Below are positions 1 through 64,000 of a stretch of DNA of 64,000 nucleotides, piece after piece. The position numbers and the translations under genes were made by a program. Source of the DNA: Eucommia ulmoides (taxonomy: Eukaryota; Streptophyta; Magnoliopsida; Garryales; Eucommiaceae). The notes beneath the pieces are model-generated. The model had not been told where the DNA came from. It did not search any database and was given only the letters and a program-made list of their open reading frames with translations. Location of the stretch: assembly GCA_016647705.1 (NCBI GenBank), contig CM028332.1, positions 32,183,300-32,247,299 on the forward strand. Direction: 5' to 3'. The first letter of the stretch is position 1. Every line of letters starts with the position of its first letter.

Positions 1-1429
1 CAGGCCGACCCGGGCACCGAGGTTAAGGTTGGTATGGCTACACCGACCTGGTCATCTTTGGTGATATCTGAGGAGAATATTAGGGATTCTTGCTTGGCGA
101 TTGATTCAAGTCCTTCATACTTACCAACTTGATGGGATGTCGGGCTAATGAACAACCAGGCTCATCAGGTCGTCTGATGTAGTGGTATTGGTGATGTGAC
201 ACTTTTGATCTAAGTGGCGGACACGTGGCGAGTGAAAGAATTTTACCCACATCAAATATGATTTAATAACTTGGGGAAAAGGGGTATGAATTATTAGGGA
301 AGAAATTTCTCCTCCCCACCCCACCCCAATTTTTTAACTAAACTATTTCGACCCTCTATTTCACATGAAAATCGATCTCAATTATTACAAAAAATAAAAA
401 TAAAAATAACAGTATAGTTGCAAACAACGTCACTGAGAGATTTGAAACGCGTTGGTTGTGACCAACAGGTAATGGCGACCAACAGGGTGGTGGTGTTGGC
501 CGGCGGGATGGTAGTGAGAATTATTTTGCCAAAGTAAATTGAAATCAATTTTATTTTATTTTTATGTTTCTCAGATTTTTAAAGAATTCAAGAATTACTC
601 TTAAATTTTTAAAATAAAAACATGTGTATCAAACACGTTTCGGTAAATATTTCTGTACATTAATTTCAAAATTTCAAAAACGATAACATAAATCAAAAAA
701 CAGAACGGAACCTAAAAGTGACAGAGAGGATCCGAGTTCCGCTCAACTTTTGAATTTTTTTACTCTTACCCTATATTTTTCCTCTTATATTTTTGTAAAA
801 GAAAAAAACAATTAGAATCCTCTCTATCAATCTCTTGGATCTGATGAACGCCATTCTTATTTATCACATTATTGTTATTTTTATTTTTATATTTTGTTTG
901 GTTTAGGCGTGGGTGCGCGACCACGCTAGAAAATAGATCCTCGCCTCTCTTTTATGTTTTGGTTTTTTTAGAACGTAAAGATTCTTGTCTGTCAACTTGC
1001 ATGATTTATCGTTATCTTTTGGAGTAGTATAAGATTCTTCCTTTGTTTTCTTCTGTATGCTTAGTTTCTTACAAAACCGAGGAAAAGAAAAATCTACTAC
1101 TTTTTATTTTGAATCCAAATTATTTAACAAGTGTTAAATCCAAGACTTATAGTCTAATGATTTTCCAGTGTGTTTCCTCAGTAAAAGATCTAGTATTCAA
1201 AATTTATTATATCTTATCAAATATCAAGAATATCCTTTATTTTTTTAGTCGATCTTCCAAATCGAAATTGACCGGATGATGTCATTATTTAAATTTCAAT
1301 TTTATTCTTATAATATGAAATTTATTTTCAAAATTATTAAATTGTCATTCATCTTACATATAATATGACAAAATTATCATTCATTAATTCTATTTTCTTT
1401 TTCTTTTTTCTTGTTCTTTCTTTTCTCCT
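1..1429. other. AT-rich intergenic DNA, no gene seen
   Basis: I see no spliced gene or recognisable transposon ends here. The first 250 bases are more GC-balanced and include a G-box-like CACGTG near 227-232. The rest is AT-rich with many short homopolymer runs. Open frames are short and of low complexity, and I do not believe they are coding. Confidence 0.5.
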
Positions 1430-2010
1430 TCCTCTTTCGTCCTCCCACCTCCACCTTGTCCCGCAAACCCACTGTAGACACACAAATACCCATCTTCAAG
1501 AATCAAAGCTTAAAGTTAAATCTTTCATGATCTGACAAGCTCAAATTTGTGTTTCTTGATCTATAGCTTTTGAAGAGAAGGGTGTTCTTTTCTTCTTCTT
1601 TTTTTCTGGGTATATGTGGGTGGTTTTTCTAAGGAGCAAGGTGGAGATGAGGTTGGGTTGCGGCAGAGGATTGGGCTGGGATCGGAAAGCTGTGTAGGTT
1701 GATTCTTGCATGTTTGGAGCCTCCGGAGTATTGGGGGGTTTGAATCGGGTCTTCTGGTGGGCTTCAACAGCGGATTCAGTTTGGGAGTTGAAGTTACCAG
1801 AGAATTATAAGGTTCTTATGAAAAGAGTGTCGGATCGCGCAGATATGATGAGGGATCTGCGCAAATCCAATGATCACTACCGAATTCGTGCGGAGGTTTA
1901 GGAGAGAAAGATATAGAAGAAGGAGGAGGAGGATCAGGAGGGCAGACTGGCGGTGACGGTGGTGGGCTGAGCGGTGACAATGGTGGCGATGATGGTGGTA
2001 GGTTGTAAGT
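1430..2010 (+). other. Gene-like fragment with short ORF (63 codons), unrecognised
   Basis: A C/T-rich stretch resembling a plant 5' leader (1430-1480) is followed by GC-richer sequence with an open frame at 1710-1901, then a GGTGG-rich tail (1920-2000). The 63-residue frame is charged near its end and matches no family I recognise. The composition differs from the AT-rich flanks, so a captured gene fragment inside an old transposon is possible. No terminal inverted repeats were identified. Translation is unproven. Confidence 0.2.
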
Positions 2011-2999
2011 AGGTTTAAGAGAGAAACAGAAAAAATAAAATAAAGTTAAAAGAGTAAAATAGTAATTGTACTAATTTTATTTTCAATTTTTTTTATTCAT
2101 AAAAAAATAAAGATAAATATGTAATTAATCATCAATTTATTCCGGAAATGAGTAATATGGTATCTGTTAAAAAAGACATGCGACTATCATGGTACGTGTT
2201 TTAAATAGAAAGAGTGTCAATGATAATTTCTCTTACTTTTTAACCACCCTTGATTAATTTAAAACAATAAAAAAAACATTTTTTTAACTTCCAATATTAC
2301 CCCTCTAGTTCTCCAAACCATACCTTCATTTTGTTTTTTTAATCCCTTTTTCCTTTACTATGCTAGCCATTTTTAATATCAATAAATCCGAACGTATAGA
2401 TATTTTAACACTTTAAATCTAATTTTAAAAAGTGAATAGTTAAAATTAAAATTGTACAATTTCACGATTCACCTACTTTAAATTTCATTGCATTAAACGA
2501 TGACACATTGTACAAATAGTCAATGTACCATACATTCAATTGCTAACCCTTCACCATTTTCCTTCAAAACATGCATAGAATAGCAAAAAAAAAAAAAAAA
2601 AACATTAAAAACATAAAAAAAATACAAAAATCGTGCAATCCAAAATAAAGTCAGTCATATTCTAATGAATAGATCGATTACCTTAGGCGCATGCATGTTT
2701 TAGTCTACTAGTTGATAGCGAGGCGTAATTTTTCATCTTTCTAAATTTTAAAAAAATGACACAAGTATCTTGCCTCTAACAATATCCATACGAAGAACTT
2801 CGCATAGATAGTGTTTCTTCAATCGTAGTGTTTCTTCGATCATCTAAGTCTTTGGTTACTAGTTCAAAGAGACTAGGGCAACTAAAATTAGTTTGATGTG
2901 ATATCACAAAAGTCAATTCAATACTATATATATATATAGAGAGAGAGAGAGGGCCTATTGTGCCTATAAGGCCTACATAGGGCTCCATTTCTACCGTCT
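2011..2999. other. AT-rich intergenic DNA
   Basis: There is no gene. The stretch holds an A-run at 2586-2602 and a TA/GA microsatellite at about 2926-2952. No transposon termini could be defined. Confidence 0.5.
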
Positions 3000-4070
3000 A
3001 GGGTGCTCACGGCACATCTTCTAAACCTTTTTAAATTGTTCAACGTCCATATCCATTCTTTATAAAAGACTTTTACGGCTTTCATTCTCTATCATGTTTG
3101 ACCCATTAAGTTCATATCAAAAGTTCGACAAATAAAACTTAATTAATTAAACAATTAAAACAATTTCAACTGTGCCCCTATCTAGAAACCGTTTCTCTAC
3201 GGTATTGCTACTAACTATGGTTAATGTCTACTGACATGTCATTACTACATCCAGTTACTAAGAATTTCATCCAGAGAATCCCCTTAGTCGTAGTTACTGA
3301 GCTATTCGATCTCTTTTTTTGTGATCCCTAATTAACTAACACTGTATGGATAAAGTCAAAACCTATTTTATTCATATGTATTTGATTAATAATATAATTC
3401 GACTTTATGATATTAATTGGAATCTCATCCCAATCATCACAGTGCGCTAACTTGAGACTAAGTTCGAATTATATTAAATTTAATCACATGCGAGACATCT
3501 TTCTTTGCCGAGAGTGATAGATCATTTCTTGCATACTCTAATCTTCACATATATATTTCACAATATCCAATGAGTGCTTTTGATGATTTGTAGCTAGAAT
3601 ACAATACTGGATATTATCAAAGTATAACAAGTCGTTTATGTGATTATTCAGTACATCGAGTCTAAAGATCACAAGTATTACCTCAACTCAAATATTCCAC
3701 TTTAACGCCTAGCAAAATTACCACAATGAAATATTAAAAATGATCATATTCAGACCCTTACTACAATGTAGTAAGTCACTCTATAGTTGTTCTAGTGTTC
3801 CGCACTAATAGTTTTAAAATCTACCATTCTCGATAGAGAAAACACCTCATAAGCTAGTCTGACCAAATCGTTACGTACCAATTCAACAATTAGGAACATT
3901 TAGAATGTTACGCATCCAAATATCTATAATTTTATTCTTTTTAATCAACATTAAAATTAACACTTTAACAAAATATCCATGGTGTCCAACACCAATATAA
4001 TATTGTTAAATAAAACACCCAAAATGTTATTTATTAATAAATACTTAAAATTACTATCTTACAGAAAAAG
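3000..4070 (-). repeat. Possible decayed copia-type LTR
   Basis: The wording of 3330-3700 (repeated short phrases ending near a stretch about fixed stays of 'gtcgtttatgtg' type) resembles the body of old copia LTRs in plants, read on the minus strand. No TG/CA ends, primer-binding site or target-site duplication could be fixed. This is a weak, memory-based resemblance. Unclassified intergenic DNA is the alternative. Confidence 0.25.
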
Positions 4071-4861
4071 TCCGACTATAGGGCTTACCTCCAACTAACG
4101 GCAATGTAAAGTACCGCACCACATCACGTTTCTGTCACCACAGAGTAGAGCAGCACCGCAATGAAAGTAACTCCGGCGTCAAGAGTCGCTGATAGAATGT
4201 AATTGTGCCTCTGCCACCACCATTTTCAGTAAATGAACAAGAAATTAAACACTCAATCAAAATCCATGACGTGTAGTTCATGGAAGTCGGCGGCGGCATA
4301 TTTTCATCCTACTCTATTTGTAGAAAGCAGAGGAGCACCGACTTAAGTAGGCAAAGGTGATTAGGATTCTTGAAGGGAAAGATGTCTAAATAAATAATAA
4401 AGAGAGAAAAATTAAGAAACGGTGAATAGAAAGAAATTGATAAGTTGGAGTAAACCGCAAAAACAAAACCCCCACCTCGTTGTTATTTGTTAAATGACAA
4501 AGGAGGTAAATGACATAAATCCGGTAAAATAAACCCTGCCTGTTCAAAACGTTTCATCACCGGGACTAATATAATAAAGTAAAAAAGAAATATATATTTA
4601 AGCACCGTGCAGAGTGAAACGAGGCTATAGTTACATCATAAGCATCATACAAATCTAATAGGAACTCTAGAAAACATAAAACTAGTAGATTCATATTCCA
4701 AACTTATCGAGTAACAAATTATGTTAAGCAAATTCCAGGATCATGGACGTTTTCATCACCGACCAAAATATTATCCCCTCCCAAAAATAAAAGATTAAAA
4801 CAGAAACGGTACCGAAATGAGAATACAGAAAAACCGCACAATCGGTTGTTAGAAATTTCCT
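4071..4861. other. Downstream flank and probable 3' UTR of the proteasome gene
   Basis: This stretch lies directly after the stop codon of the minus-strand proteasome gene, so its right-hand part should hold the 3' UTR and polyadenylation site. AT-rich tracts that could serve as plant polyadenylation signals occur on the minus strand, but no single site stands out. No separate gene was recognised. Confidence 0.4.
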
Positions 4862-7800
4862 TCAATCCATCCTTCCCTTCAAGATCCTCTCCGTCACTTC
4901 AGTTGGCGTGCTGCAACAATATACACACACACACACACACACATAAAGACGTAACTATTAGCGAGAACAAGAAAGAGCGAACGGAACGAATGAGAAAAGT
5001 GGGAACCTTTTTCTCTTTTTTACTTATGATAAAGCTAAGGCAACATTTTCCCATTCATTTATACTATACTCCGGACGATAAACCACGATATAAAGAAACA
5101 TGTAGGGGAGGGAGGGAGGGAGGGAGAGAGAGAGAGGCTTACACAAGATAAACATGTCCTCCCCATCCGCTCAAACAGTCTCGATCTATAGAAGATACAA
5201 GGGCCTGGGAGATGGTCTCGAACAATTCTTCAGCCTCCTAATCAGGCATCAAAACAAACACAATCATCAGTTAAGTCCTCTAAAATGACTACATGATCCG
5301 ATAACTTTCATTCACGTATACTTCTACCTATAATTTAAAGTGCAAAGTGTAATCAAAACTTTATAGAGAGAGAAAATAGGAAGTAGGGTTCCCAACTTTT
5401 TTTTTAATTTTTTTTAGGGGAAAAAAATAAAATATGACCAATGAGAAGTTGACACGTAATTAAAAAATATTAAAAAATTCCAAAACTCCAGAAAATTATG
5501 ATTTGTGGACCAAGCCTTCTACATTCCAGCAGATATATAGATAAGCAAAATTAGTATGAACTGCAAGTAGGAAAAGTGGCTTAGACGAACCATGTCAGGC
5601 TTGAACATAGATTCGCAGGCACCATAAAGGGATTCAGATGCCGTGCCAGCAACTACAAAATCTTTGGCAAGCTCCCTGCAGCATTCACACAATAATAAGA
5701 AAGTACATCAATTTTAGTTCTCTAACATCGACAATATATCGAGGTCTCCACACATCAAATAGAACAATAAAAGGGCAAAAGAATCTAGATACATAATCAG
5801 CTAGATTGCATAGTACCCATAAAGTTTACCACTCAAATTTATTTTGCACCCTTACCTTCAGACACATTACATCTTAAGTTTGTGAATTGTGCCTTAAGAG
5901 GCTCAATTAACCATGTATATATAAAGCATCCACCTTCCAGAAAATTATCTAATGTGGAAGGAAACTTCAAGAAAAACTTTCTTACAAGTGAGAAACAAAC
6001 TTTTACGGCTGAAAAGAACATCAAATTTAACATCCTCAGGCCACAAGGATTATTAAGTAAGATGCATTGGCATGGGTAGTGATGATTACTAGCCGGTTGT
6101 AAACCAAAAATAAGAGGAAGTATTACAAGACGTGAATTCCAAAAACTTGACATAAACAAAAGGCAATCTACGTTCTGATGAGCACTCTACAGTAATCGCT
6201 GATAGGACTAACATAAGCATATGCTCTCTCATAAAGGATTCACGATAAATCACGTGCTTCCTTCTATTGATATAATATGCCGCTGTATGACAGAAACCAT
6301 CTCAATTTAGAAAGATTGAAGCGTGAAAATTTATTTTTGATGATGCTTGAAAGCTACACGATGTTAAATAATTTAAATTATGAACAAAAGACATAATAGA
6401 AAAATAGTGAGGAGAGAGTCAACATACTTTGCTCCAATAGAATCCATTGTACAAATAAAGGGCTTGTCTTCGTCTCCCAGTCCGGCAATTACAGGTTGGC
6501 AGAAATATGGACCAAACCTAAGCAAATACCATTCCATTAAGATCATACTAATCCTCTGTGATGACCCAATATAAATGCAAGTTTATGAGCTAAGAATTTC
6601 TGAGCATAATTAATGTAAGAGAAAACCAAGAAGAAACAAGAAGATACATTATAAAGAGCAAGCATCGTTGAACTTAATAACCAACTGTCCAACAAAACAG
6701 CCTTTTCTTCCAATCAAGCCTTTCATCAGAATCATCACCAAGAACAGGAAGAACAGCTTAGGGCCCGTTTGGTTGTCCTTCTATCCGCAAATTGTCTTTT
6801 TCAATTAGTCAATCTATGAATTGTTATAGTTTAGAGTTTGGTTGCAAGAACTAAAAATTACTTAAATTAGCTACCAAACCATTTTAGTCCTAGTACATAT
6901 GCTATTTTCTCAAATCTCAAAGCAAGTGGAGTAAAACAGAAAAAGGATAACTTAAAACAGAAAAAGGGGCCCTTGGGCTGTCAATTTATTACAGATTCCA
7001 CGACTAAAAAGCCGATGCCTCGTGATTTGATTTCATAAGAAGCAGAACATTGCCTACAACAGAAGTAAAAGATTTGAACTGCTTAACTTGAACGCATTAT
7101 GTTCATATCTAACCGATAGTAATAAGGCAAACTCATGCCAACATCAAGCATATGGTATATCTCTAAGCCTTAAGCTCTTAAGCTTACAAATAAATAAGAC
7201 TAACCAACCTTTTCTCATAAAGAATAGCAGACACAAGGCTAGCAAAAGTTTCAGGCTTCATATCCCTCTCTTCCCGAAGATGATACAGCTTGTGTCGGAA
7301 CACTAAACGTTGATACCTTCAAATTGTCAAATTTAAAAATAAAAATAAATAAATAAAGACAGACTACATTCAGAATGCAACTGACACTGTACAGATTTGA
7401 GGGGAATTACTTACAGAGTTTGAGCATCAGTCGCAAGTCCTGCGAGACCGATGAAAAGCTTATCGTGAATTTTGTAAATCCTCTGAAAATCGGTAGCAAT
7501 AGTCTGAAGCTGAACGCCCAGTCGTCGATCACTCGCTATTGCAAAACAATTTTTGCCAACCATCGCCACTAGGGCACTTCCATTGTACTCAAAGATCTGT
7601 GATGAAAAGGAGTAACTCCACTCAAAACAATGTAGAAATTGAACAGTTCACAGTTTGAAACCTTGGTATCAGAAGAAGACACATCAAATCAAATCCATGC
7701 TCGAGGTTGAAATTGAATTGCCACGGGAAGATTATGATCCGTAAAACAGGTTATTGTAAATTAAATTGGGCACTGTTTTTGCATACGCAGATATGTGCTC

Positions 7801-7927
7801 GTGTAGAAATGAACTAGGGTTTATGTAATCAAAAGAAAGAAATCAATCAAGCATGTAGAAGAGCGTGTATGTATATATAACTGTACAGATGGTTTCTTAG
7901 TAGCAATGGAAGACGACTCACCGACAT
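4862..7927 (-). CDS. PBC: 20S proteasome subunit beta type-3
   Basis: This encodes the complete beta-3 subunit of the 20S proteasome core, the barrel-shaped protease of cytosol and nucleus. Beta-3 is a structural, non-catalytic member of the beta ring: the mature protein begins [10 protein letters not shown] and has no propeptide or N-terminal catalytic Thr. Seven coding exons join in frame with GT-AG introns: complement of 7922-7927, 7415-7596, 7209-7316, 6428-6517, 5591-5675, 5143-5237 and 4862-4910. They total 615 nt, or 204 residues plus TGA, the usual plant length. Diagnostic stretches are [85 protein letters not shown] and the C-terminal [10 protein letters not shown]. The start was chosen because ATGTCG followed by GTGAGT gives the family's MS-IFEY start. 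The gene looks intact, with no frameshift or stop. Residue choices differ only mildly from the Arabidopsis PBC1/PBC2 proteins as I remember them. Confidence 0.97.
6758..6975. mobile_element. Possible small MITE in PBC intron 3
   Basis: Within the 691-bp third intron, GGGCCCGTTTGGTT follows TTA at 6758-6760, the pattern of PIF/Harbinger-type MITE ends. A GGGGCCC stretch near 6965-6972 could be the decayed other end. Inverted-repeat matching is short and no second TTA/TAA copy is obvious, so the call is tentative. If real, it was inserted without disturbing either splice site. Confidence 0.35.
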
Positions 7928-8133
7928 CGGAAACTACAGGGAGCAACGGGGAGCAAACTGAGAGAGAGAGAGGGAGAGGGACTCCGGTAGTGTGTTTTTC
8001 CGTTGATGGCTTGGGCCACAATACACATGAACTAAATTTCCGAAAATGAGTCGGTTTTTTCTGGTCCAACAATAGTCCAAATGACCGGTTTTTTAGGCCT
8101 CGAAGACTGGACCTAATTAAGGATAGTTTGCAT
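7928..8133 (-). promoter_or_regulatory. PBC 5' UTR and short promoter with TGGGCC box
   Basis: The 206 bp between the PBC start codon and the upstream MITE must hold the 5' UTR and core promoter. Just upstream of the ATG the minus strand carries a pyrimidine (CT) run (complement of about 7960-7979), common in plant 5' leaders. A TGGGCC core lies at 8012-8017. TGGGC-type (site II / proteasome-related) elements are known in Arabidopsis proteasome gene promoters, where NAC053/NAC078 activate them during proteasome stress. That this site works the same way here is inference. No clear TATA box was seen. Confidence 0.55.
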
Positions 8134-8347
8134 TAGAGGTGGTTATGGGCCCGAGGGCCCGCCCAGCCTGAACAGCACGTCCCTATTTTTTAGGGTTTTG
8201 GCTTCGGCTTTGAGCCCATGGGCAGAGCCTGAGCCTAGGTTTTAGGGCCCAATGAATTTTAGGGCCAAACTTGGATAAGACCAAAATATTTTAGGACCGA
8301 CCCGGCTAGACCCGAAAAAAATTAAAAATAAAATAAAATTATATATA
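8134..8347 (+). mobile_element. Left part of a hAT-like MITE, split by the Helitron cluster
   Basis: It starts with TAGAGGTGGTTATGGGCC and is rich in GGGCC/GGCCC words, then turns into A/T runs ending in an AT repeat. The order matches the intact copy at 22452-23076. The element stops at the AT repeat where the first Helitron begins. The matching right part with the complementary end is found 15 kb away at 23330-23615. The outer target-site duplication is not recognisable, so two independent remnants remain possible. Confidence 0.7.
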
Positions 8348-11300
8348 TCTATTATATAGAACAAGACGGTTTTTTTGGCTGACTAAGATAAACTTATGAC
8401 TAGGACAAAAAAATATGATTAGGACAAATAAAATTGCTGACTAGGACAAACAAAATGTTGATTAGGACATTTTAAGACATAAGTTGAGGACGTGTAAGGA
8501 AACAAGATTTGTCAAATAGGAAATCGAATTAATGTAAATAGAAATCAAATTAATATAGTATTGATTAATTAATTAGACAAATGCTGACTAGGACAAACAA
8601 AATTGCTAATTAGGATATTTTCGAGATATAAGTTTAGGGTCATAAAAGAAAATTAAAATTTAATTTGAGGCAAAAAAATGTTGGGATACATATATGGCCC
8701 TAAATTAACATTAATTAGTAAAGATAATGCCTAAAATAACATTAATACCTAAACTTTTGGTCCTAATCACATTAAATTTTTCAATTAATTAATTTTAGGG
8801 TCAAAATTAACATATTAAGTTTAGAGCCAAAAGTTTAGCCATTAATATTATTTTAGGCAAGGATTTATCCATTTTTCTCTAATTAAATTACTAATTAATT
8901 AATTAATTAATTTAGACATTGATTCATCCAATTTTTCTTAATTAAACTACTAATTAGGATTCAATTTAATTAACCCTTCTTTCAGCTCTCTCTCTCTCTT
9001 CCCAATTACAGTGCGCTTTTCTATTTTTTCTGCAATTACTCACCCTTCAAGTAATTAGACAAATGAATCGGGTTACTCACCCTCTCTTTCCATATATCTA
9101 TGGAAAATTACTTTATTTTCCGCAATTACTCATTCTTTTCTCTCTCTCACATGCTATTTACCCTACTCAAGCAACTCTCTCCATTTTTTCAAAATCCTCT
9201 TCGATCCACAAACCTCTTCAACCTCAATTCTCACTGGGACCGCCGCCACCACCGAGGTAAGGAGCTCCATTTAGGGTCTCCACTTCCTCGCGAAGGTCGG
9301 CAGTGGTCGACGAAGGTTGGAGATGGTCGAATCTGGTTAGCAAAATTATTCGTGTACAATTTTCTTCTTCTTCGACGAAGCCCTAATCCCATTCTTCATG
9401 AAATTGAATTATTTTTTTTTGATTTGGGAAATATTAGCTTCTTGCCAACACTTTCTCACCCTCTTTCACTTTCACCTCTCTCTCGCGCCTAAACAATAGC
9501 ACACGCAGGTTGGTGGTGGTTGGCGATGGTTGGATCTGGCTCTATATTTATTAGATCTGTCTGAGAGAGAGAGAGAAAAAAGTTTTTCTGATTGAATTCA
9601 CTCTTTTACTTCTTTGTTTCAATTTTATTTTGCTAGATTGAATTTAACTGGTCATTCATAGGTAGGGGTTTCAATCTTTTTATTTCTTTGTTTCAATTTT
9701 ATTTTGCTTGATTAAATTCAGCTGGTAATTCATAGTGTTTTTTTGAATTCGGCTTCAATTATTCATTGACGTTTCAAAATTTACCAATCATGAAAGGATG
9801 TGTTCGGGTTTCTGTTGGTGAAATTTGAAGAGCTATTTTGAACATAATCGTGTTCGGTTATGAGGAATCGTGAGTTTTCTATTTAAATTCTTATACAAAC
9901 TTGAATAATCCAGTTATTTTTTTTATTATTGCTAATCATTCGAACAAGAATCAGGGGCTTAACTTAAATGAATATTGATTTATGCAAACAAATCTTCAAT
10001 TTGTTGTTGATATTGGTGATTTTTTTGGATTATGTTTTTCATTTCTCTAGATCTGCATTCAATTTTACTAGATTTGTTTAGATCTAACGTGATTTGTTTA
10101 GATTTGCACAATTTGTTTTTGGTTCCCAATTTCTAGATTTGCTTGAACTATTTGGGAAATATAGAGAAATCTCATTATTTGCTTGATCTGTTTCTATGTT
10201 CTTTTGCAGAATTTATGTTCACATCTACCACAAAATAGGTATTATTGATCTTTAATTTTATCTGTCATTTTAATTTAAGAAATAGGTAATTTTTTTTTTA
10301 TTTTTTTTTTTTTCACAACAATTTTTGGTTGAATTTTGATCTCATTGACTTTTTTTTTTTTAAATAGATTCTCCTCAAATTTGGTTCAGTCTTTGTTTTT
10401 AATGCATCAGAGCACGATTAACTATTTACTGTTAAAAAGGTTCATATTTTGTAATTTATGCTGGTTTTGAAATCTTTTGTCTCTACCTCTTTATTTTGCT
10501 AAATTTTTGTTCGTTATGTGTTCATCAGACCTGAAATATTCATTTCATGTGATTGTCAGTTAACTTTTAAAATCACATTTTAAAATATTAATTAAACCTA
10601 TCATATTTAAAAATCATAATCGCATGTTCATTGAATTATTTATCATTTGTAGCACAAAGAATAAAGAAAATCTATTTAAATGCGTTGTTTTATCATCATT
10701 CTTGGTCATTGCTTGAAGGTCCATGCACTACACACACATACATGCGTGTGCGCGAGTGCGCACACATCCACACACACATATATAAGATAATATATATTGA
10801 GGTTTCAAGAAAATGTGATTTTTTTTTGTAAACTTATTTTATTTTAATTCCAGCGTAAATAGTTTGTCAAGTTTACATGTTATTTTTTATTTTTTTAAAT
10901 TATACCTTGATTCTATTCAAATAAGAGGTAAGATCATATTATTATTGGTTTCCCTTGCAATGTGTATGTTCATTTGAGATTCATTTTACAAAATTAATTA
11001 TTGTCGTAAGAAATTGATTTTTGAATGCGTTTTATGGGGGTTTTTTTTTTTTTTTTTTTATTTGGCTAGGATTTTTCTTAAAAATATTTTTTAAGTGTTT
11101 GTATTTATAATAAGATTGTTTCGTAATGAAGTATAATAGTGTTTTTGAGCTTTCTTAATGAAGCATAATAGTACTTTTAGGCACGAGTTATGCACTAACT
11201 GTTCGGTACCATTATTTTGATAGGATAATTTCATTATTGTCATTATTTTTATTTCAATTGGTTTGTAACTTACTTTGAAAATTAAATTATATATAAAACC

Positions 11301-11564
11301 ATAGAATATCATTAGATTTTTTATATTGTTGAACTTTTTTATATCAGTACAAGTTTTAATCTCGATTGTTAATTACAATTGATGTTCAATTGTTAGTTAT
11401 TATCGATGTTCAAATGAATAGGTGTATTATGTTGGTCTTGATTGTTTTATTATTAATATTCAAATGTAATAGATGTAGAATGTTATATAATAAATAAAAT
11501 TATATCATTTTTTTTTTGTTTGGTTATTTTACACCCGTGCCTTTAGGCACGGGTTATAAGCTAA
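8348..11564 (+). mobile_element. Non-autonomous Helitron H1
   Basis: It begins with TC after an A (8347/8348) and ends with CTAA before T (11561-11565). Upstream of the end is a perfect 20-nt hairpin (stem CCCGTGCCT, loop TT) at 11534-11553. These are the hallmarks of a Helitron 3' terminus, which moves by rolling-circle transfer and makes no target duplication. No Rep/helicase coding sequence is present. The interior has short direct repeats built on GACTAGGACAAA near the 5' end, a CT-rich leader, a GC-rich CGCCGCCACCACCGAG block followed by GTAAGG (about 9256), and intron-like T-rich sequence with TTTTGCAG acceptor-like sites. It looks like a captured promoter and leader exon. The few short frames are probably untranslated. 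Confidence 0.85.
11534..11553 (+). terminator. Helitron H1 3' terminal hairpin
   Basis: A perfect 9-bp stem with a TT loop is followed 7 nt later by CTAA and T. This is the rolling-circle termination structure of the Helitron, not a transcription terminator. Confidence 0.9.
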
Positions 11565-14500
11565 TATTATATAAAACAGAACGGTTTTTTGGCTGATTAG
11601 GATAAACTTATGATTAGAACAAAAAAATATGACTAGGACAAATAAAGTTGCTGATTAAGACAAACGAAATGCTGATTAGGACATTTTAAGATATAAGTTA
11701 AGGACGTGTAAGGAAATTAGATTTGTCAAACAGGAAATCGGATTAATGTAAATAGAAATCAAATTAATATAGTATTGATTAATTAATTAGACAAATGCTG
11801 ACTAGGATATTTTCGAGATATAAGTTTAGGGCCATAAAAGAAAATTGAAATTTAATTTGGGACAAAAAATATTGGGATACATATATGGCCCTAAATTAAC
11901 ATTAATTAGTAAAGATAATGCCTAAAATAACATTAATGCCTAAACTTTTGGTCCTAATCACATTAAATTTTCCAATTAATTAATTTTAGGGTCAAAATTA
12001 ACATATTAAGTTTAGAGCCAAAAGTTTAGCCATTAATATTATTTTCGGTAACGATTTATTCATTTTTCTCTAATTAATTAATTTAGACATTGATTCATCC
12101 AATTTTTCTTAATTAAACTACTAATTAGGATTCAATTTAATTAACCCTTCTTTCAGCTCTCTCTCTCCCCAATTACAATGCGCTTTTCTATTTTTTCTGC
12201 AATTACTCACCCTTCAAGTAATTAGACAAATGAATCGGGTTACTCACCCTCTCTTTCCATATATATCTATGGAAAATTGCTCTATTTTTTGCAATTACTC
12301 ATCATTTTCTCTCTCTCACATGCTATTTACCTTACTCAAGCAACTATTTCCATCTTTTCATAACCCTTTCCGATCCACAAACCTCTTCAACCTCAATTCT
12401 CGCTGGGACCGCCGCCACCACCGAGGTAAGGAGCTCCATTTAGGGTCTTTGCTTCCTCGTGAAGGTCGGCAATGATCGACGAAGGTTGGAGATGGTCGAA
12501 TCTGGTTAGCAAAATCATTCGAGTACAATTTTCTTCTTATTCTTCTTCTTCGACGAAGCCCTAATCCCATTCTTCATGAAATTGATTTTTCTTTTGATTT
12601 GGGAAATATTAGTTTCCTGCCAACACTTTCTCTCCCTCTTTCACTTTCACCCCTCTCTTGCGCTTAAATAACAGCACACGCAGGTTGGTAGTGGTTGGCG
12701 AAGCTTGGCGATGGTCGGATCTGACTCTATTTTTATTAGATCTGTCTGAGAAAGAGAGAGAGAAAAGTTTTTCTGATTGAATTCACTCTTTTACTTCTTT
12801 GTTTCAATTTTATTTTGCTAGATTGAATTTAACTGGTCATTCATAGGTAGGGGTTTCAATCTTTTTACTTCTTTGTTTCAATTTTATTTTGCTTGATTAA
12901 ATTCAGCTGGTAATTCATAGTGTTTTTTTGAATTCGGCTTCAATTATTCACTGATGTTTCAAAATTTACTGATCATGAAAGGATGTGTTCGGGTTTTTGT
13001 TGGTGAAATTTGAAGAGCTATTTTGGACATAATTGTGTTCGGTTATGAGGAATCGTGAGTTTTCTATTTAAATTCTTATACCAACTTGAATAATCCAGTT
13101 ATTTTTTTATTACTGCTAATCATTCGAACAAGAATCAGGGGCTTATCTTAAATGAATATTGATTTATGCAAAGCAAATCTTCAATTTGTTGTTGATATTG
13201 GTGATTTTTTTGGATTATGTTTTTCATTTCTCTAGATCTGCATTCAATTTCACTAGATTTGTTTAGATCTAACGTGATTTGTTTAGATTTGCACAATTTG
13301 TTTTTGGTTCCCAATTTCTAGATTTGCTTGAACTATTTGGAAAATATAGAGAATTCTCATTATTTGCTTGATCTGTTTCTATGTTCTTTTGCAGAACTTC
13401 TATTCACATCTACCACAAAACAGGTATTATTGATCTTTAATTTTATCTGTCATTTTAATTTAAGAAATGGGTAATTTAATTGTCTTCTTCTTCTTTTTTC
13501 GCAGCAATTTTTGGTTGAATTTTGATCTCATTGATCTTTTTTTTTTTTAAATAGATTCTCCTCAAATTTGGTTCACTTTTTGTTTTTACTACATCAGAGC
13601 ATGATTAACTATTTACTGTTAAAAAGGTTCATATTTTGTAATTTATGTTGGCTTTGAAATCTTTTGTTTCTACCTCTTTATTTTGTTAAATTTTTGTTCG
13701 TTATGTATTCATCTGACCTGAAATATTCATTTGATGTGATTGTCAATTAACTTTCAAAATCACATTTTAAAATAGTAATTAAACCTATCATATTTAAAAA
13801 TCATAATCGTATGTTCATTGAATTATTTATCATTTTTCGCACAAAGATTAAAGAAAATCTCTTTAAATGCGTTGTTTTGTCATCATTCTTGGGCATTGCT
13901 TGAAGATTCGTGCACTACACACACACACATACATGCGTGCGCGCAAGTGCGCACACGCATATATAAGATAATATATATTGAGGTTTCAGGAAAATGTAAT
14001 TTTTTTTTTGTGAACTTATTTTATTTTAATTACAGCGTAAATAGTTTGTCAAGTTTACATATTATTCTTTATTTTTTTAAGTTATACCTTGATTCTATCC
14101 GAATAGGAGGTAAGGTCATATTATTATTGGTTTCCCTTGTAATGTGTATGTTCATTTGAGATTTATTTTACGAAATTAATTATTGTCGTAAGAAATTGGT
14201 TTTTGAATGCATTTTATGGGATTTTTTTTTTTTTTTATTTGGCTAGGATTTTTCTTTAAAATATTTTTTAAGTGTTTGTATTTGTAATAAGATTATTTCG
14301 TAATGAAGCATAATAGTGTTTTTGGACTTTCTTAATGAAACATAATAGTACTTTTAGGCACGCGTTATGCACTAACTGTTCAGTACCATTATTTTGGTTG
14401 GATAATTTCATTATTGTTATTATTTTTATTTCAATTGATTTGTAACTTACTTTGAAGATTAAATTATATATAAAACCATAGAATATCATTAGATTTTTTT

Positions 14501-14741
14501 ATATTATTGAACTTTTTATATCAGTACAAGTTTTAGTCTCGATTGTTAATTACAATTGATGTTCAATTGTTAGTTATTATCGATGTTCAAATGAATAGGT
14601 GTATTATATTGGTCTTGATTGTTTTATTATTAATATTCAAATGTAATAAATGTAGAATGTTGTATAATAAATAAAATTATATCATATTTTTTTTATTTGG
14701 TTATTCTACAGCTGTGCCTTCAGACACGGGTTATACGCTAG
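11565..14741 (+). mobile_element. Non-autonomous Helitron H2, tandem copy of H1
   Basis: This is colinear with H1 along its whole length, with scattered substitutions and small indels, and directly abuts it. The 5' end reads TATTATATA, lacking the two bases that would restore TCTATTATATA as in H1. The 3' end has a decayed hairpin (14711-14730) and CTAG at 14738-14741 before T. It shares the CT-rich leader, the CGCCGCCACCACCGAG block, the GTAAGG site and the T-rich intron-like part with H1. It carries no transposition genes. Either rolling-circle read-through or insertion at the end of an existing copy could have made the pair. Confidence 0.85.
14711..14730 (+). terminator. Helitron H2 3' terminal hairpin (imperfect)
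   Basis: The position equals the H1 hairpin but the stem has mismatches (CTGTGCCT against AGACACGGG). CTAG follows at 14738-14741. Confidence 0.75.
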
Positions 14742-15456
14742 TACATTATAAAAACATGACCGTGTTTTTGCTATTTAGGACAAACTTATGATTAAGACAA
14801 ATAATTGCCGACTAGGACAAGCAAATTTGCTGATTACGATATTTTGTGGACATAAATTAAGGACAGTATAAGGAAATTAATTTTACCTAAAAGGAAATAA
14901 AGTTATATATATATATGGACGTTATGGTTCATAAAGACATATATAATGACAATATATATATATATATATAATATTTCTTGATTACTTAATTTCATTTCTC
15001 TATCTCTTAGTTCTCTCTCACATAATCTTTATTCTCTAAATAGAGATACCGAAGTTAATGGAAAAAATTGTCACTTCTAAATTTATTATATTATACCCAA
15101 TCAATTCCTAATTTCTAATTTCTATCCACCTTTGATTATTTCCTCATTTTCCTTATTTCCCACTCTCTCTCCTCTAATTATTTCTTATTCTTTTCTTACT
15201 CTCTCTCTTACCGATTAATTAGTCTCTCTTTTGTTGCTCTGTAATTGATAATTGGCACTATTTCTCTATTGTCTCACTCTCTCTCTCCCTTCACTATCCC
15301 ATATCGCTTTCGACACCTCTATCGCCGTTGCGCCTCACCATCCGTCGAAAGTAAGACTCATTTCTTCTTCTTCTCCTTCTTCTACTCTTCTTCGTTGTTC
15401 ACCTCTAATTGATTTGGCTTTCACTTATTCGTTGTTCACTAAAGCATGATGATTAC

Positions 15457-17025
15457 TGATAGGTGTAAAATACCTATCTAATTCTAAACCGAATTTGCCA
15501 GTTTTTGAGTATTTTATTGAAGTTTGAATATCTTTTTAGTTGTTTTTATTAGTCAGGAGTAGGGACGTAAACAATCGGAAAATCGAGCGAAATGGTGGAG
15601 AAAATAGTAGCCAAAAAGATGAAAAAATGAGGTTTCAAAGAACAACGTAATTCCGCCTAGGCAAAGTATCCACCGCCTAGGCGAAAATTCATCAGAAAGT
15701 TGCAAATGCTGAAAAGTTGAAATCCGCCTAGGCGAAGTTTCCACCGCCTAGGCGAAAATCCGTTAGAAAGTTGCAAGGGCTGAAGTATTGAAATCCGCCT
15801 AGGCGAAGTTTCCACCACCTAGGCGGAAATCCATCAGAACGCTGGAAGTGTTGAACTGCTGGAAGAGTTGAACTGCTGTAAATCCGCCTAGGCGAAGTAG
15901 CTACTGCCTAGGCGGAATTTCGTCAGAAAGAAAGGGGACCAAGAAGTTAGTCCTCTGCCTAGGCGAAGAAATCATTGCCTAGGCGGAATTCTAACCAACT
16001 TAAACTCTACCTAGGCGAAGATTCTACCGCTTAGGCGGAATTCGCAGAACAACCCAAAATATCTGTTTAGATATTTTTGAACCCCTAGGCCTATTTATAC
16101 CCTTTTCCCACGTCTGAAACCTGTTGTTGAAGAACCCTAACCCTAGTAGAGAGCTCTTAAGCTATATTTTGAAGATCAAGAAGGAGGTTCATCATTCGGA
16201 CAAAGAAGGATCACTTGCAGATCGATCATTAGCGACAGTGAACCGTTTCACTTCCAGATTTGATCGTTTCTCTTGTTTTTATCTTTGTAATCACTTTTTC
16301 ATATCTAAGAATGTTGAATCCCTCTTATTTTGTATGGTATATGACTAAGATCTTATAGTATTAGTTAAATGTTACTTAGGTGTAGTTGAAATCATGTAAT
16401 TGTTAAGTTGAATGAATTAATTTTACTTTAATGTATTGTTTGTCTAAATCTGATTGTGTTTACCATTATTCTTGATATTATGCTTGTATTGATAAACCGA
16501 GAATACGGGGTTTGACACTCGGGAAAGGTAACCCTGGATTTGGACTAGGGTAAATACAACATGACGTTCTACCGACCCGGGAGGGCATTAGAACGTATGC
16601 AATCCATGACGTTGGCTAAAGACTCACGCGACCTAGGGTCGTAAAGGCATTGAAGGGGACTTCTTCGTTGATACGAAGTCATGTAATCCCCCGTCTTACA
16701 CTCGAGAGAAGTAGTGGAGGAGTTATCGATACAGAGATTGTCGGAATAGATAGAAAATCATTATAGCTAACTTAATGACGTCTATTATGCATTATGTGAC
16801 AGAAATCAATACCTAAGTAATTAGTGTAATTAGAACTAACCTCATAGTTTTCGTTTATCTTAGTATATTAAATAGAAACCAAACAAAATTTGATTAGTCG
16901 AGATAATATGAAACTATTTAAATCGCAATACTCAATCGAATTACTCGCCATTCCCAGTGGAACGATATCCGATCTTACAAGATCCATTATATTAAAACTA
17001 GACCTCGTATACTTGCGAGTAGTCA
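15457..17025 (+). mobile_element. Solo LTR inserted in Helitron H3
   Basis: It starts TGATAGGTG, ends GTAGTCA, and is flanked by TTAC on both sides (15453-15456 and 17026-17029), so it is a single LTR with TG...CA ends and a 4-bp target-site duplication. A TATA-like CTATTTATAC lies at 16089-16098, which would put an LTR transcription start near 16110-16130. The first half carries the CGCCTAGGCG minisatellite. No primer-binding site, internal domain or second LTR is present, so recombination between LTRs is the likely origin. The family was not identified; the tail resembles Athila/Tat-type gypsy LTR ends by memory only. Short open frames inside it are not convincing genes. Confidence 0.75.
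15653..16041 (+). repeat. Palindromic CGCCTAGGCG minisatellite
   Basis: About 12 copies of the self-complementary CGCCTAGGCG, or one-base variants of it, occur in pairs. Within a pair the spacing is about 20 bp; pairs recur every 50-90 bp, separated by A-rich filler such as ATCAGAAAGTTGCAA. The array lies upstream of the TATA-like box of the solo LTR. Confidence 0.9.
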
Positions 17026-19386
17026 TTACCGCAAGGACGATGGTTGTGAATCCTCGCGCGTACAATTACCGCTCCATCACCGTCTCCATCTCTATCGCCG
17101 TCTCTCACATTAGAAAATCTATGAGTACATTGTTCTCTAAGATCATATTATCTTCTTTTATTTCTGATTTCATTTGTGTGTGTGTGTGTATGATAGAAGA
17201 TACCAAATCGTGGCAGAGATAATAGATTCGACTTCTGAACATCGCCATCGTCAGCGTCTCTACTATCGCCGGCCTCTAGAGGAAATCTCACTCTTCTATC
17301 TCCCTTATGTCCTATGATTTAGGGTTTGGCGAACCCCCACTCTCTGCCGTGTTGCAAATCGCACAATCTTCAGGTAACTCGTTGTCTTCCGCTTTGCCTA
17401 TCTGCAATCTTCTCTAAATCGTACAACTTTCAGGTTGCGATCTTCAAATCGCATATTCATCTAATCTGCATCGTTATCTCATTCGTAATTGTTTGATTTA
17501 GCTATATTGTTGTACTTTTAGTTCAATATTCGTGATTTCAGGGTTTAATTCGACCCTACTAATTTAGGGTTCATCCTCAATCTGTTCATGTTTGATTTTG
17601 TTGCAATCTCCTTCTGACTGACTCGATTTCTAATTTTGCAATGCCTTAGTATTTTTTTGCCCTTCTATGGTGTTTTGTCTATTTTCCTATATGTAGGACA
17701 TGGTATCAGTTTTATGTGTTATAATTGGATTTTTAAAGTTCAATTGATTACTACTTTAATTCTTGAACAAATTTGGTCATTTGGCATCTGAGAAGCTTGG
17801 AGCCCACACTGCGAATACCTTGAAGGTGTTGGTTCTTCAGTTAACGTATAAATACTATGCATGAGTTAAGGAAGGAACTTCGATCTATTTAACGAAAATA
17901 TAATGCTTGAAATTAACCAAGAATTAATCATGTGATTTGATTGTGATTTTTCTCTACCTGTGGTCATGTTTCCAATTTCATTACCACTGTCCCTTTAACT
18001 GCAATTTAGCCTTCAATTCATGAATTAAAAATTCCTAACAAAAAGAATATTAGATTTTTTTTTTTCAAATTTTGTTTTGTTAAAATAAAATAAAAGACAT
18101 GTACAGCCTTCCATTCAATAATAATGGATTGACGAAAATAAGGTTGATGTAATATTTGCAAGTAAAATAAGGGGTCATAGTAATGGAAATGTAGCAGTTG
18201 ATTCTTATCATCAGCACAAGGTAATTAAATGTTAATTATATTTAAATGATATCTCTACATCGCTCTTTGATAGTGTAACTTCAAAACAAACGTATATTGT
18301 GTTTTTGCAACACCATTCTAACACCACCCCTACAGTAAAGCTAGACATGTACCAAACATACTTGCCACGTGCATAAAGTTAACATTATGCACCTCTTGAT
18401 AGGAAATACTATTCTTAGGCGAATTCAACTACATATGCAGATTTTTCGGACGATTGCAAGTCCCATTAATAGTTTTCCAAATGATTTTTCTGCAGATGTG
18501 AGTGAATTATGTTTTTATGGTTTATTTCATTAGATTATTGTTGTTCACTTGATTTATTGAAACGATGTGGGTCTAACTTGGGGTAAGGATGTTCCATGTG
18601 GTTCGTAGATTGCATTTTTCGTGCTCAACTTTCTATTTACTCAATTTCTTCACTTATTGATCCATACATGTGTTTTTGTTTTTTGAACTTGCAGTTGTTT
18701 ATGGTGCACGTTTATAAAATTTCGGAGCCATTTTTCTATCTTGGAAAATTTGGGTGAGGTGGCAACAAAGGTGTAGTATTATACTCTCTTTTTTTTGGAT
18801 CGGAATATCTATAATTCTCATCATGGACTTATATTACTAAGTTTATAATGTACATAATTAATTGTTTTTATTATTTGTCGTACTGTAAAAGTTCATGATT
18901 GTGTTAATTATTGTCGTGTCTGATTGTTATTAGTTGTGTTTGTTAGTGTCGTGTTGTTTTAAAATAGGAGTTGAGAATTTGGAATGTCATATAAATAAAG
19001 GGAATTATGTCCAAATTTTTGTACATTAATTATTGGTTGTGTCCATTTGAAAATAAAGAGGTTGATATCAAAATATTCTAAATTTTTTATTGGTCATTTT
19101 TGTCTATGTCCTGTTCATTACAAAAATAGGAAAAACAGGAGTTGATAATTTGGAAATGTTATAAAAATGAAAGAGATTATTTCAAAAAAAATTCGACTAT
19201 ATTATGTCTTTTTTTAAAGCATGTGCTTTCAGGCACGCACCATTTAAGAATGTAATATACGTTGTTTGTTGGTGATAATATTTAAATGTTTATTATTGTT
19301 GGTGTGAGTTAGGTAGGTATAGAATGTTGTACAAATAGAAGAGATTGATATCAAAAGTTCTTTTTTTTAAGTTCAATATTTTTACA

Positions 19387-19406
19387 CCCGTGCCTGAAGG
19401 CACGGG
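19387..19406 (+). terminator. Helitron H3 3' terminal hairpin
   Basis: A perfect stem CCCGTGCCT with loop GA is followed by CTAG at 19414-19417. It is the same stem as in H1. Confidence 0.9.
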
Positions 19407-20381
19407 TTATATGCTAGTCTATTTATAAATCAGGACATATTTACATTTTAAGACATTTTGAGCCGTCAGATCGAATATCTTACGGTTGAGATCACACCTA
19501 GAGACATTTTATATTTGAGACATTTTAAACCAGTTATCGAATATCTAACAAACGAGATTAAATGATACTAAGGTATATTTTTAGCTTTTGGATCAGATTA
19601 GATCTAAAGGTCAAGATTAAAATTTTACCCAACTGTCCCCAAAATCTCGCCAATCCTAACAAATCTCACCCCACTTCTCGGATTATACAGATTTAGCTCT
19701 CTCTCTCTTCTCATTCTCGAATTATACAGATTTTCCTAACCAATTGTTTCATCTTTTACATATGCTCTCCCTCTCTCCGTCGCCGTCCCTATCGATCATA
19801 CAGTAAGATAGACAACGCGATTTAGAATCACTGAAAGTCAACGCTGAAGCGGATTTACTAGGCGATAAGGGAAGCTAGTTCGTGTGGCAGTTCCAGAGGT
19901 GCGATAATCATGCACCTGAAGTTTTGCAGCGATCGAATAGGAATGACGTGATGATGTCCATGTCTAGCCTTCCAGCATGTCCCTATTCACCAAATCGGAA
20001 ATCCAGATCGCTGGTGGAATTGACTCCCTATTGACCGACTAGATCCGATTCACTCAGCCTTTGATTAATGGCTCATCCATGCACCAGCCGTCAATCGATC
20101 ACTCCTCCACACACCAGCCTTCTATCGATCTATTAATCTTTTTCTATCAATCGATGCTCCATGCACAAGTATACAACCTTCGATCGATCCATTCTTCGTA
20201 GGCGACCTACGATTCTGTATCAATAATCAATGCAAATCAATAATTATTGTTATTGAGTATTCATTCTTCGATTATTCATCTCTCAGGTACATTTTTCTCT
20301 TAGCTCCGATATCTTCTTTCATTTATGATTTCATTACTTTGATCTATGTGTGTGTGTAAGATTGAGAATAGAGATAGAATA

Positions 20382-20617
20382 TACCAATTCTTCATTTTAG
20401 GATAAAATTGATTTTACAGATAGAAATTGCTTTAGGTTACTGTAATTTGAGGTTCATATCTTTGTTTTTTCAGTAATTTGCCGAAAAATCTGAAATGTGA
20501 TTCAATTAGAAATTATTATTAGATTTCAGTTTCTTATTTTGGACTGCTATATGCAATCAATACAGGATTATGAATAAATTAAGCCAAATATAGTTCTAAA
20601 ATAGAAATCATGAATTT
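20382..20617 (+). repeat. Direct repeat copy 1 within H4
   Basis: About 240 bp starting CAATTCTTC and ending AGAAATCATGAA recurs at 21336-21573 in the same orientation with moderate divergence. This is an internal segmental duplication of the Helitron body. Confidence 0.8.
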
Positions 20618-21335
20618 CTTTGAATTTTAAAAGTATGATATTTGCTGCCATGGTGAATTTTGGATTATTATTATTTTTGGTTTTGTTCTTTTTTTTCCCC
20701 CTAATTTTAGTTTTTCTGTGCAGGGGATAATTAGGGATCAAAGTTAGTCATTTGACTTAAGCTCAAATTGGATTGTTCAAATTCGGTAAGGACATATTTT
20801 TTCTGATATTTTCTTTTTATTGCTTTTTCCTTATTAACTGATTGAGTTTTCTATAGATTTTTTATTATTTGAGTTTGTTTATGTTTAGTAATTCTGTTCT
20901 CAAACAGTGATTGAGTTTTTTTTTTTTTTTTTTCCGTGCTTCTGTTCTTAGATTTTGTCTGTTCCCAGTTTCTACGTATATTCCAAATTTATATTAGTAG
21001 ATATACAGATTTTAGATTTCTCATACGATATCTAGGTGTCCTTTGTTTAGTGTTTCAGTTAAATTGTTTCTTTTTTTGTTCCAACAAAAATTGGAGCGAA
21101 AATAGAAATGTTAGGAAAAAAATTTGTTATGCTCCATTTTCACAAATTTTTGAACAAATTTCAAGGAACAACACATAAATCGATTTATGTTTTCACTGAT
21201 TTGTAAATTTCGGTGCCGACGATAGAGGGTATGTAGATATGATGCAAGAGTATTTTTAACTATATATGGTTCTTCATTTTTATGATCGAACTTTTTGGGG
21301 AAAGTGGACCTGATAGGAGGATGCTATGAGATTTT

Positions 21336-21573
21336 ATCAATTCTTCGTTTTAGGACAAAACTGATTTTACAGATAGAAATTTCTTTAGGTTTCTGTAATT
21401 TGAGGTTCATACATTTGTTTTCTCTATAATTTGTTGAAAAATATGAAATGTAATTCAATTAGATATCTTATGTTGTTAGATTTCAGTTTCTTTTTTGGAC
21501 TCCTATATGCAATCAATATAGGAATATGAACAAACTATGTTAAATTTAGTTCTAAAATAGAAATCATGAAATT
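21336..21573 (+). repeat. Direct repeat copy 2 within H4
   Basis: This is the second copy of the 240-bp segment at 20382-20617. It ends exactly where the CAGGGGGTGA palindrome block begins, so that block may be an insertion at the duplication end. Confidence 0.8.
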
Positions 21574-21775
21574 CAGGGGGTGAGTTCACCCCCTGTTTCA
21601 GGGAGTGATTCCACCCCCCGTAACAGGGGGTGGGGTAGGAGGGAGAAAGGGGAAGAGGAGGAAGAGGGAGAGGGAGAGAGAGGTGGCGGGGAGAGGGAAG
21701 GAGGGAGAGTGAGGTGGTGGGAGAGAGAGAGAGAGAGGAAGCGGAGGAAGAGAGAGAGAGATTCAAAAGAAAAAA
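21574..21775 (+). repeat. CACCCCC palindrome block and GA-rich tract
   Basis: CAGGGGGTGA and TCACCCCCTG form a perfect 10-bp inverted repeat around GT (21574-21595). A second, looser pair (CCACCCCC and GGGGGTGG) lies at about 21612-21634. A purine-only GA/GGA tract follows to about 21775. Open frames here on both strands are low-complexity artefacts. Confidence 0.85.
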
Positions 21776-22451
21776 AAATTAATTAATTAAAAATGATTAA
21801 AAAATTTAAAAAACGTGAAAAGACCATTTTGCCCCTAAATTCCGTTAGTTTTAACTAATTTTCTAACGAAAGGACCATTTTGAAACATTATGATACGTAG
21901 AGGGTTTGAAATGAAACATTTAAACTTAGAGGGACCACTTAAAAATGTGTCAATAATTAGAAGGTCTAAATTGTACTTTTCCCTATTTCTATTACATTTT
22001 TTCATTTTTTTGTTTCAACAAAAAAAATTGAAGAAGCTAAAATAGTGATATTAGAAAGAGGGTGAAAGTAGTTTTGCTATTCTGAATTGTGCATGACATG
22101 GATTAGATTAATTCTTCAAATATCTGTAAAAGTTTAATAGGAATAAAAGTTAATCATTTTCTCACTATCACTCCCTTATAATATTTATGACATAATTATT
22201 TTTCTATTTATTTGTAACCCAGTTTGTCCAATCATTTATTTTCAAATTCTCTTTGACATACAAAAAAGGTCAATTTGAAAAATAGAATAAAGGATTAATT
22301 AAACTTTACTCCCTTGTGGTTTGATCGATTTGCACTTATCTCCCTGTGATTTGAAAATCGCCACTTACCCCCCCATATGGTTAGATTTTCAAACCACTTA
22401 CCCCCCCTGATATAGGGAGATAACTGCAACAATTATCTAACCACATGAGGG

Positions 22452-22677
22452 TAGGAATGGTCATGGGCCCAGAGGCCCGATCGGCCCGCCCAGCCCGGCC
22501 CTATTTTTTTAGGGCTTGGGCTTGGTGTTTGAGTCCATGGGCTGGGCTAGGGCCTAAAGACTAAGGCCCATTCATTTTTAGGGCCGGGTTAGGGCTTGAT
22601 CATTTTTGTTTAGGGCCAACCCGGCCCGACCCGAACTTTTTTAAAATAAATAAATAAATAAAAATAAAAAACAAAAT

Positions 22678-22768
<91 letters not shown>

Positions 22769-23076
22769 TTGAGGGGCCATTTTGTAATTTTCGATTTCAA
22801 CTAGATAATTTAGCAAACCCTAGTTTCATTCATCTTCATAGAGAGAGAGTTGAGGGGTCATTTTGTAATTTTAGTATTTAGTTTTTAAATTTAAAAAAAA
22901 AAATTATAGGGCCGAGCTAGGGCCTGGGCTTAATTTGTTTTTGTAGGGCCGGGCTTGGGCATGAAATTAGGGCCTGATCATAGGGCTTGACCGGGCTAGG
23001 ACTTAACATTTTTTGTGTAATACCCTAGTCAAAACCCAGTCCGAGCCCGGCCCGGCCCGACCCATGACCATCCCTA
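22452..23076. mobile_element. Intact hAT-like MITE
   Basis: Terminal inverted repeats TAGGAATGGTCATGGG and CCCATGACCATCCCTA are flanked by CATGAGGG (22444-22451) and CAGGAGGG (23077-23084), an 8-bp target-site duplication with one mismatch that is typical of hAT elements. The interior is rich in GGGCC/GGCCC near both ends and has a long AT then AG microsatellite (22681-22762) in the middle. It contains no transposase. The split element at 8134-8347 and 23330-23615 has the same layout. Confidence 0.85.
22681..22762. repeat. Compound AT/AG microsatellite
   Basis: About 50 bp of AT repeat runs directly into about 32 bp of AG repeat inside the hAT MITE. Open frames across it are artefacts. Confidence 0.95.
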
Positions 23077-23298
23077 CAGGAGGGTAAGTGGCGATTTCCA
23101 AACCGTAGGGGGTAAAGTGTAAATTGGCCAAATCACAGAAGGGTAAAGTGTTATTAAACTTAAAATAAAATAAATATTACAAAAGTAGTCAAATTATACA
23201 TTTTACAATTTGGACTATGTCATTTTCTTTTTCTTTTTTGGCTAAATTATGTCATTTTTATATTAAATTGATTAGAAATTTCCCAATAAAAATTAAAA

Positions 23299-23318
23299 CC
23301 CATGCCTTCAAGTACGGG
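23299..23318 (+). terminator. Helitron H4 3' terminal hairpin (decayed)
   Basis: The sequence CCCATGCCT..AAGTACGGG has the layout of the H1 and H3 hairpins with stem mismatches, and a CCAG-T end follows. Confidence 0.6.
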
Positions 23319-23328
23319 TTATACCCCA

Positions 23329-23329
<1 letters not shown>

Positions 23330-23394
<65 letters not shown>

Positions 23395-23615
23395 ACATAT
23401 TCACTAACCTTAATTAGTATTTATTTTTTAAATTAAAAAATAAATAAAATTATAGGACCGGGGGGCCTAGAACCGGGCTTAGGGTTTAGTCATTTTTTAT
23501 AGGGTTGGGCTTGGGCATGAAATTAAAGCCCAACCATAGGTTCGGGCTGGGCTTGAGCCTAACAAATTCTTGTAATACTCTAGTTTAAGCCCGACTTGGC
23601 CCATGACCACCCCGA
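23330..23615 (+). mobile_element. Right part of the split hAT-like MITE
   Basis: It begins with the continuing AT microsatellite (23330-23390) right at the Helitron H4 end, then A/T-rich DNA, GGGCTTGGGC-type words and the terminal GGCCCATGACCACCCC. It is the complement of the left end at 8134. The last two terminal bases are altered. Confidence 0.7.
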
Positions 23616-25409
23616 ATTTTAGCCCGGCCCGGATATGCACTAAGAAAATTAAAGGTCAAGTCTTCAAATGAATGAGAACTCTTTAATATTTTTTTAATAA
23701 ATAAATATATTTCAATTAATAAAATAATTTTTTAATTACTTTTATTGTCATAATTCTATTAATTAATTTATTGTCATAATTTCACTACTTAAACTTAGTT
23801 TTTAAAATTAAATTTTAATTGTTCATTGTATTTTTCTCCTATTTCTAGTTTTTAAAATTAAATTTTAATTGTTCATTGTATCTTCTTATTCTTTTTATAA
23901 CATCTCAACTTAAGAAAAATTAAAAGGCAAAACTCAAGCTTTTAATAGCTCACAACTCTATTTTCTTTCTCATAATTTTGAGTATATATTTTAGAAAAAT
24001 TTATTATATAATCCTCATAAGATATATAAATGAGAAAATAGATCCCCAACTACCATAATAAAGTTTTTAGTCCCCGATTTTTTTTATTTTTTTTGAAAAT
24101 ATTCATTTGTTCTTTAACTATTTTTTCCATTATTTACATCTAATGCATTTATATAAAAATAGCAAGACGTGAAAATTCACATTTTTTATTTTCTATTTTT
24201 AAAACTTATAATACATTTTAACATTGATTGCGTTATTATAATCGTTCATTATTCTTTACGTGAACAAAATTATTGTTCCTGGTATGAACATTCATGGAAA
24301 ACCAAAACGAATCAAAAAAATTAGAAAAAAAAAAAAACAAAAACTAAGATCAATAAAAACAAACACAACGTGAACATTTATGAACATTCACCCAAAATCA
24401 CACACGAACAACAAATCAAGACATTGAAAATTCCTCTAAAATCAATAAAAACAAAGCATGAACATTCATCAATCACAAATAATATATTCACTCGAAACTA
24501 AATCAAAATAGATCTAAACCTCATGTAAACATTCACAAGAAACAAATTAAGAACATTGAAAAGAACCTGAGATCAACAAAAAGACAATTCACCGATCACA
24601 AATAATACATTCACTCGAAAACTGAATCAAAACATGTCTAAACCCATGCGAACATTTACGAAACACAAATCAAAAAATTGAAAAAAAATTAAGATCAACA
24701 AAAAGAACATTCGTGTGAATAACACAAAATTTCACAAAAAATCAAACATATTTAAGCTGGTGCAAACATTATCCCAACCAAATCAAGAATATTGACCTAA
24801 CGATCAACGAAAAATAAATCAGTATGAATATTCACCAAATCACAATGAACATTACCAAAACCACACATCGGGAAACGAACATTCAGATCTGGAAAATAAC
24901 ATGAGAATTTTTGAAATCTAAACCAAAACTGAGAAAGACAAGGTGGGAAGAGGAAGAGAGGTACAAACCACCACTGCCCTCTTGCCATCGCAAAAGCGAA
25001 TCGTCTCCTGTTGTTGCAACGGTAAACCGTTTGCCGCTGTTGGTAGAAGAGAGACGGTGGTGCATGATGAAGAGAGGGGGTGGCGTGGCCGTCAATGGAT
25101 ATGTGGTTGTGGCAGCAATCCAAACATGAAAAAAAAAAAACAAATCAAAATTAAACAAATCAAAACACCACTAAACAAAAAACAAACCATGAACATTTTC
25201 AAATCAAAACATGAAGAAAAAAAAAAAAAAAAAACCAAAAAACAAACCAAATCAAAACACCACAAACAAAAAAAATTAAACCAAATCTCGAAATGGATCC
25301 CTAGAAGCCGATTTTCTTCCACCTAGTGCGTCGGATCTGAAAAATCGTTGGTTCGTCATATCTGGAAATCGGTGGTTCGTTCGGTGGGAAGCGGCGGTTT
25401 GTTTATAGC
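23616..25409. other. AT-rich spacer with minisatellite and a gene-like patch
   Basis: This is AT-rich DNA without a recognisable gene. 24340-24720 is a minisatellite. 24900-25110 is GC-richer with CACCACTG/GTTGCAACGG words and looks like a short exon-like patch, but no conserved protein emerges in any frame. 25120-25290 is A-rich. 25305-25400 carries a sequence repeated at 26311-26410. Confidence 0.5.
24340..24720. repeat. Minisatellite of about 90-135 bp built on GAACATTCAC
   Basis: Three to four imperfect units share the order GATCAAYAAAAAC, GAACATTCAY, AATCACAAATAATAYATTCA and CTAAACCYATG. The word GAACATTC or near variants continues to 24890 outside the array. Confidence 0.7.
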
Positions 25410-26301
25410 ATGGTTTTAAATCACGGTAATGGCAACCATAATGGTAACGGACGCGGAAGCGGGGGTGAAGCGGGTGTAATGTAACGGTAACGAACGTCGC
25501 AGTCGTGAATTTTTATTTTCAATTCACAACATCTATAAATCCGATATATTCAAGCATTTTACTTTAAAATAGATTATAATCAAGTTTAAAACAAATTATT
25601 AGTAATTTCAGAGTTGAAAATTGAATTTTTTTTCTTGATGCATTTAATTCTTTTTGCCCTTTTTTTTTTTTTAATCTTATTTAAATGTTTTGACCATAGT
25701 GTTGTTGTAATATGAACTTTGTATTAGGTTAATCTTGTCATTCTCCACGTTCCAATGTTGGAATTTTGCTTTACAAAAAATGACAGGGGTCATAATGTCA
25801 TTTTCTTAAATTATTGGGGTCCGACTGCAATTAGCACCAAATTTTCACAATAATAAATCCGACCAACTATTTGGGTTGGGTTTTTAGGGCTTCGTTTCTC
25901 TGTTCACTGTTGCTTCCCGGGGATCAAGATAGAATGGAACCAATCGGAGGCCAACCGGAATCGGAGAACTCCGACGTAGTTCCGTCGACCGCTCTGGCGT
26001 ACCTCGACCCTCACTACTGGTATGTCTTTCTCCTCCCATACCTTTTTTGCCCCTTCGCTTCCCCGCTTTCTTGGTACTCAAACGCTCCTTCCATTTTTAG
26101 GGACCAGAGATTCACCCGCGAGGAGAATTACGAATGGTTCAAGGACTACTCTTACTTCTGTCATCTCATTCTTCCAGCGTGTTGGTGCTGTAACAGCCGT
26201 TACAGCACCGTAACGACTGTTACGGTATGATTCAATTTCTCAGCCCTGTAACGGGTCGTAACGGTCGTTACGTTATGTAACGGTCGTTATTTAAAACCTT
26301 G
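25410..26301. mobile_element. Pack-MULE
   Basis: The ends ATGGTTTTAAAT and ATTTAAAACCTTG are inverted. They are flanked by GTTTATAGC (25401-25409) and GTTTATGGC (26302-26310), a 9-bp target-site duplication with one change, which is the Mutator signature. Subterminal regions are packed with GTAACGG/CCGTTAC words in both orientations, plausible transposase-binding sites. There is no transposase; instead it carries a two-exon fragment of a cellular gene. The flanks form one continuous repeat when the element is removed. Confidence 0.85.
25934..26170 (+). pseudogene. Captured EEF1AKMT4-like methyltransferase gene fragment
   Basis: An 86-nt exon (25934-26019) starting ATG encodes MEPIGGQPES.. 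and ..ALAYLDPHYW. A consistent GTATGT...TTTTTAG intron (26020-26100) follows, and then an exon reading WDQRFTREENYEWFKDYS to about 26170. The YWDxR...E-YEWFKDYS-F signature is the N-terminal start of the plant and animal EEF1AKMT4-like S-adenosylmethionine-dependent methyltransferases, which methylate a lysine of elongation factor eEF1A. The phase across the intron is right (TG|G = Trp). Only about 52 residues remain and no SAM-binding motif is included, so no enzyme can be made. Retention of the intron shows a DNA-level capture. Confidence 0.75.
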
Positions 26302-26310
26302 GTTTATGGC

Positions 26311-26412
26311 CGATTTCCACCTAGTTCGTTGGATCTGAGAGAGAGAGAGAGAGGTTCGTTCGGTGGGAAGTGGCGGTTCATTTATGGTCAATTTCCACCT
26401 AGTTCTTTGGAT

Positions 26413-26454
<42 letters not shown>

Positions 26455-26640
26455 AACAGGTCTGAAGTCGCCCACAGATCTCGCCATTCGTCGTTCAAAT
26501 TGCCCACAAAACCGATCGAGCACGGTATTAAGGTTTGGAGAAGACGATTATGGCGATAAGGATATCGTCGATGGATTGCCCTTCCCAAATCTGAGCTAGT
26601 GTCGCCGACCTTGTGTGTTTCGAAGGGGAGAATGAGAGAT
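26311..26640 (+). repeat. Diverged tandem repeat with GA microsatellites
   Basis: A unit of about 70-100 bp (TTTCCACCTAG, TTGGATCTGAGAG, GGTTCGTTCGGTGGGAAG, TTTATGG) occurs at 26311-26385 and again from 26388. An older copy lies at 25305-25400, left of the Pack-MULE. GA runs lie at 26336-26353 and 26414-26452. The GC-balanced tail to 26640 resembles a leader or gene-start patch, but no conserved protein is seen. Confidence 0.65.
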
Positions 26641-26836
26641 GAACCATTAGGATTAAAAGGTTATTATATTTATATAGGGATATAATTGTTCATTTATTAT
26701 TTTTTTTTTAACTAAAATGAGTAAATACTAAGATAGTTCTACAAAAAGGTTTAAAAAACAACAATTTTCTTAAAAAGACCAAACGAGGAAACAGAAAGTT
26801 AAAAATAGTGTAAATAAAATAAAATTAAAAAAGGGA

Positions 26837-28955
26837 AAATTACAGGGTAATCCCAACATTAGCGTAAAACTACCAATAAAACCCACATCCAATTTTTTGC
26901 ACCGAGAACGCCTATGCCACTGATTTCTTGCACCGATTAGTCCTACATTTGTTATCTGTACATTTTTCGGTGACCGATTTTTTCCTCCGTTATATGCGCA
27001 GCGAGATTCCATTTTTGAATCGCCGAGCATTGCCTTGCCGTCGTGCCAACGCCTTCACAACTTAGATTCACCGCAATCACTGTCGAGATCCGACTCACTT
27101 CCATTATCGTCGTCCATATCCGATGTCTTTCCCATCGTCGTCGACGCCTTCCCCACTGTCGCTGTCCAGATCAAGTTTTTCCACCACCTCGCAACTCAAA
27201 TCCAAGGTTTTCAATGGATGCCGTCACCTTTATTTATACTCTGTTTCAATCTGGTGATCTTTTCTTTATTTTTAGAAAGAGAAAGAAATGAAGTGGGTAT
27301 TAAAGCATTTGGGGTTCCTTTTTGACTATTTAAACATTGTACCCCGCAATGTTACATGTAACATCCCCTTGAAATATAGTGAGAGAAATTTGCATATGTG
27401 ATAATGTGGGTCTATGATAGTGAGAGAAAATTGATCCTTTTTTGCTATCAACACATTGCACTCCGCAATGTTACATGTAACATCCCATTAAAATATAGTG
27501 AGAGAAATATGAGTGTGTGATAATGTGGGTCTATGGTAATGAAAGAAATTAGAAAGCACACTAATGTTACATGTAATATTTTCTGAAATATAGATATTAC
27601 ATGTGTGTTTGGAGTTCCTTTTTTGACCAAACCTACAATGTTACATGTAACATCCCCTTGAAATATAGTGAGAGAAATGTGGGTATATGATAATATGAGT
27701 TTGTGTTAGTAAGAGAAATTGGAATTGCATTAATGTTAGATGTAACATTGAAGTGGGTATTAAAACATTTGGAGTTTCTTTTTAACTATTTACATATTAC
27801 ACCCTGCAATATTACATGTAACATCCCCTTGAAATATTCGGAGTTCTCTTTTGACTATTTACACACCCTACAATGTTACATGTAACATCCCTTGAAATAT
27901 AGTGAGGGAAATGTGGGTACGTAATAATGTTGGTGTGTGTTAGTGAAAAAAATTGGAAATTGGATTAATATTACATATAAAACCCTCAAAAATATAGATG
28001 CTACATGTGTGTTAGTGAGAGAATTGAAAATCGCATTAATGTTACATGTAACATCCTCTAAAATATAAATGTTTACATGTTTGTTAGTGAAAGAATTAGA
28101 AATCGTATTAATGTTACATGTAACATTGAAGTGGGTATTAAAACCTTTAGAGTTTTTTTTTTTAACTATTTGCACATTACACAGTACAATGCTACATGTA
28201 ACATTCCCTTGAAATATTTGGAGTTCTCTTTTGACTATTTACAAATTGCACCCTGCAATGTTACATGTAACATCCTTTTGAAATATAGTGAGGGAAATGT
28301 GAGTACGTGATACTGTTGGTCTGTGTTAGTGAATTAGAAATTGGATTAATATTACATGCAACAACACCCTCTAAAATATAGATGTTACATGTGTGTTAGT
28401 GAGAGAATTGGAAATCGCATTAATGATACATGTAACATCCTCTAAAATATCGATGTTACATGTAACATCTATATAAAAATATGTTTTGCATGTAACATCA
28501 ACTAGAAAATATGTTTCGATATAGATGTAATTCTGAAATATGTTTTTGATATAGATGTTACATATAACATCCATTAAAAATAAGTTTTTAAAATAATCAT
28601 TGATTATAGATGTTACATGTAACATCTATTAAAAATATTTGTTTGAAATTTGTCAATATTAGACAGTGTCACATTGTTATATTTGATGTTACATGTAACA
28701 TCCATGCATAATACGATCCACACGTCCAAAAAATTTGATTAGCATATCATAAAAAATATGACATTTTACTGATTAATACAGTGTAAAAATATTAATTTTA
28801 CGATATCAGGAACTATGAAAAAATTCATGTGTTTTGATCTTAGCATTGAAAGTTCCACATGAGGGGTATTTTCGTCACAAAAATAGGAAAAGGACAACTT
28901 GGTGCATCGAAAGAATAGTGGGTTCAACCTGTAATTTCCAGCACCTTTTGGGACT
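26837..28955. mobile_element. Possible TIR element enclosing palindromic satellite
   Basis: GGGAAAATTACAGGGTAATCCC at the left and the complement of GGAAATTACAGGTTGAACCC at the right are inverted and similar over about 25 bp. The contents are a short GC-balanced gene-like patch (26960-27240) and the TGTTACATGTAACA array. No target duplication was found and no transposase is present, so this is a structural suggestion, possibly a MULE MITE. Confidence 0.4.
27343..28701. repeat. Palindromic TGTTACATGTAACA satellite-like array
   Basis: About 15 copies of the 14-bp perfect palindrome TGTTACATGTAACA or one-to-two-base variants are spread over 1.35 kb (first at 27350-27363, last at 28687-28700). 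In the left part they are followed by TCCCCTTGAAATATAGTGAG and spaced about 60-130 bp; in the right part (28430-28625) the spacing shortens. Open frames in the array are by-products. Confidence 0.9.
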
Positions 28956-29062
28956 GCTTGGTCACCGCCCCTAAAAAAAAAACCATATTTTAATTACTAG
29001 GAGTCTTTTTCAATTGATTTTATTGTCATAATTTCATCAATTCAATACTTTCAATGTGTGAG

Positions 29063-31585
29063 TGTCACAACCTGTCCTGGACACCCGTCATCCCGAGGCT
29101 GGTGTGACTACAACATGACATCACCTGAAATCTCAAAATAAATCAATACCATGACAATAAACGCCTACTGTATAATACAAACGTCTGTTATGGGGGACAC
29201 ACCCGTCCCAAATTCTGTTTTCTAATTAAAAGTATTTATCCAAGAACCTTTCATAGGTTCGCGGTTGACAGCTTCTCTCAATCGCCTATATAACTCCATC
29301 ACGTAGCTCTACTTAGTGCCAGTAGGGGATCGACTCCTAGCTGTTGTACCTGCGAGTGTACTGTCTTCTTAGTAAAATATTTTTAAAATATTAATACGTT
29401 CTAAATATTTCCAAAATTTAGTATGGATCAAGCACAAGTATATAGGCAATGAAAATAAAGTGATATAGATAAGTTTCATCCAGATCTTTTTTCTAGTATA
29501 AAATCATACCAATCATTATAATAAATAATATCAAATCAACCAATATACGTAAAACACCACATCTCAAGCACCAATCTCAAACACACACCTCCAACACACA
29601 CACACTAGCCAGCCCTAGTGATCGTTTTAACCTCACGATCGGGAGTTTGCAACGGTACCGTACCATCCGTAGGATATGCCTTCCTACGAACACCCATCAC
29701 TCCGCCGAAGCGGATAATCACTGCGCAGTATAGATGTCTAACATCACTCTGCTGAAGCAGATAACCATCACTCCGCCAAAGCGGATAATCTCACTCTACC
29801 GAAACAGATAAATACTAGGGCATCGTCAAATCAACTATAACATCATCGAATCACAACTCAATAAATATCGTCAAATCACCACGTCTATCTCTTTTCTTTC
29901 AAACCAACTTTAAAGTCCAAAAGCATATTTCCCACTTTTCTTTTTAGAGAAAACGTCTGATTCTTTCAAAACTACTTTTCGACCCTTTATTTTCCTTTTG
30001 AAAACCAGACATTTTTAGGAAAACAAATATTTTCTATTTTTTTTTAAAAGCATCGTCTGATTTTACCAAATTTAACAAAAGTTCATTTTCAGTTTCATTT
30101 TGGAATCTATCGAAATCTTCCAAAAACCCAGTTTACCAACTCACCCAAATCCTACTTGATCCATATCATTTATAAATTCATACAATTTAAGTAACCACAT
30201 ATTTTCTCATATATATACATAGAAAATAGTTTGGTAAGAAGACAGTACACTCACCTCGATATCCGTTTTGCAAAACTGACACTAACTGCACTCTATCTGG
30301 ACGCCAGTGCCTGCGAACCTAATAGTGGCAGGATCTAAATTAATATCTTATCTAAAATATCCTAATCATGCAATGCAGACCCTATATTCCGAATCATTAC
30401 TAATTTTATGTACCACGTACTTAAAATTAATCAATCTTCACAAAATTATTATGATTTTAAGATTTATAACACTAACTAAAATTTAATTTAATGAGAATTA
30501 ATAATCGATTGAAGTTTCACCTGTTTCCGAAACGTTTGGCGACCACGAGATGGGTTTTGGATTTTCCTGGGGTGGTTTCTGCAATTTCCCCTTTTTCTTT
30601 TCTTTTTTTCTCTTTTTTTTTTCCTTTTTTTTTTTCTCCTTTTCTGTTTTGCGTTACTGTTTGGTTTTCTGTTTCCCTGACATGTTGCCGCCGACGAGGT
30701 CTTGCCGTCAATCACGCCTAGCCATCCCACCAACCGAACAACCGCACCACCGGACAACTGAACCCACCCACCACCACGTCTACCCCCCATGCACACCCAC
30801 AGTAACACACACACACACACGCTACTTTCTCTCTCTAAACTCACCGCCGGCGAACCTCCGGCGACGATCAAAACGCACCCCCACCCCCGATCAGAATACA
30901 CCCTCTCAGCACAATGATCAATGAAATCCACCTGCACAGCCGACCAACTACCAATGATGATCACCCGTCAACAGACTGCCCATACCGCCGGACCGACTTT
31001 TCTCTCTCTCTACCTACTCCGGCGACTCACCTGTGGCCGGAGCAATACACCCACATGTTTGTGTCAATTGGACACACACACACACCCTGAACACACACAC
31101 ACACAGACCCACATCCCCTGCCGCTGATCACTCTCCGTCGACTGACGACGCCACCTCCGATCCTCTGCCTCTCCTCTCTGCTCTGTTTGATCTTCCTCTT
31201 TGCATTTCATGTCAATTTTTATTGTGTTTCGTGACAATTGTATAGTGCTTATACCTATATATATGCATGAAGGAAGTGGCGTGAGTTTGATCCCTGCCTC
31301 GCCACGTCCCGTTTCTCCGATCGTGATGACGGAATGATCTCAGCAACCTCACCTGTGTGTGTGTGTATATATGCATATATGATAATCTTTTTTTTTTCCT
31401 TAATTACCTTATTCATCCCTTAACTTCCTTTAAATTATTAGTTAGACCCAAATTCAAATTTTTAATATTTTGCAAATTCCAAATTGACCCCTAAAATTTT
31501 AAGTTTTAATTAATAAATAACACCATTTATCCCGTTATTTCTAAATATGTTAAAATACATTTAAAAAAAAAATCAAGATCTTACA
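29063..31585 (-). repeat. 3' LTR of the truncated gypsy element
   Basis: It runs TGTCACAACC to ATCTTACA on the plus strand. It contains the CACGATCGGGAGTT/GGTACCGT motif (29619-29690), short repeats of the CCGAAGCGGATAAT type (29700-29810), a pyrimidine tract (30590-30640) and AC repeats. Long open frames near 30490-31240 on both strands arise from AC/CT repeats and are not believed to be genes. Confidence 0.85.
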
Positions 31586-33588
31586 ACTCTTCCCCCCTAA
31601 AAGAAATTTCGTCCCGAAATTTTCGTTCAAAACAATAGGAATTAGAATTTCGGTCAAAACAATAACAATCCAGAGTCGCACCACACGGGGATGTTAGTCA
31701 TACTTGATTCTAGAACAATTGTTTCTTATGTAGGGTCCTAAAACCGAAAATCACTCATAATTCGTAATCGTCAAATTATTTCCAAAATTGGCGTCAGGCT
31801 ACTAACACGTCAAAGTCACACCACAAAGTTATATTCGTCTCATGTGATTTCAGAACAACTGTTTCTTATATACGGTCTCAACATCACAAATCGCCCAAAA
31901 TTTATAACCAACAACTTCTTCGTCAAATCATAACCGTCCAACAAACATGGTGCACTCGATCGGTTACACTTAACACGGATCACCCACTGTCAAAAAAAAT
32001 CTCGTCTTCCTAACTGCTTCCACTGCGCCACTCTGATAAAAATTAAAATCAGTAACAACACTATCTACTGCAAATATTTTAGTATATTGAGTCTATTTCA
32101 TTCCGTCGTGACCGGCGCTTATCTATTTCATCTGACATTTCCTAGTCGCCCGTTGCAACAATATTTTCCATTTAACACTTAACCTAACTATAATCGCCAT
32201 CAATCTCATAAGCACAGATAATTCAACTATCATTAACTTCGATACCTACCTCAACTCTTTAATACTCATATCGATATCATTCATAATACCTAAATATCAC
32301 CAACCCACATAACTACAATTCAAATATATTAAACAAATAATCTATAAGAATTCCTTTCATGCCTCCACATTTTACCAAGTCCCTGACATGGTCACGTGTT
32401 TCAAGTTTGTTTTCACCTACCTAACATGTTTCAAACGTATATCCACGTAGGTATACGACTCGAAGGACATAGGTACGCCCTAGTCACAATGAAATCGATA
32501 CATTCTAATAATTACCAGCTATTAACCGTAAGATATTATATCATGTGTACATATCATCTCAAGGATATTTTAAATTTTCCCTGTTCGTGACATCTTAATA
32601 ACTTCCAATTTTCAGTAAAATTGTAGTCACATCGGGCTATTTTTAAATTTCGCAAGTTTCGTTTTTCTATCTCAGTTCAGTCTATCAGATCGAAATCCTG
32701 TATCCTTTTCATATAGCGCTTTATGCGATACCACCACGATTGACGACAAGATAGTTATTGGCATAAATAGATTTTATTAACATTACACACTTATCCCTCT
32801 TACTAGAAACTTCCACGACACATCCCCTCAACATATCTTCCAATACTTGAATCGTATTCCCTGATAAACCATTGACCCATAGCTGGAACAAGGTATCAAC
32901 TTCCACTTGGGTAACTAAAGGAATATGGAATTTTTATTTTATATATATATATATATATATATTTTAACCCGCATGTGCAAATAACTATCAGCTTCTAATA
33001 CTACAGTTTCCCCCCACGCATTGTTCACATACTGACGACTTATTTCACTTTGATAACAATTATTGTCCCGGTCACCATATAGCGACAATATCTATGATTT
33101 CAGAATTTCAAATTCCAAGATTTCGAATAACCGATTAATAAAATTTCTAGAATTACTAATCCTTATCCCTTTTGATTTTAACAGAAAATCCTGTCCCAAC
33201 TTAATTTTAATATTTGCATAAAATTGGTGTATCACGCAATCGAACAATCCTATCAATATGGATATATATATATATATATTAGACATTCGCATCAAGAAAA
33301 CACTCCTCGAACTCCTCTCCCTTTTCTTTTTTGGTATAGGTCAAGGCTACAATAGCCCCCTCCTAGAGATTTCGTTACTTCTCGATCTTAACTTGACTAA
33401 CAAATCACCGAATAACAATTGCTACGATTTCTATTTCCATTCCAACCTACTAATCATATTCATGCCATTACAGTATAGTTAATATTACTGGGGTACTGCA
33501 TATCCTATTCTATGCACATCTTTTTAGGTCTCATTCGTAAATTGACATTATCATCCCTACACATCTTATTCCAAATTCACAAACTTCA
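31586..33588 (-). other. Residual internal DNA of the gypsy element
   Basis: It starts with the polypurine tract (complement of 31586-31615, GGGACGAAATTTC then AGGGGGGAAG) typical of Tekay/Del and other gypsy elements. The remainder is AT-rich, has a direct repeat of about 100 bp (31670-31780 and 31812-31905), and shows no pol motifs in any frame. Confidence 0.65.
32016..32037 (-). other. 5' part of an initiator tRNA-Met-like sequence
   Basis: The minus strand reads ATCAGAGTGGCGCAGTGGAAGC, in positions the same as the first 22 nt of plant initiator tRNA-Met with one substitution, as I remember that tRNA. It covers the acceptor strand and D-arm with an A-box, but anticodon and 3' half are absent, so it is not a tRNA gene. 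It lies about 430 bp inside the polypurine tract of the gypsy element. Confidence 0.55.
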
Positions 33589-34573
33589 TAGTGATCGTTT
33601 TAACCTCACGATAGGGAGTTTGCAACGGTACCGTACCATCCGTAGGATATGCCTTCCTACGAACACCTATCACTCCGCCGAAGCGGATAATCATTGCGCA
33701 GTATAGACGTCTAACATCACTCTGCTGAAGCAGATAAACATCACTCCGTCGAAGCGGATAATCTCACTCTACCGAAACAGATAAATACTAGGGCATCGTC
33801 AAATCAACTATAACATCATCGAATCACAACTCAATAAATATCGTCAAATCACCACGTCTATCTCTTTTCTTCCAAACTAACTTTAAAGTCCAAAAGCATA
33901 TTTCCCACTTTTCTTTTTAGAGAAAACGTCTGATTCTTTCAAAACTACTTTTCGACCCTTTATTTTCCTTTTGAAAACCAGACATTTTTAGGAAAACAAA
34001 TGTTTTCTATTTCTTTTTAAAAGCACTGTCTGATTTTACCAAATTCAACAAAAGTTCATTTTCAGTTTCATTTTGGAATCCATCGAAATCTTCCAAAATA
34101 CCAGTTTACCAACTCACCCAAATCCTGCTTGATCCATATCATTTATAAATTCATACAATTTAAGTAACCACATATTTTCTCATATATATACATAGAAAAT
34201 AGTTTGGTAAGAAGACAGTACACTCACCTCGATATCCGTTTTGCAAAACTGACACTGACTGCACTCTATCTGGACGCTAGTGCCTGCGAACCTAATAGTG
34301 ACAGGATCTAAATTAATATCTTATCTAAAATATCCTAATCATGCAATGCAGACCCTATATTTCGAATCATTACTAATTTTATGTACCACGTACTTAAAAT
34401 TAATCAATCGTCACAAAATTATTATGATTTTAAGATTTATAACACTAACTAAAATTTAATTTAATGAGAATTAATAATCGATTGAAGTTTCACCTGTTTC
34501 CGAAATGTTTGGCGACCACGAGATGGGTTTTGGATTTTCCTGGGGTGGTTTCTACAATTTTTCCCTTTTCTTT

Positions 34574-34617
<44 letters not shown>

Positions 34618-35576
34618 CTCCTTTTCTGTTTTGCGTTACTGTTTGGTTTTCTGTTTCCCTGACATGCTGCCACCGACGAGGTCTCGCCGTCAATCACGCC
34701 TAGCCGTCCCACCAACCGAACACCCGCACCACCGGACAACTGAACCCACCCACCACCACGTCTACCCCCCATGCACACCCACAGTAACACACACACACAC
34801 GCTACTTTCTCTCTCTAAACTCACCGCCGGCGAACCTCCGGCGACGATCAAAACACGCACCCCCACCCCCGATCAGAATACACCCTCTCAGCACAATGAT
34901 CAATGAAATCCACCTGCACAGCCGACCAACTACCAATGATGATCACCCGTCAACAGACTGCCCATACCGCCGGACCGACTTTTCTCTCTCTCTACCCACT
35001 CCGGCGACTCACCTGTGGCAGGAGCAATACACCCACATGTTTGCGTCAATTGGACACACACACACACCCTGAACACACACACACACAGACCCACATCTCT
35101 TGCCACCGATCACTCTCCGTCGACCGACGACGCCACCTTCGATCCTCTGCCTCTCCTCTCTGCTCTGTTTGATCTTTCTCTTTGCATTTCGTGTCAATTT
35201 TTATTGTGTTTCGTGACAATTGTATAGTGCTTATACCTATATATATGCATGAAGGAAGTGGCGTGAGTTTGATCCCTGCCTCACCACGTCCCGTTTCTCC
35301 GATCGTGATGACGGAATGATCTCAGCAACCTCACCTGTGTGTGTGTGTATATATGCATATATGATAATCTTTTTTTTTTTTTTTTACCTTAATTACCTTA
35401 TTCATCCCTTAACTTCCTTTAAATTATTAGTTAGACCCAAATTCAAATTTTTAATATTTTGCAAATTCCAAATTGACCCCTAAAATTTTAAGTTTTAATT
35501 AATAAATAACACCATTTATCCCGTTATTTTTAAATATGCTAAAATACGTTTTAAAAAAAAAAATCAAGATCTTACA
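33589..35576 (-). repeat. Partial 5' LTR of the truncated gypsy element
   Basis: This copy is colinear with 29617-31585 but begins abruptly at TAGTGATCG. The main difference is a much longer T run (34567-34617) and small substitutions. It ends CTTACA before the GTGAG duplication. Confidence 0.85.
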
Positions 35577-35581
35577 GTGAG

Positions 35582-37504
35582 TATATCAAATGCTTCAATA
35601 ATTTTTATTGTCATAATTTTACTAAAACATTTATATTGATTTCACATAATTGCACCAATGGTTAGAATTTAGAAGGATTCCAAAATACTATATAATGATT
35701 CTTCATTTTTCACCCCATAATTACACACTTAAAATTGTCAAAATAAAAATAAAAATCATATTCTTTTCTTTATTCTTTAAAATTTTGCTACTACTTGATC
35801 TTGATAATTTCATAAATAATATCATGTATATCCATATATTTTGTCAATACCTTGCCAATAAAAATGTCAAGAACTTGTCAACGTCTTGTCATTCAAGTGT
35901 AAAGCAATTAGTTCGAGTTTTATGCAATTCTTGATATGAGGGTTTCAAGAATCAAATCGATGTTGATACCAAAAGAGCTCGATCATTAGTTGAGTTGCCG
36001 ATCTAAAGATGAGAAATCTATTCATCATTTTTATTTCTACGTTTTTCTGCAATTAATTTAGGTGTGATTTTTGTATAAAGTCTTGGGTTTTCTCTGTATA
36101 TGTTTCATGTGTTGGTTTAAAATTGTTATTAATATTGTCATTTTATTTTGTTATAGAGTGGTGGGTAAATGATATTATCGAACATCATAGCATAAAATAA
36201 AATGATTTATATTTTACAACTAAAAATAAATTTGGAATTAGAATACCCTAATAAATTCATAAATTATGAAATAAATCATATTTCTTGAAATTTTCATGTA
36301 TTTATAACTTACTAACGAAATTCAAAATGATAACGCTTGTTAGATATTATTGCGGTGTAATTTTTAGGGATTCACATTGTAATGCAAAAAAGAAATTCAT
36401 GTACGTGTAGAAAAACTAATATTGAAAGAAATAACTCTAAATGTGTTGCTGAACCTCTACAAGAAAAAATAAATAAAATTAACTCAATCATTTTATTTCA
36501 CTGAAACTTTAAAAAAAATATTAAATATATCAATCAACCGTAATAATATATAGTAAAATTAGAATACGATATAAATTAATTAAATTAGAATTTATTGACT
36601 TGCAAAAATTGATAAAATTAACCTTAATTTATGGTTATTTGTTTGTTATTTTATAATATATTAATAAAAAATTAATTGGTAAAAATATTATTTCACTTAT
36701 ATGATTATTTATGTAATTTCTAGTAGTATATTTATTTTCAGTATATAAAACGTCATTACTCACTAAAATTTACGTATTTACTTTCAAATATTGCTACCAA
36801 AGTAACCAAATAATACATATGCTTTTCATGCTTCCAATATCATAACTTTATCATAATTTTTTCTCTAAGCCTGAGTAATGCGCGGGTCTAAAACTAATTG
36901 AAATAAAAAGAAGAATTAATTATTTTTTGGAACTAACAAATCTTGAACCTTTTTAAATAATCAAGATTAAAAAAAAAAAATTGATTTTTTTGTCATGACC
37001 CCAAATTTTGGGACCCAATATGTATTTAGTCCAATGAATTGTCAGGTTGGCCAATGAATTATTTTTTTTTTATATATATATTTTTTGCAGTAGGTCAAAA
37101 ATGCTCTTACAATAGGTCCAAAATCCTCTATTCAAACAATGTAGATGTCCTTTATTGATTTTTAATTGTAGTTAATCGCGGGATTTGAATATTGCAGGAT
37201 TACATTCAATAGCTTATTGATTTCATTTATGAAATTAAATCAATTTTTTGTGACTTTTTTTTAGAGTTGTAGAGGATGAAAAATTACAGCACTTTTTTGT
37301 AATTGTTGTAAATGTGATGGAAAAATGGGAGTATTTTTGTCCAAAATAAGTTTAGTTGACTTGAAATAAAAAAGCAAAAGTTTTGGACCTTATGAGCTAA
37401 AATTTTGAAACGGTGGACGGTTGACCAAAAACCCTCAGTTTTCTGTTTTAATACTTCAATAGTAATCTTAATTAAAAAATTTAAAAATCTTGACTTAATC
37501 AAGG
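35582..37504. other. AT-rich intergenic DNA
   Basis: I see no gene, no transposon termini and no tandem array. Frames are short. The copia relic begins near its right end. Confidence 0.5.
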
Positions 37505-37762
37505 TCTCATGTCTCATCCAACGGGCAACATGGCCCTCTTTCAGTCTAGATCATCATTTCATTCTAAAATGCATGTCTAGGCAGTTAAAACTCATGCACT
37601 TAGATTTATTTGGTCCCAAATCCATTGCTAGTTTGGGTGGAAAACATTATACTTTTGTACTTGTAGATGACTTTTTCTCAATTTGCATGAGTTATATTTT
37701 AGGTTAAGAAAAGTGATGTTTTATGTGAATTTATAAAATTTTGCAAGAGTACAAAATAAAAA
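37505..37762 (+). pseudogene. Copia pol relic, integrase piece 1
   Basis: The frame reads LKLMHLDLFGPKSIASLGGKH followed by TFVLVDDFFSICMSY, the start of the copia integrase catalytic core (HxDLFGP, and the first Asp of the DDE triad in VDD). The line continues as LCEFIKFC and is interrupted at 37762 by the LARD insertion. Stops and frameshifts are present upstream. The wording is closest to SIRE/Maximus-type copia elements. It is non-functional. Confidence 0.85.
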
Positions 37763-39819
37763 TGTAATGACCCGGTTTTCCAAGGTCGCCACACGGTTTC
37801 TCCCTTCGGATAATTAAAACCAAATTCGGATCGTCAATATTAATTTTATAAAAATCCAGAAATTTTTTACAATGCGACGGCGACAAGTAATTAATAATTC
37901 GTTTTATAAAAATATTTTAATTTACAATGCGACGATGATAATTATAATTATCGAATTTATATGAATTTATCCAAGCAACGATACAAAATCTGCATTTATT
38001 TTGTATAAATTCATTAAATTACCACATACTAGTGTAATGGTAATTTAATATCATATTTTTATCATAAAAGAAGATAAATGTATCCATAAAATGCTTTTAA
38101 AATTCTCAGGGCCCATTTTATATGGTATCTCAGGGCCCAATACATAATATCATTTTATTTGTGTACATATGCAATTTTTAGTACGCAATTCCAAAACTAT
38201 GGGATCATTTTCTCTATGGTTTTAATCAAAATCCATTTTATTAAAGTAGTAAATAATTATATGAACACTTACTAAAATTATTATACTCAATTTATCTAGG
38301 TAATTTTATAGCGGTACATAATAAATACAACTATTACAATTTTAAATAAAAATTCAACTAAAACTCCTGTCTCTGTTTCCTTCTCATTCTCACCAGCTCT
38401 ACAATTAAAACTGTAGGGTTATTAGCCAATACTCAGTAGAATTTCAATCCCTCTAATATGTGCATTTAATTAATACGGCAAATAAAACACGTTGGCGTGA
38501 TTTCTACATAGTTTTCACATAATCATAATTATTTTATAAAATTTAATAGTTAAAATTCGACAATAATAACAACGTAAATTTCACACAATAGGAAAATTAA
38601 ATACATATATTAAGGTGGCGTTTTTATTTCCATTCCAGCAGTGGGATGGGAATGGGATAGAATGAGATGAGAATTTTGTTTCCTTCTTGGGAGTAGAATC
38701 GCGTTTGATAACGATATTTTTTTTTTTTTTTTTGTTTTGGGAAGAAAATCGCGTTTGGTAACGATTTTATCCTAAAATTATTTTTATTTTTTTTGAGATA
38801 TTTTTTTGTTTTGGCCGGGCGATGGCGACGGTGACTGGCAGGCAGCGCCGGAAGTTGCCAGGTGGCCGGCGGCGGTGGCGGCCGGGGGCAGATACCGGCT
38901 GCGGCGACGGCGACGGTCGCGGACGATGGCCGGTGGTTGGCCGACGGATGAACAGTGATATTGATTTTGGGAATGGAATGAGAATTATGAGAAACAACTT
39001 TTTTTTTTGTTTCTCATTTCTTAAGAAAAAAAATGGGCACAATTCTCAAATGGGAATAGAATGGAAACGAAAACAAAAATTACCAAACGCTATTCCCAAA
39101 CAGAATTCTCAAAAATCTGGGAATGGAATGGGAAATTCTGGAATGGAAACGGTTACCAAACGGAGCCTAAGAGAATTAAAAATTCTACCTAAAATATGAA
39201 ATTGTTGATAATCCGCAAAAGAAACTATTCTATTTCTTTATTCATTTATTTTCTCGTTGTCCCCTTCTCTGCATCATTCCCCTTATGATTATTTTTTTTC
39301 CTTTTTCAACACATGTATATGTAGAGTTTCTCCCCCTCCCGCCCCCCGCCCCCCTTTCAACCTGTAATTGTGGCCATATATATGTATAAAGAATTGGATG
39401 AACCTTCCTATTCTCTTCTTAGTATTATATATATTATATATAATAATGTATAACATTTAAAAAGGTGTAGTTTAATCAAAGCCACGCATCACCTAGGTAT
39501 TTAATATGAATTCATGGCCTCAATTTAATTCCTTAATTGTTAAGATATAAGAAATTACATTTAGCTCCCATAATTATAAAATAATTCATGTTAGACCCAA
39601 TAATTACACTTATCTCCATAAAATTATCCAATATTATTTATAAATTTTTATAATATACAAAATAACCTGAAAATAATATTTTCAAAAATATGAAGTTAAT
39701 ATTTAATTCTAAAAATTAGCAAGTATATATTGATACCACAAATTTGTAAAATCGTCCTTAAAATATTAAACTTATATAAAATAATATTTTTTCAAAATAT
39801 AAATTTTTAGGGTATTACA
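37763..39819 (-). repeat. 3' LTR of the LARD, holding a MITE
   Basis: The plus strand runs TGTAATGACCCGG to GGTATTACA. The MITE at 38614-39167 is absent from the other LTR, so it arrived after the LARD inserted. Confidence 0.85.
38614..39167. mobile_element. PIF/Harbinger-like MITE
   Basis: Ends GGTGGCGTTT..TTCCATTCCAG and the complement GGCTCCGTTT..TTCCATTCCAG are inverted, flanked by TAA on both sides (38611-38613 and 39168-39170). Multiple GGGAATGG words occur. The GC-rich centre (38810-38950) yields Arg/Gly-rich frames on both strands that are compositional artefacts. The empty site is visible in the other LTR near 44014. Confidence 0.8.
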
Positions 39820-41364
39820 ACCTGCCCCCTTAAATAAATTTCGTCCCCGAAATTTTATTTTTAGAAATGACTCAAGATCGTAAGGTCTTATTAATTATAT
39901 TTTAAAATTTTATGTTTTCTAAATTCTTTCGCTCCACACTCTGATTATAATAAACATAATAATAATGAATCTCAATTTAACTTTTTATAAGCTCAAAAAA
40001 AAAAATTACCACGGGCTTCCAATATAAGTAAACAACCAATTGTTTATTAAAAAAAATCGTTTTAATCATCTAATTTGCATGGCATAAATTCTTACTAGAA
40101 CATTATACCTAAGGATACCAAATTGTTCACAATTTTGTCATATAAACATGTATCAACACGAGTTCAATACTCATATACATATACAAAAATATTGCAACTA
40201 GATTTGAAAATTATGAAGGCTACCTTACATCAAAATCAAGATAAAGTTGAACTACACGTTTTGGATTATATAAATAACACCAAAAGTATTTTTATTGTCA
40301 AGTATTCCAGTTCTCATGATAGTCGTACTATACTCCGACCCTACCTAACATTACTGATGGACCAATACCTTTCTGAATTATTTTCCCGATGTATTGTCTT
40401 CATAATGCAAAAATCATCTTATGGATCAACTATTTTTTTTTATCAAAATCTACTTTCCAATAGAATATAGTCACCCTAAGCAGTATTCAAACCTCAGCAA
40501 AAATATCATTATAACAGAACAACTGAATTTAACTCAATTAGTCAACTCACTTGTATATAATAAAATAACATACTTTCTTGTCAGCCATAGGATCGTTTAT
40601 CTCACGATCGGGAGTTACAATGGTACCATAACCTGTACGACTGTGCCATCTAAGGTAACTATCAGTGTCATAGCCATTTAATATCGTCAATGGTAGGGGC
40701 AGCCACCTACATGATTTGTACTCCTGACAGGTTAACATATATCTACCCTGCAGGACTTGCCTGACAAGTAACAACATATATCCACCCTGCAGGTCTTGCC
40801 TGATAGGTAATCCATATCTCGTAGGACTTGCCCTCCTGACGAGGAGATAACTATGGCATAGTTGGATAATAGAAACCACTTTCCATATTTAAAAATCTAC
40901 TTGATCCGCGTAACATTATAAAATAATTCATTTTAATAAATTTTTTTTTTTTTTTATATTTTAGTACAAAAATATAATTTAACAATTTACATAGAAAATA
41001 ATGCACATGTTGTTTTCATAATATAAAAAAAAATAAAAATGGATCAAGTATATTTATCAAACACCACATTTCAAAATATAATATAAATATAACCGCACAT
41101 TGATCCAAAATAAAATTCCACTGCTACTATCATAATAAAATAATGCATTGAAATACACCAACCAAATCATTTTGATATATAATAAAATACCGCACACATA
41201 TTTTCCTACTAGTCATAGGATCATTTCACCTAATCGGAAGTTACGACGGTACCGTAACTTGTACCACTGTGTCATCTAAGATGGCCAACAGTGTCAGAGC
41301 CATTCAATATCCCCAATGGTAGGGGCAGCCACCTGCAGATTTTGCACTCTTGATAGGTCTCAAC

Positions 41365-41520
41365 ATATATCCACCTTGCAGAACTTGCCTGACAGGTAAC
41401 AACATATATCCATCCTGTTGGGCTTGCCTAACAGGTAATAACATATATCCATCTTGCAGGATTTGCCTGACACATAACAACATATATCCACTCTGCAGGT
41501 CTTACTTGACAGGTAATCCA
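41365..41520 (-). repeat. Minisatellite of about 37 bp in the LARD interior
   Basis: Five imperfect units follow the pattern AACATATATCCA..CTGCAGGxCTTGCCTGACAGGTAA. A shorter run of the same unit lies at 40733-40810. Confidence 0.8.
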
Positions 41521-42731
41521 CATCTCACATGACATGCCCTCCTGATGAGAAGACAACTATGGCATAACAGGATAATAAAAATCATTTCCCATCTTTTATA
41601 ATTTTTTCTCGATCCATTTAACATCATAAAATTGTCCAATTTCAAGAACCCCCTTTTTTAAATTAAATACGAAAATGTAATTTCACGATTTATAAAGAAG
41701 ACAGTAGACACCGCTAAATTAACATTTCTAAGTCAACGACAATTCATATGGTCCACGGCTAACACGACACTCACCAAAGCTTATTGAACTTATTAGTGGT
41801 AAGGTATATTAATCAAACACCATTTAAAATGTTAATATGTTCAAATTGAAATTGTAGGGACCAAAGTGAAGTAATGGTAACAACACATGGGTGCAAAGTG
41901 TCAAACCACCAAAAACATAACGGAGGCAGCAATGCATGCAAATATGGACCAAACAATTAATTAGAATAATGAAATAGTAACAACAAGTAGGAATGGATGC
42001 CAATTTTTAGATCAATTTGTTAGTCAATAAGCATTGGTTAGTAACTTAGTATTCTCCCACATATTAAAATAAGCATCATGTGAAAATTATAAGCAACGGT
42101 GAATAAAATATGGGTCGTTCAACATTTTTTTTAATCAGAATGATTACAAGAGAATAATATAACCTCAATAAATAAATATTTATTGATTCGCATAATATGA
42201 AAAGAATGTTTATTTATGAAATGAGACCGGGTAAATAGGTTATCAGTTACGCATGATAATAAAATAATAAAATAATATGTAACTATCCATTATTTAATGG
42301 CCAATAAACATAACATAATTTTAGGACATCAGTTATGGTAATTAGGATTATATTTTCACAATATTGATGCGTATGCAAACGTTGGATTGTTTCATATCAG
42401 GTCCCTCTACTGACTACTGGCATAAAGAATATTATGCCCCGAACGATCCAATGTTTCAATAATATTAGCATATTTTCTCATAAATATTACAATTTTCTCG
42501 TAAATATTTTCATTGCCTGAAAATTTTCGGCGAATAAAATGGCGAATATTTTCATAACAAACTAGCATATTACCCATTGGAGTTTTCGGCATCAATATTT
42601 CAAAATATAACTTTTCGAGGTATCTACAATTATTACCACTTGTGATTAAATAAAAATTGTTTAGTACTTAATTTATTATGAGTAATGGGCTAATGGGTAT
42701 CATAATTCAAGTCTGGGACTGTCGCGAACCC

Positions 42732-42743
42732 GCTCTGATACCA
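42732..42743 (-). other. LARD primer-binding site (initiator tRNA-Met)
   Basis: The minus strand reads TGGTATCAGAGC two bases after the LTR end, complementary to the 3' end of initiator tRNA-Met, the usual primer for plant gypsy elements. Confidence 0.85.
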
Positions 42744-42745
42744 CC

Positions 42746-44652
42746 TGTAATGACCTAATTTTTCAGGGCCGTTACGCGGTTTCTCCCTTCGAAGAATTAA
42801 AACCAAATTCAGATCGTAAATATTTATTTTATAAAAATCCGAAAAAAAAAATTACAATGCGACTGTGACAAGTAATTAATAATTCGTTTTATAAAAATAT
42901 TTTAATTTACAATACGGCGGCGATAATTATAATTATCCAATTTATATAGATTTATCCAAGCAACGATACAAAATCTGCATTTATTTTGAATAAATTCATT
43001 AAATTACCACATACTAGTGTAATGGTAATTTAATATCATATTTTTATTATAAAAGAAGATAAACGTATCCATAAAACACTTTTAAAATTCTCAGGGCCCA
43101 TTTTATATGGTATCCCAAGGCCTAATACATAATATCATTTTAATTGTGTACATATGCAATTTTTAGTACGCAATTCCAAAACTATGGGATCATTTCCTGG
43201 ATGATTTTTGTAGGACCTTAGGCGCAACCACTTATCCTAAAACCAATTGATGTTAGGAAATACATATATCCTAACCTTATAGTGCATTCAACACACACAA
43301 GTGCCCACGACATTCGACTGTGACTTGACCCACACCTAGGCCTCCGCCACGGGACAATTGCTGCCAAAACCCTGGCCAACAATCTCCCCCTCAACAATTG
43401 CTCCCGTTGGGAATCGAACCCATGACCTTGGCTCTGATACCACTTATAGGACCTCAGGCGCAACTACTTATCCTAAAACCAATTGATGTTAAGAAAAGCA
43501 TATACCCTAACCTTATAGTGCATTCAACACACACAAGTAACCACGGCATTCGACTATGACTTGACCCATACCCGGGCCTCCGCCACAAGACAATTGCTAT
43601 CAAAACCATAGCCAACAGTTTTTAACAAAATCCATTTTATTAAAGTATTAAATAATTATATTAACACTTACTAAAATTATTATACTCAATTTATCTACGT
43701 AATTTTATAGCGGTACATAATAAATACAACTATTACAATTTTAGATAGAAATTCAACTAAAATTTATTTTTATCCATTTTTCTCTCGTTCTCACCGGCCG
43801 TACAATTAAAACTATAGAGTTGTAAGTTAACGCTCAGTAGAATTTTAATCCCTCTAATATATGCATTTAATTAATACGGCAAATAAAACACGTTGGTATG
43901 ATTTCTACATAGTTTTCACATAATCATAATTATTTTATAAAATTTAACAGTTAAAATTCAACAACAATAACAACGTATATTTCACACAATAGGAAAACTA
44001 AATACATATATTAAGGGAGTTAGAAATTTTACCTGAAATCCAAAATTGTTGATAATCCACAAAAGAAACTATTCTATTTTCTTTATTCATTTCTTTTCCC
44101 ATCGTCCCCTTCCCTGTATCCTTCCCCTTCTGATTATTGTTTTTTTTCCTTTCCAACATATGTATATGTAGAGTTTCTCCCCCTCCCTTCAACCTGTAAT
44201 TGCAGCCTTATATATGTATAAAGAATTAGATGATCCTCCCTATTCTCTTCTTAGTATTTTATATATTATATATAATAACGTACTACATTTAAAAAGGTGT
44301 AGTTTAATCAAAGCCACGTATCGTCTAGGTAGTTAATATGAATTAATGGTCTCAATTTAATTCCTTAATTGTTAAGATATAAGAAATTATATTTAGCTCC
44401 CCATAATTATAAAATAATTCAGGTTAGACCCAATAATTACACTTATCTCCCTAAAATTATCAAATATTATTTATAAATTTTCATAATATACAAAATAACC
44501 CGAAAATAATATTTTCAAAAATATGAAGGTAACATTTAATTCCAAAAATTAGCAAGTATATATTTATATTATAAATTTGCAAAATCGTCCTTAAAATATT
44601 AAACTTATATAAAATAATATTTTTTTAAAATATAAATTTTCGGGGAATTACA
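42746..44652 (-). repeat. 5' LTR of the LARD, holding a TRIM
   Basis: The plus strand runs TGTAATGACC to GAATTACA. A 409-bp TRIM (43209-43617) is inserted here only. The remaining sequence is colinear with the 3' LTR. Confidence 0.85.
43209..43617 (-). mobile_element. TRIM (terminal-repeat retrotransposon in miniature)
   Basis: Two 173-bp terminal direct repeats (43209-43381 and 43445-43617) flank a 63-bp centre. On the minus strand the centre has TGGTATCAGAGCC (primer-binding site for initiator tRNA-Met, next to the 5' repeat) and GAGGGGGAGAT (polypurine tract, next to the 3' repeat). ATTTT and GTTTT flank it, a 5-bp target duplication with one change. There is no coding capacity. The centre also includes GGTTCGATTCC, a tRNA B-box-like word. 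Confidence 0.9.
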
Positions 44653-44657
44653 AAAAA

Positions 44658-45332
44658 GAAATTGAGCATTAAACATATTAGGAGTGATAGAGGAGGTGAG
44701 TTTAAAAACAATGAAATTATTGCCTTTTGTGATACACATGGGTTTCGTCATAACTTCTCCACTCCCAGAACTTCCTAACAAAATGAGGGTGGTTGTGCAC
44801 AAGAGTAGAACATACAAAAAATACATAGAATAATGCTAAATGAACACCCACTCTCTAAATATTGTTGGGCAAAATCCATTCACACTGCACGCTATATATT
44901 GAATAGAGTTTTAATCCGTCGGGGTGCTAGAAAAAACCCCTACAAACTTTGGAAGGGAAAAACTCCTATTATTGCCTATTTTAGAGTCTTTGAAGAGTCT
45001 AATCTCTTTATTTGAAGAGTCTAATCCCTTTATTTCAAAATATTATTTGGATAAGGATGATGTAGGTGAATTAGAGATTCTTCTGGATCATAGCGCGAAA
45101 TTAATGATGGGGAGAAAGATTAATTCGAGGAACATCCTAAGGAGGAGAATGTGGAATTGCCCAAAGCCATAAAGAAGGTAATCGATCATCCTCCGGAGCT
45201 AATAATTACTGATATTAATCGCGGGGTAAGTACTTTCGCTTTGCTAAGTAACTTAGTAAACGTTGCATTTCTTTCCCAAATAGAGTATAAAAATGTTAAA
45301 GAAACAACAGATGATGAATCTTGGGTTTTAAC
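44658..45332 (+). pseudogene. Copia pol relic, integrase piece 2 and RT start
   Basis: It resumes after the LARD with I(K)HIRSDRGGEF-like sequence (TYxE...RGGEFKNNEIIAFCDTHG in a shifted frame), then LNEHPLSKYCWAKSIHTARYI and RRGARKNPYKLWKGKTPI, the conserved end of copia integrase. 45151-45330 gives IEYKNVKETTDDESWVL, the start of the reverse transcriptase region. Several frameshifts and stops exist. It is interrupted at 45332 by the copia solo LTR. Confidence 0.85.
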
Positions 45333-46799
45333 TGTTGGCCTAGTGGAATATCTAAGAGGGGGGTGAATTGGGTAATTAAAAATTTATCAGAATAAAACTT
45401 TAATAAATCAAGTAATTAATTTTAATCCTAAATTAATTATTATCTTTATATCACAGCGGAATTAAATAATCAACTAAGTGCACACTAAATAGTAAAAATA
45501 AACAAATTAAATTTTACAGTACACCAAAATATATCCTGATTCACCAAGCTACTCTTGGCTAATCCAGTCCTCCGAACCCCACGGAGATTCGCACCCACTA
45601 ATACTCAAGATCCCTTTAAAGGTATAAACCAAACTCTCACACCGATTCTTTTACAGGTTCAGAATCAACCTTTACAATATCTTTTTCCCAAGTTAAGGAA
45701 TAACCTCTACTTTTTGCAGGCTAAAGAATAACCTTATTCTTTTTAACACTAAGGCCAAAGAATCAAAACCTCACCAATCACTCCAAATATCCTTTTATCC
45801 GGTAAGAATTGAACCGTTATAAATTTCACTCAAAAAAACAATTCTATCCAAGAAGAATCACTACATCAATCTCTTTACAGGAAGAGACTGAAAATCAGCT
45901 ACCCTGATTAAATATCCCCAACAGTATTTAACCCGTCACACTACTTACCAATACAAATTGATAAGCAGAAAATCTCACTCGGAGCTTCTACTAACCCAGA
46001 TAAATAATAACTTGATTAATATCCCAAATCTAGTGATAGAAAAATGTGAGATTGAAAATTTGATTTTAAACAAGATATGGGTAGCAAATAATTGAGCACG
46101 TAATCAAATTCAAGAAATTGTTTATAAAAAATTTCTTCAATAAAAATCAGAAACAATTTCTAAGATTAATTTCCAAAAGATAAACAAATAATGCAATAAT
46201 AGAAAATAATTGGAAAGATCTCACCCGAAATCCACAGAATAAATAAATAGAGCAATGTAATTTCAGATCCAGTAGCAACAAAGATTAACAGTAAATATTT
46301 CTCAAGATCGCCTCTTAGAATAGCTCACACAATATCTTAGAATGATAACTCTTATAACAGCTCACAAATAATCTTAACTCTTTATTCTCTCTTGATATTG
46401 ATTGATGATTTGTCTTTATATATGAAAAACGCAGGTCTTTATATAGGATAATGAAATCAGTCTTCTAACAGCTAGTTCCTACTTATCATGACATTTAAAT
46501 GTTCTCTTAGATCCCATATATCATTATGACTTCATTTTGGTTCAATTCACTTAATAATGACTTTTAAATCTTCCAATTAAGTCTCCCAAATATTTCTCAA
46601 TCTCAATTGATTAGAATAGAATCAATTTTATGTACCAAATTGATAAACATTAAAAATTAATTAATCAAATTAATAGGATTTAAACATTAGGTGAAGCATA
46701 TCTTAAATATAATAATATCCCCATAATATCTCTCAAATCCTAATAAAAAAAGCCTACTTTTGGATATAATTTTGGAATCCACAGTATCCTGAAACAGCT

Positions 46800-47035
46800 C
46801 CCTAAGTCGACCGACCAATCAACTGCTGGATTCAGGATCAAAGATGTTGCGTTCATCGGTCGACCTACCTGTCGACTTGGAGATTCAGAGAGTTCAGTTT
46901 ACCTTCACCGGTCGACCTACCTATCGACTTAAAGATACAAAGAGATCAGCTTCTCTTTACCGGTCGACTTGCCTGTCGACTTAGAGATACATGTTGTTTC
47001 TGTTGCTTGGTCCGGTCGACCTACCAGTCAACTTA
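46800..47035 (-). repeat. GGTCGACC minisatellite of the copia LTR
   Basis: Four units of about 60 bp contain CGGTCGAC..CTGTCGACTT with AGAGATACA-type filler. A related version lies at 54070-54252 in the other copy of the LTR. GTCGAC is self-complementary. Confidence 0.8.
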
Positions 47036-47402
47036 TGTCTGCTGGATCTCCTTTTTGAACTCGTTTTTAACTCTTTTCTTTTTATGTTTTCGCTTTTTTA
47101 ACCATTTTCATTTCTAAATTAGCTCCACTAATCTTTTTATATTCTATTTTAGTCAATTAAAAATATTTCTTTTCAAATCACATATAGGAGCAAATAATTT
47201 CATCTTATCAAAACACACATAAATAACAAAAAAAAATTGTGTCGTGTATGTGTTCCTAATTGGGATATTAAAAGTTGAAATTCACCTGATTTGTTTTTCT
47301 TAATTTCTTCAAACTCTTAATTCTTCATCATCTTCGATATCATCATTTAGCATCCATTTAATTTGTCATCATTTTCATTACTGGAACTTAAATAACTGAA
47401 AC

Positions 47403-50077
47403 TGTCACACCCCACCCCGGACACCGGTTACCGTGGGGCCGGCGTGACGTCGACACGACTTCATCTTAACGTCAAACCCACTAGTAAACGACAAAGTGCA
47501 TACAAAAATATACAACCATAAATTCTGACCATATACAACATCTCTAACTGGGGACGCACCCGTCCCTGAATTATAATAACAACAAATGTATAACACCAAT
47601 GAAACTCTCACAAGTTCGCCTCAGACAACTCCTCCCAAAATATTTTCATACTACACCATCACCGGACTCTACCTAGTGCCAGTAGGGGACCGACTTCTAG
47701 CTGTTGTACCTGCGAGTGTACTACCTTCTTAGTAAAATATTTTTTTAAAATAATAATACATTCAAAATATTACCATAATTAAATATGGATCGAGCATAAG
47801 TATATAAGCAATGAAAATTAAGCGATATAGATAAGTTCCATCCAAATCCATCTAGTATAAAATCATACTAATAACCATAATAAATAATAAATCACCCAAT
47901 TTAAGTAAAACACCACATCTCAAACACACACCTCAAACACACATCTCAAACACACCACTCCACCACAACACACACTGGCTAACCATAATGATCGTTTTAA
48001 CCTCATGATTGGGAGTTGCAACAGTACCATAACATTCGTAGGAATGCCTTCCTACGAAATATCCACACTCTTTTTTGGGGAGAAATATAATCCACACCCC
48101 TTACGGGGAGAAATATCCACACCCCTTACGGGGAGAACAACTATAGCATTGTCAAAATCATCAGTATAGTTAAAAATCCACAGCCCTTACGGGAAGAAAT
48201 ACATTTTCACACCATATCGTCAAAAATCCACACCCCTTATAGAGAGAATATAAACCACACTCCTTTCGGGGAGAATTTTCAAAATCACGTTTTTCACTCT
48301 CCTTTTTAACAGTACCACCAATTTCAGAAAAAAATCAGTTTTCCACATTTGTACCATCGATTTCGGTAAAAACTATTTTTCCACCTTTGTTTTTAGAAAA
48401 CCCATAATTTTTAGAAAACCATATATTTTCCACTCGCTTTTAAACCACCAAAGCTAACGAATCATTTTTCAACTTTCTTTGAAAACCAACATAATTTATC
48501 GAAAATCCATTTTTTCCCAACTCACCCAAAACCTGCTTGATCCATATCATTTATAAAATCGTCCTATTTTAAGTCACATATTCCATCATATATATATGAA
48601 AATAGATTTTTGCAAGAAGACAATACACTCACCTGGCTACTCGTTCTGAACAGTTTTTACTGACTATCTTCTACCGATACTCCAGTGTCTGTGAGCCTAA
48701 TAATGACATGGCCTAAATTAATATTTTATGTAAAATAACTTAATCATGCAATGCAGGCCCTAAATTCCGTAATTTTCTCCGTACCCACTTTTTATTACGA
48801 AAAATTGTTATTCGGTAAATTTCGTTTCGTTAATAACTACGGTACACATTTGTTAGTATGGACGGTGACAAAAATTATTAGAATTAACGATTCCAAATTA
48901 TAATCTCGTTTTCTAATAATTCAATTTAACAACAATGGTAATCGATTTACACTTTTACCTATTCCGAATCGTCCGTCGGTCGCGAGATAAATTTTTGGAT
49001 TTTTATTGGGGTGTTTGTGTAATTTTTCCTTTTCTTTTTTTTTTCTTCTTTTTCTTCTCCCCTTTTTCCTTTTTCTGTTTTGTGTTTCAGTTGTCTGTTT
49101 TGCTGTCTTGTCACTGCCGACAAGATCTCGTCGTCAATCAAGCCTCGCCGTCCCACCAACTGAACCCACACACTTCCACGTCTACCCCCATGCACTGCCG
49201 ATCGTCCACACACACACACACACACTCACTGCTCTCTCTCTCTCTAACTTTCCGGCGATAGCTCCGGCGACCACTACACACCACCATGCACACTAATGAC
49301 GATAAACACACCCACACTGTCGAGCAAGACTGGGAAGATCATACCTACGTCGGAACCCACCGCCTCTGGATGACAGACCAAAACACCCACACACACTCAC
49401 GACGATCAAAACAGAGGAACGACCCCCCGTCTAGTCACACGTACACCCTCCCCCAAAGCCTGAACACGGTAGTGATGATCACACCCTCTAACATTCCCAC
49501 AATCTCCAGCCGATCAGAATAGAAACCACGCCTATCGGTGATCACGAACAGCCCGACGACGCCCACCTCCGGTCCTCTCTTTTTCTTCTCTGATTTTTTC
49601 TGATTTTGTTTTGATATTTTTTTCCTGATCATAACTATGCATGAGAGTATTTATATGTATGTAAATGGTGGATGGATTTTGGATCTCCTCATGCCACGTC
49701 GCCCCTTTTCCTGTTCCTCGGTTCCCGCCGGCCGATCTCACAGCACACACCCACTTATGCATGTATATATGTGTTTATATAAAAAAATTCTTTAGTTAAA
49801 AAGCACTTTCCTCCCCCCCAACTTCCTTTAAGATCCTATTTTAATCATTTTCAACTTTTATAAGTTTCTAAAATTATAATTTCAACCTTACTATTTTCAA
49901 TTTTTTATTTTTAATTATCCATTTGGATCTCAAGTTTAATTTTCACATTTTCTAAATTTTAAATTTGACCCCTAAACTTTTAATTTTTATTTTTCATTAA
50001 CAAAAAATTACCCCGAATTTTTCAATACTTTAAAATGCGACTATTAATGACGCACGTACTATGATTTGAACCTTATA
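47403..50077 (-). mobile_element. Gypsy solo LTR nested in the copia solo LTR
   Basis: TGTCACACCCC to CCTTATA (normal ending CA changed to TA) with GAAAC on both sides (47398-47402 and 50078-50082). It resembles the LTR of the truncated gypsy element (29063-31585) over much of its length, including the CATGATTGGGAGTT/GTACCATAAC motif at 47989-48057. It has its own minisatellite of CCACACCCCTTACGGGGAGAA units (48060-48280). Orientation follows from that similarity. Coding-looking frames in its AC/CT repeats are not genes. Confidence 0.85.
48060..48280 (-). repeat. ACCCCTTACGGGGAGAA minisatellite
   Basis: Six to seven imperfect units contain CCCCTTACGGGG, itself nearly self-complementary, and are spaced about 20-60 bp apart. 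Confidence 0.75.
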
Positions 50078-50156
50078 GAAACACTCAATTAAACCATTAG
50101 TTCCACCAAAACATCAACACTTAATTGTTCATCAAAATCTTTGGATCAACATTAAC

Positions 50157-50800
50157 AATACAACAAGATCTTAACCAATTTGAGATTAACAATGTATAGA
50201 CATTAGTACATAGGCCTAATGATCATCCTATAATCGATACTAAGTGGATATTTATATAATAAGAAAGATAAAATTGACACTATTACTATAAATAAAGCTC
50301 AATTAGTTGTTCTAGATTATAGTCAAAGAAGGGATTCACTATGAGGAAACTTATGCCCCTACAACGAGATTAAAAGCCATTAGAATATTTTTTAGTGTTT
50401 GGATGTGCACGTAAGTTTAGATTATTCCAAATAAATGTTAAAAGTGCATTTCTTGATGATTATATTATGGAAGAGGTTTATGTAGAACAACCCCCGATTT
50501 TTATAATGAACAATACTTTGACCATGTGTTTAAACTGTCTAAAGCACTTGGTGGCCTCAAACATACCCCTAGAGCTTGGTATGACTGGCTTAGTGGGTTC
50601 TTAAGAGAGAAATGTGTTAAAAGAAGGGTTCGTGATATTACATCATTCATTAAACAATCTAATTCTGATATACTTCTTGTACAAATGTATTTTGATGATA
50701 TGATCCTTGGTGCTACTAACACTCTCCAGATTTTTACGAAAATGATTAAAAATTCATTTTTTTTAAATACAAGTAATGAGAGGTGTTTTTAAAAGTGAGG
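50157..50800 (+). pseudogene. Copia pol relic, reverse transcriptase piece
   Basis: It resumes with RPNDHPIIDTKWIF and KINKAQLVV-like sequence, then FQINVKSAFLDDYIMEEVYVEQ and KLSKALGGLKHTPRAWYDWL. The catalytic box reads VQMYFDDMILGATN, where family members have YVDD. Stops and frameshifts are scattered. The relic fades near 50800 before RNase H. Confidence 0.85.
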
Positions 50801-51948
50801 GTTTTCTCATAAAAGAACTTAATCCATTTTTCTAGGAAAATGGGTCGCTACCTAGCATTGAGTTTAAATGGTATTCTAGGTTACCGAATTTTATAAAACA
50901 ATTGAAAAATGGTTGAAGTAAAATTTTGACTCCAAAAGATATGGTCCTACCAAATATTTATTTTAAAAGGGTTCGGGGGTCAGTTACGCTCGAGGAATGT
51001 GTTAGGAACCCCAAGACACCCGTCCGAAAACGATACCTTATATCTAATTAATTTCAATCAATTTTAAGTCTGAATGATTTAATTTGTTTTGAAATATTTT
51101 TCCAAAAAATCATTTTTGTTTTTCAAAGATAGGGTGAGATAAGTTTTTAGTATCATGAAAAATATGAGTAACATTTTCTTTTTCCTCTTTTCTTTTATAT
51201 TTTTTAGCAACATTTTTGTTGAGTCCACGAATGAATCTCGATCCATGCCTTTTGTGTCCTTATGATATTTCATCAGACCTATAGAGCAATCCGTCTACTT
51301 TGTTACCATAAGAATATTTTTTGAAGTGTTTTTTCATCAGATCTAAAAAGAGATTCCTACTTTTTGATTATTGCCTCATTTTTATTATATTTTTATATAA
51401 TCTACAAAGCAATTACACCTACTTAAATACCATAAGAACATGGTTATCTTAAGTTTTCTTTAATTAAATATCCTTAGGAAGCACAATATAAGAAAATAAA
51501 GCTCTTGAGTAAAGATAAAAATACCTTGAGTAAGAGGGGTGAACACTTGAGTTTGTAGTTGTGTCTTGATCATTAGTTTTCTTTGTTTCTCTTTGATTTT
51601 TCTTTATTTATCTAATTATTTTTTATTTTATTTTATTTTTTGTTTTCTTCAGATGTTTAGAGCAGGCAAAAAGGTTTAAGGGAGTGAGACGAAAAAATTT
51701 AGTAGAATTTCGGATGGGAGAGAGGAGGTATTGGAAGTGTAAAAGTAAGTTTAGGAGGAAAGTGGACAACCTTATATAGGCAACCTATTCCGACTGTGTA
51801 TCCATGGATGTGCACGCATCTCAAGATGCACAAGCCTTCATAATGGGGATGTCAACAGTCCTACCTGCTGATAGACCCTATAAACCCAAAAATACGTTTC
51901 AGTCTCCCCCCCCATAAAGTGGTATTTTGTGAATTTCCATCCAAACCC
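50801..51948. other. Unassigned DNA between the copia relic and the chromovirus
   Basis: There is no gene. A phrase at 50985-51035 (GCTCGAGGAATGTGTTAGGA.., then CCCGTCCGAA) looks like part of a repetitive element known from plant intergenic DNA, but I cannot name it. A TATATAGGC box at 51771-51779 suggests that an LTR may be included. No ends could be defined. Confidence 0.35.
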
Positions 51949-52677
51949 TGTAAGGCCTAATTTTTTAGCATGCATAATTCCTGTTGCATTTTAGAACATT
52001 AAGAAAATATTGGGGTTCATTGTACTATTTAAATTTTTTTAAATTTTACTTTAAAAATTTTAGGAGTTATTGTGGTATTTAAAAGTTTAATTTTAAAAAC
52101 TTTAGGGGCTAATATGTTAATTTTAATTTTGACTTTTAAAAGTTTAGGAATTATTAAGTCATTTCAAATATAATTTTAAAAGCTTTGAGTTATAATTAAT
52201 AGTTTCTTTATTTTGAGAAGGATAATTAGTGTAAATAAATAAATTAAAAAAATAATAAAATATGCAAACAAGTTTAAACCACACGCGCGCACGCGCTCGC
52301 ACATATGTGTGTGTGTGTGTGGTCATGACAAGTGGCAAAAAAAAAAGATAATATTGAAAAGGACGGTGGTCAAGAGCTTCGTATATATATATATATTGAA
52401 AGTTACCTGTTCTACGGAGAGCTTCTAGTTTGTTTGTTTTTAGCTGTAAGTCGTGGATATATATTGTTAACATAAAAAATTATATATCACGTTTAATTTA
52501 TGAGACTATCTATACAGATATGTATACATGTATATTTATATGCTAAAAATATATATACATTTGTTCGAGAAATATAGTGGGTATAGATATATCTAGTTTG
52601 TGAAGAATACGATGTAAAATAAAATTTGTAAATTTTATTAAAATGACAATTTTTAGTGTTTCATTGACTAATAATAT

Positions 52678-55600
52678 TGTTGGCCCAGTAGAATACCCAA
52701 GAAGGGGGAGTGAATTGGGTAATTAAAAAATATATCAGAATAAAACTTGATAAATCAAATAATTAATTCTATGCCTAAATTAATTATTATCTTTATATCA
52801 CAGCAGAATTAAAATAAATCTAAGTGCACACCCAAACAACAAAAATAAATAAATTAAGAAAGCAGCACACCAGAGATTTATACTGCTTCACCAAACTACT
52901 CTTGGCTAATCCAGTTCCCCGAGCTCCAAAGAGATCGCACCCACTAAAACCAAGATCCCTTTAAAGATAGAAACCAAACCCGCACAATGATTTTTTTCAA
53001 AAGCTCATAATCAGCCTCTATTTTTTACAGGCTAAAGATTAACCTAATTCTTTTATCACTACGGCTCAAGAATCAAAACCTCTCAAAATACTCCAAGTAT
53101 CATTTTCACAGGTAATGATATAACCTTTACAATTCACTCACACTAATTCTATTCAGGAAGAATTAATACCTCAATCTCTTTATAGGAAGAGACTGAAACC
53201 CAGTTACCCTTGATTAAATATCCCCAATGATATTTAATCCGTCATAACTCACCAATAGAAAAATTGATAAGTAAATCACACTCAGGAGCTTCTACCACCC
53301 CAGATAAATAATAACTTAATTAATATCCCAACTAGTGATAGAAAAACATGAGATACAGAAATATGATTTTAACAAGATATGGGTAGCAAATTGGAGCACG
53401 TAATCAGATTCAAGAAATTGTTTGAAAAATATTTTCTTCAAAAATCAGAAACAATTTCTAAGATCAATTTCCAAATATAGAATAATAAATAAAACGTTAA
53501 GAAATATGGAAAGATCTCACCCAAGATCCATAGAAATAATGATTAGAACAATGTAACTTTAAATCCAGTAGCAGTAAAGATAAATAACAATTGATCTTCA
53601 AGATCGTCTCTCAGAAAGCTCACAATATTTCAGATGGATAACTCTTATAAAAGCTCACAATATGATATGATATAATTTCTCTCTTATTTACTGCTTAATT
53701 AAATCATAAATTCTCAGGTCTATATATAAAGATATGTAATCAGCCTTCCAAAGGCTAGTTTACAAGTGTCATGACAATAAAATACTCTTATAGACCCCTT
53801 ATAACATAAAGATTTCATTTAGGTTCAATTTCACTTAAAAACAACTTTCAAATCTTTCAATTAAATCCCCAAAGTATTTCTCAATCTCAATAAATAAGTG
53901 TAGAATCTATTTTAATTACCAAATTGAGAAATATTAATATTTAATAAACCATATTGAAATGATTTAATTAGTATATGAACCATATTATAAATGTAGAGAA
54001 TATCCATTAATTCTCTCTCAAATCCTAACAAAAAACGGCTACTAATCTGATCAAACAATATCCTGAATCAGCACATTCAGTCGACTGCCCAACACTGCTT
54101 GCAGCCAAACCATCGCCGCAGTGATAATAGGTCGACCGCTTAGTCGACTCGCAGATTCAGAGAGTTCAGATGTTTTCATAGGTTGACCGGTCGGTCGACT
54201 CTTCGATTCAGGATGTTTCATCTTCCTTCTTCGGTCAACTCGTCGGTCGACTACCTCTTTCTGAATCACTTCTCTGATCTCGTTTTTAACCTACTTTCTT
54301 TTACGATTTCATCCTTTTATCCATTTTTATATTTAAATAAGCTCCACTAATATTCTTATATTCCATTTTAGTCATTCAAAAATATTTCTTTTTAATTCAC
54401 ATAGGAGCAAATAAATATACTTAACAAAAACACACATCAAAGATAATATTCATTTTGGGTCATGTGTGTATTCCTAAATGGGATATTAAGAGTTAATATT
54501 TACCTGAGTTGTTTTCTCTAATTTCTTCAAACTCTTAATACTTCTTCATCATTTGATATCTTCATTAAGCATCCATTCAATTTAACTTCTTTATTACTAG
54601 AATTTTAAATCACTGAAACACTTTATCAAACATTAGTTCCACTGAAACATCAATACTTAATTGTTCATCAAAATTTTAGGATCAACAATCTCCCCATTTT
54701 TTATGATGACAATTAACTTTGATGTTTTCTTTAAAATAAAATATAACCACACTTCCCCTGCATCCGAGGAAGGGTTCTTTAACTCATTTAAGCATAATAA
54801 TGAAGATATTATCAATAAAGCATAATAAACTCATTAATAAAACTCCCCCTTAATCACACATCAACTAATAAGATATTATCAATAAAGCATAATAAACTCA
54901 TTAATAAAACTCCCCCTCAATCACACATCAACTAATTTCTCCTCATTAATAAAACATCATCTAATTCTCCCCCTTTGTCATCTTCAAAAACAAATTTATG
55001 TAGGAAAGGAACACATAGATAATTCACTCTAGGAAATCATATAATATAAGCATATTGGATCAACTCATAAATTCAACTTTTGAGCATAAAACATCATCAC
55101 TATGTGGATCATTTTTATAGATAAATATCAAGTCTACTCAATCCAATAAGATCCACACAAAAAAATATCTTTCTGAGCATGTAATCTTCCTTTATCAAAT
55201 TGTAAATGAATAATATTTATGCATAGGTTAATAATCATAACATTTAAGCAATATAGCGTGATATTAATTAATACCTTCCTAGAATTTAGAAACATGTAAT
55301 CATTAATACACTAAGATAGGAAGAGTATTTCACTAATTGTTAATGAAATTTTTTATCATAAATCTAATGTATGTATTTATTACAAATTCAGCAAATAATA
55401 TATTTATCATTTAGATAATATCAGGAAATCATGCAATAATTCTAAGATAACCTAGGAATATGTAAATCACAAGTCTTAGAAATTTTTACCATCTCATTTA
55501 AACTTAACTTTTTACTCATGGCCTTGTCTCCAAAAATCACATGACTTTCGTCTTTAGGTGTGAAAGACATAAGTTTCTCTTTATTCCCTATTGTTGAGAA

Positions 55601-55768
55601 CATCCAATTCTTTCTAGGAACAATTTGTCCTTACAAATAGATGTTTAGTAATAACCTGCAAGACGCAACTCAAAGAGTTCCTAGATGGTATCCAATCTAA
55701 GTGGGTCTGATCTTGTTAGTCGGGATAATTTTAGTTCCTTTTGAAACCCAAACTTGCCTGCAGTTAGA
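52678..55768 (-). mobile_element. Copia element fragment: 3' LTR and part of the interior
   Basis: An LTR (52678-54687, TGTTGGCCC to GATCAACA) is followed by a polypurine tract on the minus strand (complement of 54688-54704) and then about 1 kb of internal DNA. Several further polypurine stretches of the AAAGGGGGAG type follow, as in SIRE-like copia elements. The rest of the element and its other LTR are missing. The end at about 55768 coincides with a short loss of the host LTR, so one deletion probably removed both. Confidence 0.75.
54803..54932 (-). repeat. Tandem duplication of about 65 bp in the copia interior
   Basis: The segment AAGATATTATCAATAAAGC..ACTCCCCCTTAATCAC recurs immediately after itself with one base changed. 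Confidence 0.8.
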
Positions 55769-57025
55769 TAATCATCGTTATAGTAATTTTTATACAATTA
55801 ATATTGACTTAAAAAATCGAGTGTTTAATAAATTCGTATAAGAAAAAAAAAATGAGAATGGAAAAAATTGTATTTTAGTGTTACGCATTGCATATTAGAT
55901 TTATTTGAATAAATTCTTAATTTAGACACTATCGTTGTTAGGTTCACAGGCGATACCGACCACGGTAGCATTACGATAGTAGTGTATTCAATAACACAAA
56001 AATCGAGGTGAGTGTACTGTCTTCTATATAAATTGTTAAATTATATTTTCGTACTAAATTGTGAAAAAATAAAAATTTATTAAAATAGACAGTTTTATAA
56101 CTTTAGATGGATCAAGTAAAAGTGACTATGGAAAGTGATTTTTATTATTATCCGACTATGCCATAATGTGATCCCGACAAAAGGACATATCCTACGATAT
56201 GTTGTGGTGACCTGATAAAAGGACAAATCCTGCAGGTGGTTGTTGTTTTTATTATTGTCTTTATTGTTGTTGTTAACTATTAATATACTGGAGTCGAATA
56301 TGGTATTGATTGTCAATATGGTGGAGTTAAATATGGAATTGACAATATAATGTGATGGAGTTGATGTGTTGATGATATAGTGCTTTATACCACGTGTTGG
56401 ATCCTACCATTGGAGATATTAAATGGCCCTGACACAGATAGCAATCTTAGATTGCACAGTTGTATAAGTTACAGTACCGTTATAACTCCCGATCGTGAGG
56501 TGAAATGATCCTATGGCTAGTAAAAAAATATGTGTGCGGTATTTTATTATATATCAAAATAATTCGATTAGTTAATTTAAATGCATTTGTTTTATTGTAA
56601 TAATAGTTATAGAGTTTTATTTCGGCTCAGTGTCCGGCTATATTTATATTACGTTTTGAAAAGTGGTGTTTGATAATTATACTTGATCCATAGATTATTT
56701 TTATATTATGAAGATAGTACACTGATAAAAATATTTTGTCTCAAGTACCTTAGCTAGAGACGAGTCCACTACAGGCACTAGGTAGAGTTAGAGGGTGGTG
56801 TCGTTTTTGGAAGATGGGTAAGACAGGTGTAAACTATGAAAGGTTCAATTTTTTGTAGTTTTGTTATGAATATTTGGTACACGTGTATTTCTGTGTTTTG
56901 AAATTAGTAAATATTTCTAGAAAAATATCTACATCAATATATGATGTTGTTGGTCGGGTAACGTCAAGTCAAGGTCACACTCGGCCTCGAGCTTTGGGGG
57001 GCCCGAGGTGGAGTATAACAGTTTG

Positions 57026-57037
57026 TGGTATCAGAGC
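57026..57037 (+). other. Chromovirus primer-binding site
   Basis: TGGTATCAGAGC lies five bases after the 5' LTR end and is complementary to the 3' end of initiator tRNA-Met. It primes minus-strand DNA synthesis in gypsy elements. Confidence 0.9.
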
Positions 57038-57205
57038 TTAGTTTATAGACTCTGTAGACGTGCCAGATTGTCCAGTCGGTATTGGATCGTAAGATATTGT
57101 ATTGATAGGTTGGTTTGACACGTGAGTAGTAGTTATTTTATTTGATTAAATAGTATATTTGCATTGTTGGCCTTTTTATTATTAAATTTCATTTCAAATC
57201 TTGAA

Positions 57206-58262
57206 TAAGAATCGTGAAAATGAAAGTAGTGGGAATTCTAGACCCCAAAGAAAAAGGGGTAGGACGCGAGAAAGTTTGGATGCCATCAAGCGAATCTTAC
57301 AGGTTGCTATGCAACTGACCGAGTAGCAGGTAAAGATAATGGAATGCTAAAGGGCCCAAACTAAAATAGTCACTCCTTAGGCTGTACTCCTGAAAAGATT
57401 CAAGGAATTGGACCCCCTAACGTTTACGGGAACTGCGGGTCCTGCTGATGTTGAAAATTGGTTGAGAAGCATAGGACACATATTTGAGGTAATAGATATT
57501 ACTGATGACAATCGAGTTCCTTTCGCCACCTTCCAGTTGAAAGAAGAAGTTGAACATTGATGGGAGGAAATGAAAAGGTTAATTTCAATTCCAGGCCAAG
57601 AGATCACTTGGGATTAATTTGTTGTCGTATTTAATGAAAACTATTTTCCTAAATCCTATTAGTTCTAGATGGATAAGGAATTCATATTACTGAAACAGAG
57701 GAAGATGTCAGTTCTGCAATATGAAATCAAATTTGATGTTTTGTCCCGATTTGCTCCTAATCTATTGAAAACTGAAGAAATGGGATGTAGAAGATTTTAA
57801 AAAGGACTAGATCTGCAAATATGTTCCAGGTTGACTGGCAGGCGGATCAAAAGTTATGCAAAACTAGTGAACACGACGAAATTAATAGAGAAATATGTGC
57901 AGGAAATCGCTCAAAATCTTGAATAATACAAAAATAGTAGGTTCGATCCATCTAGCAGATATTAAGGTAGCATCTCTCGAGGATCTGGCCCTCAACCGCA
58001 ACTTCCTCGGGCTCTTACAGCTGATCAGCCAGTTAGGAGCCAAGGGCTATGACAATCATATTCCGGGCAACGGCATAATATATCCAGACAGAATTTCGGC
58101 CAGCAAGGACAGGATAGGAGCTAAACGTTTAGCCGAAGTGGAATAGCCGTATGCTATCAATGTGGATCACCAGATCATTTCTTTAGAGATTGTCCTATGG
58201 TAGGCCCAATATGTTTTCGTTGTCATGAGTCAGGTCACACATTTTCATATTGTTAGAAACCT
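57206..58262 (+). pseudogene. Chromovirus gag remnant
   Basis: The reading shows LDPLTFTGTAGPADVENWLRS and FATFQLKEEVEH in the capsid part. It ends with two CCHC zinc knuckles: CYQCGSPDHFFRDC (58152-58193) and CFRCHESGHTFSYC (58212-58253). At least ten stops interrupt it. Gag would have formed the intracellular particle. Confidence 0.85.
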
Positions 58263-58860
58263 GCTACTACACCAACACTTTCTACAAGCAGTGTAGGTAG
58301 TGTTAGCCCTAATGGTTATCAGGAGCGTGGTAGAGGATCAGTTGGTAGACCTCCAACTCGAGGTCGTGTATTTGCTACTACCCAACAGGATACCGAAGCT
58401 ACCCTAGATATGGTTATAGGTATCATGTCTTTATATGATAGAAATGCACGTATACTTATCGATCCCGGTGACTTTTATGATGCATATAGGAAAATTTCCT
58501 ACTTCTCTGTCATATGGTATTATTATATCTACCTCTGTAGACGAGTCAGTGTTGATAGATAGTATGTATAAAATAGTCTATTTCGTATTGGTGATAGAGA
58601 ATTGTCGGTGGATCTATTACCCCTGAGTATTCATGATTTTGATGTGATATTGGGTATGGATTTGTTATCCGGCTATCATGCCACAGTTGATTGTTTTAAA
58701 AAGAAAGTTACTTTTCGAATCCGAGGCGAGTCAAAGTTTGTGTTTTCGGGGGATAGAATCATTACCCCTGTCAATCTAATTTCAATTCTAGAGGCCAGGA
58801 AATTGTTAAAAAAATGGATACTAGGGATACCTTGTGCATGTGATTGACACCAGTTAGAAT
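58263..58860 (+). pseudogene. Chromovirus aspartic protease remnant
   Basis: The active-site region reads RILIDPGD near 58450-58475, where related elements have LIDxGAT(H/S)SF. A base seems to be missing right after the DPG triad, which shifts the frame. Downstream LPLSIHDFDVILGMDLL and CFKKKVTF are the conserved C-terminal protease part. It is non-functional. Confidence 0.8.
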
Positions 58861-58869
58861 GAGGTACAA

Positions 58870-59660
58870 GTGGTAGATATCCCAGTGGTCGGGGATCATC
58901 CCAATGTATTTTTAGAAGAATTGTCAGGGTTTCCAATGGATAGGAAAATTGAGTTCAATATCGAATTACTTCCGGGTACTTCTCCTATATCAATTCCACC
59001 CTATCCTATGGCACCTACTAAGCCATAGGAATTAAAGATTTAGTTTGCAAGATCTGTTAGACCGCGAGTTTATTAGACTCAGTGTTTTCCCGTGGGGAGC
59101 TCCAGTGTTATTAGTAAGGAAGAATGATTTCATTTTGAGGATGTCATCTATTACAGGCAATTAAATAAGGTGACAATTCGTAATAAATACCCATTGCCTA
59201 GAATTGATGATTTATTCAATCAGTTGCAGAAGATCAAGGTATTTTTCAAAATAGATCTTCGATTAGGATATCATCAGTTGAAAGTCAGAGACAATGACAT
59301 GTCGAATACAACATTCCGTACAAGGTATGAACATTATGAATTTCTAGTTATGCCATTTGGGTTTACAAATGCCCCTTCTACCTTTATGGATCTGATGAAT
59401 CGGATCTTCCAGTCTTATCTAAATTAGTTTATCATCGTGTTTATTGATGATATATTGATTTACTTCCAAAATAAAGAAAAACATGCAGAGCAACTCAAAA
59501 TTGTGCTCAAAATTTTGAGGGAAAAACAATTGCATGCGAAATTCAGTAAATGTGAGTTTTGGCCGGATAGAGTTGTATTCTTAGGGAATGTTTTCTTGGG
59601 TGATGGTATTCAAGTTGACCCAAAGAAATTTGAAGCCGTTGTTCAGTAGGAAAGACTGTA
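58870..59660 (+). pseudogene. Chromovirus reverse transcriptase remnant
   Basis: Conserved blocks appear in order: [67 protein letters not shown] and the catalytic FIDDILIYFQN near 59437-59470, then KCEFWPDRVVFLGNV. Stops between them break the gene into short frames. Confidence 0.9.
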
Positions 59661-60290
59661 AAGTGTGATAGAAGTTCGAAGCTTCTTTGGATTGGCAAGT
59701 TACTATCACCGATTTGTACATGAATTTTCTATTGTAGCTACCTCGTTGACCCATTTGACCTGCAAGGAAACTAAATTTGAGTGGACTATTGAATGTGAAC
59801 AGAGTTTCCAAGAGCTAAAAAATAGACTAATATCAGCGTCAATACTTTCTCTCTCAGCAGAAGGTGGTCGCTTTGTGATTTACAGTGACGTTTCACACTA
59901 GGGGCTAGGTTGTGTATGGATACAACATAGCCACATGATTGTATATGCCTATAAGAAATTAAAGAATCATGAGCGTAACTACCCGACGCATGATTTGAAG
60001 TTGGCGACGATTGTATTTGCCTTGAAACTCTAGAGACATTATCTGTATGGCGAGACTTGCAAGATATACACTGATCACCAGAGTTTAAAATATTTGTTTA
60101 CTCAGAATGAACTAAATCTGAGACAGAGGTGTTGGATAGAATTGATCAAGGATTATAATTGTACTACCCATTATCATCATGAAAAGGCCAATGTTGTAGC
60201 AGATGCATTGAGTCAAAAATCGGCAGGTTTGGTTGCACACCTTCGTACTGTTCATACTAACCTATATTCAAAGATGAGATCTTTGTAAGT
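59661..60290 (+). pseudogene. Chromovirus RNase H remnant
   Basis: After the connection segment (EVRSFFGLASYYHRFV), the RNase H block reads FVIYSDVSH, stop, GLGCV where relatives have YSDAS..GLGCVL. It continues with YPTHDLKLATIVFALKL and [12 protein letters not shown], then [16 protein letters not shown]. At least three stops are present. Confidence 0.85.
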
Positions 60291-60479
60291 CCAGTTGGTA
60301 GTTGGTTAGGTGGCATCATTGCTTTCGACTTTGACCTTGAGACCGACATTAATCGACGGTATTATAGAAGCGTAGAAGTCGGATATCTAATTGGGAAAAT
60401 ATCAGAGATAAAATGAAAAATGGTCAGAGAACCGACTATTGCATCAAAGATAATGATGACGCCTTGATGTTTGAGAATA

Positions 60480-61390
60480 GACTGTGTGTGTCTAATAATG
60501 TTGATTTGAAGATCTAGGAAGAAGTATACAGCTCAGTATATGCAATGGATCCAGGCAATACCAAAATGTATCGGGATTTGTGATAATACTTTTGGTGGAA
60601 TGAAACAAAAAATTGCAGAATTTGTTACTAAGTGTCTCATATGTCAGCAAGTCAAGATCGAGCACCTTTGTTTAGTGAATTATTGCAGCATTTTCCTATC
60701 CCAAAATGAAAGTGAGAACATATCACGTTGGATTTTTTTTGGGATTATCTCGTATTCAAAAAGGGAATAATTCCATTTGGGTGATTGTTGATAGACTTAC
60801 TAAGTCTGCTCATTTTCTGGCCATGAAAATGACTTACTCTATGGATAAATACACAAAATTGTATATTGACGAGATTGTCATAGTGCATGGTACGTCGGTT
60901 TCCATAGTATCGGATAGAGATCCGAGATTTACATCGAAGTTTTGGCCAAGTCTTCAAGCTGCTCTGGTACCAAATTAAAATTCAGTACAGCTTTCCATCC
61001 TCAGACAGACGGCCAATTAGAGTGTACAATTCAAACATTGGATGATATCTTGAGGGGTTGTGTTCTAGAATTTATGGGTAGCTAGGATGATCATTTGCCA
61101 TTGATGGAATTTGCTTATCACAATATCTACCATTCGACAATTGAAATAACACTATATGAAGTCTTGTATGGCAGAAGATGTAGAACTCCAGTCTATTGGA
61201 CTGAAGTTGGAGAATAAAAATTGTTGATTCTTAACATAGCTCAGATGACAGCAGAAAATGTGAAAGTGATTCGAGAAAAACTAAAGATTACTCAGAGTCG
61301 ACAAAAGAGTTATGCTGACAAGCACAGATGACAATTGGAATTTGAAGTGGGTGATTACGAGTTTTACATATATCTCCTTAGAAAGACATC
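60480..61390 (+). pseudogene. Chromovirus integrase remnant
   Basis: The zinc-binding part is disrupted (FVTKCLICQQVK remains). The catalytic core shows [14 protein letters not shown] and [15 protein letters not shown], carrying two of the DDE acids, then AFHPQTDGQLE in another frame and a YGRRCRTPVYWTEVG block. Many frameshifts exist. Confidence 0.85.
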
Positions 61391-61770
61391 ATGAGATTTG
61401 GGAAGAAGGAAAAATTAAGTCCGAGGTACATCGGGCCATACGAGATTCTAAGAAGGGTCGGTACCGCTGCTTATCAACTAACCCTACCGCCAGAATTGTC
61501 TAGATTGCCTGATATTTTCCATATTTCAATTCTCAGGAAATATATACTAGATCTTTCCCATGTGTTGACTTCTCAACCAATCAAACTAAAGGAATACATA
61601 TCATACATTGACGAGGATGCAGATTCTAAGTCTTAAAAATCAAGTATTCCGGACGAAAATGATTTCGTTGGTGAAAGTGCTATGGCGCAGTCACTCCATG
61701 GAATAGGCGACGTGGGAAAGAGAAGAGGAGATGAGGAATAAATATCCGCATTTATTCGTTTAAGGTAACT
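61391..61770 (+). pseudogene. Chromodomain-bearing integrase tail remnant
   Basis: 61391-61636 keeps an open frame: RFGKKEKLSPRYIGPYEILR, LPPELSRLPDIFHISILRKY. A shifted frame then gives LVKVLWRSHSME, stop, ATWEREEEMRNKYPHLF. This chromodomain would have directed integration to particular chromatin. It is broken here. Confidence 0.85.
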
Positions 61771-61779
61771 AAAATTTCG

Positions 61780-61807
61780 GGACGAAATTTCTTTTAGGGG
61801 AGAAGGA
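61780..61807 (+). other. Chromovirus polypurine tract
   Basis: GGGACGAAATTTC is followed by TTTTAGGGGAGAAGG directly before the 3' LTR start at 61809. It primes plus-strand synthesis in gypsy elements. Confidence 0.85.
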
Positions 61808-61808
61808 T

Positions 61809-62148
61809 TATAAAGCCTAATTTTTGCTCATGCATATTTCTAGTTGCATTTTAGAATATTTAGAAAAATAATGGGGTTCATTGTGCTATTTAAATTTTAT
61901 TTTAAAATTTTTAGGGGTTATTGTGGTATTTAAAAGTTTGATTTTAAATATTTTAGGGGCTAATATGTTAATTTTAATTTTGACTTTTAAAAGTTGAGGG
62001 ATTATTAAGTTATTTAAAATATAATTTAAAAGTTTAGAATTATAATTAGTATTGAGATGATTAGCATAAATAAATAAATTAAAAATAGTAATAAAATGTG
62101 TGGTTAACATTGTTTCCTTCTTAAAGAAGGAAACAAGTTTAAACCATG

Positions 62149-62205
<57 letters not shown>

Positions 62206-64000
62206 GTATATGGGGGGAGGTTCATGACAAGTGGCAAAAAAAAAAGATAATATTGAAAAGGATGGTAGTCAAGAGCTTCCTATATATATATAAATGAAAA
62301 AAAATAAAAGTTACTTGTTTTGCCGAGAGCTTCTATTTTTTTTTTTCTTTTTTTAACTGTAAGTCGTGGACATATATATATACACCAAATATATATATAT
62401 ATTGTTAAAATAAAAATATATATATCACGTTTAATTTATGAGACTATTTATAGGGATATGTATACATGTATATTTATATACCAAAAATATATATACTTGG
62501 GTTAGAGAAATATAGTGTGTATAGATATATCTAGTTTGTGAAGAATACGATTTAAAATAAAATTTGTAAACTTTATTAAAATGACAATTTTTAGTATTTC
62601 GTTGAATAATAATATTATTAACAGTCACTTAATATTTTTCTGTAGATTAAATTATTAGTAAGAATAAATTTGTAATCGTTGTTATAATAATTTTTGTACC
62701 GTTAATATTGACTTAAGAAATGGGGCATTTAGTAAGTTCGTATAATAATAAAAAATAAAAAAAAATAGTAATGGGAAAAATTGCATTTTAGAGTCAAGTA
62801 TTGCATATTAGATTTATTTAAATAAATTATTTGTTTATGACAATTTTTAGTATTTTGTTAATTAATAATATTATTAACAGTCGATTAATAGTTTTCTATA
62901 GATTAAATTATTAATAGGAAGAATTTTGTAATCGTTGTTATGGTAATTTTTGTACAGTTAATATTGACTTAACAAATTGGGCATTTAATAAGTTCGTATA
63001 ATCAAAAAAATTGGGAATGAAAAAAATTGCATTTTAGTGTTACGCATTGCATATTAGATTCATTTAAATACATTCTTAGTTTACACCCAGTCGTTATTAG
63101 GTTCATAGGCGACGCCGTCCACGTCAACACTATGATAGTAGTGTATTCAGTAACACAAAAATCGAGGTGAGTGTATAAGTTCGTATAATCAAAAAAATTG
63201 GGAATGAAAAAAATTGCATTTTAGTGTTACGCATTGCATATTAGATTGATTTAAATACATTCTTAGTTTACACCCAGTTGTTGTTAGGTTCATAGGCGAC
63301 GTCGTCCACGTCAACATTATGATAGTAGTGTATTCAATAACACAAAAATCGAGGTGAGTGTACTATCTTCTATAAAAAATTGTCAAATTATATTTTCGTA
63401 TTAAATTGTGAAAAAATAAATATTTATTAAAATGGACAGTTTTATAACTTTAGATGGATCAAGTAAAAGTGATTGTGGAAAGTGATTTTTATTATTATCC
63501 GACTATGCCATAGTGTGATCCCGATAGGAAGGCATGTCATGCGGGATGTTGTGGTGACCTGACATGAGGGAAAGTCCTACAGATAGTTGTTGTTATTATT
63601 GTTGTTGTTGTTTTTATTGACTATTAATATGGTGGAGTCGAATATAGTATTGATTGTCAATATGATAGAGTTGAATATAGAATTGACAATATAATGTGAT
63701 GGAGTTGAATGTGTTGATGATATGGTGGTTTATACCACGTGTTGGCTGCTACCATTGGAGATATTAAATGGTCCTATCACTGATAATAACCTTATATTGT
63801 ATACTTGTATTGGTTATGGTACTGTCATAACTTTTGATCGTGAGGTGAAACGATCATATGGTTAGTAGAGAAATATGTGTGCGGTATTTTATTATATATC
63901 AAAATAATTTGATTATTTAATTTAAATGCATTTGTTTTATTTTAATAATAGTTGTGGAGTTTTATTTCGCCTCAGTGTGCGGCCATATTTATATTATGTT
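61809..64000 (+). repeat. 3' LTR of the chromovirus, partial, with tandem duplications
   Basis: It starts TATAAAGCC (the other copy has TGTAAGGCC) and runs off the window. An AC repeat with an AT tail lies at 62158-62205. Two segments are duplicated in tandem relative to the 5' LTR: about 245 bp (62581-62825 and 62826-63070) and about 187 bp (62990-63176 and 63177-63363). The GGTACTGTCATAAC/GATCGTGAGGTG motif lies at 63811-63858. Confidence 0.85.

What the first reader, a model, noticed from the sequence alone, without database searches (positions are those of the whole stretch)
8134..23615. Four head-to-tail Helitrons inside one hAT MITE
Four elements, each ending in a hairpin and CTRR-T or a decayed form, abut each other without spacer. 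The whole array sits between the left and right parts of one MITE, interrupted in its AT microsatellite. Helitrons target AT dinucleotides, so a MITE with a long AT run is a plausible landing platform that could gather repeated insertions. H1 and H2 are the same family, H3 shares its left end, and H4 differs, so both tandem rolling-circle copying and serial end-to-end insertion may have acted.
Basis: partly seen in the sequence, partly recalled or inferred. Interest (0 to 1): 0.75.

Follow-up and report, generated by a model that had tools for sequence, protein, structure and literature searches.

The report
Four Helitrons stacked inside one MITE
Four "rolling-circle" jumping genes sit end to end inside a smaller, split jumping element in a plant-like genome, and other places in the same genome show the same end-to-end joining, which hints that these elements tend to land at the front edge of one already there.

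Summary
The array is real. One hAT-type MITE (8134-8347 plus 23330-23615) is split in its TA tract by four abutting Helitrons: H1 8348-11564, H2 11565-14741, H3 14742-19417, H4 19418-23329. Other copies of the MITE carry both arms across the same tract; 1 of 75 other loci read holds a second, reverse-oriented Helitron there, with a Helraiser-like helicase remnant. Reservations: the MITE's flanks show no matching 8-bp TSD, and H2 and H3 lack the 5' TC.

Tandem rolling-circle copying of H1 into H2 is not supported: a full-length copy on another chromosome is closer to H1 than H2 is. Serial end-to-end insertion fits better. Among the best-scoring copies, 5 of 39 left ends have a Helitron right end directly upstream, and 5 of 39 right ends run directly into an H1-type left end (3 more into other Helitron left ends, by eye). 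Neighbours are mostly different families. Right ends abut TA runs in 17 of 39 cases (0.7% of background sites).

Adjacent Helitrons are already in print; the four-element mixed stack and its recurrence across the genome are the new part. Order of insertion and enzymology are inferred.

The parts
8134..8347 (+). left arm of the outer hAT-type MITE, ending in the start of its TA tract
   Evidence: aligns with the left arm of the inner MITE and of paralogs
8348..11564 (+). H1, Helitron, A|TC ... strong hairpin, CTAA|T
11165..11199 (+). decayed right-end-like motif inside H1
   Evidence: score 17.6; maximum of 20 simulations 16.1
11565..14741 (+). H2, Helitron of the H1 family, 5' TC absent, decayed hairpin, CTAG|T
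   Evidence: 94.35% identical to H1 over 3151 columns; fold
14342..14376 (+). decayed right-end-like motif inside H2, at the place corresponding to that in H1
   Evidence: score 17.6
14742..19417 (+). H3, Helitron sharing its left and right ends with H1/H2 but not its body; 5' TC absent; strong hairpin, CTAG|T
15457..17064 (.). LTR-like insert in H3 (TG...CA, flanks ATTAC); strand and family not determined
   Evidence: candidate ends from a flank scan; no homology test
19418..23329 (+). H4, Helitron with a different body, TC at 5' end, decayed hairpin, CCAG|T
22295..23157 (.). element with inverted arms inserted in H4
   Evidence: arms 74% over 86 bp
22452..23076 (+). inner, complete copy of the same MITE family, inside the inverted-arm element
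   Evidence: TSD CATGAGGG/CAGGAGGG; aligns end to end with the joined outer arms
23330..23615 (+). rest of the TA tract (23330-23391) and right arm of the outer MITE

Best explanation
The array is a stack of separate Helitron insertions. A hAT-type MITE with a TA microsatellite landed upstream of what looks like a proteasome-subunit gene. A Helitron (H4) inserted between A and T in that tract. Later Helitrons were joined one after another at the 5' edge of the resident (H3 before H4, H2 before H3, H1 last), each in the same orientation, so the array grew leftwards. SHOWN: the anatomy; the MITE's continuity in paralogs; a second Helitron in the same tract of another copy; head-to-tail joints between different Helitron families elsewhere in the genome; H1 not being H2's nearest relative. 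INFERRED: the order of insertion and the enzymology, namely that the Rep nuclease of a family with compatible ends nicks the resident's left end (A^TC) and joins the incoming element's CTRR end there, which would fix the orientation.
For: MITE: 69 of 75 other loci read match both arms in order, 21-1019 bp apart; perfect 8-bp TSDs, by eye, in 7 of the 14 loci whose edges one search printed. Second case: L019 861-4991, reverse-oriented, right end scoring 46.8 (as L005) directly after the TA tract, left end TCTATATAATAAATC; frame L019:1055-1396(-) matches Helraiser at E 2.7e-25. Joints: 24 right-end|left-end joints among the 30 loci, 2 of them the window's own; the query spans the joint, so this is no frequency. 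With a left-end query, 5 of the 39 best other copies have a right end directly upstream and none faces another left end, by eye. With a right-end query, 5 of the 39 best other copies run directly into an H1-type left end; 3 more (L176 after a TA run, L183, L185 after 4 bp) into other Helitron left ends, by eye. If 300,000 Helitrons (my assumption) hit A^T sites at random, about 0.06 such joints would be expected in 39. Only 1 of 300 pairs among 25 loci shares both neighbours over 700 bp or more. Order: terminal branch H1 0.034, H2 0.064; H4 has a decayed right end and the most nested inserts. Target: T follows 39 of 39 right ends; A precedes 30 of 34 single left ends.
Against: 18 of 24 joints (both TC-less window joints included) lack TC, against 7 of 34 single left ends, which plain A^TC insertion does not predict. 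The maize pair of PMC2267711 (passages) is found in some lines with the left element alone, which in that paper's first reading means the right one came later at G^T, the opposite of the order I infer. H3's hairpin is intact although H3 should be older than H2. The outer MITE's TSD is missing. No informative empty site was found: the related gene copy on C12 aligns over 216 bp and its 3.2-kb locus shows no MITE arm. The copies compared are the best-scoring ones (40 of 1162 and 40 of 996 candidates), not a random draw.
Confidence: 0.6

Rival explanations
1. Tandem rolling-circle copying: a missed terminator produced H1 and H2 as one dimer, as proposed for bat and rice arrays; H3 and H4 came separately.
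For: H1 and H2 are the same family, same length class, head to tail, 94.35% identical.
Against: A full-length copy on C15 is closer to H1 (K2P 0.0494) than H2 is (0.0593); 97 sites unite H1 with C15 against 67 uniting H1 with H2 (p 0.023). H1-H2 identity 93.7% is about the family median 94.3%. Old copying followed by gene conversion could hide it.
Confidence: 0.12
2. The array was assembled elsewhere and moved into the MITE in one step, starting at H1's left end and ending at H4's right end after the inner terminators were bypassed.
For: Terminator bypass is the usual account of gene capture by Helitrons (as stated in PMC12477314, passages); decayed right-end-like motifs lie inside H1 and H2; one pair of loci, L097/L103, shares both joint partners.
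Against: The best other match to the H1/H2 joint is 90%, so no near-identical second copy of that joint showed up among the 40 scored; 299 of 300 pairs do not share both partners.
Confidence: 0.1
3. Joints arise by template switching or end joining between Helitron circles or strands during replication, so mixed multimers are inserted together.
For: Fixed head-to-tail orientation in the 5 of 39 joints seen with the left-end query; aberrant junctions are common in Helraiser circles (PMC5876387, passages).
Against: No test here separates this from stacking; H1 and H2 differ in terminal branch length (0.034 and 0.064), which a single joint insertion does not predict.
Confidence: 0.12
4. The two MITE arms come from two insertions, or the right flank was exchanged with another copy by recombination.
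For: No matching TSD (3 of 8); the right flank contains AGCCCGGCCCGG, like MITE sequence (by eye).
Against: The arms are complementary halves meeting at the same TA tract, and paralogs read through it.
Confidence: 0.06

Closest known systems
[quoted passage not shown] passages read)
   Same: Different Helitrons joined CTAG|TC with no spacer, put down to consecutive insertions; entry at the A^T before a resident's TC is one of its two models
   Different: Two elements, not four; H2 and H3 here lack TC; host is a MITE TA tract; pattern seen at many loci
Tandem Helitrons of the bat Myotis and rice CentHel arrays (as told in PMC2267711, PMC5876387 and PMC10095026, passages; originals not read)
   Same: Head-to-tail joints of Helitrons
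   Different: Those are described as arrays of one element; here neighbours are mostly different families and H1/H2 are not nearest relatives
Microsatellites as landing pads and Helitrons inserting near Helitrons (PMC12477314, passages); MuTAnT elements in TA microsatellites of Medicago (PMC4486113, search listing only)
   Same: TA microsatellite as target; clustering of Helitrons
   Different: Here exact end-to-end contact
TA-repeat footprints of Helitron excision in maize (PMC10095026, passages)
   Same: TA repeats at Helitron sites
   Different: There a product of excision; in the MITE the TA tract is present in copies without Helitrons

Membership tests
Helitron (H1-H4) | 5' TC | tested here: inconclusive
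   Present in H1 and H4, missing in H2 and H3; 27 of 34 single copies of the H1 left end keep it
Helitron (H1-H4) | 3' CTRR preceded by a short hairpin | tested here: met
   CTAA, CTAG, CTAG and a decayed CCAG; hairpin strong in H1 and H3, decayed in H2 and H4
Helitron (H1-H4) | insertion between A and T without target duplication | tested here: met
   A before H1, T after H4; A before 30 of 34 single left ends, T after 39 of 39 right ends
Helitron (H1-H4) | RepHel transposase in an autonomous partner with like ends | tested here: inconclusive
   A Helitron with the same right-end motif holds a Helraiser-like helicase remnant, E 2.7e-25; no intact Rep was sought, and H1-H4 were not scanned for one beyond the ORF lists
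hAT-type MITE | 8-bp target site duplication | tested here: inconclusive
   Perfect in 7 of 14 paralogs whose edges were printed (by eye), 7 of 8 bases in the inner copy, 3 of 8 at the outer copy
hAT-type MITE | terminal inverted repeats | tested here: met
   TAGAGGTGGTTATGGGCC against TCGGGGTGGTCATGGGCC
hAT-type MITE | mobilised by a hAT transposase | not tested
   No autonomous partner was sought; the hAT label rests on the TSD length
Rolling-circle tandem Helitron array | neighbouring units are copies of one element | tested here: not met
   H1 is nearer to a C15 copy than to H2; H3 and H4 have different bodies

The most novel reading that the evidence does not exclude
The left end of a resident Helitron is itself a docking site: Rep nicks it and, in trans, an incoming Helitron with compatible ends is joined there in one orientation. 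Different Helitron families are thereby strung into arrays that grow at the 5' side, often with loss of the resident's TC, which may stop the resident from moving again.
Probability: 0.3. Interest if true: 0.75.

Novelty: new variant of a known kind. Interest (0 to 1): 0.52.

Why it matters
Whether Helitron arrays arise by copying or by repeated landing is usually argued from same-family arrays. Here different families are joined exactly end to end, more often (5 of 39 left ends) than random A^T insertion would give, and in the head-to-tail sense each time. If that holds genome-wide, it makes a targeted-insertion model testable with existing Helitron biochemistry and offers one route by which composite Helitrons could start.

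Tried and rejected
Tandem copying for H1/H2: tested, not supported. Two unrelated MITEs: not favoured, but the missing TSD stays unexplained. Empty site at a duplicated gene: the C12 copy aligns over 216 bp and shows no MITE arm, so it is uninformative. H1 inserted inside H2's left end leaving a stub: no TCTA stub at the left edge. Right-end-like motif at 19217-19251 in H3: score 11.8, within the simulated range. A scan of bacterial and archaeal genomes with an H1 reading frame was of no use. Five MITE loci besides L005 lacked one arm or had the arms out of order in the stretch read (L007, L012, L027, L035, L071) and were not followed. Six of the 30 loci (L105-L108, L110, L111) were left out of the 24 joints; L111 was kept in the 25-locus pair test. 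Ten further matches were not fetched.

Full report
THE OBJECT. The window (32.9% GC) lies at C8:32183300-32247299 of an unnamed, plant-like genome of 947 Mb in 391 contigs. An exon matching Pfam Proteasome (E 1.5e-12) lies at 7411-7644 on the minus strand; the MITE starts 490 bp from it, on its 5' side.

ANATOMY. From left to right: MITE left arm 8134-8347; H1 8348-11564; H2 11565-14741; H3 14742-19417; H4 19418-23329; TA tract and MITE right arm 23330-23615. H1 starts A|TCTATTATATAG. The joints read CTAA|TATTATATAAAAC (H1/H2), CTAG|TACATTATAAAAAC (H2/H3), CTAG|TCTATTTATAAATC (H3/H4) and CCAG|TATATA (H4/MITE). The four share the right end ACCCGTGCC..GGCACGGGTTATANGCTAG or a decayed form of it. 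H3 contains an LTR-like insert with candidate ends 15457-17064, the best of five candidate pairs in a flank scan and not tested by homology. H4 contains an element with inverted arms, which contains a complete copy of the same MITE family.

IS IT ONE MITE? Left-arm and right-arm searches gave 40 and 42 matches, with only the best 40 candidates scored each time. I read 75 other loci, in stretches of about 0.8-3.2 kb: 69 match both arms in order, 21-1019 bp apart. The closest subtype reads through the TA tract into AAACACATATTCACTAACC, as the window does when the Helitrons are lifted out. By eye, 7 of the 14 loci whose edges one search printed have perfect 8-bp TSDs (L002, L004, L008, L009, L011, L013, L016; L002 and L008 look like duplicates of one another). 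The window copy does not (3 of 8); a substitution-decayed TSD would rarely fall so low unless divergence were 30% or more, so a changed flank is possible. One of the 75 loci (L005, read further as L019) has its TA tract followed at once by a Helitron in reverse orientation, 861-4991 of L019. On the far side its left end is followed by TATATAATAC, and a MITE right arm lies at 5789-5926; I take the stretch between for the middle of a longer MITE subtype. Its frame 1055-1396(-) matches Helraiser at E 2.7e-25; Pfam gave only sub-threshold helicase hits.

COPIED OR STACKED? H1 and H2 are 94.35% identical over 3151 columns, K2P 0.0593. A full-length copy on C15 (L112) lies at 0.0494 from H1 and 0.0573 from H2; 97 sites unite H1 with C15, 74 unite H2 with C15 and 67 unite H1 with H2 (binomial p 0.023 for 97 against 67). 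In a tree of the last 1,150 bp of 19 copies, H1 is sister to the C15 copy (support 0.86), and H1-H2 identity (93.7%) is near the all-pairs median (94.3%, 171 pairs). So H1 and H2 look like two family members that arrived separately. Only one full-length outside copy was compared this way, and gene conversion could blur it.

JOINTS ELSEWHERE. A query spanning the H1/H2 joint gave 42 matches. Of the 30 loci kept, 24 are right-end|left-end joints, 2 of them the window's own. Because the query spans the joint, this is no frequency. Neighbours mostly differ in body from H1-H4 on one side or the other, and 1 of 300 pairs among 25 loci shares both neighbours (L097/L103). I then searched with the left end alone (the best 40 of 1162 candidates, the window's H1 and 39 others) and read 70 bp upstream of each of the 39: 5 have a right end directly upstream (L115, L121, L134, L146, L149) and 34 do not; by eye none faces another left end. 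With the right end alone (the best 40 of 996 candidates, 39 others read), 5 run directly into an H1-type left end (L156, L162, L165, L178, L184), and by eye 3 more into other Helitron left ends (L176 after a TA run, L183, L185 after 4 bp). These samples overlap with each other and, and are the best-scoring copies, not a random draw. Random A^T insertion by 300,000 Helitrons, an assumed number, predicts about 0.06 joints among 39. One single copy, L138, appears to sit inside another member of the family (by eye).

TARGETS. T follows 39 of 39 right ends; 17 of 39 are followed at once by a TA run of 8 bp or more, against 93 of 13,438 background A^T sites taken from this window and L019/L020. That background is small and local, runs can grow after insertion, and three of the 17 (L165, L176, L184) are joints with TA-rich left ends. 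Of 34 single left ends, 30 are preceded by A.

THE MISSING TC. 6 of 24 joints keep TC against 27 of 34 single copies (Fisher p 5e-5). The joint sample came from a TC-less query, which favours TC-less joints; with the left-end query, which carries TC, it is 2 of 5 against 27 of 34 (p 0.096). Single copies without TC sit on TA runs of 8 bp or more in 6 of 7 cases, against 3 of 27 with TC (p 4e-4). A paper reports variable TA repeats as excision footprints of a maize Helitron (PMC10095026, passages). TC loss may thus come from TA-run turnover, a shifted cut, or footprints; I cannot tell which.

MECHANISM. I favour stacking at the 5' edge of a resident. Entry at the A^T before a resident's TC gives CTRR|TC at a canonical target, whereas entry after a resident ending in CTAG needs G^T; PMC2267711 set out both readings for one maize pair (passages). 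That paper also found lines with the left element alone, which in its first reading puts the right one later, at G^T, against the order I infer; its second reading needs excision. In the window, H1's shorter terminal branch (0.034 against 0.064 for H2) and H4's decayed right end and nested inserts agree with leftward growth; H3's intact hairpin does not. That the five joints of the left-end sample share one orientation suggests that the resident's own nick site takes part, but five is few and this is inference.

KNOWN OR NEW. Adjacent Helitrons, tandem Helitrons, microsatellites as landing pads and Helitrons near Helitrons are in print (passages). My paper searches on Helitrons with tandem, head-to-tail, MITE, microsatellite, TA repeats, or adjacent or nested Helitrons showed no description of a mixed-family array in a MITE, but they cover open-licence papers only, I saw listings and passages, and the paper on Helitrons near Helitrons in maize was not held.

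Noticed in passing
window 29616-31585 and 33589-35576: A 2-kb direct duplication, 96.3% identical.
   Followed up: no
window 27289-28516: Tandem repeats with the palindrome ATGTTACATGTAACAT in their units.
   Followed up: no
window 58257-61636: Broken retrotransposon-like reading frames; reverse transcriptase (RVT_1) match E 5.7e-14 at 59128-59424.
   Followed up: no
window 7411-7644 (-): Exon of a proteasome-subunit gene; the MITE with its 15-kb array starts 490 bp away on its 5' side and may have displaced upstream DNA.
   Followed up: partly
window 15649-15991: Tandem repeats with the palindrome CCGCCTAGGCGG or close forms, inside the LTR-like insert of H3.
   Followed up: no
G000:C15:6772043-6773072: The C15 relative of H1 is followed after 895 bp by a second, near-identical right end; both run into TA-rich sequence.
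   Followed up: no
L097 and L103: Two loci on different contigs share both joint partners (97.1% and 92.7% over about 1.5 kb each): a mobile composite or a segmental copy.
   Followed up: no
window 11165-11199 and 14342-14376: Decayed right-end-like motifs inside H1 and H2 about 370 bp before their real right ends, perhaps an old terminator that was bypassed.
   Followed up: partly
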